Shown here: piece after piece, positions 1-64,000 of the stretch
Numbering within the stretch: position 1 is the first letter of the stretch
Layout: every line of letters starts with the position of its first letter
Assembly: GCF_042453785.1 (NCBI RefSeq)
Contig: NC_091673.1
Span: forward strand, 2,301,501-2,365,500
DNA length: 64,000 nt
From: Malus domestica
Lineage: Eukaryota > Streptophyta > Magnoliopsida > Rosales > Rosaceae
Reading direction: 5' to 3'
Translations under genes and position numbers: made by a program
The notes under the pieces: model-generated
Told to the model about the DNA's origin: nothing
The model's database searches: none
What the model saw: only the letters and a program-made list of their open reading frames with translations

Positions 1-131
1 GCTCCCACCTCACTTTTTTGACATAACATTTTATAATTTTGACACGAAATTAACGTTAAACACGTTTCAGAAAAAGCATAAAGAGTCCCATCTAAAATTA
101 GAGTGTACTTAGCATTTTTCAAAAAAGTGTG

Positions 132-139
132 TATAAAAA
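132..139 (+). promoter_or_regulatory. Possible TATA box of the first gene
   Basis: A TATAAAAA string lies about 140 bases before the ATG at 280, followed by a pyrimidine-rich leader. Spacing fits a plant core promoter with a roughly 110-base 5' UTR. This is sequence pattern only. Confidence 0.35.
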
Positions 140-279
140 ATATGCATCCACTTCCCAACATATGCTTTTCTCCATTTCACAAGCAATCAATTGTGTCTCA
201 GTCTCTCCCCTGTAATCATTCTCCAGTTTAAATTCAAATATTCACCCCAAAATTCACATGTATATATATAGAGAGAGGA

Positions 280-747
280 ATGGGAGTTAGCAGCAGCAAC
301 AGACCTCAAATCCAAAAGATGGGGACTTTACAGAAATTCAAGCTCCTCGCCACGCAGTGCGGCGTGGCCCAGAGCCCGACGCGAAGCCCGCGGACGAGCC
401 CGTTGATCCAGTTCCGCCGCCGCAAACCCACCTTGCTGATGCTCCTGACCCGGAGCAGCAGTCGCCGCCGTGACCCGCCTGTTCCGATGCCGCTACCGGA
501 GAAGATTCCGCTTCAGAGGAACAGTTTGAAGGACCTGTTCGTGTCGTCGCCACCATTTGAGTTGAACGACGGGAGAAAGGCGGAGAGTGAGAGAGATAAG
601 CGGGTAGAGTCGGGTAGTTTGTTGGTGGTAGGTAAAGAAATTGGTGGAGTTGGACCGGGCTCCCCTAGGCCGGCGTGGACCGGTTTCCGTTACAAGTCGT
701 TACTGAGAAGGGCTTGGCGCCCTGTGCTCGTCACTATTCCTGAGTAA
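280..747 (+). CDS. Uncharacterised plant protein, 155 aa, single exon
   Basis: The ORF opens at an ATG in a plausible plant context after a TATA-containing leader and ends at TAA. The product is basic and low in complexity. Residues 17-45 carry a run of the form QKFKLLATQCG...SPTRSPRTSP followed by a basic RRRK patch. The C-terminus (about residues 130-155) is a compact basic and aromatic segment (WTGFRYKSLLRRAWRP). There is no signal peptide, membrane segment or catalytic motif. From memory this layout resembles a small plant-specific family of unknown function that includes At1g25400 and At1g68440 in Arabidopsis. That would agree with the neighbouring genes, but I could not confirm it. High GC and CDS-like codon use contrast with the AT-rich flanks, which supports a real gene. 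No function is proposed. Confidence 0.7.
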   Translation: MGVSSSNRPQIQKMGTLQKFKLLATQCGVAQSPTRSPRTSPLIQFRRRKPTLLMLLTRSSSRRRDPPVPMPLPEKIPLQRNSLKDLFVSSPPFELNDGRKAESERDKRVESGSLLVVGKEIGGVGPGSPRPAWTGFRYKSLLRRAWRPVLVTIPE

Positions 748-1059
748 ATTAATTAAATAATTTAATCTTCGTAAAATATTATTAGAGTTTTTTTTGTTTG
801 CTGTGTGGTCGGCCGTCTCTCATGATCCTGGTCCAAATATACCGATACAAATCGATCTTGTATTGCATTGTATAATTTGTAGCTGCCGTCCTTGGACTCG
901 TAGTTACAAGCATTATCGTACGTTCGACTTTATGATTTCGTTTCAATTCTCCATTTTTTCGTGCCATTATCGTTTGTATTAAAAAATATTTGAACTCGTG
1001 AAAAACTGGAACCTCTCGCAATATGGGCAAAAGAAATACGTTTGAATTAGAACTACTTT

Positions 1060-1180
1060 GAATAGAAACAACTTCCGAAATGAAGGGGACGGAACAAGAA
1101 CTAGAGGGATCCACCGAAGACGATCCTTCCCTTGTTTCGGAAGAAAAAGAGGTTCGAGACAAAATCGATGAAATTTCATT
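1060..1180 (+). other. Probable plastid DNA insert (ycf1 fragment)
   Basis: One reading frame gives [17 protein letters not shown] followed by an acidic [12 protein letters not shown] and DKIDE stretch. This strongly resembles the variable acidic part of chloroplast Ycf1 (TIC214) as I remember it. The frame has no start or gene context of its own and stops soon after at 1228-1230. I read it as a short nuclear plastid insertion. The exact ends are unclear because flanking bases are not recognisable as plastid DNA. Confidence 0.55.
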
Positions 1181-1423
1181 CATTCGTGACCATGCACGCC
1201 ATTACCATCCTTTCGAGGTTCCTTTCTAAAGTTAAAGTGGCTAAAGAGGCCCAGGACCATGAATGTTGGGAGAACAGCTTACACTACACATGCTAAAGCA
1301 AGTCTTCCCTTTGGGAAAAAGAAAAGTTGCAAAGAGCTCGATGATTTCGAAGGGACTTTTTTCATCTATTTTGTTATTTAATTCAATTATTACAGAAAAA
1401 AATCTTACGATCAAAAGGTAAAT

Positions 1424-4320
1424 TCAAAAAAAAGGTGGAGTCCTTCCATGTCTTGCCGCTAGCGGCTCTTTGGTTCCAAGGGGGATTGGAGTCTGATTTG
1501 TTTGGGCTTGTGATTGCCGCAGCGCAGAGTCATTCCCCGCTCTCTCGGTACCTCCATTTCCCTGGTGAGGTTCGGCTTGGCCGACAGAGTTAGGGTGGCC
1601 TTCTGAATGCTCGTTTTCTAGAAGTACAACCCTCCGCAAGAACCTATCTATCATCTCGTAACTGGTAAATGTAATAACGGCAGATGGAGTGGTTCTTATT
1701 AGATTAGTAGCACAACCATTATAGAATCCACGAAGGCCTTCCTTTTGGAACACCTTCTTTATGCAGTCAATTACTCCTGCATACTGGGTTCCAATGTGTC
1801 TGGCCTGCCCTTGCTCTTGCAGCCTCGAGCGCACAACCTGGAGATAATTGATTCAGTCAGGACAACAAAATAAAATATGAGAAAGAAAGACACGACTCTT
1901 AAGAGCAGTTTACTGAGAAGTTCATGCTCAACATACCTCGTGAGGGTATGTTATTACAGAAGCGATTACTTTTGATACCGATGAGGCAAAGGCAACTCTA
2001 CTAGGGTGTAACTTATCAACAGTTGTATTATCTGAAAAGTTAAATTTATGGGGTCAGATATAATTAATTAATTAAAAAACACTGAATTTTCAAGTAAAAC
2101 AGTTCATCAAAGAAGTAAACAAATAACATTTACCCCTTTTTGCCATGAAAGACTTTATCTTTTCATAAGCAGGAAATTGAATTGCAACATGACTTACTCC
2201 AGCCAAAGAAGGCAAGATCCCACTGTTTGAAACCACACATGCAAACAAAGAGGTATCATTAAGGGAAACCACGCGAATAAATTTTAATCTAATCAATTGA
2301 GCAGAATTCCTTTCACCGAATGGAAAAAAATTCGATCAGTATTTAAGCAATATCAAATATAAAATTCCCAGTTTAGTGTCATATCCACATGATGTAACTT
2401 GGAAAGAAAAATGACCTATATAAACCTCGCAAGCCTTCCTCAGTTGTAATCCTTGAGAAAGCAGATCTCATGCTTTTGTAAGGAATCACACCAGGCCTCA
2501 TTCCTTGTGTCTAAACGAAGGTGATCAAGAAGAAAATATCAATGTACAAAAATGACAAAGTTCAAACGAGCAAAATTAATCAGTGCGGAGTCCTTGAGAT
2601 TTTTCTAAATCCATGAGGGTTGAGTTTTAAGTCAGAAGGTAACATGTAATTATGTGGAAGAGATTCATTAGCCTGGTTAGACATTGGTTAAGCATCAACC
2701 CCAAGAATAAAATATGCCCGGACATTTCTCAGAAAACCGTAAACACTATAGGACCATCTCTAGCAAATATGAGTCTGCATAGTTGAACTATTTACTATCT
2801 TTTATTCCCGATTTTTCATAGTTTACTTTCTCCTGACATCTCAAGTCGAGGACATGATAGAAAAAACAACGTCTCCAGTCCCAGTCAAACAGAATGCCAT
2901 AAAATAACAGGTCATTGTGCTATAGAAAGCAATAAAATGAAAATCTTAAATGAATTACAAACATAAAAACAGTAAACTTACTTGAAGTCTGGTCTTAACA
3001 ACCCACAATGGATTTGTTGAAATGGCTGTGGCAGCCCCGGCACCAGCAGCAGCAATCATATTTTCACCAATTGTGAGTTCTCCGCTGCCATGAACTACAG
3101 TATGACCACAGTAAATGTTTAAAAACTAACTGAATACTATTATATATTACCCAATGCTCTACACTAAAACCAAGAATATGGGAATACTATGCGTCTCATA
3201 AGAAATAATTAGAGACAAACATAAACTTTTAAGTAAGCCACATTTGGAAAAACCAACCATGAGAGTGGAGTAGGCCTTTGAGTTGCTCATAAACTGTGAA
3301 GTACACCTGCATACGAACAGAGTACATATGGCTCCAGGAAAATTATAAAAAGTATACAGGAAAAAAAAGTAGCATGTGATCTGACCGAGGGCCCCAAAAT
3401 CTTTGTGAACTCAAGTTTCCACAAGATAAGGGCTCTCAAAGATTTGTTTCACAATATAAGGCAACAAAAGTAATACTCACTGCCCAGTTTGGAAGTAGCG
3501 CTAGAATTGTAGGTGAAAGGCCCCGGTACATCCCCTTCACACCTTCTGTCTTTAATATTTTTTGTAGGCTCGTGACAATGATACTACCTGATCATAGGCC
3601 AAAAGGAAAACAAAGAAGAACAGTTATACTGATATGTGTAAGTATGAACCATATATACTACAAATAGATCGATTGGAAAATATCCTCGAAATGGCAATGA
3701 GCCATATAAAAAATTTATAGAACAAACACAAAGCCACCTGAAGCCGGTTCACCAAATAACAAGAAATGTGGCATACATCTGGTCAATGCAAATTTTCTCA
3801 TATATACGAATACACTAGAGTTCACAAAACTGAAACTTTAATCCGACTACAATTCCTTTCCCCCTAAACATGTGCTCCCATAGTCCCAATGAATCTAATA
3901 TCGTCAAAAATCGATACTTGCAATCGATAAGTTCCTTAAAATAAATAAAAACACAGAATTTCATCCCAGAATTGATAAACAAAGCATAATTTGTTCAAGG
4001 GAATAATAAAGCTTCGTCTCTGAAAATTGAAGAATACCTCTTTGACCAGAAGGCATGCCATGGACCTGCAGCCTAGTCTTGATGACATCTAAGGGGCATA
4101 CAAATGTAGCCGCCATAGCCCCTGCAAAGCTTACAGTTCAATCAATTTGCAATAAATTCATCAGATTTGCAAATGCGTGCCCAAATGAACGAAACCCTAG
4201 AAATGGGAATCGCAGAAGAGCAAAGGAGGAAGATAACTGACCAGCGGAGGCGCCAGCACCGGCGTGGCAGATGACATCTCTGATAGATTGGCGATCGGAA
4301 TGTTCGGCCACAACACCCAT
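1424..4320 (-). CDS. NDT2: Mitochondrial NAD+ carrier, NDT2-like (9 exons, 374 aa)
   Basis: This is a mitochondrial carrier family protein that would exchange NAD+ for ADP or AMP across the inner membrane. Coding exons on the minus strand are 4242-4320, 4038-4121, 3481-3587, 3258-3306, 2982-3094, 2416-2510, 2134-2222, 1937-2031 and 1424-1837. All have GT-AG borders and the phases sum to 374 codons plus stop. The three repeats carry carrier signatures PLDVIKTR (about residues 36-43), PLWVVKTR (135-142) and YPHEVVRSR (234-242). The segment [20 protein letters not shown] and a hydrophilic tail with RQSQAQTN...PIPLGTK match my memory of Arabidopsis NDT2 (At1g25380) better than the shorter NDT1. 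The ATG at 4320 is chosen because it gives the usual short N-terminus before GAGASAG. The C-terminal tail extends about 65 residues past the last membrane helix. No frameshift or stop was found, so the gene looks intact. Confidence 0.9.
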
Positions 4321-5017
4321 CGTCGTCGAAGCCCTCTCTAGCCTCCCTCTAGAGCTGCTTCTTCAAACTCAAATCAAAGGTAATTTTCATGGCCAGTCGC
4401 AGTGTGTGTATGTATATACATACATGTATATATACTGATTTGATAAGGGGGGGAGGGGGGAGATTTGGGGTCGGAAGTTCTAAGGACTGTTGAGAGTCAG
4501 TATTCTGGAGGTACGACGCCGTCGTCGTCGCCGCCTGACTTGTTTGAAGGGGGTTAAGTGGTGGAAAATGACGTGTCAGGTACGCAGAGCTCTGCTTCGG
4601 ATTTGGAATTTGGAAATGGGAAATGACGAGGAGGAATCCGTCGAGGAAAGGAAACTAGAAAACTAGCAAAACGGCTATTTTCTTTCTCGGATAGGTTAAT
4701 TTCTGGCCAAAAATATAAGTGGGTGGGTGCAGGGTATCGATTATTTAAATCAAATTTTGTAAATAATATATTGTAATTGTTTATGATTGAATTATTATTT
4801 ATATTGATGCATTATATAATTTGAAATTTTGATCGAAAAAATGGCTCTACTTAACGTTATTCTTCAATTAAACTCAATTTCTGGCTAATAGGCATGAATG
4901 TGATACACATTTTAAGACCACTCAACAATCATCACTACAGTTCGATGGTATTTCTCTAGTGAATTTTAAATTCGGTTGTTAATTGCGTACTTGAAGTCAA
5001 AATATTATTGATAATTC
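4321..5017. other. Upstream region of the NAD+ carrier gene, no gene seen
   Basis: The first 300 bases hold GC-rich leader-like sequence (GTCGTCGTCGCCGCC near 4520) and a G-rich tract at 4446-4463. They are probably the 5' UTR and promoter of the carrier gene, read on the minus strand. The rest is AT-rich with no coding signal. Confidence 0.4.
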
Positions 5018-5301
5018 TGTCACATCCCGGCCCGGGACAGACCACTTCCCGGGCCTGCTCCACCACCGTAGCACGATATTGTCCGTTTTGGGCTTACCAT
5101 TCCCTCACGGTTTTGTTTTTGGGAATTCACGAGCAACTTCCCAGTGGGTCACCCATCCTGGGAGTGCTCTGGCCTCCTTCTCGCTTAACTTCGGAGTTCT
5201 TACGGAACCCGAAGCCAGTGAGCTCCCAAAAAACCTTGTGTTAGGTAGGGATGAGAATATACATTTAAGGATCACTCCCCTGGGCGATGTGGGATGTCAC
5301 A
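5018..5301 (-). repeat. Cassandra 3' LTR
   Basis: Left-hand LTR, which is the 3' LTR for this minus-strand element. It holds an intact-looking 5S-like A box region (complement of 5182-5198) and the conserved GGGTGACC region. Confidence 0.85.
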
Positions 5302-5371
5302 ATCCACCCCCCTTAGGGGCCTGACGTCCTCGTCGGCACACTTCCGCCCAGGAATTGGCTCTGATACCATT

Positions 5372-5655
5372 TGTCACATCCCGGCCCCGAGCGAACCACT
5401 TCCTGGGCCCGCTCCATCACCGTAACACAATATTGTCCGTTTTAGGCTTACCATTCCCTCACAGTTTTGTTTTTGGGAACTCACAAGCAACTTCCCAGTG
5501 GGTCACCCATCATGGAAGTGCTCCGGCCTCCTTCTCGCTTAACTTCAGAGTTCATACGGAACCCGAAGCCAGTGAGCTCCCAAAAGGCCTCGTTCTAGGT
5601 AGGGATGAGAATATACATTTAAGGATTACTCCCTTAAGCGATGTGGGATGTCACA
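5372..5655 (-). repeat. Cassandra 5' LTR
   Basis: Right-hand LTR, adjacent to the tRNA primer site. Its 5S-like box (complement of 5536-5552) has one change, CTCTGAAG in place of CTCCGAAG. Confidence 0.85.
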
Positions 5656-6550
5656 ATTCACTATTTAGTGTACGTTAAATCGTAGTATTTAAACAAAAAG
5701 ATATTTCATGAATTTCTTCAATTTACTTTTTGTTTTTGAATTTTGAGAGCTTATGATATTTTATGACTATTATAACCTTTAAATGTCAAAGAGTTTAAAA
5801 TTTAATTTAAAATCAAGGGCATTAATGTAATTCAATTCCAATTTTAGATTCTTCTCACATTTCCCTACATATGCATAGCATTTGTAGAGTTTGCTAGTGT
5901 AAATTTATGAAAACAAAATTTCGATTTCAAGTACATAAAAGTTCTTTTTTTTGGCTCGACATAAAATTTACATTACTTTAACCAATTTAACTTCCTCTAA
6001 ATTTTTCCCTAGTTTTAAAATTTGTGATGTGAAAGACAAATATGCAAAAGTATGTTTATTTTGTTTTTGTATGCTGAGGTAGCCAATGATGGATTTCATA
6101 GCTTGAGAAATTCTTGTCTATTGACATTGGCCTGCTTTACGAGGAGAGAGCGTTCAATTAGAAAATTTTCAATTTGCTGAAAATCGGATTCAATACATAA
6201 AGTGTTATAATACAAGTAATTAAGATTTGATATTTCAATTATTAGTATTATGACACTTATTGTATCAGATCGTATTCTTGACAAACTGAAAATTCTCTCG
6301 GATCAACTAACTATCTCAATTAAAAAAAAAAGTGACTTTCCGACAAACAAACAAAGTGATTTTGATTTGATAATGCCACATATTTTTTCTGTTACATTAT
6401 AACAACAAGGTTATTAGGCTTTTCTTCTTCGCTTGGGTCCAAAGTCGTAAAGTCAGAGAGGCCCAACTAATTATGGGCTGACATTCAAAAGGTTTAAAGA
6501 ATTCGGCCCAAAAAAGAGCATGCCAAAAGCCTAGAAACACAGACCAAGTA
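5656..6550. other. AT-rich intergenic DNA, nothing recognised
   Basis: Long A/T runs and many stops in all frames. No gene, RNA or clear repeat structure was seen. Confidence 0.4.
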
Positions 6551-6755
6551 CCGGTTTGGTACTGAGATACTTTTATAAAAAGTGGGTATAAAAAAAAACT
6601 GAGCTAAAAAATGTATTTGGTAAATACTTAAAAACAGCTTATTTTCACATTTTTTTGTGAAAAAAAAGCTAAAAACGTGAAGCAGCAAAAATGTGCTTAT
6701 TCTCACAGCACAATAGAAACAGTTTTTTTTTCAAAGCACATCAATAACAAACCAG
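6551..6755. mobile_element. Foldback MITE, hAT-like in style
   Basis: The left end CCGGTTTGGTACTGAGATAC and the reverse complement of the right end, CTGGTTTGTTATTGATGTGC, match imperfectly and continue into AAAAA-rich stems. The middle repeats AGCTTATTTTCAC-like strings. Small size, terminal inverted repeats and no coding capacity fit a MITE. I saw no clean 8-bp target duplication, so the superfamily is a guess. Confidence 0.5.
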
Positions 6756-7125
6756 CTATGAAGCACCTTTGGCAAATTACTTTCACCAAAGAGCATTTAT
6801 GCTAAATTTACACAAGATTAGAAGAACAACTTAACAATGTCGACAGAACGTTTTGTGTCAATCGTACAATGTTATATAAAAATACTCAATAATTATATCA
6901 GCTTATTAGTATGAGACGCCACAATTACAGTATTCAAATTTCTTGTCAATCATAGAGGAAATTAGACAATAATGAGAGTTAAAAAGGAAAAGTAAAGGTT
7001 TTGGTTTAGTGGGCTTAAAACCATCACACACAAAATCCCCTACCGGACAAGTTCACTTCTTGGGGTATCTTTCAGCAAAGATATCATGATTTCGGGGGCC
7101 CAGGCGGGTACGCAGTGGCTTTCTG
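6756..7125. other. Intergenic DNA, nothing recognised
   Basis: AT-rich, no coding signal and no clear repeat. Confidence 0.35.
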
Positions 7126-7425
7126 ACCGTCTTACGTGGGGACGAGTGAATTCGTATCCTCGTCGGATTTTCTTTACGAGGATTTCGAAAATTCATAAAT
7201 CATATATTTTTATGGTAAATAATCCAAAAAATTCATGAATCATATCCATTTATCGTACATCGTATAATCAGAAATCATTTTAAATATTTTTATTTAAAAT
7301 TAAATATGAACAGTATTTGACAAAAACTGATTACAAAATGTTCGATGAACTAACACGATTTACGAATTCTCAATGTCCTCGTAAAAAAATCCAGAAAATA
7401 TCCTGTTGGGGGACGAGCATGGCTG
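7126..7425. mobile_element. Degraded foldback (MITE-like) element
   Basis: The segment TTTACGAGGATTTCGAAAAT with ATTCATAAATCATAT near 7171-7205 is mirrored on the opposite strand near 7355-7395 (TTTACGAGGACATTGAGAAT with TCGTAAATCGTGT). Arms are imperfect and ends are blurred. It has no coding capacity. Confidence 0.4.
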
Positions 7426-9390
7426 TAGGGCCCAGATAGGCCCATTCTCCCAGCCTGTACTTGCCCGGTTCCTCAAAACCAAAAAACTATTTTCTATTTT
7501 TAATTTGGTATTTTTCAAAAATACCAAAAGGCAGAACAGTATGTGAATGTGGACGATGGATCCGAGGCACCAACTGGAAAATTCCCAATCTCAGTTTGGT
7601 AAGCGGTTGTTGAAGACACCTATAAATACAAGTTGGGGAATATTCTAAAGCGTGATTAATTTGAAAGACATTTAAAGTGTCAATTCATATTTAGGGAATT
7701 TGTTCTTCATCTGATAACGAAGGAAAAGACATAAACAAAAAATTCGGTAAGATTATCTGATTATGACTACTCTCACACTAAATAAGATCTATGCGAGTTC
7801 ATAAGACTAAAATTTATAAAGTTTCAAGCATTTGCGGAGGTGTCCTACGAGGCTACGAATAACGTGATCGGAAATGCTTTCTATAAGTTTTTCTCCCATT
7901 TATCAATCGAGTACTTGGTAATGGAAGAGCTAGCACATGATCATTGATTGTCCTTGATCCTAACAACCTCAAAAACCTCATGTATATTTGTATGTGTATT
8001 GTATTTGACCCATTTAAACAATTAAGGCAAACTAAATTACAACCTCCTTCTTCTACTTCTTATATTTTTTTACTATCATATTTGTCTTCCTTTTTTCTCT
8101 TATTGTGTGCAACCCTATTGTGCGCCCCATGTGCTCCATAAAATCCCTTAGTTGACAAGCCTTGACAGTCTTCGACATCACGCTACAATATCTTACATTC
8201 ACCCTCAACAAGCCTCTATACATAATAGTAGTTGTCGAAATATGTTACCATAAGTATCGGTTTATGTTGACAGAAATTACTACGTGCCTACTAAGTGTTC
8301 TACGAAATGACCATGTAAAGCTATTTTTGGTTTATATGATGATCATATTATTTAAAAATTATGACTTCGCCAATGATACTTTGATAAAATCTCTTTCATT
8401 TTCATATGATGCAACACTTAGCACATGCAATATCGGATAGCGGTATTGTTCTTATCTTAGTCAATTCATAAGATGCCTATTAAAACCTGTACCAGACACA
8501 TCCGTTCCAACTGCAACTTTCCCATCTTCAATTCATTATGTACTCGAATTAAATTGCACTGTCAATATTGTTCACAATTTTCTACTCTAATTGCAGCCAC
8601 AGACACACAGCCGCTTTCACACTCATACTGATCTTGCAACTTGCATATACTATATAGTTTACTCGACAAGAGATTCTACTGTGTCATCGATTGCATACAT
8701 TAGTGTCAGTGTTTTGATCAGGATCATGTAAAAAATTGTGTATACTATGTAGTTTTTTTCGAAAAAAATTCTACTATGTCACCGAGGGCATACATTAGCA
8801 TTGGTGTTTCTCATCAGATCAGGTAATGAAGGTTTATGGAAACACACTAGGCAATGATAAAGCACGCGTAAGAGGAGTTTGTCTTTACTTAAAGAATGTT
8901 GATAACAAATCAAATCACTTGCATTATATTAGTTGCCCATGTGATTTTGATCGAGTATATTTTTTAATCCAACTTTTTCGTGTTTAATAAAATTCATGAT
9001 TTCGAAATGTTACTTTAAATAGTTAAAAGTGTGTGAATCTCAAAATATAATTAACGACCCCAACTAAAAAAACTAGAAACTATATTACACGTCCATTTTC
9101 TGTCTTTTGTATTTCTTATTTTTTGTTCAGATTTAATTTAGTTCTAATTAATGTTTTTCGTTCTAAGTAAATAGATAATTAATAAGAAAACATGAAAGGA
9201 ACTCTATAGTTTGGCAGCCATAGTTGGGAAGGATTGGGCGGCGAGTACATAGTCGATGAAGTAAATACAACCCAGGTGGTTGCAAGGTTTCTGGAAAACG
9301 ACATTTCTTTTGTAAAGTAGGTATTTTGATAACTAATTCGAGTCGAAAGGAAATGTATTACGGAAGAAGACATATTTGATGAATGAATGA
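7426..9390. other. Intergenic DNA without recognised genes
   Basis: About 2 kb of AT-rich sequence. Several short frames exist (for example 8162-8440, 92 aa) but they show no domain, no biased composition and no splice logic. Two loosely similar stretches near 8655-8700 and 8735-8800 (TATACTATATAGTTT... and TATACTATGTAGTTT...) suggest an old local duplication. Confidence 0.35.
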
Positions 9391-9399
9391 TTCAATCCC

Positions 9400-9640
9400 G
9401 GATTTGGATCCTCGTCGGATCCTCTTCTTGGGAATCCTAGGAATCAACGCACGTGGACCGTTGATTAAAAATTGTGCAGCCACAATTTTTTTCTTTTTTA
9501 ATTTTTCACGCAAAACGAGGCTACTTTACTTTTAAAAATATAAAAAGCATTTAATTGTGGCTATACGATTTTTGATCAACGGTTCACTTGCGTTGGTCCC
9601 TAGGATTCACAGAAAGAGGATCCGACGAGGATCCAAATCC
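9400..9640. mobile_element. 241-bp Mutator-like MITE with a 9-bp target duplication
   Basis: Terminal inverted repeats of roughly 65-70 bases run inward from GGATTTGGATCCTCGTCGGA at 9400 and, on the other strand, from the same 20 bases ending at 9640. The element is flanked by the perfect 9-bp direct repeat TTCAATCCC (9391-9399 and 9641-9649). Long inverted repeats with a 9-bp target duplication are typical of Mutator-like non-autonomous elements. The internal part is AT-rich and non-coding. Confidence 0.85.
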
Positions 9641-9649
9641 TTCAATCCC

Positions 9650-10448
9650 CTCCCACCCACACGGTTCCTCTATTGAAGATGTTCCACACTTCCACTTCTT
9701 TTATGTGAGGGGGGCGTTTTCCTTGAATTTTACGTAAATCTCTCTGAGATAAATAGTCTTTTTTTGGTGCCTTATCTTGTCTTATTGTTTTAATGTATCC
9801 GAACAACAAAGTTTACTATTTGAAATGAAACTAAGATAGAGTTGGATCTAACATTGGATACCATCATATTAAAATTAAGTAGTTGGATTAGCCCCATGAG
9901 GGCTACAAGCCTGCATACTGCAACCCTACCCTGCATATGCAAAATTTGCAAATACGGTATACGTATGGCCAACTTAATAACTCCACAACCCACATGCTGC
10001 CGCGCTTAATCATCTAATTAATTATACTTAATCACAAACACACAACAACGCTGAAAGAATTAAAGCAATTTAACAACAAAAATACATATGAAAATTGAGA
10101 TGAGAGGAAACGTGGTCCTCCCTTTGAGAACAACCAATACAAAATTTAACGAGTTTACCACCGTGTCACGTTCTCGTCTAATAATGCAATGTAACAACGT
10201 TGTACATAAAAAAATTACTTAATATTATATTAAATGAGCAGAACATTGCGGTAACAATGAACACGTTGTATGTCAAATTGCATCACCAACCATCATCAGC
10301 ATTGGCATTGACTAGGAGGGTGGGGACAAGAAAAATCCTCGAGTGAAAAGCAAAGGGTGACCCTACAAAGCTGAGGCTGAGGGGCTACAGGTAAACAGGA
10401 TTTAGGGTTTACAGACATCTGCAAACGCAGCATCGCACTTATTTAATT
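9650..10448. other. Intergenic DNA, nothing recognised
   Basis: No coding signal or structural RNA was recognised. Contains small AT-rich repeats only. Confidence 0.35.
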
Positions 10449-10640
10449 GGAACCGAATTCCCTCCAGATCCTTTAAAACCGAGCTAACTAATCAAAGAAA
10501 TCGAATCATTAAAATTTGATTAAAATGATATAATTATTATAACTTTTAGAGAAACTTCTTAATTGTAGTTTTTTGATCAAATTTTAATGATCTGGATTCA
10601 TTGATTAGTAGACTCAAATTTGAAAGATGGATCCGGTTCC
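10449..10640. mobile_element. Foldback MITE of about 192 bp
   Basis: The left arm (GGAACCGAATTC, then CTAACTAATCAAAGAAATCG and AATCATTAAAATTTGAT) is mirrored by the right arm read on the other strand (GGAACCGGATCC, CTACTAATCAATGAATCCAG, ATCATTAAAATTTGATCAAA). The arms span nearly the whole element. Target duplication is not clear. Confidence 0.65.
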
Positions 10641-11400
10641 CATTTAACCACATGCAACGTGCTCACTGTGCACCTTGTCCACATCATCGCCATCACAGAA
10701 ACACATGCACCTCGTCCACATCATCGCCATCACTTCTTTCGTCCTCTTTGTCACCTTATATTTATAACATAATTTTTATGTTAATATTATCAAAATGTAA
10801 AAAATATAATGTAACAAAGAATACATAAAAAATCAAGTTAAAATTTTCTTATTATAATTGTATATCAAACCGTTTTCGACATACTGAAAAATCTATTATA
10901 CCTTAAGAATAAGTAGAGATACTATTGGATCTTTCACTCACAGATAAGTAAATATCCTAAACTGTGAAAATAGGTGCACCAAATGCTCTTAACATTGATT
11001 AGCTTAACAATAATTTCCCGGAAAACTCTCCTGCAAGATCTGTTAGGTAAACGACCAACCTTGTGATCCCCTGTTTTTAGAGCAATCACAAACAACCAAC
11101 ATAATTTCTATGTGGACCCAAATCTCTCTTTTGTATCCCCTCCACACTAGTGAACTTTTTTCCCGGGAAAAAAATAAAAGCCTCTTGCTTTTGGCTTTTT
11201 GCTTTTGGGGAAAAACAAATTGGTTTCGGAGAAATAAAGAAACCGACTTTTTTCAGAAGCAAAATGTGGGTTTATGGATGCATTGCTTCATAGTCAGCCG
11301 TACCACTTTTCTGCAATTTCTCTTTAGAATTTCGATCAAAATAGTTTGCTTTTTTGCCACCAATTTCTCTGCCATTTCTTTTTCACCCCAGAAAGTTTGG
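10641..11400. other. Intergenic DNA leading into the PP2C promoter
   Basis: No gene recognised. From about 11100 the sequence becomes pyrimidine-rich and is probably promoter or leader of the PP2C gene. Confidence 0.35.
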
Positions 11401-11752
11401 ATTTTTTTTTTAAATAATCGTGGGTGTTCGGTGGGAAGGAAAAGGTTGTGAAGCTGCTGCTGACTCGCATGAATTCAAGGTTCAATTTTTTAATCGGAAG
11501 ATTAAGGATTTGGGGGTGTTTGATTTGATTAATGGGTCTTACAGTTCATACCTCGTCACCAAAACGCGTTGCGCCACCGCCTTGATTTATTTATTGCGTG
11601 ATTTCTTTCTTCTGGTGTTGTCGTAGTCGTCGGCGTTGCTTATTACTGTCGCAATCGGATCTGCTTTGGTTTCTCAGTCAGACATTCTCTTTCCTGTCGC
11701 TTGGAATCTTTGTTCATCTGTTTGGTTGCCGAGAAATTACGAACAAGAAAAG

Positions 11753-11998
11753 GTGAGAAAAAATGTAGAATAAAACGTAAATTTCAGTTCTTTGTCTTCT
11801 GGGTTAGCTGAATACATGCTTATTAGTGACGTTTTACTTCTGTTTTGTATGATTTCGGTTGCCAAATGATGGAATATCCAAGATGTAACCTTTCCCGTTT
11901 TGTTTTACTTACATATGTCGGCAAGTGAGACAGCATATGGTTGTTGATATAACCAATCTGTTGACGTTGTTCTTTGTTTTGTCTTATGATAAATGCAG
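11753..11998 (+). other. Probable intron in the PP2C 5' UTR
   Basis: AAAAG|GTGAGAAA at 11752-11753 and TAAATGCAG| at 11998 form a plausible donor and acceptor pair in the leader, 210 bases before the ATG. The intervening sequence is T-rich. Leader introns are common in this gene class. The exact transcription start is not visible. Confidence 0.45.
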
Positions 11999-12207
11999 AT
12001 CAGTTGTTGATTGTGAAAGATTCGATCTTTCGTTGTTAGGATTGGACTTTGTGCTATTTGTGCAAAGAAGTTCGTGGGTTTTGAGGTCATTGATTACGAA
12101 AAATTGTAGGATCTTTGTGGTGTTTTGCATTAGTATGCTATTGAGGAAAAAAGAGTTAGATAGTTTGAAGGTCTTGGGCCTCCGGCAAACACAGCGGTGA
12201 GGTAGTT

Positions 12208-14642
12208 ATGGCGTCCGGAGATAGGCGTCAGCATCATAATATGGTGCCTCTGGCTGCATTGATCAGCAGAGAGCTGAAGAGTGAGAAGATGGAGAAGCCA
12301 ACTGTCAGATATGGGCATGCAGCTCAATCCAGGAAAGGGGAGGATTATTTCCTGATCAAGACTGATGGTCAGCGAGTACCCGGGAATTCTTCATCAGCAT
12401 TCACCGCATTTGCGGTAAGCCCAAGTCTCTTATATTTGCTAGATTATAGAGCCAGAGCTTGGCAACTTAGCTCTGGTATGTTGTTGTACCATGGTGAATG
12501 TCCCAAAAGTTGAATACTACATATCAGTGCTCACCTCTATGCTCTAATCATTTAGTTCCTTAGTCCCCTGTCTTGTTCACTGTAAATTTTTGATCCGGAC
12601 TATATTAGTTTGTTCCCTTCCAACATAGGCAGTGAACGAGATATTTTTCGAAAATTTCATGTACTATTGGTTTTAGATTATGGAATGAATCCGTGTGCTC
12701 AAACCAATTTCCTTTAGCTATCAAATATGCTGCAAATCAGGTATAATAGTCACTGTTCTTTTACTGATTGTCAGATCTTTGATGGGCACAATGGAAATGC
12801 TGCAGCAGTATATACAAGGGAGAATTTGTTAAAGCATGTGTTGGGTGCTATTCCCCGTGGGCTAGGAAGGGAGGAGTGGCTCCAAGCTTTACCTCGAGCC
12901 TTGGTTGCTGGGTTTGTGAAGACTGACAAGGATTTCCAGAGCAGAGGTGTGGAATTTGCAACTTGCTTAGTCTTTTTGTTCTTCTTTCTGTTTTTTCCTC
13001 ATATTTTTCAGCACATACGTACTAATTCTTTCTACTCTTATTATTGTCGCCAGGTGAAACTTCTGGAACAACAGCTACCTTTGTAATAGTTGATGGATGG
13101 ACCGTGACAGTTGCATCAGTAGGAGACTCCCGTTGTATCTTAGATACTCAGGGTGGTGCCGTTTCCACCTTAACTGTTGATCACAGACTTGAAGAAAATG
13201 TAGAGGAGTATGTATCTACTGAAATCTAATAACATTCCTCTATTTTTACTGTTCCCTGGATTTGCTAATTGAATATCTGATTTGTAATTGTAGGAGGGAG
13301 CGTGTTGCTGCAAGTGGTGGGGAAGTTGGGAGGTTGAGCATTGTTGGTGGTGCAGAGGTGAGTGCTTTTAGATCTTTTTTTCCCTGACGAAAAAAAAGAA
13401 AGGGATACTTCTGTGGCTATGTTTTAATTAAAATATGGTTTTCATTGTGTAATATGTGTTGCTTGACATTTACAGATTGGTCCCCTCCGTTGTTGGCCAG
13501 GGGGGTTATGCCTTTCTAGGTCAATTGGAGACATGGATGTTGGGGAGTTTATAGTTCCAATACCATATGTGAAACAAGTCAAGGTATCTTCCTCTGCGTG
13601 GAAATTAAATTTTTAACTTGGTTTTATTAAATTCAATGCCAAGTATTGTTTAGCCTGAAAGCTAACATTCTTATATTGTTTTAAAAGCTATCAAATGCCG
13701 GTGGGAGGCTTATAATTGCTTCGGATGGCATCTGGGATGCTATATCTTCCGAAATGGCAGCACAGTCTTGCCGTGGGTTGCCAGCTGAACTAGCTGCCAG
13801 ACAAGTTGTGAAGGTTGTTTGAACTACTTGGCCTTTTTCTTGCAATATGCATGTATAATCTCAAAGGCTGGAACTCTTTCTTATTGATGATGGATTGTGT
13901 TGTAGGAGGCATTAAGGTCAAGGGGTCTAAAGGATGATACAACCTGCATAGTTGTTGACATAATCCCTCCTGATACTACGGTAGAGCCTTCACCTCCGCC
14001 AAAAAAGATTAACAAGTTTAGGACCCTGTTTTTCAGAAAGAAATCGTGTGCTTCTGCTAATAAACTATCCAAGAAGCTATCGGCTGTGGGTATTGTGGAG
14101 GAGTTATTTGAAGAAGGGTCTGCTATGCTTGCTGAAAGGTAGTTGATTCTCTCTTCACTCAAGTTAGTTGATTCGATGCAAAGTTTCTTGAAGAGTTTCA
14201 CTCCGGTTGTCTACTAAAATTGGAAAAGAAAATTTTCAACGATGTCATTAATTTTAGTCTTGTATAGCATATCGAAGTGGAGTTTCATATATAGGTATCA
14301 TAAACCTTATTGTTGAGTTGCAAGTTCAAATTGCGGGTTGGCTTCTTGTGAAATGTGGTATTTTGGTATCGTTTATTTGGTGTTGCACCTGGGAATGATT
14401 ATCAATGTCAAATGTGTTGCAGGTTGGGCAGCGATGAGTGCACACCACAATCAACATCTGGGCTGTTCATGTGTGCTGTATGCCAAGTTGACCTTGCACC
14501 GAGCGAGGGCATATCGGTTCACGCGGGTTCTATCTTCTCAACCAGTTCAAAGCCTTGGCAAGGGCCGTTCCTCTGTTCTGATTGTCGTAACAAGAAGGAT
14601 GCCATGGAAGGAAAACGCCCTAGCGGAGTCAGAGTAGCATAG
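12208..14642 (+). CDS. PP2C15: Protein phosphatase 2C (PP2C15/PP2C12-like), 8 coding exons, 427 aa
   Basis: A Mg/Mn-dependent serine/threonine phosphatase of the PPM family. Coding exons: 12208-12414, 12775-12946, 13054-13207, 13294-13357, 13476-13583, 13688-13813, 13906-14138, 14423-14642. All borders are GT-AG and phases give 427 codons plus stop, close to the Arabidopsis relatives. Metal-binding motifs are present: IFDGHNG (residues 70-76), VGDSRCIL in exon 3, LSRSIGDMD in exon 5, and ASDGIWDAI (about residue 246) in exon 6, with LKDDTTCIVVDI in exon 7. Exon 8 adds a cysteine-rich tail (CxxC pairs, MCAVCQVDL and CSDCRNKKD) typical of this plant subgroup. The ATG at 12208 follows an in-frame stop. 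The gene is intact. A partial copy of exons 5-8 lies at 41109-42275. The symbol rests on remembered similarity and on the neighbouring At1g68400-like kinase. Confidence 0.92.
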
Positions 14643-15180
14643 GTAGCTTGTGCATTGTTTCGCCACCATTCTTTTAACCCTTTAGTCCCTTTGTTTGGTA
14701 ATCCGTCTTCGTAGGCCAGCCAATATTGTTTGAATCTTTACTTTAGTGATACATGAAATGTATATGTAAATTTGATAAGTAATTTGGAATGAGTTGTAGA
14801 AGTTGAGGAAGGTCTTGTGCAAGGAAACCTCTTTCGAGTCTATTTTGTCGGGGTATTGGGCAAAACAAAAGTGTGTCGAACTCGAATACAATAATCGTTA
14901 CTAAAAGTAAATTAACAAATGAACGGAAGTGATTTTCTGTTGATTTGTTCAATCCGAAGGCTAGAAAAACAGAGAAACACGAAGGCGCCCAGGAGGAGAA
15001 AGGAAAGTGCGAAAATCACTTCTATATTGTATAACTGAATTTTCCAAGTTAGGTCTTGATTCTATATTGTATGGGAGACTTTGAATCAATAATATATGCT
15101 GTGAAGAAATAATACAAGTAGGTTATCCAAAAGCCTTGAGTTGCTATTGCTATTGTATTGTATTGTTAACACACAACAGA
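14643..15180 (+). other. PP2C 3' region, duplicated at 42276-42782
   Basis: 3' UTR and downstream DNA of the PP2C gene. The same sequence follows the partial PP2C copy at 42276-42782, minus about 35 bases near 14990-15020. No gene is seen here. Confidence 0.6.
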
Positions 15181-15640
15181 ATGGCTCTGTTTCTTTTCTC
15201 TGTTGTCGCTCAACCTTCAAAAGCAGGACACATCCTCCTGAATGCGGATTGTTCACTGTTGATTGTTCAGACCAGCTTCGTTCGAGGATCCAACTGAAAG
15301 AGGGAGGATACTGGCATGAATTCGAAGGCCCTCTATGATCTTCGATTTTTATCAAAAACACGGCTACAGGAGCACTATGGATGAAATTCCTGCAAGGATG
15401 AAGTTTTCGACGACTTGAACTGGATGAAGAAATTCATTTTCAGAGTGTTAGGGACGAAGAAGACAAAGTAAGAGCGAGGAAGATGATCTTAGAGAGCTTG
15501 TGGTGCATATAAACTGATCCTTCAAACCAGCCAGCGATGAAAGAAGTATAGATATGTTGGAAGGGAGTATTGATTCATTGCAGAAACCATCCAAGCCTCA
15601 CTTGTCTTCTCCTCCAAAGATCATACGGTTTTAGGCTTTT
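15181..15640 (+). pseudogene. LRK10-like receptor kinase pseudogene A (ectodomain start joined to kinase end)
   Basis: It starts with an ATG and signal-peptide-like MALFLFSVV at 15181. It then matches the first extracellular exon of LRK-1 (CGLFTVDCSDQ, QLKEGGYWHEFEGPL). At about 15413-15418 it switches to the end of the kinase exon: ELDEE-like, EEDKVRARKMILESLWCI, then PSNQPAMKEV and MLEGSIDSL up to 15640. All of the rest, from the remaining ectodomain through the membrane segment and most of the kinase, is missing. The switch occurs at CTTGA, a string present at both parental positions. Stops and frame changes are present. It cannot encode a receptor. Confidence 0.85.
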
Positions 15641-15859
15641 AGCACCCAAAAAAAAGAAGAAAAAAAAAAGCAGAGGGTTTGATTTATCCCCCAAAAAAAC
15701 CATCTACATTCTGCAGTCCACTCAGGAACAAGCAAAGAAACAAGACTTGGCAAGCAAGCAATTAACAGAATCACAGGGATGACAATGAAGCTATGATCAG
15801 TTTTATCATGTCATGTGAGCATATATTTCATTTTATAACAAGATCATTGGGGCCTATCG

Positions 15860-15985
15860 CAAATTCATGTCCAATCCAACCGTATCTTAAATTTAATGTT
15901 GAAGCCTCGTTCGGTATGGAGGATAAGATTGGAACGGATAATTCTCTAATTTCAAGGAACTATTAGGACAAAAATGAAAAAATTA
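15860..15985 (+). repeat. Receptor-cluster flank repeat (copy near 15.9 kb)
   Basis: The stretch ATGTCCAATCCAA...AAATTTAAT...TTGAAGCC...GGATAAGATTGG...CTAATTTCAAGG also occurs near 17570-17660, 43470-43560, 45430-45530 and 54757-54850. It marks the 5' or 3' flank of receptor-kinase copies and helps trace their duplications. Confidence 0.65.
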
Positions 15986-15991
15986 TGTCCA

Positions 15992-16142
15992 ACGATGCGA
16001 AGGTTACCGTGTCAAGATAAGTCATGCCAAGCACGCAAAACGTCAGCAAAATGCGTGCCATGACATGTCATCGCATGCCAACAATGATGTTTTGGCGCGC
16101 CACGATGCGAGGGTTAGCGTGTCAAGACAAGTCATGGCATGC
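15992..16142. repeat. Short direct repeat pair
   Basis: ACGATGCGAAGGTTACCGTG with GTCAAGATAAGTCATGCC near 15993-16032 recurs as ACGATGCGAGGGTTAGCGTG with GTCAAGACAAGTCATGGC near 16100-16138. The first also aligns with 43595-43650. Confidence 0.55.
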
Positions 16143-16156
16143 ATCTTTTATTTCCA

Positions 16157-16380
16157 CAGCTTTTTACCGGTAAAAACACGTTCCATATCTGAGCTGAGTA
16201 TTTACACATGTTCTTACCGGTAAGAACACGTTCAATACTGGAGATGAATATTTACTTGTGTTTTTATCGGTAAGAACATATTCAATATCTGAGTTGAATA
16301 TTTACACAGCTTCTTACCGGTAAGAACACGTTCATTATCTAAGTTGAATATTTACGAAGGTTATTACTAGTAAGAATGCT
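16157..16380. repeat. Five-unit tandem array with palindromic cores
   Basis: Five units of about 50 bases, each centred on a palindrome. Cores are TTTTTACCGGTAAAAA (near 16161), TTCTTACCGGTAAGAA (near 16211), TTTTTATCGGTAAGAA (near 16261), TTCTTACCGGTAAGAA (near 16312) and a decayed TTATTACTAGTAAGAA (near 16361). Spacers follow ACACGTTCAATATCTGAGTT and GAATATTTAC. It has no coding capacity. Confidence 0.8.
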
Positions 16381-16796
16381 TCATTATTTCCTAGTTCTTT
16401 ACTTTTTTTTTAATTATTCCGAAATAGTAGGCAAAAGTGCGGAACCCTAGTGCCTTTTCTATTACTGTTCTTTCAAAACATTTATTTTCAAATTGGTTTT
16501 CTTTAGATTGTTTTCTAGTTGAATTTTTAAATTGTTTTTCTTAAATTCGTTTATATTATTTTAAGTCATAAAATTAATCTTTTTCAAACCTTGTTTTAAA
16601 TAGTTAATTAAGAATTAGTTTAAATACAAATTATTTATTCATTTTTTTATGGAGAATGAACTTGTTTAAGCCGTTTATACTGTAATTACCTTATTCTCTT
16701 AAAAGTATTTTTATCTTTACTTTTGCAGGTGGTAAAAATCCTATCAGTTATCCAAGTGCCTTGAGTTGCTATTGCTATTGTATTGTTGTTAACACA
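16381..16796. other. AT-rich spacer, nothing recognised
   Basis: T-rich sequence between the palindromic array and receptor pseudogene B. No gene or RNA seen. Confidence 0.35.
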
Positions 16797-17290
16797 CAAC
16801 AGAAGGGCTCTGTTTCTTTTCTCTGTTCTCGCTCACTCTGTGCCTCTGGCTCTTTACTCCGCCGAACAAGTAATGAGATGGCAATATCCGCTTCCCCTTC
16901 AAAAGCAGGACACATCCTCCTGAATGCGGATTGTTCACTGTTGATTATTCTGACCAACTTCATCCGAGTACCCAACTGAAAGAGGGAGGACACATGCATG
17001 AATTTGAAGGCCCTCTATCATCTTCGATTTTTATCATAAACACAGTTGCGGGAGCACTTTGGAAGAAATTCCTGCAACAATGAAGTTTTCGACAACTTGA
17101 ATTGGACGAAGAAATTGGTCTGCAGAGTGTTAGGAACGAAGAAGACAAAGTAAGAACGAGGAAGATATAAACTGATCCTTCAAACGGGCCAGCGATGAAA
17201 GAAGTGACAGATATTGGAAGGGCTTGTTGATTCGTTGCAGATACCACCCAACCCTTACTTTTATTCTCCTCCGAGATCTCTCGCATATTC
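16797..17290 (+). pseudogene. LRK10-like receptor kinase pseudogene B
   Basis: Same architecture as pseudogene A but with more of the signal peptide and the first part of the ectodomain. The start codon is changed (AAGGGCTCTG where copy A has ATGGCTCTG). It keeps GNISFPF-like and HILLNADCSL segments. The jump into the kinase end occurs at the same CTTGA (17096-17100), followed by a further small loss near 17163. It ends with the LEGLVDSLQIPPNPYF-like tail of the kinase exon. Confidence 0.82.
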
Positions 17291-18052
17291 TTCTACCATG
17301 CTGGTATCAATAAAGTAAAAACTAGAAACCTTGTGTTTTACTTGAACAAATTATGAGCAGCTCTATATTATGCATTTCATTTTTCTTTTTTTCTTTATTA
17401 GGAGCAAGAAAGATCAGACGATTTTAGCACCAAAAAGGAAAGAGCAGAGGGTTTGATTTATCCCAAAAAAAAAAAAAAAAAAAAAACCATCTGCATATGA
17501 TTAGTTAATCATGACGTGTGAGCAAATATTTCATTTTATAACAAGATAGGACCTATTGCAAATTCATGTCCAAACCAATATTATCTTAAATTTAATATTG
17601 AAGTCTTGTTTGGTACGAAGGATAAGATTGGAATAGACAATTATCTAATTTCAAGGCACTATGGAGGATAAGATTGGAGTGGATAATTCTCTAATTTCAA
17701 ATGAGAGGATTAGGAGGGATGAGTTTTTTTCATACCTAATCATTTTCTATTCCGTTTTATGTAAAAAAAAAATATTATTTATACCTTCAGTATGCCTTGA
17801 TATTAGAAAATTATCCATTAAAATTCAATCCTAAGTACTAAACAAGCCAATCTCTAAAATGAAGACATTTTCTGCTCACATTATTGCTCATTTGGCCATT
17901 GACCAAGGAATGAAAAGTACGCAAATTTTGGTATTTGCCGTGTATCCCCGATATGTTTTATGACCGAGGAATGAAAAGTATGCAAATTTTCTACTCACAT
18001 TTTCTACTCACCTTCCAACATCTCAACATTATTACTGTACTGTAATTCGCTC
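17291..18052. other. Upstream flank of the LRK-1 locus
   Basis: No gene. Contains a poly-A run (17465-17486) and the receptor flank repeat also found at 15.9, 43.5, 45.4 and 54.8 kb. Near 17880-18010 the pattern GACCAAGGAATGAAAAGTACGC is shared with the LRK-2 and LRK-3 upstream regions, so this was once the promoter region of a type-B receptor gene. Confidence 0.55.

Positions 18053-18088
<36 letters not shown>
18053..18088 (+). repeat. (CT)n microsatellite in a receptor leader
   Basis: About 18 CT repeats immediately before the stump of the type-B first exon. Equivalent CT tracts precede LRK-2 (50641-50679) and, shorter, LRK-3 (55263-55280). Confidence 0.8.
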
Positions 18089-18089
<1 letters not shown>

Positions 18090-18098
18090 AAATTTACA

Positions 18099-18211
18099 AT
18101 GAATCAAAACCTCTGCATCTTCATTCTGATCTTCCTTCTCTCATCAGAAACCCCAGCATTTGCTGTGGACTCTTACTACCAAAACTGCAGCGTCCCCACA
18201 ACTTGTGGCAG
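18099..18211 (+). pseudogene. Stump of a type-B LRK first exon
   Basis: The first 113 bases of the LRK-2/LRK-3 style exon 1: MNQNLCIFILIFLLSSETPA followed by FAVDSYYQNCSVPTTCG. Identity with LRK-2 ends abruptly at about 18211 and unrelated sequence follows, with a stop soon after at 18269-18271. The leader, CT repeat and start codon are preserved, so it could still be transcribed. It is the remnant of the original extracellular exon of the LRK-1 locus (see findings). Confidence 0.85.
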
Positions 18212-18691
18212 ACCCGAAAGCGAGACGGGCCGGACACGAAAGACCAATCATGTTTCACGACGCTACGGGTGAACACTGAACAGTCGATCCTTTCCGTAAT
18301 GTGTGTGGTTCAGAGGAGTTTCGAGGATTTTTGAATAGTATCATCGTGACGAGAATGGTTGAAGAGTCAAGGGGTCAAAGTCTTTCTGGAGCTGGTCATT
18401 GGGGAAGTTGGGAAGGAAACTTCCCTAATAGGCCATGGAAGTCTTTAAGCCAACCAATCAAACAGTGTGTATCAATCAACTTTTTTACATGGTTAGTTTC
18501 CACAAGTCTTCCGTCTCCTAATTTCCAAGTCAACTGGCGTGTTAAACAGCCAATTTCCTTAATATATTGCAAACAAAGAATTCTGAACCTCTAAACAATT
18601 CAACACTCTTGTTCTGAAGAGGAGGAGTAGATTTTCTTATTGTTCTTCCTTTGCGGCGCTTTCTTCTTGTTGATCAGCTCGGAATCTTCGG
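18212..18691. other. Unrecognised DNA between the exon stump and LRK-1 exon 1
   Basis: This segment has no counterpart in the LRK-2 and LRK-3 units. A 97-codon frame (18301-18594) exists but shows no recognisable domain. The last 100 bases are presumably the promoter and leader of the type-A exon that begins at 18692. Confidence 0.4.
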
Positions 18692-21054
18692 ATGGCTCCG
18701 GTGGCTTTGTTTATTCTCGCCGTTCTTGCTCACCTTGTGGTTTTGCACTCTGCTGGATATCCAGAAGAACATTGTCAAGTCCACTTCTGCAGTAGCTCAG
18801 TAGGCAATATCAGCTTCCCCTTCAAAAGCACGGAAGATCCTCGTGAATGCGGAGTGTTCACAGTCAATTGTTCAGACCCCGAACGGCCAAAAATCCAATT
18901 GAAAGAGGGAGGATACTTGCATGAATTCCAAGGCTCTTTATTTTCACCTTCGATTTCTATCAATGACAGAGACCTTGCCGACCGCTTAGAAAAGGATCGC
19001 TGCGATGATGGAGTTTTGGACGACTTGAGTCTTCCTAGCGCTTCTCCAATCCTTGAAGTACCATTATTCACACACAATCTGACCCTTTTCAAATGCAACA
19101 AAAATTCTTACCTACAACGTAATTATGGCTGCAGAAATGTTAACCATACTTATTATACCGCTTCATTTAGCAGTAGTTTACCTAACCCCCTGCCGCCAGG
19201 GTGTGCAACCATTCAGGTCCCCATGCGTCCGTTTCATCCCAACAAGTTCTCTTCATTGACTGCTGAATTTAACCTGTCAACACCAGAATGTTTTCAATGT
19301 ATTGAAAGCAAAGGTGAATGCCGGGTTGAAGAGGGAGAATTTAAATGCGCCAAAGGTATATACATTTACATGACCTTTCTTTCTTTATCTGACGTGCGAT
19401 AATCCGATTCCTTTCTTCAAAGGATATAACTCTTAGAAACAGGAAACATTTTATCGAAACACACAAGTATTAAATGATTGTTATGCATGCATTAACCTCC
19501 TTTTTTTTAAGGGCGGCTGCTGGCTGGAGGGTTGAATATAGCCACCTCTAATCAAATATTAACGAAGAAGATGGTCCGTGAAGTCAATCTGAACCTCTAC
19601 ATCATCACGATTTAACGTGAAAAATATCCTTCATGATTATTTGTGATAAAAACTATTTGAAACTTAGTCACATAATCTTATTGGTAGTGTGTGTAATTCT
19701 GTATTAATCTAGTTGTCCTAACCAAAATTTTAAATTTGGTTTTTGATTATGATATGAGATAATGATCATTGTGCAGGACCTGGAACTGGAAACTTAGTCG
19801 CTAAATTCGCAATAGGTAATTATAACTTGCTTAGATTAGTTTTTCTAAGTTTATGTGTTGTAATAAGGTTTATAGCATGTCCGCAATGGCTACCATTCGA
19901 TCGAATAAATCATCGTATTCACCGTATATTCATCAGGTGCAGTTGCTGGTCTCATAATTCTAATCGTTATTGCTTGCTGCTTAAGAAGAAAGTTGTCATC
20001 ATACAGATTGCTTTTCTTTTGGAAGAAGCAAAACCAAAATCGTCAAATTGTAGAGGCCTTTCTAAGGAGCTACGGGCCGCTTCAAGTCCGAAGGTATAGC
20101 TATTTGGAGGTCAAGAACATGACCAACTCCTTCAAAGAAAAATTAGGACGTGGAGGCTATGGTGCTGTTTACAAAGGAAAGTTAAAGGACGGCTGTCTTT
20201 TAGCAGTGAAGGTCTTGACCAAACTAACGGGAGATGGAGAAGAATTTATGAATGAAGTGGCAGCCATTAGTAGAACTTCCCATGTCAACGTCGTCTCCTT
20301 GTTAGGCTTTTGTTTTGAGGGTTCCAAAAGAGCTCTCATCTATGAATTCATGCCTAATGGATCCCTAGAGAAATTCATATTTGATTCAAATACTCCCAAT
20401 ATAGGTCATGATCACTTGGGATGGGAAGCATTGGATCAAATTTCACTTGGCGTTGCTCGAGGCTTGGAGTATTTACATCGTGGTTGCAACACAAGAATTT
20501 TGCATTTCGACATCAAGCCTCACAACATTCTTCTCGATGAAAACTTCGTGCCAAAAATCTCAGATTTTGGCCTTGCCAAAATATGCAACAAGAAAGAGAG
20601 TATTGTCTCGATGTTGGGCGCTAGAGGTACAGCAGGTTACATTGCTCCAGAAGTATTTTCTAGAAACTTTGGAAAGGTCTCACACAAGTCGGATGTGTAC
20701 AGCTATGGAATGATGCTTTCGAATATGGTTGGGGGAAGTAGGAACACGGACGATGAAGCTGAAAATACAAGTGAAATATATTTTCCACATTGGATTTACC
20801 AACGTCTTGAATTGGACGAAGAGCTTGGTATGCAGAGTATTACGAATGAGGAAGACGAAGCAAGAGCAAGGAAGATGATGATAGTGAGCTTGTGGTGCAT
20901 ACAAACTGATCCTTCAAACCGGCCAGCGATGAAGGAAGTGATAGATATGTTGGAAGGGAGTGTTGATTCGTTGCAGATACCTCCCAAACCTTACTTGTCT
21001 TATCCTCCAAAATCCCCAGTAGATTCTTCTACAGCATTGGTATCAATGAAGTAG
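18692..21054 (+). CDS. LRK-1: LRK10-like receptor kinase, type-A ectodomain, 606 aa
   Basis: A plasma-membrane receptor-like serine/threonine kinase of the LRK10L (rust-resistance kinase Lr10-like) class. Exons: 18692-19355, 19777-19815 and 19937-21054, all GT-AG. The signal peptide covers about residues 1-26. A wall-associated GUB_WAK-type ectodomain follows (FCSSSVGNISFPF near residue 35; cysteine-rich end ECFQCIESKGEC). Next come a GPGTGN hinge, a membrane helix starting near residue 235 (AVAGLIILIVIACC) and the kinase. Kinase landmarks: GRGGYG at 305-310, lysine about 326, HFDIKPHN with catalytic D about 426, DFG at 444-446, GTAGYIAPE. HFD in place of HRD makes it a non-RD kinase, often linked to immune signalling. 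The ligand is unknown. Its first exon differs from LRK-2 and LRK-3 while exons 2-3 are nearly identical to theirs. Confidence 0.88.
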
Positions 21055-22802
21055 AAACCCTGTATTTTACTAGAACAAATCTATGTTTTTCTGAGGCAAT
21101 CTAAATAATGAAGCATGCGTTTCATGTTTGTTTTGTTTTTGTTTTTATTTTTTCCTCTATATATGAATCAACACAGTAGGAGTGACCCTACTACTACCCC
21201 TCCTGCAATCATCTATAAATATATATATATTACTAATGTGAAACATTTGCATTTGTGGGTCAGACCAGTTGACCAAGTCAGTGTGCCCGTTTCATCTCCC
21301 TTGCGCCCAAGTTCGGATCCACTTCTCCATAAATCAAAGCATTTTAGAATATTTTTGTCAAAAAAAAAGGTGAAAACAATTATTTCGTGTTAAAAGTTGT
21401 CTACCATACAGCTAAAGCTAGGATCCAACTTATTGTGCGAAATTTGATGTTGTCACGAATGGAATGATCGAGTAGATGGAACAGTTCTTGCGAAGCCACG
21501 TGAATGTATTTTGACAAACAGTGAAGAGAATTGGAGTCGTGTTGAATTTCAAGATTTTTGGAGTACCTTTGGCAATGAGTGAATAGGCAAGTACCCCATT
21601 ACTTGAAAAGTTGCTGTATGGTGGTGCTTGATGAATTTTCAAGCGAAAAACGTATTGCATATGATCAACCTAAGCAAAACTATCCATGCACACTGTCAAT
21701 CAAGATTTTTGGAGTACCTTTGGCAATGAGTGAATAGGCAAGTACCCCATTACTTGAAAAGTTGCTGTATGGTGGTGCTTGATGAATTTTCAAGCGAAAA
21801 ACGTATTGCATATGATCAACCTAAGCAAAACTATCCATGCACACTGTCAATACGATTGACCAAAAAAAAAAAAAAATTCAAAAAGTGAGTAGTTGAAAAT
21901 AAGCTCACTTTGAAGAGAGTCTCAAACTGATGAAACTGCAAGTCGGTGAAAAACATTTGAAAGATAACAAAATCATGGTTACAAAATGACGTACATTCAA
22001 GATATAAACTTTTGCAAGTTGTATATTATGCTTCCTTCAACCTCGCCCACCCTACACATAAAAAGACATTAAAATTAAAGTCGTCTCCGAACTCTAAGTG
22101 CACTTGTATTATTCTGAGGGATTAAACCATTCATTTCTACGATCAGATCCTACTTTAGAACAAAACAATCAACGATATGGCTCCAAAGTAAAACGAATTA
22201 ACAATCGATTGATGCTACTTTTGATAACATTTGGACATGTGAACATCAAAGTTATATCAACAAGCCACACACGGCTATCATGAGTTTTCATGAAATTTGT
22301 GTTTTGCTAGAATTTTTGAAATGCACATGCCGTATCATTAACAAAGCATATTTTAATGGATCTGATTATCTCCTCTCCATCACTCTTATTCGAACGCTCA
22401 AGAATAATTCACACCATCATCTTGTTTTATCTTCTCTGAAAAAAGAGAGAAAACCGAGAGACTAGAGAAGGGGAGGAAGAGGAGGAGAAAAGGAACGAGA
22501 GAGAATCCAATTTCATTTTAAGGCACTTTGTCAATATCATATGTGAAAGTAGTAACCTTAAGCAAGAAATGATAGATTGATTTTATTCTTACTTTTGAGA
22601 CAAATCTTTAGTAAAGTTGTTTGACTAAGACAACTCTTGAATCAATATAAAATTGGTTAAAATTAAAAGGCCAAATAGTCAAAATGGTCTCTGAAACTTG
22701 CATAATCAATAGAAATAGTTATTGAGATTGAAAATCAATAGAAATAGTCATTGAGATTGTCCACCATCCATGATTTTGGTCATTCTGTTAAAAACTCTTT
22801 GG
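21055..22802. repeat. LRK-1 3' flank, duplicated at 58397-59967
   Basis: From the LRK-1 stop codon onward the sequence matches the 3' flank of LRK-3 over about 1.6 kb and that of LRK-2 for only about 250 bases (53337-53583). No gene lies inside. It ends near TTCTGTTAAAAACT, exactly where a Gypsy-type LTR begins in the LRK-3 copy. Confidence 0.8.
21549..21850. repeat. Two direct 151-bp repeats
   Basis: 21549-21699 and 21700-21850 are the same 151-base unit in tandem (TCAAGATTTTTGGAGTACCT ... CATGCACACTGTCAA). The LRK-3 flank holds just one copy, so this duplication happened in the LRK-1 unit alone. Confidence 0.9.
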
Positions 22803-23802
22803 ACAATTTTCAAGTTTTTGTAACTCAATCGATTCTTAATTAAATTCGACCCATAATATATCAAAATGAAGATAGGAAAATGTAGAACAAGATTATACAT
22901 ATCTGAAAGCCCAATGGTTGCCGGAGATAGCCAGAAAATAGCATGAAAGGTGAATGGTCCGCAGGAAAATTGGAAAACTCGCTGGAAACCAGGTAAATTT
23001 TAAATGTTCATAACTTCTTCAATACTCAACGAAATCGAGTGATTCAAAAACGAAAATCATACTTCTTGACGAGACGAAGAGAATAATACCTTTCTCGATG
23101 ACTAAATCACCATGGTTTAGCCGGAAACGGTTCAAAAATGAATAACCATTTTCGAGTTTAACTCATCCGTGTATCTTATAACTTGTAGACATCATCTTTG
23201 TTAAACAAATTATTGTCATGACTATACATAACTGTGCTCGTATTAATCAAGCGTGGCTGTTATGGTCAATCCACAAGAATCGTAAATTATAAATAAATAA
23301 CATATTTGAGTCGACGACTCATTTAATGGAACATGTGAAACCCTAAAACTTGAACGAGCGAGCACGGAAGATCGTTTGATTTACAAGCCAAGAATCACTC
23401 CTCTGGTATGATCTCGGAGCGGGCCCGAATAAATCTACCCACGTCCCCACGTGTCCGAGCCTCCTCCATCAGGAAATGCTAATGTACGGCAGCACACAAA
23501 TACCATTCCATGGACCCCCATCACACTCCCTCTATTCCCCGAGTATGAAATCCATCAGATGATATGAAACGACATAAAGTCCTCGCGTTACACGGCTTTA
23601 TACGTTACACTGTCACGCTGGCCCCCGGCAGTGAAAGGTCATGGGCATCCATGTCATTTTACGGTAAATTACATTGAAGCTCCTCTACTTCCCAATAATT
23701 ACACCAACGGTCCACCAACCCTCATTAAACTTATAAGTTATACCCAAGAGATTTCAATCGTCTCCCTCACTCACTCTCTCTGCTCTCACTTGCAGAGAGA
23801 CC
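22803..23802. other. Intergenic DNA and promoter of the LRR receptor kinase
   Basis: No gene. The last 200 bases contain a pyrimidine-rich CTCACTCACTCTCTC leader just before the ATG at 23803. Confidence 0.4.
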
Positions 23803-26196
23803 ATGGCAGCCACGGCCGCCGTGGCCACTCTTCTCCTCACGAGCTTCTTCTTCGCTGCTCTCCACGTCTCTTCGAATCCAGATACCAAACCTCTCCTATC
23901 ATTCAAAGCAACGTCGGACGCATCCAACAAGCTCACCACGTGGAACTCCACCTCCGTTGACCCGTGCACCTGGACCGGCGTCTCCTGCACCAACAACCGA
24001 GTCTCCCGACTTGTTCTCGAGAACCTCGACCTCCGCGGCTCGTTCCAGCCACTCACCGCGCTAACTCAGCTCCGAGTTCTGAGCCTCAAGCGTAACCGCC
24101 TATCCGGCCCCATTCCGGACCTCTCCAACTTCACCGCCCTCAAACTCTTATTCCTCTCCTACAACGAACTCTCCGGCGACTTTCCAGCCTCCGTGTCCTC
24201 TCTCTTCCGCCTCTACCGCCTCGATCTGTCCTACAACAACCTATCCGGCAAGATTCCCGCAACGGTCAACCATTTGAATCATCTTCTCACTCTCCGGCTC
24301 GAGGCGAACCGTTTCTCCGGTTCGATTTCGGGTCTGACCCTGCCGAATCTGCAGGACCTCAATGTGTCTGCGAACCGTTTGACCGGCGAAATACCCAAGT
24401 CCTTTTCGACTTTCCCTATAACTGCTTTCGCTCAAAACCCGGGTCTATGCGGGTCTCCGATGCAGAGCTGCAAGGGTACACCAAACGACCCGACCCGGCC
24501 TGGATCTGACGGAGCCATTGCGTCTCCTGTAATGCCTGCTGCTAACCCAACCGTCGTAGCGTCGTCGCCGAGTTCGTTACCCGGGAACTCAGCGCTGAAC
24601 AAATCGGGAAATCCTCACCGAAGTGGTAGCGCGAAAATGAGTCCGGAGGCTCTAATCGCCATTATAGTTGGCGACGCTTTGGTTCTCGTGCTGGTTTCGC
24701 TGCTACTGTACTGCTACTTCTGGCGGAATTTCAGCGCCAAAATGCGGCAGGGCAAGGGGGGCTCGAAGCTTCTAGAAACTGAGAAGATCGTGTACTCGTC
24801 GAGCCCCTACTCCGCCGCCCAACCAGTGTTCGAGCGGGGTCGGATGGTGTTCTTCGAAGCAGTAAAGCGTTTCGAGCTCGAGGACTTGCTCAGGGCCTCG
24901 GCGGAGATGCTGGGGAAAGGCGGGTTCGGGACGGCGTACAAGGCGGTTCTCGACGATGGCAACGTGGTGGCGGTTAAGAGGCTCAAGGATGCTCAGATTG
25001 GCGGGAAGACTCAGTTCGAGCAGCACATGGCGGTGCTGGGGCGGCTCAGCCATCCCAACATTGTGAGCTTGAGGGCTTATTACTTCGCCAGGGAGGAGAA
25101 ATTGTTGGTATACGATTACATGCCCAATGGCAGCCTGTTCTGGGTTCTCCACGGTAATTTTATTTCAGTTTTCCTGCTTAATTTCTGTTTGGTAGCCAAG
25201 AAATTTTTTCTTTTTCAAATATTAGTTTAATTCTGGGTTTCAATTTGGTGCCTTGTTTTCTGTACGTTTAGGTCAAACGGGGTCAAATTTAGGGTCTTTT
25301 TTGTAATTATATATTTAGGGTTTTACTGTCGGTCCTGTCAACTCCAGTTCCGTCTTTATCTTCCTTTTACTTTTGTCTTTGTTTTTTGCTCCCTTCTTTT
25401 CCTTCTTTCCTGCTCTGAATATGACCAAAAAGCGCCTAACTCCGCTGCACTCCACGCTTTTACGTAATTGTCCTTAGTTGTAATTATCGTGAACTAACGA
25501 GGGCTAACTTCAACAGGAAACCGTGGACCCGGTCGGACTCCGCTGGACTGGACAACGAGGCTGAAAATCGCAGCCGGAGCCGCTCGAGGCTTGGCCTGCA
25601 TTCACGACTCATGCGGGCCGCTTAAGCTCACCCACGGTAACATCAAGTCCACCAACATCCTCTTAGACAACACTGGCAACGCCAGAGTCTCCGACTTCGG
25701 ACTCTCCGTTTTCGTGCCTCCTCCGCCCTCCACGTCGTCCGCTCCGCGATCTTGCGGTTACCGCGCTCCCGAGACGTTGGACGGTCGGAAATTGACGCAG
25801 AAATCAGACGTGTACGCTTTTGGTGTTCTGCTGCTGGAGCTGCTCACGGGGAAGTGTCCCTCTGTGGTGGATAATGGCGGGTCCGGGGGAGGATTCGGTG
25901 GGCTTGTGGACCTGCCCAGGTGGGTCCAGTCTGTGGTCAGGGAAGAATGGACGGTGGAGGTGTTTGACTTGGAGCTGATGAGGTACAAGGATATTGAGGA
26001 GGAGATGGTGGGGCTTTTGCAGATTGCAATGGCTTGTACGGCCGCTTCGCCTGATCAACGTCCCAGGATGAGCCAGGTGGTGAAAATGATTGACGAGATT
26101 CGGGGCCTGTCTGGTTCGCCGAGTCACGAGACCGGCTTTGAATCCATGTCCGAGTCGTCGGCCTTGTCGGAGGACACTTGCGGAGCAAGTCAGTGA
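23803..26196 (+). CDS. LRR receptor-like kinase, subfamily III (At1g68400-like), 676 aa
   Basis: Two exons, 23803-25153 and 25517-26196 (GT-AG, phase 1). A signal peptide (about residues 1-25) is followed by an LRR N-terminal cap (CTWTGVSC), about five leucine-rich repeats, a Pro/Ser-rich stretch, and a membrane helix at about 284-308 ([20 protein letters not shown]). A cytoplasmic kinase domain follows. The glycine loop GKGGFG is near 371-376 and the lysine (VAVKRL) near 391. The catalytic loop reads [13 protein letters not shown] near 489 instead of HRD, while DFG is kept near 510. HGN in the catalytic loop is usual for subfamily III and suggests weak or no catalysis. Such proteins often work as pseudokinase partners in growth or immune signalling. 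The gene is intact, convergent with the GT14 gene 220 bases downstream. GC-rich codon use differs from the AT-rich LRK cluster. Confidence 0.92.
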
Positions 26197-26413
26197 TCGC
26201 ACCAGCAACCATTTTTAACGTTCTTGTGTTGTAAATCTACGGGTTTTGTTTTGTTGGCTTCAGTTCCCTTGCCTTCTTATTTAATCTCAAATTTTCGTTT
26301 ATGCTAATTTAATTACATCGATTGCAACGATTTTATAGAGCTTAAATCGGAATCGTTTAATTAAATTGATTTAGGATTTAGATTTAACAAAAAGGAAATG
26401 TAACAATCTGAAT

Positions 26414-27779
26414 CTATGTGCTGAAATACATGATCTGCGTTGCAAGTCTCAGCAGTTTATCCAAAGTATCAGGCATGAACTTTCTGGCGAATAAGAAACA
26501 AACATCCGTGCTCCTCCCATTGTATTCACATTTCCGACCATAACCACTCCTCAGGCTACTCAGAAGCGCCGCCGTCAGGTTTGGGCTCCTGTACTCCGTC
26601 GGGTGTGGGCCGCCCTTGCTCCAGTCAACCCAGGTCAAAGTCCTATTTGCATTCCTTGCTGCAAATTTCAAGTGCACAAATGTTGGCAAATAATGTTCAT
26701 CCGGAAAGCAATAGCCTTTGCACTTGAGGAATTCCGGGAAGTATTTTCGATCCGAGATGGATTCAATGGCAACCTCTCTATCAATTGCAAACCACGCCCA
26801 CCCTTTTCTCCATTGATCTACCGTGATTCTCGTGTAGTTGCTGAGATAGTACCGGCCACGTCCAACCGAACTTGGGTCATCGAAGACCTCTACGAAAGTT
26901 CGGGTTGAGTTGATGAGGTAGGAGTAGACAGTGGAAAAGTTGTAGAGGGGAATGCATGTCTCTGAGAGGAGAACAAAATGTTGGTTTGAGATGTTGAGAA
27001 GAGCATTCGCCAATAGGCGGCGCACAGCCTCAATCAAGCTCGCCTTCCCCCATTCCACTTCCTGCAAAACATGTTGTAGGACTGAACATTGTAACAAGAT
27101 CAAGTCAAGCAAAAAACTTATCACCTGACTAGGAATTCTTCGCTCATGAAACACCGGACTTTCAGGATGCGATGCTGCCTCGTAGGATGGACTTGAGTGC
27201 ACATAAATTGAGTACAAGCCTTGATGCCCTTTGAAGAAATTTTCCCATAACAGGGCCAAATGAACAGGTCCCTTTGTCAAGAACATGAAAGCAACCTTGG
27301 GAACAAGATGGATTGGATACTCGAGAATCCGAGGGCTCATCGAAGCTCTCCATAGCAATTCCGAGACGTTCATGTCATGAAACACCTTTGGCGGCCTCAG
27401 ATATTTCTTTAAATATCCTCCTGTTATGTTAGGTTGGGTTGCACATATTTTGCTCATATTGTTAGATCGTATTTGGGATGCAAAGGTTTGGCTCGTATTA
27501 GAATTGGATGCTGTGGGGGGCTGCCGTTACATTTTCCAGTTTCGGAGTTGAATTTTGTACTGCCGAAGTTACACCAGGCATTAGCATTTGTGAAGGAATA
27601 TTGGATGGAAGAGATGATGAGATAGCTGAGATGGGTAGGCTGGCTAACTGAGGATTCAATGGGTAGTATTCTTTGAGATTGCTAGGTACAACCCCGAGGG
27701 TAAAACCACCAACAAAGAGCAGGACATCCGAGACTTTTGTAAACAAGCTGGTAGGGTTTCGATCTTGACGAGCCATCAT
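26414..27779 (-). CDS. GT14-A: BC10/core-2 I-branching type glycosyltransferase, apparent N-terminal frameshift
   Basis: Family GT14 (DUF266/Branch domain) type II Golgi glycosyltransferase. It opens at ATG 27779 with a short cytoplasmic end and a membrane anchor (SDVLLFVGGFTLGVV). The catalytic part follows: [100 protein letters not shown] 63-base GT-AG intron lies at 27062-27124. It is a multiple of three with no stop, so unspliced RNA would also stay open. The stem region changes frame at a run of six G on the plus strand (27515-27520): the upstream frame stops at 27498-27500, while the catalytic frame is open from before that point. Either one base is wrong or gained in the run, or the gene has lost its anchor. 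A downstream Met at 27457 could give a soluble form. Confidence 0.8.
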
Positions 27780-28110
27780 TTTGGAGAATCACAAGAGAGA
27801 CGAGATTTGGTGTGAAGAGATCTCCCTTAATATAGTTGTAGCTGCGCATCTTTGTATTGCGATCAACCTTTCTGCAACGGGGAAAGGAGTGTTTCAGTTA
27901 ATTTTTTCGTTTCAAGGAAAATGGATTTGTTTGCGGTACATTTACAGAGACGAAAATTTCATTTCACCGTTAATTTTACTTTAATCTGAATTTTGTTCTT
28001 GCAAGGTTGCTTCATTTCACAGACCAAACACAAATAAGATTGATTACCAATAATATATTTTAGTTAGAGGGCTTATTGTTTGTTGTTAGTTTACGATTAC
28101 ATCGCCTAAT
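27780..28110. other. GT14-A upstream region
   Basis: Probable promoter. The part near 27840-27920 (GATCAACCTTTCTGCAACGG) is similar to DNA upstream of the GT14-B fragment near 33480-33570, so the two genes were duplicated together with their promoters. Confidence 0.5.
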
Positions 28111-28409
28111 TGATAAATTCTGGTGAGTTAGTTTTGGTTCCTGGAGGCAGACAAGAAAAAATGAAAGCAGAGAACACAGAAAATCGGGAGGAATGTGAAA
28201 GGTTTCTTATCTGTGAAGTAATCACAGATATTTCAATAAATATCAACTTAGGATATTTCCTTACAAGCTAATCTAGAGCAATCTCAGCCCTTGATTCAAA
28301 ACAAAGATCTAAAGCATACACTTGTCTTATGAGACTAGACATACACTTTTCTATTGATTTCTTTCTTCTTAAACACTTGAACAAAACTGAATTCTATTTA
28401 ATTCCAACA
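28111..28409 (-). repeat. Copia 1 3' LTR
   Basis: 299 bases, no differences seen from the other LTR. The gag-pol stop codon (28394-28396) lies 14-16 bases inside this LTR. Confidence 0.93.
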
Positions 28410-31400
28410 CTCCCCTTTAAATGAATTCTGGTTTTGATCCCAAGCATTCCTCTGAGATAGACAAACCTTTCCCTCGGTAGAGCTTTGGTGAAGATGTCGG
28501 CCATTTGATCCTGTGATTTGCAGTAGATCAGTTCAATGGTATTCTCCTGCAAGGCTTCCCTTATGAAGTGAAACTTCCTTTTGATATGCTTGGTTTTCTG
28601 ATGAAAAATAGGATTCTTGGTCATAGCTATTGCTGATGTGTTGTCACACATAAGTGGTGAAGCATCCACTTGCATTTCACCAAAATCCTTTAACACAAAC
28701 CTCAACCATATAGCTTGGGAGGTAGCCATTGCAGCACTCACATACTCTGCTTCAGCCGTAGACAATGCAACACTTTGTTGCTTGACAGAAGCCCAAGAAA
28801 ATATCCCTGAACCGAATGTAAATGCATATCCTGAGGTACTTCTCATGTCATCTTCACTGCCACCCCAATCACTGTCACAGAAGCCTACCAGAATTGCTTT
28901 TTCTCCCTTTTCATATTTGATTCCATAGTCCAAGGTCCCTGAGATATACCTTAGTACTCTCTTAGCAGTTCCCATGTGAATTCTCGTGGGATTATGCATA
29001 AACCTTGATAAGAGACTGGCTGCATACATAATGTCAGGTCTTGTAGCAGTCAAATAAAGCAGACTTCCAACCATCCTTCGGTATAAGCATTCATCAGCAG
29101 ATTCAGAACCATCCACTTTACAAAGTTTCTCATTCGTGATCAATGGGGTTGCCACAGATTTGCATCCTTTCAGATTGAATCTTTCAAGCAGTGATTGTGC
29201 ATACTTCTGCTGATGTATGAAAATCCCAGTAGCTTCTTGTATTACTCCAATTCCCAAGAAGTGATGCAACAAGCCAAGATCCGACATCTCATATTGTCTC
29301 ATCATTTCCCTTCTAAATTCTTCAATCATTTCTTCACAATTACCAGTAAAGACCACATCATCAACATATATAGACACAATAAGCATCTCAGAGTTCTCAC
29401 CAGTTTTTGTATATAATGTAGCTTCACTAGGACTTTTGTTAAATCCACTTTTGCTGAAATAGGAGTCTATCTCACTGTACCAAGCCCTGGGGGCTTGTTT
29501 GAGTCCATACAGTGCTTTGTTTAACTTGTAGACCTTATCCTCTTTATTTGGCACTTCAAATCCTTGTGGTTGATCCACATACACTTCTTCCTCCAAAATG
29601 CCATTTAGAAAAGCTGATTTGACATCTAACTGGTGAAGTTTCCATCCCTTTTGGGCAGCAAGAGCAATCAAGGTTCTAATGGTGTCTAACCTTGCCACTG
29701 GGGCAAAGGTTTCATTGAAATCTACCCCAGGTTGTTGTGAGTAGCCCTTGGCAACTAATCTTGCTTTGTTCTTTTGTATTGATCCATCCAAATTCAGTTT
29801 GATCTTGTAAATCCGTTTCACACCTATCACAGGTTTATCACTCGGTCTATTTACCAATTTCCAAGTAGAGTTTTTCTCAATCATGGCAATTTCTTCACTC
29901 ATTGCTTTCTGCCAGGATTGATCCTTCTCAGCTTCTTCAAAACTCTCTGGTTCAACAACACAATAGTTACACACTGCATAGATCTCATTTAAACTCCTCA
30001 TTCTCACTGGAGTTGTTTCAGGGGAGGAATCCTGTAATTCTTGTCCTTCTGCATTTGAAGTAGAGGACTGAGATCCTTGTGTTGGAGTTGAAAAGTCAGT
30101 TTGACTCTCATCTTGTATAACAGGTTCATTCACATTTTGCACTTCAGCTTGTGCTTCTTCCATTGCTAGTGGAAATGAGATAGTGTCTATGTTATTGGTT
30201 TCCCAATTCCATGCTTCATTCTCCTTGAACACCACATCCCTTGAGAGAATCACTTTGCGTGACTCAATATTGTAGAGCCTATAGCCCTTTTCACAGCTTC
30301 CATAACCTACAAGGACACACTTGACACTATTGATCTCAAGCTTGTGTCGTAGTTGAGATGGTATCTGTGCATAGCAGATTGATCCGAACACCTTCAAGTG
30401 CTTCACACTTGGTTTTCTGCCACTAAATGCCTCAAACGGTGTTTTCTTCTCAAGTGCTTTAGTTGGACACCTGTTTAGGAGATACACAGATGTATTGACA
30501 GCTTCACCCCAAAAAGAAAGTGGCATTTTCTTATCATGGAGCATTGACTTGGTCATTTCAACCACGGTCCTGTTCTTCCTCTCAGCCACACCATTCTGCT
30601 GTGGTGTGTAGGCCACTGTCAATTGCTTCTGCAATCCTGCTCCTTCACAGAATTCTTGGAACTCAAGTGAAGTGAATTCACCACCTCTGTCGCTTCTTAG
30701 TCTTTTGATCTTGAGACCACTCTGAAGTTCAACCATCATTTTGAATTTCTTGAAGATTGAAAAGACTTCACTCTTGTTTCTCATAAGATATACCCAAACC
30801 ATCCTGGTGCAGTCATCAATGAATAGCAGAAAATATCTGTTCCCACTGAGTGTAGGTGTCTTCATTGGACCACACACATCTGTGTGTATGAGTTCTAGAG
30901 GTTGACTTGCTCTCCATGCACTTCCAGTTTCAAAAGAGTCCCTGTGATGCTTCCCCAATATGCAACCTTCACACGGTTCTTTAGTCTCTTGTAACTCAGG
31001 AAGACCAGTCACCATTTGTAGTTTCTCCAATCTCTTTAAACTGTGAAAGTTGAGATGTCCGAACCTCTTATGCCATAACCAAGAGTTTTCTGCAACACTT
31101 GCTTTTAGGGCAATTGAATCATTGTAATCTAGCATAAGTGGAAAGCTTTTGTTTTCTGTCATGCCAACTTGTGTTACCAAGTTTTGGAGGCTTCTGTTAT
31201 CAAAGATCTCTACCATATTGTCTCCAAAAAGTAAGAAGTAACCATGAGCAATCATCTGTCCCACACTAAGGAGATTCTCATCAAGACCTGGCACAAGTAT
31301 TACATCATTGATGAATCTTCTTCCACCCTTTGTCTCTAGAACAAGAGTTCCTTTTCCAGTAGCTTCCACTAGTTGTCCATTCCCCATTTTAACTCTGCAA

Positions 31401-32533
31401 TTGAAGCTTCTGTCAATGTTGATCAGCAAGGATTCATATGCAGTCATGTGATTACTGCATCCACTGTCAATATACCAGATTCCTCTCTTGTTTTCAGTTT
31501 TTGCAACACTACAAGCATAAAAGACATTTACTTCCTCTTCTTCTGCTCTATGTGCATAGTTGACAACTTGGTTCCTTCTTGGATTACAATCTTTTGCTAG
31601 ATGGCCAAATCTGTCACACTTGGTGCATTTGGGTTTTCCCTTGAACCAGCAAACACCATAGTGTAATTTGTCACAGATTTTACACTTGGTTTTGGTAGAC
31701 TCACTGCTAGATTCTGATTTTGATTGTGAAGTATGGTTGTTGTCCCATTTCTTCCCTTTGCCTTTCCATAATTTCTTTTGATTTGAGTTGCTCCCCTGAC
31801 CCCTGTAACTGCTATCTCTCTCAGTCACACTTAGGCTAGTAAAAGCCTTTTCAGCTAAGTTTTCAGAATGCATATTTAACCTCTGCTCATAGCCTTTCAA
31901 TGTACCAATCACTTCTTGAACCTCAATGGAGTCAAGGTCTTTAGTTTCTTCTATAATAGATGCGATGGAATCATAAGATTTAGGCAAGCTAATAAGTATC
32001 TTTTGCACTAATCTTTGATTTGTCAGTTCTTCACCAAGAGTTTTCATTTGATTCACAATATCAGTCAATCTTGTTAAATAAACAGATAGAGCTTCACCAT
32101 CATTCATCCTAGTATACTCAAAATCTCTTCTTAAACATTGTAGTTTGACAGACCTAACCTTTTTGTCACCACGAAATTCTTGTTGAAGAACATCCCATGC
32201 AGTCTTGGAGGTTTCAAAGTTTGAGATTCGAGGAAAGATCTCATCAGACACTGCCCCTTGAATGATACCAAGAGCTTTTGCATCTCTGGTTTCATTAACT
32301 TTCATTGCTATCTTCCTCACAGACTGTTGATCTTCATCGCTAGAATCATCTTCAGTTTCTGCAGTTTCATAACCCTTGTCCACCAAAGTCCAGAGATCAT
32401 GTGATTTGAATATGGTCTTCATCTTGATGGACCAAAAATCGTAGTTGATCCCATTGAAAATAGGAGCCCTCAGATCTCCTCCACTGCTCGAAGTAACCAT
32501 GTGAGGCTTTGTAAGAACAGATGAGATTTTCAC
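28394..32533 (-). CDS. Copia 1 Gag-Pol polyprotein, 1379 aa, intact
   Basis: A single uninterrupted frame in Copia domain order. The Gag region (UBN2-like, [13 protein letters not shown]) is followed by a CCHC knuckle [14 protein letters not shown] near residue 300. Next are the protease active site DSGCSNHM (about 356), the integrase HHCC region [12 protein letters not shown] (about 490) with the DDE core (HTDVCGP..., RSDRGGEF), reverse transcriptase with YVDD (about 1057), and RNase H ([11 protein letters not shown], about 1260). Integrase before reverse transcriptase defines Copia. The protein would form virus-like particles and carry out reverse transcription and insertion. No stop or frameshift was seen. 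The sublineage was not assigned. Confidence 0.95.
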
Positions 32534-32630
32534 GATCCGGGTATGTTTTTCCCCCTTTTCTTTTCAGAGATACGAAGCACACACAAAACGCCCAGTCCTG
32601 AATTTGATCAGAACCTAAGCTCTGAGGCCA

Positions 32631-32929
32631 TGATAAATTCTGGTGAGTTAGTTTTGGTTCCTGGAGGCAGACAAGAAAAAATGAAAGCAGAGAACACAGA
32701 AAATCGGGAGGAATGTGAAAGGTTTCTTATCTGTGAAGTAATCACAGATATTTCAATAAATATCAACTTAGGATATTTCCTTACAAGCTAATCTAGAGCA
32801 ATCTCAGCCCTTGATTCAAAACAAAGATCTAAAGCATACACTTGTCTTATGAGACTAGACATACACTTTTCTATTGATTTCTTTCTTCTTAAACACTTGA
32901 ACAAAACTGAATTCTATTTAATTCCAACA
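32631..32929 (-). repeat. Copia 1 5' LTR
   Basis: 299 bases, followed on the minus strand by the primer binding site and leader. The gag-pol ATG is at 32533, 98 bases inside the element. Confidence 0.93.
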
Positions 32930-32994
32930 CTAATTGCAACCTAATTAGGTGTCTGGACAAGTTGCTTCACATTGCTTGTTTGATTTGTTGCTAA

Positions 32995-33345
32995 GAACAT
33001 GAAAGCAACCTTGGGAACAAGATGGAATGGATGTCCGCGAATCCTAGGACTCATTGAAGCTCTCCATAGCAGTTCTTCAACGTTCATGTCGTGAAACGCC
33101 TTTGGTGGCTTTAGATAGTCCGTAAATCCTACAATATGTGAGGTTTGGCTGTAAATGTTCGGCTCGTATTGCATGTTGCGGCTGTTACATTTGGGATTAT
33201 CATTTGTGAAGTAGTGAGGGTATAAGTATAGGAGATAGCTGGAAAGGATAATTGTAAGTCTTTCTGATTGCTAAGTGCAATTCCAAGGGTTAAACCGCAA
33301 AAACATAGAAAGAAATAAGAAAGCAGATTGAAGAGGTTGTATTGG
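32995..33345 (-). pseudogene. GT14-B: remnant of a GT14 first exon
   Basis: Minus-strand pieces match GT14-A and GT14-C: an anchor-like SYFFLCFCGLTLGIA near 33270-33330, then [20 protein letters not shown] and [11 protein letters not shown] at 32995-33120. After FMFL (about 32994) the sequence changes to unrelated DNA, so the whole catalytic domain is gone. The remnant lies between the two Copia elements. Confidence 0.82.
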
Positions 33346-33825
33346 ACGCCAAAGAGTTTGGGAAACTACTTTACTGGATTTGAATCTGGACCCTTCATCA
33401 TTTCAGAGAACAAGAGACTGAAGACATATGTCCTTCTAGGCTCTAGCTATATATCTTACTTATATTTTGTGTCTTCTGTAAGTGGCTGCACAAAACTCTC
33501 CTTTTGCGTTACGATCGACCTTTCTGCAACGGAAAACGGAGTGTTTGGGTTCATTTTTGTATGCAAGGTAAAATGTATTGCTTTGTGTTGAAGTTATAGA
33601 GATGAGAAGTCCATATCACCATTATTTTTACTCTTAACCATAAATTATTTTTGGTGCGAGGTGCTTCATTGCAGACCAAAAACAAAGGAACCATTTTACC
33701 AGTGAGCGCAACGATTGTGTCTTTTCTCGCAACCTATTTACCTGGAATCTAGAAGATCATGAAACTCAAAATCGCAACGGAAGCGCAACGATTGTGTGTC
33801 TGTTCTCGCAAGATCTATTGAAGAA
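33346..33825. other. GT14-B upstream DNA
   Basis: Old promoter region of GT14-B (similar to 27840-27920) followed by a short duplicated string (GCGCAACGATTGTGT near 33707 and 33784). No gene. Confidence 0.4.
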
Positions 33826-34366
33826 TGTTAATTATTGACTCAAACATGTAGTCAAAGTCCAAATCTTTGGGCTACTTTTGTGGTCAAAAATTGTTGGTTG
33901 GCATGCTACATGTGGGAAACAAAAATTACATGCAATTGTGCCTAACTCTTTTTGACTTGATGTTAGGCCTTTGGTCATTGATGTCTTTGAGAAGCTTTTC
34001 TTTGGCTATAAAAGGAGAGCAAGGTGCAACCCATAAGCATGGAGAAGTAGAGAAGAACAAGGAAGAGAGAAAAATAGCAAGAAGCCATTTGGCATAGAGA
34101 AGAATTTTCTCAAATTGTCTTGCTTTGTATTTTTGGTTTTCTCTTCCTATTGTAAGTGTGAGAGCTTGGGGTTATTTGGGTCTTTGGGAAATTGAGTGAT
34201 AAACACTATTGTATGTTCTCATTGATTATAGTGGAATACTCCGTCGTCTCCAAACTGGATGTAGGCATTGCCGAACCAGTATAAATCTTGGTGTTCTTGT
34301 TGGTGTTGTTTTTATTCTGTTCTGTCTTACTATTCACTTACAGTCGTACGCCGCTTCCGCACAACA
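33826..34366 (+). repeat. Copia 2 5' LTR
   Basis: 541 bases. A GGCTATAAAAGGAGAGC box near 34003-34020 is the likely promoter TATA element. Confidence 0.92.
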
Positions 34367-34494
34367 AGTGGTATCAGAGCCCAGTTTCGTGAATAGTGTT
34401 GGTGCTACAGTTCTGTGAACAGTGAACTGCTACAGTATCTGTGAACAGTATTGTACATGTGAACAGTACCGTATTTGTGAACAGTGCCGAGTAG

Positions 34495-37400
34495 ATGGCT
34501 GGAGATAAAGATGAATCTGTAAGGAAGGAGTCAGCATCGTCTTCGTCTACATCCAATAGACATCCAACCACTACTACAAGGTTAGAGGTTGATAAATTCA
34601 ATGGCTCTAATAATTTTGGTATGTGGCAATGTGAAGTTATGGATGTGTTGTATCAACAAGAGTTAGATATGGTTCTGGAAGATAAACCAGAAGATATTGA
34701 TGACAAGCAGTGGACGCGAATTAATCTTCATGCTTGTGCTGCTATTCGATCATTCCTTGATAAGGAGTTGAAATACCCGTATATGAAGGAAACTTCTGCT
34801 AAGGAGTTATGGACGAAATTGGAGGAGAAGTATATGACCAAGAGCGCAGAAAATCGTCTCTTCTTGAAGAAGCGACTCTTCCGATTTCAGTATCGTCCAG
34901 GTATCTCTATGCACGAACACCTCAATGATTATAATAAAATACTTGCTGATTTAGCAAACCTTGATGTGAAAATTCCTGACGAGGACAAGGCACTATGTTT
35001 GTTAAATTCATTGCCTGATGATTATGATCATTTGACAACTACTATGTTGTATGGAAAATCCGAGGTGAAACTTGATGAGGTGTCTGCGGCATTGGTGAAT
35101 CATGAGTGTCGTAAGAAGGAACTGAAGACTCACAATTCACAAACCGAGGCATTTGTTGCAAGGGGTCGAACAGAGGAAAGAAAATCTGGGAAGCGGGGAA
35201 AATCTCGTTCAAAGTCACGAGGGAAGTTTCCTGCTAAAGATGAATGTGCTTTTTGTCGCCAAAAGGGGCATTGGAAGAAAGACTGCCCCAAATTGAAGAA
35301 CAAAGAGAAGGAGAAAGCGGGTTCTGAAGCAAATATTGCAAAATCTGGAGATGATGATTTCGAGTTTGCTTTGGCTAGTTCATATGCTGATGGTCACTCA
35401 AATGAGTGGATTTTGGATTCAGGTTGCACCTATCATATGTGTCCCATTCGAGAATGGTTTTCTAATTTCAAGGAGCTGGATGGTGGAGTTGTTTTGATGG
35501 GTAATAATAATGCCTGCAAAACACAAGGGATAGGCAAAATCTGTTTGAAGATGCATGATGGAACAGTCAGAGAATTAAGTGATGTTCGGTATGTACCGGA
35601 TATGAAGAAAAATCTCATCTCACTGGGTGCATTGGAATCCAAGGGTCTCAAGATCACCATGGAGGGTGGAGTTCTTAAAGCTGTGTACGGGGCACTGGTG
35701 GTGATGAAAGGTACAAGACGAAATAACTTGTATTTCTTGCAGGGGAATACAGTTATTGGTGGAGCAGCTGTCACCGAAGCTGCTGACGCAGATAGCACAG
35801 ACACCACGAGGTTATGGCATATGCGTCTTGGGCATGCTGGTGAAAAAGCGTTGCAAGGATTGGTGAAGCAAGGCTTATTGAAAGGTGCAAAGGCATGCAA
35901 ATTGGAATTCTGTGAGCATTGTGTGTTGGGTAAGCAAACTAGAGTAAAATTTGGCACTGCTATTCACCACACTAAGGGCATTCTTGATTATGTTCACACT
36001 GATGTTTGGGGACCTTCCAAGAATGCATCTTGGGGAGGTAGCCATTATTTTGTCTCCTTTGTTGATGACTTCTCTAGAAGAATATGGGTGTACACCATGA
36101 AGCGTAAAGATGAAGTCTTGAAGATATTCCTGAAGTGGAAAAAGATGATTGAAACGCAAAGCGGTCGAAAGATCAAGACTCTCAGATCAGACAATGGGGG
36201 TGAATATAAGTCTGATCCTTTCTTGAAAGTTTGTCAAGATGAGGGTATTGTGAGGCACTTCACGGTTAGGGAGACACCGCAACAGAATGGGGTGGCAGAG
36301 CGCATGAACCGTACTTTGCTTGAGAAAGTTCGGTGTATGTTGTCTAATGCTGGATTAGGCAAGGCGTTTTGGGCTGAGGCACTCACTTATGCAAGCCATC
36401 TCATTAATCGATTGCCAGCTGCTGCGAACGAGGGCAAAACGCCCATGGAGGTATGGTCTGGTAAACCTTGTACTGATTACAAGTTTTTACACATATTTGG
36501 TTGTCCTGCTTACTATTATGTCAGAGAAAGCAAGTTGGATCCAAGAGCAAAGAAAACTCTATTTATGGGCTTTAGCACTGGCGTGAAGGGATACCGACTC
36601 TGGTGTCCAGATGAGAAGAAATTTGTTGTAAGCAGAGATGTGACTTTTGATGAGGCTGCTATGGTTAATCAGAACAAGCATGAAGGTGAAACTGAAGCGA
36701 CCGAGACCATGAGTAGCTCAAAGCAGGTGGAGTTACTGAAGACTCCAGTTGTTCCAGTAAGGTCTGATGTTTCAAACACTAGTCCTACAGTTAATTCTGA
36801 TGATGAGGATGAGGATGATGAAGAGGAGGCACCTACCCAAGAGCCTCCACAGCAACAAGACTATATTGCAACCAGAAGATCGAGAAGGGAAATCCGAAAG
36901 CCTGCTCGATTTACTGATATTGTGGCATATGCACTTCCCGTTATTGAAGATGATATTCCATCCGCCTACAAAGAAGCTGTCATGAGTTCAGAGTGCGAGT
37001 TGTGGAAGAAATCTATGGATGAGGAGATGAAATCTCTTCATAAAAATGAGACTTGGAAGCTGGTTCAGTTACCAAAGGGGAAGAAAGCAATTGGTTGTAA
37101 ATGGGTGTATGCCAAAAAGATGGAATCTTTGGGAAAAGACAATGTAAGATTCAAAGCCAGATTGGTAGCTAAAGGCTACGCTCAGAAGGAAGGCATTGAC
37201 TACAATGAGGTATTTTCTCCTGTAGTAAAACATTCTTCTATTCGTATTCTGTTGGCTTTGGTTGTGCAGTTTGACCTTGAGTTGGCCCAACTTGATGTCA
37301 AGACTGCGTTCTTACATGGTGATTTGGAGGAAGAGATTTATATGTCTCAACCAGAAGGTTTTAAGGTTGCTGGAAAGGAAAATTGGGTTTGCAAATTGGA

Positions 37401-38532
37401 AAAATCATTGTATGGCTTGAAGCAGTCTCCAAGACAATGGTACAAGCGATTTGATCGATTTATGATCGGGCAGAAGTACACAAGAAGTCACTATGACCAT
37501 TGTGTATACTTTCGCAAACTACAAGATGGAACCTTCATTTATCTGCTTTTATATGTTGATGATATGCTTATAGCATGTAAGAGCAAAGTGGAGATTACAA
37601 GGTTGAAGACTCAACTAAGTAATGAATTTGAGATGAAGGACTTGGGAGAAGCTCGGAAGATACTAGGTATGGAAATTGAAAGAGATAGAGCGAAGGGCAA
37701 GATTAGTCTGTGTCAGAAGCAATATTTGAAGAAGGTACTACAACGTTTCAGGATGAATGAAAATTCAAAACCGGTTAGTACACCTCTTGCCTCTCATTTC
37801 AAACTTAACGCTTCTATGTCTCCTAAAACTGTTGAAGAGAGTCAGTACATGGCTCAAATTCCTTATGCAAATGTTGTTGGTAGTTTGATGTATGCTATGG
37901 TGTGTACTAGGCCTGATATTTCACAAGCTGTTAGTATTGTCAGTAGATATATGCATAATCCAGGAAAAGGGCATTGGCAAGCTGTGAAATGGATTCTACG
38001 GTATATTCTGGGTACTGTGGATGTTGGTTTATTGTTCCAGCAGGATAAAGTTACTGGTAAATGTGTTGTTGGATATGTGGATTCTGATTACGCAGGTGAT
38101 TTGGACAAGCGTAGGTCCACTACTGGTTTTGTATTCTCTATTGCTGGAGGTCCAGTAAGTTGGAGGTCGATTCTGCAATCTACAGTTGCTTTGTCGACTA
38201 CTGAGGCAGAATACATGGCTGTGACAGAAGCTATAAAGGAAGCCATCTGGCTTCAAGGGTTGCTTGATGACTTAGGGGTTCAACAAGACCATGTGGATGT
38301 TTATTGCGACAGTCAGAGTGCTATACATTTAGCAAAGAATCAAGTTCATCATGCACGTACGAAACACATTGACGTGAGGTTCCATTTTGTTCGTGAGATT
38401 ATTGACGAGGGAGATATTCTTCTTCAGAAGATTGGGACCGCTGACAATCCTGCGGATATGTTAACGAAGCCAGTTTCGTTGCACAAGTTTAAGCACTGCT
38501 TAGACTTGATTGGCGTTTGTAAAATTTGTTGA
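34495..38532 (+). CDS. Copia 2 Gag-Pol polyprotein, 1345 aa, intact
   Basis: An uninterrupted frame from ATG 34495. UBN2-type Gag ([14 protein letters not shown]), CCHC knuckle [14 protein letters not shown] (about residue 250), protease DSGCTYHM (about 307), integrase [12 protein letters not shown] (about 440) with DDE core ([16 protein letters not shown]), reverse transcriptase YVDDM (about 1020) and RNase H ([11 protein letters not shown], about 1234), ending [10 protein letters not shown]. Order and sequence are Tnt1-like. It could supply proteins in trans to non-autonomous Copia-like elements. Confidence 0.95.
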
Positions 38533-38602
38533 TTGCCCCATGGGGGAATTGGGAGACGACTATTAGGAGTTCTACTTAGAGGGTTTGAGTCAAGGTGGAG
38601 AT

Positions 38603-39143
38603 TGTTAATTATTGACTCAAACATGTAGTCAAAGTCCAAATCTTTGGGCTACTTTTGTGGTCAAAAATTGTTGGTTGGCATGCTACATGTGGGAAACAAA
38701 AATTACATGCAATTGTGCCTAACTCTTTTTGACTTGATGTTAGGCCTTTGGTCATTGATGTCTTTGAGAAGCTTTTCTTTGGCTATAAAAGGAGAGCAAG
38801 GTGCAACCCATAAGCATGGAGAAGTAGAGAAGAACAAGGAAGAGAGAAAAATAGCAAGAAGCCATTTGGCATAGAGAAGAATTTTCTCAAATTGTCTTGC
38901 TTTGTATTTTTGGTTTTCTCTTCCTATTGTAAGTGTGAGAGCTTGGGGTTATTTGGGTCTTTGGGAAATTGAGTGATAAACACTATTGTATGTTCTCATT
39001 GATTATAGTGGAATACTCCGTCGTCTCCAAACTGGATGTAGGCATTGCCGAACCAGTATAAATCTTGGTGTTCTTGTTGGTGTTGTTTTTATTCTGTTCT
39101 GTCTTACTATTCACTTACAGTCGTACGCCGCTTCCGCACAACA
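38603..39143 (+). repeat. Copia 2 3' LTR
   Basis: 541 bases, same as the 5' LTR as far as could be read. It carries the same TATA box and points away from GT14-C, which is on the minus strand. Confidence 0.92.
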
Positions 39144-39271
39144 AAGAATACAAGAATTTCACAATGGATAATCTATTGCAACTCTTCCCTTTCCCTCTTA
39201 CTCCTTTCTCTATTTGTTTCCCTTCTGTTTCTTCCGTGAAGCAGTAATATGAGTACAGTAGTCATGAATAT

Positions 39272-41030
39272 CTATGTGTTGAAGTGCATGATCTCCGGTG
39301 CAAACTTCAGCAGGTTATCCAAAGCAGTTGGCGGGAACTTCCTGGCGAATAAGAAACATACATCTGTAGTCCTCCCATTGTATTCACATTTCCGACCAAA
39401 ACCATTCCTCAGGCCACTCAAAAGCACCGCCGTCACATTTTCGCTCGCGTACTCCGTAGGGTGTGGGCCACCCTTTTCCCAGTCAACCCAGGTCAACGTC
39501 CTATTTGCATTCTTTGCTCCAAATTTTATGTACACAAACGTTGGCAAATAATGTTCATCGGCGAAACAGTAGCCTTTGCATTTCATGAACACTGGGAAGT
39601 ATATTCGATCCGATACGAATTCAAGGGCGAGGTCTCGATCAGCCTGGAACCACCGCGACCCTTTTCGCCACTGATCTATTGTGATTCCCCGGTAGTCACT
39701 CAGTTCATACCGGCCGCGTCCTACTCCACTGGGATCGTCAAAGACCTCAACGAAAGTTTGGGTGGAGTTCATGAGGTAGGAGTAGACAGTGGAGAAGTTA
39801 TGGAGGGGAATGCATGATTCTGAGAGCAGAACAAAACGCTGGTTTGAGACGTCGAGAAGAGCATTCGCCAGGAGGAGGCGCTCTGCCGCGATCAGGCTCA
39901 CCTTCCCCCATTCTACTCCCTGCAATTAGTACATGTTGTTGAACAGAAAATAGTGAGAACAATTGGCAGCCACCTATGTTGTGGAAATTATTGAGAATTA
40001 CAATTTAGAAACAAACTGGCTTTACAATATAGTTATTAACACTCATTGGTTATATTTATCTACATTTTACACCCTCAAAAGTCAGTTTTAAAATGGACCA
40101 TATGAATTCAATTTTTGCACGTCGTACTATCAGGTCTAAAATCTTAACAATTTATGATTTATAGTTATCTGATTGTATGATCGTTTAATTAAACTAATGA
40201 TCTGACATACATGGAGCTCACCTTGAGCTAATGTGGAAGTCAACTATGGATCAAAAAATAAATATCACAAAGTCTCGTCTTCACCTCAATTTATGCTTCG
40301 TTACACTATATATGATATTTAATTGCACGGTTTTAGTCTTATTGCGGTTAGCGTGGCTAATACTAACCCAAACACGGATTCCACATCTGTCATGCCATCA
40401 ATTTAACAGAGCATAGACAGTAACAAACAAAAAATTGTGAAAAATTGAAAGTTGGTGACTTCTTATAAAATTTTACTCCAAATAATGCGGAGGATGTAAA
40501 TGTAGGTAGTACAATGTTAATTTACTTCTGTGGTTTTATAGTCTGTGTGACGAAACTTGAGTAATAATTTCAATTCTGAAAAAAAAAATCACAGAAATAT
40601 AGCTTTTACTTAGTGCAGACAAAAGCGGAAAAAAACTAACCTGACTTGGAATTCGCCGGCCACCAAAAACTGGGGTTTCGGTGTACAATGAGTGATTGTA
40701 GGACGGACTTGAGTGCACATAAATTGAGTACAAACCTTGATGCCCGGCAAAGAACTTCTCCCACAGTGGTGCCAAAACAACAGGGCCCTTTGTCAAGAAC
40801 ATGAAAGCAACTTTTGGAACAAAATGGAATGGATATTCAGGAATCTGCGGAGTTATAGAAGCTCTCCACAGCAGTTCTGCATTGTTCATGTCGTGAAATG
40901 CGTTCGGTGGCTTCAGATAATCCTTCAACCCTGTCCGCGGAGGACTTGACGAAACAGATGTTGTTGGGGAGGTTGCATTTGGCATTCGGGTTCTTGAAAT
41001 ATTGGTTGGAGGAGGAGGTGACATAGGTGA
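39272..41030 (-). CDS. GT14-C: GT14 glycosyltransferase, 5' end truncated
   Basis: Two exons: about 41030 to 40641 and 39919-39272, with a 721-base GT-AG intron (39920-40640). The catalytic domain is complete and open: [107 protein letters not shown]. The first available Met is at 41024 (MSPPPPTN). Just upstream, at about 41034, the sequence turns into a copy of the PP2C intron, so the membrane anchor and original promoter are missing. Without an anchor the enzyme is unlikely to reach the Golgi. I regard it as probably non-functional although its frame is intact. Its intron is far longer than that of GT14-A (63 bases). Confidence 0.75.
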
Positions 41031-41108
41031 GAAGGGGATACTTCTGTGGCTGAGTTTTAATTAAAATATGGTTTTCATTGTGTAATATTTGTTGCTTGAC
41101 ATTTACAG

Positions 41109-42275
41109 ATTGGTCCCCTCCGTTGTTGGCCCGGGGGGTTATGCCTTTCTAGGTCAATTGGAGACATGGATGTTGGGGAGTTTATAGTTCCAATACCATA
41201 TGTGAAACAAGTCAAGGTATCTTCCACTGCGTGGAAATTAAATTTTTAACTTGGTTTTATTAAATTCAATGCCAAGTATTGTTTAGCCTGAAAGCTAACA
41301 TTCTTATATCGTTTTAAAAGCTATCAAATGCCGGTGGGAGGCTTATAATTGCTTCGGATGGCATCTGGGATGCTATATCTTCCGAAATGGCAGCACAGTC
41401 TTGCCGTGGGTTGCCAGCTGAACTTGCTGCTAGACAAGTTGTGAAGGTTGTTTGAACTACTTGGCCTTTTTCTTGCAATATGCATGTATAATCTCAAAGG
41501 CTGGAACTCTTTCTTATTGATGATGGATTGTGTTGTAGGAGGCATTAAGGTCAAGGGGTCTAAAGGATGATACAACCTGCATAGTTGTTGACATAATCCC
41601 TCCTGATACTACGGTAGAGCCCTCAACTCCGCCAAAAAAGATTAACAAGTTTAGGACCCTTTTTTTCAGAAAGAAATCGCGTGCTTCTGCTAATAAACTA
41701 TCCAAGAAGCTATCGGCTGTGGGTATTGTTGAGGAGTTATTTGAAGAAGGGTCTGCTATGCTTGCTGAAAGGTAGTTGATTCTCTCTTCACTCAATTTAG
41801 TTGATTCGATGCAAAGTTTCTTGAAGAGTTTCACACTCCGCTTGTCTACTAAAATTGGAAAAGAAAATTTTCAATGATGTCATTAATTTTAGTCTTGTAT
41901 AGCATATCGAAGTGGAGTTTCATATATAGGTATCATAAACCTTATTGTTGAGTTGCAAGTTCAAATTGCGGGTTGGCTTCTTGTGAAATGTGGTATTTTG
42001 GTATCGTGTATTTGGTTGCTCCTGGAAATGATTATCAATGTCAAATGTGTTGCAGGTTGGGCAGCGATGAGTGCACATCACAATCAACATCTGGGCTGTT
42101 CATGTGTGCTGTATGCCAAGTTGACCTTGCACCGAGCGAGGGCATATCGGTTCACGCGGGTTCTATCTTCTCAACCAGTTCAAAGCCTTGGCAAGGGCCG
42201 TTCCTCTGTTCTGATTGTCGTAACAAGAAGGATGCCATGGAAGGAAAACGCCCTAGCGGAGTCAGAGTAGCATAG
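41109..42275 (+). pseudogene. Partial PP2C copy (exons 5-8 only)
   Basis: Exon equivalents: 41109-41216, 41321-41446, 41539-41771, 42056-42275, the same lengths as in the complete gene (108, 126, 233, 220). Splice sites and frame are retained and stop is at 42273-42275. Exons 1-4, the start codon and the DGH metal-binding motif are absent, so no phosphatase can be made. Preserved exon frames suggest a young duplication. Confidence 0.9.
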
Positions 42276-42782
42276 GTAGCTTGTGCATTGTTTCGCCACC
42301 ATTCTTTTAACCCTTTATTCCCTTTGTTTGATAATCCGTCTTCGTAGGCCAGCCAATATTGTTTGAATCTTTACTTTAGTGATACATGAAATGTATATGT
42401 AAATTTGATAAGTAATTTGGAATGAGTTGTAGAAGTTGAGGAAGGTCTTGTGCAAGGAAACCTCTTTCGATTCTATTTTGTTGGGGTATTGGGCAAAGCA
42501 AAAGTGTGTCGAACTCGAATACAATAATCGTTACTAAAAGTAAATTAACAAATGAACGGAAGTGATTTTCTTTTGATTTGTTCAATCCTAAGGCTAGAAA
42601 AACAGAGAAACACGAAATCACTTCTATATTGTATAACTGAATTTTCCAAGTTAGGTCTTGATTCTATATTGTGTGCGAGTCTCTGAATCAATAATATGTG
42701 CTGTGAAGAAATAATACAAGTAGGTTATTCAAAAGCCTTGAGTTGCTATTGCTATTGTATTATATTGTTAACACACAACAGA

Positions 42783-43240
42783 ATGGCTCTGTTTCTTTTC
42801 TCTGCTCTCGTTCACTCTTCAAAAGCAGGACACATCCTCCTGAATGTGGATTGTTCACTGTTGATTGTTCTGACCAACTTCGTCCGAGGATCCAACTGAA
42901 AGAGGGAGGATACTGACATGAATTCGAAGGCCCTCTATCATCTTCGATTTTTATCAAAAACACGGCTGCATGAGCACTTTGGAAGAAATTCCTGCGAGGA
43001 TGAAGTTTTCGACGACTTGAATTGGATGAAGAAATTCGTTTGCAGAGTGTTAGGAACGAAGAAGACAAAGTAAGAGCGAGGAAGATGATCTTAGAGAGCT
43101 TTTGGTCCATATAAACTGATCCTTCAAACCAGCCAGCGATGAAAGAAGTATAGATATGTTGGAAGGGAGCATTGATTCATTGCAGAAACCATACAAGCCT
43201 CACTTGTCTTCTCCTCCAAAGATCATACGGTTTTAGGCTT
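42783..43240 (+). pseudogene. LRK10-like receptor kinase pseudogene C
   Basis: Duplicate of pseudogene A, carried with the PP2C block. It has ATG 42783 (MALFLFSALVHSS), the ectodomain stretch, then the same switch at CTTGA (43016-43020) to the kinase C-terminus and the same stop-containing frame. Confidence 0.85.
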
Positions 43241-43654
43241 TTAGCACCCAAAAAACGAAAAAAAAAAAAGCAGAGGGTTTGATTTATCCCCCAAAAAAAC
43301 CATCTACATTCTACAGTCCACTCGGGAGCAAGCAAAGAAACAAGACTTGGCAAGTAAGCAATTCACAGAATCACAGGGAAGACAATGAAGCTATGATCAG
43401 TTTTACCATGTCATGTGAGCATTTATTTCATTTTATATCAAGATCATTAGGGCCTATTGCAAATTCATGTCCAATCCAACCTTATCTTAAATTTAATGTT
43501 GAAGCCTCGTTTGGTATGAAGGATAAGATTGGAATGGATAATTTTCTAATTTCAAGGTACTAGTAGGGCATAAATGAAAAAATTATGTCCATTGATGTGA
43601 GGGTTACCGTGTCAAAACAAGTCATGCAAAACGTCAGCAAAATGCATGCCATAA

Positions 43655-45425
43655 CTTGCTGGTCTAGGCTGCTCTTCCATGTGCTTGACTCGTCTATGTT
43701 GCGGCTGCTGGTTGAGCTTGAGTCGGACTGAGTGACTACTTTTCTCTGTCCTTCGTGCTGCCTACTCCGATGTAAGGTAAATGATGCTCCTTGTGGGCCT
43801 AACCGCGAATGAACACTTCACATGGAAGGTTGCTCATGTTGACTATCGGGATGTGGCCCCAACAGTGAATGTATGCTCGTCCATGGGCCTAGTCGAGAGT
43901 GCACGCTCATCTGCATGCTAAGACAGGAGTATACACTATCTCGGGGGCCCAATCGGGAATGTACATTGCCCGAACTCTCGATTCGTGGCTACTTGCTGCG
44001 ACGCTGCTGGAGAGGTTATTTATTTGCCCTTATCCTACTTCAAGACATCTCGTCTAGGGCACGTTGCATCTCAGTGCACTGCAATAGCTGATTCATCAAG
44101 GTCGTCTGCTGTGCAAGGGCACTCGTCAACTCTATAACTTGTCGAGACAAGTGTTGTTCTCCATTTGGGTTGGAAGAGCTTGGAAGGAATGCGTCTCATT
44201 TAGTAGTAGAAGTGTGGCAGACTCCGGGCGCAAGATTTGAGTTGGGAAATGTCAAATCCGCAGATAAATGTGGTGAAAATGCCTTTGGTTCAATTGTAGG
44301 CCTAGAAATTTGAAGCAGGGACAGTTGAACTAATCTTGGATCGATTTGGGTTGCTTGGAAGGCCATGAGAGCAGGCTGGGCCACGGGAGTAGGTTACTCA
44401 GCGTGTGGCACACGTGGGTGTGAGGCTAGGGCTTGATTTGGCAACGCGTTGGGTTTGGGCGGCTCGGGCTGGCTAGGGCTTGGGCTCTTGAAGGTTTAAG
44501 TGGCACGACTTGGGTCATGGCCTTGGCGCCATGGGTTTTGCCGAGGGTGGCCACCGTGGTGGTTGCCACGGCGGTTCCCCGTGGGGGTGGTGCCGCTCCA
44601 CTCATCGTTGTGTTGAGCCTTGTAGATCGCCGCGGTCCTAATTCTTGAATGTTGAAATTTCAATTTGTCAAGGTTTCCTAATCCCTTGCCATTGTACTTT
44701 TCTTCGAATAATTTTTAGAAATAAAAATTCCAAGAATAAGAGCGTACAAAAAATTTACAAATGAACAATAAAACGAAAAACCTTGGATGCAAGAGTCTTC
44801 TACTAGTGTGTGACTCAACTCTCAATGAAAGCACAAATTTGTGGATGCAAATTTCTTCCTTCTTGTTCTTGGACGAAAATGCCCATGCAAAAACAATTAA
44901 CACTTTAGGTCAAGGCCAAAAGCCTCATGCGCTTACAATGAATAGGGGGCTTTGGCCGAAGAACCTCTGATGCCAAAGTTAGAATTTTGAGAGAAAAGTG
45001 TTTAGAGAATTTTGCAAGAGGATTCAACTTAGGTTTTTGGAGAAATAAGGTGATATTTATAGGGATGTGGCCGGCCCCTTTTGGAGAGGTGGGAACCGGC
45101 CACCTTTGGTGGTTTTTGGGTGTAATTGCAAGATATTATGTCACCATAATATCTTGCAATCAATTAGGAAATTAATTAATAAATTAAGGTAATTAATCAT
45201 ATTTTGAATGAATATTTGGATGTTACCTTGTGGGGAGCATTTGATGAAGATAGATGAAATAAGTTTTGAATAAATACCTATTTTGATCACTTTTGATCTT
45301 GATTGAATGGTAATTGTCCGCTGCTCACGCATAGGAGTTCCGATGTGTCTCGAGGTAATCCTGTCTTTTTACCCAAAAATCCACGTGTCGCCTCCATATT
45401 TTTCTTAATTATTTTTGGCTCCACA
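43655..45425 (-). mobile_element. Truncated LTR retroelement, copy 1 (LTR plus Gag-like start)
   Basis: Read on the minus strand it starts TGTGGAGCCAAAAAT at 45425, with a TATA-like CCCTATAAATATCACC near 45050-45065, and then a leader. A Gag-like start follows (ATG 44692, MARD) but the fifth codon is a stop in this copy. Farther on it carries a frame with QHLSRQVIELTSALAQQTT and LMNQLLQCTEMQRALDEMS (44044-44160), a pattern I associate with Gag-type proteins of plant LTR elements. No reverse transcriptase or second LTR is seen. A shorter copy lies at 53585-54752. Confidence 0.65.
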
Positions 45426-45680
45426 ATGTCCAATCCAATTTTGTTGTAAATTTAATATTGAAGCCCCGTTTGGCATTTAGTATAAGATTGCATTGATAAT
45501 TCTCTAATTTCAAGGTATTATTAGGGGAGAAATAAAAAAATTAGAGTATTGATAGACCCACCCTATTGTCTTATTTTCCTACCCACGTTATAATCTCACA
45601 CACTATAAAAATTTAAAATTTTGAAATCCTATTTGTCCATTCACTATAATTCCTAAAATAACCTTCACCACAGTTCTATT
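45426..45680. other. Receptor flank repeat and AT-rich spacer
   Basis: ATGTCCAATCCAA...CTAATTTCAAGG repeat shared with 15.9, 17.6, 43.5 and 54.8 kb. It is the normal upstream DNA of a type-B receptor gene, interrupted here by several insertions. Confidence 0.55.
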
Positions 45681-45970
45681 TGTCACATCGCGGCCCGAGC
45701 CCCCACCACATTCGGGCTCGACTTCACCATAGCATGATATTGTTCGTTTTGGGCCCCGACCACGCCCTTACGGTTTTGTTTCTGGAAACTCACATGAGAA
45801 CTTCCCACTGGTCACCCATCATGGGATTGCTCTCGCGCAAACTCTCTTAACTTCGGAGTTCCGATGGAACCCGAAGCCAGTGAGCTCCCAAAATTCATCG
45901 TGCTAGGTAGAGATGAGAATATACATATAAGGTATAGATGATCCATTATCCTGAACGATGTGGGATGTAA
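45681..45970 (-). repeat. Cassandra solo LTR (diverged)
   Basis: About 288 bases starting TGTCACATCGCGGCCCG and ending GATGTGGGATGT, closely matching the LTRs at 5.0-5.7 kb. The 5S-like box is kept (complement AACTCCGAAGTTAAG near 45850). There is no internal region or second LTR. The right end is slightly truncated at an A run. Confidence 0.8.
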
Positions 45971-46054
45971 AAAAAAAAAAACAAATTCACCTATACTTTC
46001 AGTATGCCTTGATGTTATAAAATTATCCATTACAATCCAATTTTACATACTAAA

Positions 46055-46446
46055 TGTTTATACCATATTTAGGGCCTCGTATTTAGATCTCGTACAAATA
46101 CTCAGGGGACTTAAATGTAATTATGGGATAAAGGAAGGGGCAAATATGTAATAAGTGAGGAGTCCTTATTCTATAAAAGGACCCCTCACCCTCACAATTA
46201 GAGAAGGCCTCACTCTCACTCTCAGAGGCCATTTCTGAAGCCTCTCACCCCCTCTCAAAGCTTCCTCACACCCCCTAAGCTCTAAGCTCTCTCTCTCCCT
46301 CTTCAACAGAGAAATACAATACAATCAGTGTGGACGTAGCCCAAACCTTGGGGTGAACCACGATATATCTTGTGTTATTTACATTTCATGCAGATTCACG
46401 GTCGGATTTACGTTGTTCCAAGACCATCCGGTTTTGTGCATCAACA
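46055..46446 (+). repeat. Chimeric element 5' LTR
   Basis: 392 bases. Promoter box CCTTATTCTATAAAAGGACC with TATAAAA at 46172-46178. Confidence 0.92.
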
Positions 46447-46964
46447 TTTGGCGCCGTCTGTGGGAAACGATACGAAACGTTATGTCGGTTCTCTTTCATT
46501 TTTTCATCTCCGTCGTGAATCTGCAAAATTTTGCAAAAACCCAGAAACAGAAAAGATCTAGATCTCAAAATCACTCATCTCTCTCTCTGGAAAACACATT
46601 GAAGCTAAACAAAAACCCCACTTCTCGATACACAGACACACTTTGTCTGTCTCTCTCTCTAATCTAATCCCTCAGCAAAAACAAAAAAAAGATCCAGAAG
46701 AAAAAGAAAGAGATTCCATCGTCTCAACCGTCATCATCATCTGCTCCGCAGCCCCACCAATCCTCCGCCGCACCCCAATCTTTCCATCGTCTGATCGCTG
46801 TCAACGTCCCCAACGAAGAGGACGAGATCGTTTTCGCAGCTCCTAGCTCCCGCCGCCTCTGTGAGATCAGACACCCATTCAATCAGCACATGAGAAGAGA
46901 GAACGAGATCAAGTTGCAATCCACGTTTGGCCAAAATCTTCAGAGCAGAGACCAAAAGTCGGAG

Positions 46965-47190
46965 CAACTAACAGAGGAGCAGATCGCCGAGTTCAAGGAA
47001 GCTTTTTGCCTCTTTGACAAAAGATGGCGATAGTTGCGTCACTACCAAAGAGTTGGGGACTGTGATGAGATCTTTGGGACAGAATCCCACTGAGGCTGAA
47101 TTGCAGGACATTATCAGTGAAGTTGATGCTGATCAGAATGGCACAATCGATTTCTCCGAGTTTCTGAATTTGATGGCGAGGAAGATGAAG
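46965..47190 (+). pseudogene. Captured calmodulin N-lobe fragment, intronless
   Basis: [19 protein letters not shown], then [56 protein letters not shown]: residues about 3-77 of plant calmodulin with EF-hands 1 and 2. A single extra A in the run at 47018-47021 breaks the frame inside EF-hand 1, giving a stop soon after. Plant calmodulin genes, from memory, have an intron inside EF-hand 1 (near GDG-C). None is present here, so the piece derives from spliced RNA. It ends in the central linker. Confidence 0.9.
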
Positions 47191-47239
47191 CTGTCATTAG
47201 AGGTCGAAAAATCAGGTGATGGGTCCATCGCGATCTTTG

Positions 47240-47420
47240 ACTCTACCCCGATATCGGCAAGAAAGCCAGAGATCTTCTTTACAACGATTACCAGAGCAAC
47301 CATAAGTTCACTGTCACCACTTACACTTCCACCGGATTTTCAATCAGTTCGATCGGAATCAGGAAGGGTGATCTATATTTGGGGGATGTCAGTACTCAGC
47401 TGAAGAACAAGAACAACGCC
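47240..47420 (+). pseudogene. Captured VDAC (mitochondrial porin) N-terminal fragment
   Basis: The frame [20 protein letters not shown] continues [14 protein letters not shown] and [20 protein letters not shown]. It matches the start of plant voltage-dependent anion channel proteins as I remember them ([14 protein letters not shown]...). About 60 residues are present. A MG(P)S-like start just upstream looks out of frame. It is joined to the calmodulin piece without an intron. Confidence 0.8.
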
Positions 47421-47520
47421 AACTGCTGCTGCGACAGCGCCATCCACCTTTGCTTGGCTCGCTATCTGTGAGAAGAATGTCTCGTCAGACGAAAGTTCCC
47501 AAATTCCAGAGAGATCGACA

Positions 47521-47710
47521 ATGAAGCAGCAATCCAAGGACCCATTCGAAGCGGCATTCGAGGAGCAAGAAGACGACTCACCGCTCGATTCTCCGGCCGT
47601 CGCTGAAGCCACAAGCGCCGCCTTTGGTGCCCTAGAAGAGGACGACCCTCTTCTTGTTCCTAGCCTGTCATCTTCCTCCGCGCCATCAGCTGCAGCGCCA
47701 AAAGCAATAG
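47521..47710 (+). pseudogene. Captured TAF11-like N-terminal fragment
   Basis: ATG 47521 opens MKQQSKDPFEAAFEEQEDDS followed by PLDSPAVAEATSAAFGALEE. The MK-SKDPFEAAFEEQE...SP start matches plant TFIID subunit TAF11 as I recall it. The histone-fold part is absent: the frame runs on into unrelated sequence to 47973. The 100 bases before the ATG look like its 5' UTR. Identification rests on a short segment. Confidence 0.6.
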
Positions 47711-48283
47711 CAGTTACCAGAAAAGTTCTCTCTTTTCTTTTGCTTTTGTTTCACAAAGTCTCTTTTCCTTTACAGAAAAGAAAAATGAGGAGTGAGAATG
47801 GATGGGCACGACCAGGCTGTCCAAGAAAAGCAAGTGGGTTTACAAGCAAAGATACCTTACAAAGCAACATGGGTGGACAGAGAAGGAGTGGAGAGATAAA
47901 CAAAGGCAAATGGGTGGTGTCTGTCCTAGCAATTGTCATTCTAGAGAAAAGCAATGAAAGCAATGGCAATTAAAAACTTAAACTCAGATGGTCTCCAAAG
48001 GCCATAAAACATGGGTGGACAGATATAATTGCGGAAGACCAGAGATAATTGCGGGAGACTCATGGATCATGCAGAAAGGAAAAGCAGAAAGGAAAAGAAA
48101 AAGTAAAAGAAAAAGCTTCTGCAGCCATCTGCTATTCCACTACCCAACTTTCAATTGTGCAGATACTATCCCATTATCCAACCATCTGTCATACCCACCT
48201 TCTACAACAATATTTATGAATGATGTAATTTTTTTTTTATCTCTCAGAGACATCTGTATAAACCCCATCAGAGGGTAATAATA

Positions 48284-48311
48284 CAAAAAAAAAAAAAAAA
48301 AAAAAAAAAAG
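48284..48311 (+). other. Internal poly(A) tract inside the LTR element
   Basis: An uninterrupted run of about 26 A after GGGTAATAATAC. It lies at the boundary between the gene-derived part and the repeat-rich part of the element, and looks like the tail of a captured or reverse-transcribed mRNA. Confidence 0.6.
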
Positions 48312-48481
48312 CGGCAAAGCCCAAAATTAATGGGCTGGCATGTCGTGGAGGGCGAAGGCCCATAAGCCCAAAATAGCACCAACCAGGTGACCAAAAGTAT
48401 GCCCAGTACTCCAAAAATTATTCGACAACTTGCCTCTATTATCACCAACCAGGTGATCAAAAGTACGCCCAGTACTTCAAG

Positions 48482-48722
48482 TCATACATGAGCATTACTC
48501 ATGTCAATCATACATAAATATTCATGAGCATCACTCATCCAATCATACATAAACATTCATGAGCATCACTCATGTCAACATTCATGAGCATCACTCATGT
48601 CAACATCCATGAGCATCACTCATGTCAATCAACATAAACATCCATAAGCATCACTCATGTCAACATCCATGAGCATCACTCATGTCAATCAACATAAACA
48701 TGCATGAGCATCACTCATGTCA
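48482..48722. repeat. Minisatellite 1 (GAGCATCACTCATGTCAA units)
   Basis: About eight units built on CATGAGCATCACTCATGTCA with optional ATCAACATAAACAT inserts, giving spacings near 21 and 33 bases. Part of the chimeric element. Confidence 0.85.
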
Positions 48723-48723
48723 A

Positions 48724-49235
48724 ATCAGCTTCAAAGACTTCATTTACAGAGCTCTAGCTTCAAAAGCTTCATTTACAAGAGCTCTAGCTTCAAAGACTTC
48801 ATTTACAGAGCTCTAGCTTCAAAAGCTTCATTCACAAGAGCTCTAGCTTCAAAAGCTTCATTTACAGAGCTCTAGCTTCAAAAGCTTCATTTACAAGAGC
48901 TCTAGCTTCAAAAGCTTCATTTACAGAGCTCTAGCTTCAAAAGCTTCATTTACAAGAGCTCTAGCTTCAAAGACTTCATTTACAGAGCTCTAGCTTCAAA
49001 AGCTTCATTTACAAAAGCTCTAGCTTTAAAAGCTTCATTTACAAGAGCTCTAACTTCAAAGACTTCATTTACAGAGCTCTAGCTTCAAAAGCTTCATTTA
49101 CAGAGCTCTAGCTTCAAAGACTTCATTTACAGAGCTCTAGCTTCAAAAGCTTCATTTACAAAAGCTCTAGCTTTAAAAGCTTCATTTACAGAGCTCTAGC
49201 TTCAAAGCTTCACTTGCAAAGCTTCACCTACAAAG
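48724..49235. repeat. Minisatellite 2 (AGCTCTAGCTTCAAAAGCTT units)
   Basis: About 16-17 tandem units of 28-30 bases, AGCTCTAGCTTCAAAAGCTT plus CATTTACAAG. Units alternate between an AAAGCTTC and an AAGACTTC form and between -ACAG and -ACAAG ends, which indicates a two-unit higher-order pattern. Confidence 0.9.
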
Positions 49236-49277
49236 CTTCAGTGCAAGGTATACAAATATCGCCTCCTAACAACCGCC

Positions 49278-49873
49278 ACTTCGGCCCATACATGGATTCA
49301 ATTTGAAGTCTCCAGCCAACAGACTCTATTGACCGAAGACTTGGGGGACTACATTATGTACCATATATTGGGCCTCAACTGGGCCTCATGAAAAATACTT
49401 GGGGGACTCTAGCCCATTATTTATGTATTAAGGAGCGAACCCTTATTCTATAAAAGGGACTCCCTCACTTTCATTGAAAGATCACCCATGATTTATGTAT
49501 TGAGGAGCGAGCCCTTATTCTATAAAAGGGACTCCCTCACCACCATTAGAGAGCATCGTCGCCTACTGAGCAACCGTCTCACTGCAAGCATCAACTCTAA
49601 CCCATCACTTATGTATTGAGTAGAGAGCCCTTATTCTATAAAAGGGACTCCCTCACCTTCAAACGCCACAAGCCGAGCCAACCAAGGCAACACAAGCTAC
49701 AAGCAGAGCGGCCTCGCAACATGTGCTACTTCTAGTTGAGCATCATTTCAGATTGGGCACCGCCTCATATCAAGTATTAGTTCTAGACGACATCTAGTTA
49801 CTTCGGCCCACACATGGACTGAATTTCAAGTCTCCAGCCAAAAGACTCTCTTGACTGAAGACTTGGGGGACTA
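49278..49873 (+). other. Spare promoter boxes and duplicated pre-LTR module
   Basis: A roughly 75-base module (ACTTCGGCCCA...CTCCAGCCAA...GAAGACTTGGGGGACTAC) occurs at 49278-49352 and again directly before the 3' LTR at 49799-49873. Between them three copies of TTATTCTATAAAAGGGACTC (TATAAAA at 49449, 49521 and 49637) resemble the LTR promoter box. Confidence 0.75.
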
Positions 49874-49874
49874 C

Positions 49875-50266
49875 TGTTTATACCATATTTAGGGCCTCGT
49901 ATTTAGATCTCGTACAAATACTCAGGGGACTTAAATGTAATTATGGGATAAAGGAAGGGGCAAATATGTAATAAGTGAGGAGTCCTTATTCTATAAAAGG
50001 ACCCCTCACCCTCACAATTAGAGGAGGCCTCACTCTCACTCTCAGAGGCCATTTCTGAAGCCTCTCACCCCCTCTCAAAGCTTCCTCACACCCCCTAAGC
50101 TCTAAGCTCTCTCTCTCCCTCTTCAACAGAGAAATACAATACAATCAGTGTGGACGTAGCTCAAACCTTGGGGTGAACCACGATATATCTTGTGTTATTT
50201 ACATTTCATGCAGATTCACGGTCGGATTTACGTTGTTCCAAGACCATCCGGTTTTGTGCATCAACA
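49875..50266 (+). repeat. Chimeric element 3' LTR
   Basis: 392 bases, two differences from the 5' LTR. TATAAAA at 49992-49998 points toward LRK-2, whose ATG is 424 bases past the LTR end. Confidence 0.92.
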
Positions 50267-50637
50267 CTAAACAAGCCCGTCTTTCGTAGTATCTAACAAC
50301 ATTTTCTACCCGCATTACTGACTAAGGAATGAAAATTATGCAATTTTTGGTCTTCGCCGTGGATCCCAGATACGTCTTTGCCGTGGATCACAGAAAGTGT
50401 GCAATTTTTGGTCTTTACCCTCATTTTCTACACGCATTTTGACCAAGGTTGCATCAAGTCAACCTAAATCACCTACCAATATCTCAACATTATTATTATT
50501 ATTATTATTATTATTTCATTTTGACCAAGGTTACATCAAGTCAACCTAAATCACCTTCCAATATCTCAACATTATTATTATTATTATTATTTTTTGGTGA
50601 ACATATCTCAACATTATTAGTATACCGTAATTCGCTC

Positions 50638-50640
<3 letters not shown>
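50267..50640. other. LRK-2 upstream region with (ATT)n tracts
   Basis: Promoter-side DNA of LRK-2. A 90-base segment containing TTTTGACCAAGGT...CATCAAGTCAACCTAAATCA is duplicated (about 50430-50510 and 50515-50590), and each copy carries an ATT microsatellite (50488-50514, 50571-50591). Confidence 0.65.

Positions 50641-50679
<39 letters not shown>
50641..50679 (+). repeat. (CT)n microsatellite in the LRK-2 leader
   Basis: About 19 CT repeats ending 11 bases before the LRK-2 start codon. Confidence 0.85.
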
Positions 50680-50680
<1 letters not shown>

Positions 50681-50689
50681 AAATTTACA

Positions 50690-53336
50690 ATGAATCAAAA
50701 CCTTTGCATCTTCATTCTGATCTTCCTTCTGATCTTCCTTCTCTCATCAGAAACCCCAGCATTTGCAGTGGACTTTTACTACCAAAACTGCAGCGTCCCC
50801 ACAACTTGTGGCCGCCAAAAAATCAGCCACCCGTTCTACATCCAAGGCAGGCAACAAGACTTCTGCGGCTACCCCGGTTTCCAGCTCTCCTGCCAGGGCG
50901 GCGCAGACGACGACGAAGAAGAAGCCTACCCACTTCTCCGGTTGTCTGGAAACGATTACATAATTCACAACATCAGTTACGAAAGCCAGACTCTTGTCGT
51001 CTCAAATGCTCTACTTTCGCACTACTTGGACAACTCTTCCTGCACTAATCTCTCACTGATCCATAATTTAACCCTCCCTAATGAACAGTTTGAGCTGGGT
51101 CCAAACCAAGATCAGTTCTTTCTGCTCTACAACTGCAGCCCTTCGTTAGTCGATTATTTTCCAAAGTACAAGATTGGTTGTAATAACACTTCGGTTCTTG
51201 CTCTGCCTCGGCAGATATATCCGAAATTTGGAGGTCTTGTGGATGTTGAAAATTGTGGATCGAGTGAGGTGGCGGTGGCGCATGGTGGAGGGTATGGCAA
51301 TGATGAGGCGGCGGGAATGAAGGAAGTGTTGGGAAGAGGGTTTGAGATGAAATGGATGGCTGGTGACTGCAGCCGCTGCCAGAGGAGTGGAGGGCTATGT
51401 GGGTTTAACTTCACCACCCACCTTTTTAGGTGCCTCTGCCCCAAAAGGACCCATTACGTGAGCTGCGAGAAGGAAAATGACGAAGGTTAACTCTCTCTCT
51501 TTGTTCACTCTTTTTCTCATTTTTTTTAACATGAACTATGAAATGTTAGATAATTACTACGCGGCATACATGATTTAGGCCAATTAATTAACGCAGTATG
51601 TTGCTTTGTTACACTCAAATTCAAATTCACCTCTACAGATTAGAGTACTTTAGAATATCGTTTAATTTTGATACAAAGATAATTTTGGTATGGGATAATT
51701 GTCCCACTTGCCCAACTCTCCTGTGCAAAAAGTTGAAAAATCTCATCCAGTCTAACTCCTACCATGAATTAGATTTCAAAGGAAAAAAGGGTGGCTGCTG
51801 GCTGGAAGTTGAATATAGTCACGTCTAATCAAATATTAAAGAGAAGATCGTCCGTGAAGTCAAATCTGAACCTCACAACGTCCTCACAACGTCACGATTT
51901 AAAAAATATCCTTCACGATTATTTGTGATAAAAACTATTTGAAACTTAGTCACATAATCTTATTGTTAGTGTGTGTAATTCTGTATTAATCTAGTTGTCC
52001 TAACCAAAATTTTAAATTTGGTTTTTGATTATGATATGAGATAATGATCATTGTGCAGGACCTGGAACTGGAAACTTAGTCGCTAAAGTCTCAATAGGTA
52101 ATTATAACTTGCTTAGATTAGTTTTTCTAAGTTTATGTGTTGTAATAAGGTTTATAGCATGTCTGCAATGGCTACCATTCGATCGAATAAATCACCATAT
52201 TCACCGTATATTTATCAGGTGCAGTTGCTGGTCTCATATTTCTAATCGTTATTGTTTGCTGCTTAAGAAGAAAGTTGTCATCATACAGATTTCTTTTCTT
52301 TCGGAAGAAGCAAAACCAGAATCGTCAAATTGTAGAGGCCTTTCTAAGGAGCTACGGGCCGCTTCAAGTCCGAAGGTATAGCTATTTGGAGGTCAAGAAC
52401 ATGACCAACTCCTTCAAAGAAAAATTAGGACGTGGAGGCTATGGTGCTGTTTACGAAGGAAAGTTAAAGGACGGCTGTCTTGTAGCAGTGAAGGTCTTGA
52501 CCAAACTAACAGGAGATGGAGAAGAATTTATGAATGAAGTGGCAGCCATTAGTAGAACTTCCCATGTCAACGTCGTCACCTTGTTAGGCTTTTGTTTTGA
52601 GGGTTCCAAAAGAGCTCTCATCTATGAATTCATGCCTAATGGATCCCTAGAGAAATTCATATTTGATTCAAATACTCCCAATATAGGTCATGATCACTTG
52701 GGATGGGAAGCATTGGATCAAATTTCACTTGGCGTTGCTCGAGGTTTGGAGTATTTACATCGTGGTTGCAACACAAGAATTTTGCATTTCGACATCAAGC
52801 CTCACAACATTCTTCTCGATGAAAACTTCACGCCAAAAATCTCGGATTTTGGCCTTGCCAAAATATGCAACAAGAAAGAGAGTATTGTCTCGATGTTGGG
52901 CGCTAGAGGTACAGCAGGTTACATTGCTCCAGAAGTATTTTCTAGAAACTTTGGAAAGGTCTCACACAAGTCGGATGTGTACAGCTATGGAATGATGCTT
53001 TCGAATATGGTTGGGGGAAGTAGGAACACAGACGATGAAGCTGAAAATACAAGTGAAATATATTTTCCACATTGGATTTACCAACGTCTTGAATTGGACG
53101 AAGAGCTTGGTATGCAGAGTATTACGAACGAGGAAGATGAAGCAAGAGCAAGGAAGATGATGATAGTGAGCTTGTGGTGCATACAAACTGATCCTTCAAA
53201 CCGGCCAGCGATGAAGGAAGTGATAGATATGTTGGAAGGGAGTGTTGATTCGTTGCAGATACCTCCCAAACCTTACTTGTCTTCTCCTCCAAAATCCCCA
53301 GCAGATTCTTCTACAGCATTGGTATCAATGAAGTAG
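50690..53336 (+). CDS. LRK-2: LRK10-like receptor kinase, type-B ectodomain, 650 aa
   Basis: Exons 50690-51485, 52059-52097 and 52219-53336 (GT-AG). The signal peptide MNQNLCIFILIFLLIFLLSS contains a small internal repeat (IFLL twice) absent from LRK-3. GUB_WAK-type region: YYQNCSVPTTCG, FYIQGRQQDFCGYPGFQLSC. A WAK-associated cysteine region is at about residues 220-260 (GDCSRCQRSGGLCGFN, RCLCP). Several NxS/T glycosylation sites are present. Then GPGTGN hinge, membrane helix near 279-295, and kinase: lysine about 370, HFDIKPHN with D about 470, DFG 488-490. It is a non-RD receptor kinase at the plasma membrane, probably wall or pathogen sensing. Kinase exon: 8 amino-acid differences from LRK-1 in 353. 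The frame is intact. A chimeric LTR element lies just upstream in the same orientation. Confidence 0.88.
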
Positions 53337-53584
53337 AAACCTTGTATTTTACTTGAACAAATCTATGTTTTTCTGAGGCAATCTAAATAATGAAGCATGC
53401 GTTTCATGTTTGTTTTGTTTTTGTTTTTATTTTTTACTCTATATATGAATCAACACAGTAGGAGTGACCCTATTACTACCCCTCCTGCAATCATCTATAA
53501 ATAAATATATTAGTAATGTGAAACATTTGCATTTGTGGGTCAGACCAGTTGACCAAGGCAGCGTGCCCGTTTCATCTCCCTGGT
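53337..53584. other. LRK-2 3' flank, cut at a duplication junction
   Basis: Matches the LRK-1 and LRK-3 3' flanks up to CCGTTTCATCTCCCT and then switches at about 53583 to the truncated LTR element. Confidence 0.7.
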
Positions 53585-54752
53585 TTAATCATAGGCCCAA
53601 AAATTTGAAGCTGGGACGGTTGAACTAATCTTGGACCGATTTTGGTTGCTTGGAAGGCCACGAGAGCAAGTTGGGCCACGGGAGTGGGCTGCTCAGCAAG
53701 TGGCGCACATGGGTGCGAGGCTAGGGCTCGACTTGGCAACGTGTTGGGCTCGCGTTGGGTTTGGGCGACTCGGGCCGGTTAGGCTTGGGCCCTTGAAGGT
53801 TTAAGTGGCACAACTTGGGCTTGGGCTTGGCCTTGGTGACGTGGGTTTTGCCGAGGGTGGCCACCGTGGTGGTTGCCACACCGGTGCCTCGTAGGGGTGG
53901 TGCCACTCCACTCATCATTGTGTTGAGCCTTGTAGATCGACGTGGTCCTAATTCTTGAACGTTGGAATTTCCATTCATCGAGGTTTCCAAATCCCTTGCC
54001 ATTGTACTTTTCTTCGAATAATTTTTAGAAATAAAAATTCTAAGAATAAGAGCATACAAAAAATCTACAAATGAACAAGAAAACAAAAAACCTTGGATGC
54101 GAAAGTCTTCTACTAGTGTGTGACTCAACTCTCAATGAAAACACCAATTTGTGGATGCAAATTTCTTCATTCTTGTTCTTAGACGAAAATGCCCCAGCAA
54201 AAACATTTAACACTTTAGGTTAAGGTCAAAAGCCTCATGTGCCCACAATGAATGGGGGGAGCTTTGGCCAAAGAACATCCGATGCCAAATTTAAAATTTT
54301 GGGGGAAAAGTGTTTAGAGAATTTGGAGAATTTTGTAAGGGGATTCAACTTAGGTTTTTTGAAGAAATAAGGTGGTATTTATAGGGTTGTGGCCGGCCCC
54401 TTTTGGAGAGGTGGGAACCGGCCACCTTTGGTGGTTTTTGGGTGTAATTGATTAGGAAATTAATATCTTGCAATCAATTAGGAAATTAATTAGAAAATTA
54501 ATTAATTAATTTAGGTAATTAATCCTATTTTGAATGAATATTTGGAGGTTACCTTGTAGGGAGGATTTGATGAGGATGAATGAAATAAGTTTTGAATAAA
54601 TACCTATTTGGATCACTTTTGACCTTGATTGAGTGGTAATTGTCCGTTGCTCACGCATATGAGTTCTGATGTGCCACGAGGGTAATCTTGTATTTTTACC
54701 AAAAAATCCACGTGTCGCCTCCATATTTTTCTTAATTATTTTAGGCTCCACA
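53585..54752 (-). mobile_element. Truncated LTR retroelement, copy 2
   Basis: Matches 44290-45425 along its whole length, with the same TGTGGAGCC outer end (54752). The Gag-like frame is open here: ATG 54002, MARDLETSMNGNSNVQELGP, RRSTRLNTMMSG, then a Lys/Pro-rich tail to 53721. No reverse transcriptase. Its inner end (53585) is the duplication junction. Confidence 0.65.
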
Positions 54753-55332
54753 ATGTCCAATCCAATCCTTTCTTAAATTTAATATTGAAGCCCTGTTTGG
54801 TATTTAGGATAAGATTGCATTGATAATTCTCTAATTTCAAGGTATTATTAGGGGAGAAATAAAAAAATTATGTCCAACTTGGGTTAGAAGACGGATTACC
54901 ATGAAGAAAACTTATACAATGTAGTCATCTCCAAAATGAGAGAATTAGGAGGGATGAGTTTTTTTTTCATATCTAGTAGTTTTCTATTCCGTTCTCTGTA
55001 AAAAAAAAAAAACAAATTCATTTATACTTTCAACTTATACTTTCAGTATGCCTTGATGTTGTAAAATTATCCATTACAATCCAATTTTACATACTAAACA
55101 AGCCCGTTTTTCCTAGTATCTAACAACATTTTCTACCCGCATTACTGACCAAGGAATGAAAAGTACGCAATTTTTGGTCTTTGCCGTGGATCCCAGAAAG
55201 TATGCAATTTTTGGTCTTTGCCCACATTTTCTACACGCATTATTGACCAAGGTTACATCATTTCTCTCTCTCTCTCTCTTTAAAATTACTGTACTGTTAT
55301 TCGTTCTCATTTCTCTCTCTCTCAAATTTACA
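54753..55332. other. LRK-3 upstream region
   Basis: Type-B receptor promoter region without the 4.2-kb insert found in the LRK-2 unit. It contains the flank repeat, GACCAAGGAATGAAAAGTACGC and short CT tracts (55263-55280). Confidence 0.6.
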
Positions 55333-58300
55333 ATGAATCAAAACCTTTGCATCTTCATTCTGATCTTCCTTCTCTCATCAGAAACCCCAGCATTTGCAGT
55401 GGACTTTTACTACCAAAACTGCAGCGTCCCCACAACTGGTGGCCGCCTAAGCATCAGCTATCCGTTCTACATCCAAGGCAGGCAACAAGACTTCTGCGGC
55501 TACCCTGGTTTCCAGCTCGCCTGCCAGGGCGGCGCAGACGACGACGAAGAAGCCTACCCACTTCTCCGGTTGTCTGGAGACGATTACATAATTCACAACA
55601 TCAGTTACGAAAGACAGACTCTTGTCGTCTCAAATGCTCTACTTTCGCACTACTTGGACAACTCTTCCTGCACTAATCTCTCACTGATCCATAATTTAAC
55701 GCTCCCTAATGAACTGTTTGAGCTGGCTCCAAAGCAAGATCAGTTCTTTCTGCTCCACAACTGCAGCCCTTCGTTTGTCGATTCTTTTCCAACGTACAAG
55801 ATTGGTTGTAGTAACACTTCGGTTCTTGCTCTGCCTCGGCAGATATATCCGAAATTTGAAGGTCTTGGGGAGGTTGAAAAGTGTGGATCGAGTGAGGTGC
55901 CGGTGGCGCAAGGTGGAGGGTATGGGAATGATGAAGCGGCGGGAATGAAGGAAGTGTTGGGAAGAGGGTTTGAGATGAAATGGCTGGCTGGTGACTGCAG
56001 CGGCTGCCAGAGTAGTGGAGGGCTATGTGGGTTTAACTACACCACCCACCTTTTTAGGTGCCTCTGCCCCAACAGGTCCTTTTCTGTGTTCTGTAGGGGC
56101 GAAGAAGGTTAGTCTCTCTCTCTTCACTCTTTTTTTTCTCTCTTTTTTACATGCAATATGAATTGTTAGATAATTACTACGCAGCATACATAATTCAGGC
56201 TAGTTCATTAACACAATATGTGGCTTTGTTGTAAGACTAAACTTATCATAAATATAAGTTAAGAGATTAAGCTCATGAACCACAAATTTATACAAGTATT
56301 AAAATCACAATTCGATAAACATAATGACAAACTAACCCGTAAAAACAGTAGAAGAGAAGCCAAAGCAGACTTCTAAACAGTGCACCTTCTCCTCTCTTAC
56401 AAAACCAAAAGTACTCAAACTAACAATAGGTCTTAGTTCAATATTGAGCGTGTATTTTGTGAGAGCAGTGTCTACTATTTATAATAGATTAATCCTAATA
56501 ATTCTCCTATTCGAAACATCATAGGATACCAACTATGAATCCAAATCATATCTGAATTACAATCCTACAAGAATTAGGATAGTTTTAAGCTTTCTAGCAA
56601 GAATTTTCTATGTCAATTGAAACACTACAACCGGCTATAATATTTAATTTCATACTCATATTCTAACATTTGTTACACTCGAATTCAAATTCATCTCTAT
56701 AGATTAGAGTAGTTCAGAATATCGTTTAATTTCGAAACGAAGATAATTTCTGGTATGGGGATAATTGTCCCACTTGCCCAACTCTCCTGTGCAAAAAGTT
56801 GAAAAATCTCATCCAGTCTAACTCCTACCATACATTAGATTTCAAAGGAAAAAGGGCGGCTGCTGGCTGGAGGGTTGAATATAGCCACCTCTAATCAAAT
56901 ATTAACGAAGAAGATGGTCCGTGAAGTCGAATCTGAACCTCTACATCATCACGATTTAACGTGAAAAATATCCTTCACGATTATTTGTGATAAAACCATT
57001 TGAAACTTAGTCACATAATCTTATTGTTAGCGTGTGTAATTCTGTATTAATCTAGTTGTCCTAACCAAAATTTTAAATTTGGTTTTTGATTATGATATGA
57101 GATAATGATCATTGTGCAGGACCTGGAACTGGAAACTTAGCCGCTAAAGTCTCAATAGGTAATTATAACTTGCTTAGATTAGTTTTTCTAAGTTTATGTG
57201 TTGTAATAAGGTTTATAGCATGTCTGCAATGGCTACCATTCGATCGAATAAATCATCATATTCAACGTATATTCATCAGGTGCAGTTGCTGGTCTCATAT
57301 TTCTAATCGCTATCATTTGCTGCTTAAGAAGAAAGTTGTCATCATATAGATTTCTTTTCTTTTGGAAGAAGCAAAACCAAAATCGTCAAATTGTAGAGGC
57401 CTTTCTAAGGAGCCACGGGCCGCTTCAAATACGAAGGTATAGCTATTTGGAGGTCAAGAACATGACCAACTCCTTCAAAGAAAAATTAGGACATGGAGGC
57501 TATGGTGCTGTTTACAAAGGAAAGTTAAAGGACGGCTGTCTTGTAGCAGTGAAGGTCCTGATCAAACTAACAGGAGATGGAGAAGAGTTTATGAATGAAG
57601 TGGCAGCTATTAGTAGAACTTCCCATGTCAACGTCGTCACCTTGTTAGGCTTTTGTTTTGAGGGTTCCAAAAAGCTCTCATCTATGAATTCATGCCTAAT
57701 GGATCCCTAGAGAAATTCATATTTGATTCAAATACTCCCAATATAGGTCATGATCACTTGGGATGGGAAGCATTGGATCAAATTTCACTTGGAGTTGCTC
57801 GAGGCTTGGAGTATTTACATCGTGGTTGCAACACAAGAATTTTGCATTTCGACATCAAGCCTCACAACATTCTTCTCGATGAAAACTTCACGCCAAAAAT
57901 CTCGGATTTTGGCATTGCCAAAATATGCAACAAGAAAGAGAGTATTGTCTCGATGTTGGGCGCTAGAGGTACAGCAGGTTACATTGCTCCAGAAGTATTT
58001 TCTAGAAACTTTGGAAAGGTCTCACACAAGTCGGATGTGTACAGCTATGGAATGATGCTTTCGAATATGGTTGGGGGAAGTAGGAACACAGACGATGAAG
58101 CTGAAAATACAAGTGAAATATATTTTCCACATTGGATTTACCAACGTCTTGAATTGGACGAAGAGCTTGGTATGCAGAGTATTACGAATGAGGAAGACGA
58201 AGCAAGAGCAAGGAAGATGATGATAGTGAGCTTGTGGTGCATACAAACTGATCCTTCAAACCGGCCAGCGATGAAGGAAGTGATAGATATGTTGGAAGGG

Positions 58301-58396
58301 AGTGTTGATTCGTTGCAGATACCTCCCAAACCTTACTTGTCTTCTCCTCCAAAATCCCCAGCAGATTCTTCTACAGCATTGGTATCAATGAAGTAG
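55333..58396 (+). pseudogene. LRK-3: LRK10-like receptor kinase with a kinase frameshift
   Basis: Exons 55333-56107, 57120-57158 and 57280-58396. Exon 1 is type B like LRK-2 (MNQNLCIFILIFLLSSETPA, YYQNCSVPTTGG, where a conserved C reads G). The WAK-associated cysteine region is GDCSGCQSSGGLCGFN. The kinase exon is 1117 bases instead of 1118: TCCAAAAGAGCTC in LRK-1 and LRK-2 is TCCAAAAAGCTC here (near 57668-57679). This shifts the frame just before LIYEFMPNGSL, so the first part ends at 57710 and the catalytic loop is out of frame. The glycine loop also differs (GHGGYG for GRGGYG). A 439-base solo LTR sits in intron 1. The downstream part from MPNGSL stays open to the stop. A single-base assembly error cannot be excluded. 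Confidence 0.82.
56230..56668 (-). repeat. Solo LTR in LRK-3 intron 1
   Basis: 439 bases with TG...CA ends (minus-strand start TGTTAGAATATGAGT, end AGTTTAGTCTTACA). Flanked by the perfect 5-bp duplication TTTGT (56225-56229, 56669-56673). A TATA-like CTATTATAAATAGTAG lies on the minus strand near 56475. It is absent from the matching LRK-2 intron, which shows the empty site GCTTTGTTACACTC. No internal region remains, so it is a product of LTR-LTR recombination. Confidence 0.88.
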
Positions 58397-59967
58397 AAAC
58401 CCTGTATTTTACTTGAACAAATCTATGTTTTTATGAGGCAATCTAAATAATGAAGCATGCGTTTCATGTTTGTTTTGTTTTTGTTTTTATTTTTTCCTCT
58501 ATATATATATATATATTACTAATGTGAAACATTTGCATTTGTGGGTCAGACCAGTTGACCAGGGCAGTGTGCCCGTTTCATCTCCCTTGCGCCAAGTTCG
58601 GATCCACTTCTCCATAAATCAAAGCATTTTAGAATATTTTTGTCAAAAAAAAAAAAAGAAGGTGAAAACAATTATTTCGTGTTAAAAGTTGTCTACCATA
58701 CAGCTAAAGCTAGGATCCAACTTATTGTGCGAAATTTGATGTTGTCACGAATGGAATGATCGAGTAGATGGAACAGTTCTTGCGAAGCCACGTGAATGTA
58801 TTTTGACAAACAGTGAAGAGAATTGGAGTCGTGTTGAATTTCAAGATTTTTGGAGCACCTTTGGCAATGAGTGAATAGGCAAGTACCCCATTACTTGAAA
58901 AGTTGCTTTATGGTGGTGCTTGATGAATTTTCAAGCGAAAAACGTATTGCATATGATCAACCTAAGCAAAACTATCCATGCACACTGTCAATACGATTGA
59001 CCAAAAAAAAAAAAAGATTCAAAAAGTGAGTAGTTGAAAATAAGCTTTTTGATAAGCTCACTTTGAAGAGAGTCTCAAACTGATGAAACTGCAAGTCGGT
59101 GAAAAACATTTGAAAGATAACAAAATCATGGTTACAAAATGACGTACATTCAAGATATAAACTTTTGCAAGTTGTATATTACGCTTCCTTCAACCTCGCC
59201 CACCCTACACATAAAAAGACATTAAAATTAAAGTCGTCTCCGAACTCTAAGTGCACTTGTATTATTTTGAGGGATTAAACCATTCATTTCTACGATCAGA
59301 TCCTACTTTAGAACAAAACAATCAACGATATGGCTCCAAAGTAAAACGAATTAACAATCGATTGATGCTACTTTTGATAACATAACCTACATTTGGGCAT
59401 GTGAACATCAAAGTCATATCAACAAGCCACACACGGCTATCATGAGTTTTCATGAAATTTGTGTTTTGCTAGAATTTTTGAAATGCACATGCCGTATCAT
59501 TAACAAAGCATATTTTAATGGATCTGATTATCTCCTCTCCATTATTCTTATTCGAACGCTCAAGAATAATTCACACCATCATCTTGTTTTATCTTCTCTG
59601 AAAAAAGAGAGAAAACCGAGAGAGGAGAGAAGGGGAGGGAGAGGAGGAGAAAAGGAACGAGAGAGAATCCAATTTCATTTTAAGGCACTTTGTCAATATC
59701 ATATGTGAAAGCACGCAATGTAGCAACCTTAAGCAAGAAATGATAGATTGATTTTATTCTTACTTTTGAGACAAATCTTTAGTAAAGTTGTTTGACTAAG
59801 ACAACTCTTGAATCAATATAAAATTGGTTAAAATTAAAAGGCTAAATAGTCAAAATTGTCTCTGAAACTTGCATAATCAATAGAAATAGTTATTGAGATT
59901 GAAAATCAATAGAAATAGTCCTTGAGATTGTCCACCATCCATGATTTTGGTCATTCTGTTAAAAACT
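58397..59967. repeat. LRK-3 3' flank, matching 21055-22802
   Basis: Collinear with the LRK-1 3' flank, but with one copy of the 151-bp unit instead of two and a (TA)n tract near 58501. No gene. It is cut at 59968 by a Gypsy-type LTR. Confidence 0.85.
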
Positions 59968-60903
59968 TGTTTAGGCCCAAAATAATAGTTTGGGCCGAGT
60001 AGAGAATCATTCTCGGCCCGGAAGGCCTTGCGGCATGGATCGTTCAGTACGTGGGCCTCCAAACCTAGGTCGGCTAGGTCAGGACGTAGGATAAGTCAAG
60101 TCCTGGTGCAATAAGGAGTCTCGGCATGATTAATAACCCGAGAGCAAATCCGGCTCAATAAAGGACTAGGTTCATAGTCATAATGAAAGTAGGATTGGTC
60201 GAGTCAGTTTTTGATTGGGAGAAGAAGTCCTAGTCCGAATGGGGTTTTAACTCGACCATGGGGGGAGCCGTTGCTATAAATAGAAGAGGATGTGCATTAT
60301 TCGAAGCCCCTGCAATTCAATACAAAACTGCCATGCGCAAACTCTCTCAACAACTTGAGATTTTTTCCTTCTTTTTTCGCTGACACATCTTCCGTTGGCA
60401 TCAACAGCATTGTGAAAGCAACCGGTGATATCTTAAGTCGGCATAGATAGCTCTGTCACCGTAGAATCAGCCGGTCTCGCAGCATCTTCTATTGGCATCA
60501 ACAGCACTACGGCGGGGACGGTTGATTACCTATCCAAGTCTCGGTCGAGAAGGATTTCTGAATCCTTATTGGTCGAGGTCATCTCATCAGCCTTCTCGGC
60601 AAAGTGAGGTGTTACAGTTATTACATTCGGCACATTGAAAGCCGAATTTGATTCGTGAACTTCGTAAGAATAGTAGCCTTGTCTTCAGGCTCGAGAATCC
60701 AAGAGGCCGAGACGTGTTCCTTTCTCGGCCGCAATCGTAAAACGCAGAAGTCAGTCGCGCACCCAACGCAACATCAACAAATTTACTCCTCAGTCGAGCT
60801 CGGCTGACGAGTTGGCACGCCCCGCATTCACCAAATGACGTAGTTAGCTTATAGATTACTCGGCCTGCGCGCCACGTAGGCTTGGTAGTTTCTATGGTCA
60901 ACA
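59968..60903 (+). repeat. Gypsy-type 5' LTR
   Basis: Starts TGTTTAGGCCCAAAAT exactly where homology with the LRK-1 3' flank stops. It contains GCTATAAATAGAAGAGG (TATA near 60273) and two similar segments with CATCTTC(C/T)(G/A)TTGGCATCAACAGCA (near 60387 and 60485). It ends GGTCAACA before the primer site. Confidence 0.75.
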
Positions 60904-60946
60904 TTTTGGCACGCCCAGTGGGACCCAGTGCTAAACTACGAAGTTC

Positions 60947-61755
60947 ATGCCAATTGAAACACGATCGGTAAAAAAGAAAACAGCTATGGGAAAGTCGACA
61001 ACCGATCTACCAACTCAGAACATAGGACACAATGTGCCACAAGCGCAGAATCTCATCAGCGCCGTAACACCTGAGTCCACGAGCGCAACTCGCCGAGAAA
61101 GGGAAGTTAATCTCGACGGTCAGGTTCGCAGTCTTGAAATTCCCGACAGGAACACTTGCGTTCTCAATGAAGGAGTAATAGAAGATTGTGATGAAGATGG
61201 TGGCGAAGGATCCGATCCACCCACAAGGTCGTTTCTTCGAAAACGGCTTGACGAGTAATCTCGGACGGTTGAACAGACATTGAGTCGAGGAATCGATAAG
61301 CTTCATGACGTGATACGTAATTCCAGTGAAGCATAAACCAGATTACTCGAAATACTGGTTAGTAAGGTCAGCGATGGTAGAACTTTCGATCTTGCCCAGC
61401 ATTTACCGCCGAGGAATAATCTATTATCAAGTGCATCGGCCGAGCCAATTCCTGGTCGGCTCAGGCCAATTCAATTGGAAAGAGGAGGAGGGTCGAATAG
61501 TAGGTCAGACGGATCCAACCAGAGAGTGGAAGTAACACCCGTCGATATGACCGAAGTTCAACCAGAGAGTGGAAGTAACACCCATATCCAGCTTACGTAG
61601 AACAGGTCGAATACCCTAGAGGTTTCAAGATCCCGGATTTTAGCCTTTTTGCCAGAGAATCATCTTTATCCTCGTTAGAACATGTAGTTCGCTTCACCGC
61701 ACAATGCGGAGACGTTAATAGTGACTTTCACAAGCTGCGACTTTTCAATTTTTCG
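60947..61755 (+). pseudogene. Gypsy Gag N-terminal region, broken
   Basis: An open frame from 60947 (MPIETRSVKKKTAMGK) stops at 61256-61258. Shorter frames follow. Near 61519-61583 the string CCAGAGAGTGGAAGTAACACCC occurs twice, a short duplication that disturbs the frame. From about 61590 the true Gag frame resumes (YPRGFKIPDFSLFA, FTAQCGDVNSDFHKLRLF). Confidence 0.65.
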
Positions 61756-62718
61756 TTGACCGGTTCAGCATTCGCTTGGTATATTAACCTCCCACCGAAC
61801 TTCGTCCAGAGTTGGGAGGAGTTGGTCGAGAAATTTCATGAGCAGTTTTATCGGCCAGGAATGGAAATGTCAGTATCCTCACTAGCAAGGATGGCTCAGG
61901 CGTCCGACGAGTCACCAATGAATTATCTTACTAGATTCAAATCAGTCAGGAATTGGTGCCGAGTGCCTCTCTCCGAAGTTGAATTCGTCAGACTTGCTCT
62001 GAACGGTCTTGACGTCGAATACAAAAAGAAATTCTTGGGGGCAAACTTTCGGGATATGTACGAATTAGCCCAACATGTCGAGCAATATGATTATTTGCTC
62101 CGCGAGGAAAAGATTTCAAAAGCTCCATCTCGGGGGACGATTTACAAGAATTCTACTGTCAATTATGCATCAACCGAGGATGAATGCGTTAGTGTGGATG
62201 CAACTGAGATAGTGATAGATAAGCCATACGTTTGCAAGGCACTGACTCAAGTTGACTCTAAGGAAGTCAAAATCCGCTCGGCTACTGAAGGAACACTGAA
62301 ACCGTCAAAAGTTTATACTTTTGATATTACAAAGGCTGATGCAATTTTTGATCAACTGTTATCAGCGAGGATCATCAAACTTCGGCCTGGGCACAACATT
62401 CCCAAGGCCGAAGAGCTTAAAGGAAAGATATATTGCAAATACCACAATTCAAGCAAACATACGACAAACAATTGCGTCGTGTTTCGAGACAACGTCCAAA
62501 GCTGGATTGATAATGGCAAACTGAAATTTCCAGAGAAGAAGATGAGTGTTGATACTGACCCGTTCCCCACGGCAACAGTAAATATGGTCGATGCGTGCCT
62601 ACCTAAAGACAAAGGGAAAGGGAAGGCCGAAGTTGTTGCAACGCAACGCTTTCGGAATCAGAATTCTCGGCCACGTTTCATGGCCGATTTTCGTTCAACG
62701 AACCACCTACAGCTTTAA
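61756..62718 (+). pseudogene. Gypsy Gag core (Retrotrans_gag) fragment
   Basis: Retrotrans_gag-like LTGSAFAWYINLPPNFVQSW, EELVEKFHEQFY, YLTRFKSVRNWCRV, with FVRLALNGLDVEYKKKF. A zinc-knuckle-like CKYHNSSKHTTNNC with VVFRD lies near 62431. The frame is open but its N-terminal part is broken, so no complete Gag is made. Confidence 0.75.
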
Positions 62719-62741
62719 CGGGACCCGCTATTGTCAAACCT

Positions 62742-63602
62742 ATGATGGATTATAGCACCGATGAAGACAGTGGGATGGCGGTTTTGTGCAGTAAATGTAG
62801 AGCAAAGGTCGGCAGTGAGCCAGAGGAGAAGCCCTATTCGCTTATAACGGAACGACCTACGGCCGCAACCCAGCAAAAGGTTGCCAACGTAGGCCAACAT
62901 CAAGGGGTTTTTGATAGGCTCGGTCCTAAAGTGAGGATGGAAGAGACACATTCAGTCAGGCGGCGCCTTGATTTTGATGCTTCATTTTATGACGAGGACT
63001 ACTATAAACGTAATTCTAGCAGTTCGGAATCATCGCGGAGCCAAAAAACTTTCAAACCTCCCGAACCTAAAGATCAACGTTGGTATACATATCATTCTTC
63101 GAAAGGCTTCTACACCGCACTATCCAAATCCCAGAAACGCCGGCACCAAAGGATAGATTGCATGGCCCGTCGACGGGCAGCCCAAGAAACTTTGATCCCT
63201 AAATGGCGGCCGAAGGACACAATTGCTACTGATGATGAACGACCACCTCCAGCTATTATGACAGAGTTGGTTCAAGGGAAACGGCTGGTTAACCGAGATG
63301 TCGAAACCACGTTCGAAGAGGCTGATAAACGGATCAAACTTCTTCTTCGGTCGGGGGAGATGAAGGCACGCCTCGAGCATTTCAGGCAAGAGGCCGAAAG
63401 CAAATTAGCCCCGCCGGCCATACAAGAACCTTTGATCAAAATTCGACGGAATTTGCATCCGTTGTTCCTCGGGGAGGCTTTGGAATATATGCGAGAATTT
63501 CATAAGAAACATTCGGCCAATGATCTGTATGGTTTGCCGAAGGCATGTCAAGACACAATTGATCTAGTCCTGACTTGTCCTGATGCCGAGCGAATCATTT
63601 AG
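62742..63602 (+). pseudogene. Post-Gag region of the Gypsy-type element
   Basis: A 286-codon frame: VFDRLGPKVR, RRRLDFDASFYDEDYYKRNS, SKGFYTALSKSQKRRHQRID, CMARRRAAQETL. I associate this sequence with the Gag-Pol linker of large plant Gypsy elements. It ends at a stop (63600-63602), and a further short frame (63621-63812) continues related sequence. No protease or reverse transcriptase motif was found up to 64000. Confidence 0.55.
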
Positions 63603-64000
63603 AAGACCTCAGACCTAGGATTGAAAGCAAGGTTCCAGCACATACAAGAAGCTCGTGTCCTTGGATTTGAAGTCGACCCATACACTGATATCGATGCAGC
63701 CGACCTTCATTTCTCAATTGAGGACCTTCAGTATTTACGATATCACTTCGAAGTATTTTTTGTTGTTTCTCTCTTCGGCCTTACGACCGATAAAATAGCA
63801 CGTGTTGCATGATTGGATGCTTATCTCGACACCAGGGATGCCCGGATACACTACCAGAAGCAGACTCGGATCCTGACCCCAAGCACACTGTCGATCTCAA
63901 CCTCACCTGAGGCAATCACGCAGAACCAACAAGCTGCCGAAGCAGCACCGCAGGATCAAACCATTGAAGAATGAGCAGAATAGTCTCTTTGTCCAACTCT

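Follow-up and report, generated by a model that had tools for sequence, protein, structure and literature searches.

The window analysed here, the whole stretch of 64,000 nucleotides of Malus domestica DNA, contains a complete LTR element (46055-50266) in which the original prediction had recognized pieces of three host genes. The locus raises the question of how fragments of unrelated genes come to lie together between two LTRs, and whether the assemblage is peculiar to this one copy.

Structure and insertion site of the window element

The element has the TG...CA LTR pair, 5-bp target site duplication, tRNA primer binding site and purine stretch of an LTR retrotransposon (Table 1). Its LTRs differ at exactly two positions (46204 A/G and 46341 C/T; 0.5% divergence), and the flanks, when joined without the element, match a paralogous site near 55.07 kb of the window that has a single CTAAA and no gap at the insertion point. 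The clean ends, perfect duplication and two LTR differences originally described are thereby borne out. As had also been predicted, none of the four ORFs scanned in the element matched gag or pol, so the interior is not that of an autonomous LTR retrotransposon, which holds both; an ARAGORN run on the window found nothing. The reading of the locus as a recently mobile non-autonomous element is supported.

Table 1. Features of the element and its target site, in window coordinates
Feature	Position	Strand	Remarks
Left target site duplication CTAAA	46050..46054	.	paralogous empty site as support
5' LTR, 392 bp, TG...CA	46055..46446	+	
Conserved family leader	46447..46530	+	
Primer binding site TGGCGCCGTCTGTGGGAA	46449..46466	+	18/18 complementary to tRNA-Lys (anticodon TTT) 3' end plus CCA
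Module 1	46531..46875	+	common to elements on C8, C10, C9 (two), C4 and C16
Calmodulin 5'UTR and exons 1-2, intron removed	46902..47190	+	donor C14:31089197-31089899
VDAC exons 1-3 (partial), two introns removed	47239..47415	+	donor C13:5203811-5204757
12-nt microhomology AGAACAAGAACA at VDAC/TAF11 join	47404..47415	+	
TAF11 downstream part, ahead of upstream part (permuted)	47404..47466	+	
TAF11 5'UTR and N-terminal coding fragment	47471..47722	+	
Recurrent 3' module	47794..48215	+	most of sequence also at about 20 other loci
Conserved block directly upstream of A-run	48218..48284	+	
A26 run	48285..48310	+	
Tail tandem repeats, 25/35/60-bp units	48483..48723	+	
Tail tandem repeats, 29/59-bp units	48727..49223	+	
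LTR-promoter-like segment, three copies	49406..49661	+	
Polypurine-type stretch preceding 3' LTR	49857..49874	+	
3' LTR, 392 bp	49875..50266	+	
Right target site duplication CTAAA	50267..50271	.	

Host fragments and their donors

The cargo consists of pieces of host mRNA, and for each predicted source (calmodulin, VDAC and TAF11) a donor was confirmed, on C14, C13 and C10 respectively. All the pieces are in sense relative to the LTRs, so the claim of three unrelated genes in a single orientation holds. With intron-free segments of several unrelated host genes, the element also belongs with the Bs1-type gene-transducing LTR elements. The calmodulin piece matches Pfam EF-hand_7 (E 7.6e-12) and the VDAC piece Porin_3 (E 6e-11); the TAF11 piece matches no Pfam model, but its donor on C10, with 95% identity across 252 bases, has the TAFII28 domain in three exons further downstream. 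A PDB search gave one chance match for the VDAC piece (E 0.89) and none for TAF11. No function is claimed for the cargo, since the start codon of the calmodulin piece is gone and a 1-base frameshift lies within it. Comparison with the donors showed one intron missing from calmodulin and two from VDAC; both TAF11 pieces come from inside one exon and are uninformative on this point, and the prediction that the fragments are intronless therefore stands for the other two genes. The predicted cargo span (46.45-48.3 kb) does hold the three fragments, but it also holds module 1, which ends at a recombination join and for which the donor search returned other elements only, three stretches for which no donor was found (46876-46901, 47191-47238 and 47723-47793), and conserved family sequence (48218-48310).

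Microhomology was measured at one join, that between VDAC and TAF11, which coincides with the longest stretch common to the two mRNA parts compared (12 nt); single-base shuffles reached this length in 1 of 200 cases (mean 8.1). LTR-mediated retroposition involves switches at microhomology, from element to mRNA or from one mRNA to another, and in this respect the one join measured is strongly positive. The two TAF11 parts are separated by four extra bases, and their permutation requires that copying either jumped back onto TAF11 mRNA or followed a template that was circular. The upstream part begins in the donor about 30 nt past a TATA-like TATATATTT, a spacing that would mark the transcription start. 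A circular RNA in place of two jumps would place the downstream part first, as is seen, but with the upstream part starting at that point in the 5'UTR, the downstream part ending within the exon and splice-site letters at neither TAF11 edge in the donor, we regard such a source as very improbable.

A family with many cargos

Nineteen further members share LTRs, tRNA-Lys primer site, leader and tail with the window element. The 20 elements are the window's, which was the starting point, 18 drawn from the best LTR matches, and L029, recognized by its VDAC cargo, and their closeness is thus partly selected; L023 and L024 (nested insertion) and L015 (the rest of the L014 array) were excluded. The elements measure 3.4-5.1 kb, with LTRs of 369-395 bp and interiors of 2.6-4.3 kb, and 18 of them show retroviral-type LTR and target duplication anatomy. 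An LTR-guided genome search had been proposed to see whether all copies carry the same cargo; they do not, for 17 main cargos were counted among the 20. That many relatives hold different host pieces is the larger point, and it lay beyond the reach of the original prediction. Genome-wide, the family leader gave 1872 first-look candidates, 40 of which were scored; seven leader matches besides the window's were inspected (L010, L017, L039, L040, L041, L053 and L054).

The first Pfam scans used 40 hand-picked ORFs, with L021 and L027 omitted as near-duplicates. Host domains were found in 11 of the 18 elements scanned, and the picked ORFs of the other seven (L012, L013, L014, L016, L018, L025 and L033) had no match at 1e-3 or better; the donor search among these seven covered L013 and L025. 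Nearly every Pfam family matched occurs in a single member only. Fragments of two or more host genes are present in each of four elements (the window's, L029, L010 and L011), with at least six in L011 when Pfam and donor matches are taken together. One antisense ORF has a good Biotin_lipoyl match (1.2e-8), and in the L025 cargo a stretch of 147 bases matches a C7 locus on the strand opposite to that of the neighbouring pieces.

When scanning was extended to 137 of 161 sense ORFs (mainly shorter ones being dropped) and to all 137 antisense ORFs, the sense set matched 31 Pfam families and the antisense set one. Intron loss extends to other cargo, with one intron gone from a class II aldolase-type dehydratase gene and one from a thioredoxin, so that five GT-AG donor introns are absent across four donors; in the L025 donors three more are absent by exon coordinates, the splice letters not having been inspected. 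Capture at the DNA level, by gap repair or ectopic recombination as in Pack-MULEs and Helitrons, would suit the patchy cargo blocks common to several elements, but the five lost introns, the strong sense bias and the LTR anatomy of 18 of the 20 elements leave it hardly any probability. Pack-MULEs and Helitrons have inverted terminal repeats or rolling-circle ends; the window element has LTR ends, a target site duplication and no donor introns.

An interior run of 13-40 A residues is present in all 20 elements, with the block just upstream conserved in most; a second sample included four LTR-bearing loci with no A-run of 12 or more. The A-run and the intronless state of the fragments might suggest LINE-type retrocopies that inserted serially into an LTR element which was amplified afterwards. 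However, the A-run accompanies every cargo, in most elements behind a conserved block, and so did not come in as the tail of any captured gene; the window pieces are moreover 5' or internal, and a 12-nt shared stretch joins two of them. Such an origin is already unlikely, and we give it only a very small chance. The idea that the A-run serves mRNA tails as a landing pad of the oligo(dT) kind was also considered and rejected: mRNA 3' ends would then be expected just upstream, where most members have the conserved block, and the window pieces are not 3' ends.

Exchange of cargo blocks between members

In the C17 element (L029) all three fragments recur in unchanged order, with 99.2% identity to the window cargo over 46871-48214 (14 gap columns set aside). 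The window cargo is therefore older than this insertion, and entry of the fragments one by one after insertion here fails. Module 1 of the window element is 99.7% identical to L039, its cargo matching L029 as above, and the two parts of this recombinant meet near 46871-46877. Between L010 and L040, 5 of 1918 sites differ in the cargo but 72 of 1119 in the tail (Fisher p 3e-26). Cargo blocks are thus exchanged between family backbones. The earlier expectation that the cargo moves as one unit is right in that the C17 element shares all of it, but not in general, since blocks swap and the window element is recombinant. Mosaics between family members, like those here, are reportedly the subject of a 2017 study, which is not known to involve host cargo.

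Extensive sharing of blocks might mean that a few old captures supplied a pool, that present variety comes from recombination within it, and that capture is not ongoing. In keeping with this, the window fragments diverge from the best donors found by more (about 2-7%) than the LTRs do from each other, so that capture preceded the window insertion. Against it, 17 main cargos and Pfam families that are nearly all confined to single members need many separate captures, and we consider an exhausted pool unlikely, though less so than the other alternatives.

A probable capture-and-reshuffle mechanism

Very probably, then, this tRNA-Lys-primed non-autonomous LTR family is a platform for capture and reshuffling, in which reverse transcriptase switches onto spliced host mRNAs and family RNAs. 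Proteins of an autonomous relative would package the element RNA, and along with it further RNAs of the family and host mRNAs already spliced. While making the minus strand, reverse transcriptase would quit its element template somewhere past the 3' block and short of the 5' leader, copy stretches of host mRNA while jumping at short shared sequences, and rejoin a family RNA ahead of the primer site; integration would produce the 5-bp duplication, and later rounds would swap cargo blocks among members. Direct support comes from the LTR anatomy, the empty site, the primer match, the intron loss and the sense bias. The packaging, the autonomous helper, the timing and the copying of TAF11 up to the mRNA 5' end are what we infer. 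The join placed exactly at the longest shared stretch, the second element with the same cargo and the mosaic backbones also speak for the platform directly. Counting against it are the antisense Biotin_lipoyl ORF and the opposite-strand bases of L025, neither of which is expected from simple minus-strand capture, together with the TAF11 permutation and its four extra bases, the four window cargo stretches that lack a donor match, the seven Pfam-negative elements among the 18 scanned and the four loci lacking an A-run.

No autonomous partner was seen in the family loci inspected for long ORFs (partly by eye), where any gag-pol-like frame lay either in a nested insertion or beyond the LTR pair. 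The one long LTR pair, 13.4 kb on C9, was considered and rejected: it belongs to the family, but its long gag-pol-like frame lies, by eye, in a second element that is nested inside it and has repeats of its own.

Comparison with known systems

Multi-gene capture had been thought less often seen in plant LTR elements, and precedents do exist. Maize Bs1 is described as an LTR retroelement that acquired, in three transductions, parts of the genes for plasma membrane H+-ATPase, xylan endohydrolase and beta-1,3-glucanase (PMC13317346), exons only having been captured (PMC4717578). It resembles the window element in holding pieces of three host genes, but the passages cited describe one element with one gene set, against the many cargos and exchanged blocks found here. 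The soybean TRIM GmaRetroS15 is likewise non-autonomous and has a 5-bp duplication, and the pieces it carries, from three host genes, are free of introns; the gene-carrying TRIMs described with it (30 elements, seven subfamilies, M. truncatula and G. max) are very small, at 1172-1449 bp (PMC4717578), whereas the present family is longer, in the size range given above. Nor does the family fit the description of LARDs, in which conserved non-coding sequence of large size, as a rule more than 4 kb, stands in place of the coding region (PMC4668562); here interiors are 2.6-4.3 kb and their middle is not conserved. Pack-MULEs, in the account cited, contain exons and introns (PMC4717578).

A maize survey counts host gene fragments in 425 intact LTR elements, from at least 189 independent captures, and the part cited reports no element that combines pieces of two or more standard nuclear genes (PMC2774510), in contrast to the four multi-gene elements named above. 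The mechanism proposed here resembles the one described for LTR-mediated retroposition (Tan et al. 2016), with co-packaged mRNA, switching at microsimilarities and repeated switching considered possible (PMC5408686); that account, as far as cited, describes retrocopies, whereas here several mRNAs enter an element, across a family. The Rosaceae TGTT/AACA families were rejected as the same thing, the pear LTRs being given as 152-266 bp and the coding ones as Copia (PMC5659011). Single multi-gene captures are thus already known; no many-member capture-and-reshuffle family was found in the open-access literature searched, a scope that leaves subscription papers mostly outside.

Implications

Gene capture by plant LTR elements has mostly been discussed through single cases. 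A recent many-member family with identifiable donors, intron loss and shared blocks would make capture rate, switch-site rules and recombination directly measurable. Annotators should be warned that such loci may pass for genes. The family is a source of sense-strand chimeric host sequence, from which new genes might arise, or small RNAs directed at the donors. The chances seem to us evenly balanced that it is an obligate capture platform which, itself non-coding, keeps leader and tail constant while its interior is continually rebuilt from spliced host mRNAs re-sorted among members by template switching, in which case its perhaps a thousand copies would form a standing mobile library of shuffled sense host exons. 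By all appearances, this family naturally samples the messages of its host plant and shuffles them.

The window element, its donors and a second carrier

The window lies on contig C13, and the prediction of a complete LTR element in it was borne out: the LTRs are 392 bp long with two differences, CTAAA lies in both flanks and the interior is 3428 bp. The flanks joined without the element match, gapless across the insertion point, a paralogous site at ~55.07 kb with a single CTAAA, within a second copy of the receptor-kinase region that surrounds the element. At 1.3e-8 per site per year (slower rates give older dates), 2 mismatches in 392 correspond to an insertion age of ~0.2 million years. 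Downstream of the 5' LTR, the primer binding site (TGGCGCCGTCTGTGGGAA) can pair at every base with the 3' end, CCA included, of tRNA-Lys genes in this genome; its pattern has 19 exact genomic matches, and ARAGORN called tRNA-Lys (anticodon TTT) in all five that were fetched.

The host-gene origin proposed for the calmodulin, VDAC and TAF11 pieces also held, with donor genes matched on contigs C14, C13 and C10, respectively. The calmodulin donor matches in two parts (93% over 135 columns, 98% over 158). The GT-AG intron lying between these in the donor is absent from the element, and the piece stops where exon 2 of the donor stops. Three exons of the VDAC donor are matched, both introns being missing from the element. 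The TAF11 pieces (95% over 252 bases, 89% over 63 bases), continuous in the donor, are permuted in the element, with the downstream piece first and 4 extra bases between them; the TAFII28 domain is encoded in downstream exons of the donor. The upstream piece starts ~30 nt after TATATATTT in the donor, a distance that makes the 5' end of the mRNA its plausible starting point. VDAC and TAF11 join at AGAACAAGAACA, the longest stretch that VDAC exons 1-3 have in common with the initial 400 bases of TAF11 (length 12 was reached by 1 of 200 single-base shuffles, mean 8.1), and this position is the prediction of template switching between two mRNAs.

L029, an element on C17 with its own LTRs and target-site duplication (TSD; CCCTT), carries the same three pieces in the same order and is 99.2% identical to the window element over 46871-48214 (14 gap columns set aside). 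The cargo was therefore assembled before the window element inserted, rather than entering piece by piece afterwards. At L037, a locus on C7, the calmodulin piece occurs together with a diverged leader, conserved block and LTR pair.

Coordinates of features in the window and at related loci
Feature	Position	Remarks
Window element	46055-50266	A few hundred bases upstream of one WAK-type receptor kinase copy
Calmodulin piece	46902-47190	
VDAC piece	47239-47415	
LTR promoter segment	49406-49661	Three times inside tail; similar copies in other family members
WAK-type receptor kinase region	19509-21700, 51605-53581, 56669-58992	Tandem duplicates (94-97%)
Copia element	28111-32931	LTRs 100% identical; uninterrupted gag-pol frame, 1389 codons
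Copia element	33819-39144	LTRs 99.6% identical; uninterrupted gag-pol frame, 1345 codons
Retroelement fragment	61579-62715	ORF with Retrotrans_gag domain (1.7e-11)
L029	C17:7464500-7474400	Between LTRs of older, diverged relative
L014 and L015	C9:14745891-14760100	Tandem concatemer of one element: five family LTRs, 3289-bp period, four interiors; GAACA at both outer flanks
L023 and L024	C9:2108392-2122400	Family member split by separate element with 1459-codon gag-pol-like frame
Match to L025 query bases 1012-1158	C7:13611563-13611709	147 bases
Repeated family-cargo piece	C3:2101095-2120339	Both strands, spacing ~1681 bp; also matched in L025 donor search

Family features and recombination

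The genome (651 Mb) was searched with the LTR, scoring the best 40 of 3815 first-look candidates (those listed being at least 95% identical), and with the leader, scoring the best 40 of 1872; as candidates are not copy counts, they only suggest a family of the order of a thousand copies. Among 20 measured elements, the window element included, TSDs are perfect in 18, LTR mismatches number 0-3 in 17, an exact 20 bases including the primer site opens the interior in 18, and all have an interior A-run of 13-40. Eleven further loci were reached via cargo or leader matches: five (L040-L043, L045) have an A-run of at least 12, four (L037, L039, L053, L054) have LTR matches without one (L053 a single LTR), and L038 and L044 gave no LTR match above 200 bases. 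The stretch from leader to A-run varies among the elements, giving 17 main cargos in the 20 elements with the pairs window element/L029, L019/L021 and L026/L027 treated as shared; a few other elements besides these pairs have the first 400-475 bases in common.

Over 46525-46876 the window element is 99.7% identical to the L039 locus, L029 having only a chance-size match there; from 46871 to ~48230 L029 alone among the loci compared matches closely, and beyond ~48230 other family members fit best. The 1.9-kb cargos of L010 and L040, two other loci, are nearly identical (5 mismatches in 1918), whereas their tails have 72 mismatches in 1119 (cargo versus tail p 3e-26, 256 gap columns of repeats set aside). 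Cargo parts of the elements L010, L011 and L013 reappear elsewhere in different combinations.

Host domains in other cargos

Pfam assignments at 1e-3 or better were obtained in 11 of 18 scanned elements: EF-hand and Porin_3 (window element), DUF1677 and EF-hand in one open frame (L029), DUF1117, class II aldolase and DCB (L010), flavin monooxygenase type (L009), thioredoxin, 14-3-3 and RINGv (L011), alpha-amylase (L017), RPE65 (L019), DUF1666 (L020), Abhydrolase_3 (L022), Methyltransf_29 (L026) and AAA lid (L028). L012, L013, L014, L016, L018, L025 and L033 gave none at this level; weaker matches included LRR_4 in L016 (0.006) and Glyco_hydro_17 in L033 (0.0078). Two loci beyond the 18, L043 and L045, gave acidic ribosomal protein and AAA matches. 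As a strand control, 137 sense ORFs from family interiors matched 31 families and 137 antisense ORFs one, Biotin_lipoyl (1.2e-8, one frame, ORF set A2), possibly an antisense or plus-strand capture. No gag or pol family occurs among 25 of the 31 sense families.

L010 matches what we take, with Pfam class as a guide, to be an aldolase-type dehydratase gene (one intron removed in the element) and a BIG-type gene. Donors of L011 are thioredoxin (one intron removed), 14-3-3, AAA ATPase, and TPR-type and MADS K-box-type exons named by eye; counting RINGv besides, its cargo draws on at least six host genes. L025 gave no Pfam match in the three ORFs that were scanned; judged by exon coordinates, its cargo corresponds to two exons on C16 and to four blocks on C5, where one gap measures only 30 bases. 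Its C7 match has the opposite strand to the adjacent matches at that locus and is possibly an inverted piece. L013 matches candidate genes at paired loci (C13/C16 and C14/C6).

Nothing shows a working cargo. The calmodulin piece of the window element has lost the start codon, and its frame is shifted by one base. In L029 a 316-codon open frame joins DUF1677 and calmodulin, and the only methionine in its first 150 residues lies where the DUF1677 part ends, so we claim no DUF1677-calmodulin protein.

Comparison with known elements

That one LTR element can contain exons from three genes is known from Bs1 and GmaRetroS15 (PMC13317346; PMC4717578). Of 425 gene-carrying LTR elements in a maize survey, none is reported to combine fragments of several standard nuclear genes (PMC2774510); for rice and sorghum, 672 and 1343 captured genes have been counted (PMC3726574), and template switching is already published as a capture mechanism (PMC5408686). 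In searches of an open-access library we found no family whose members mostly carry different multi-gene patchworks. The window element alone is a further case of a known kind of gene-carrying LTR element; the new part is the behaviour of the family, as a variant of such elements.
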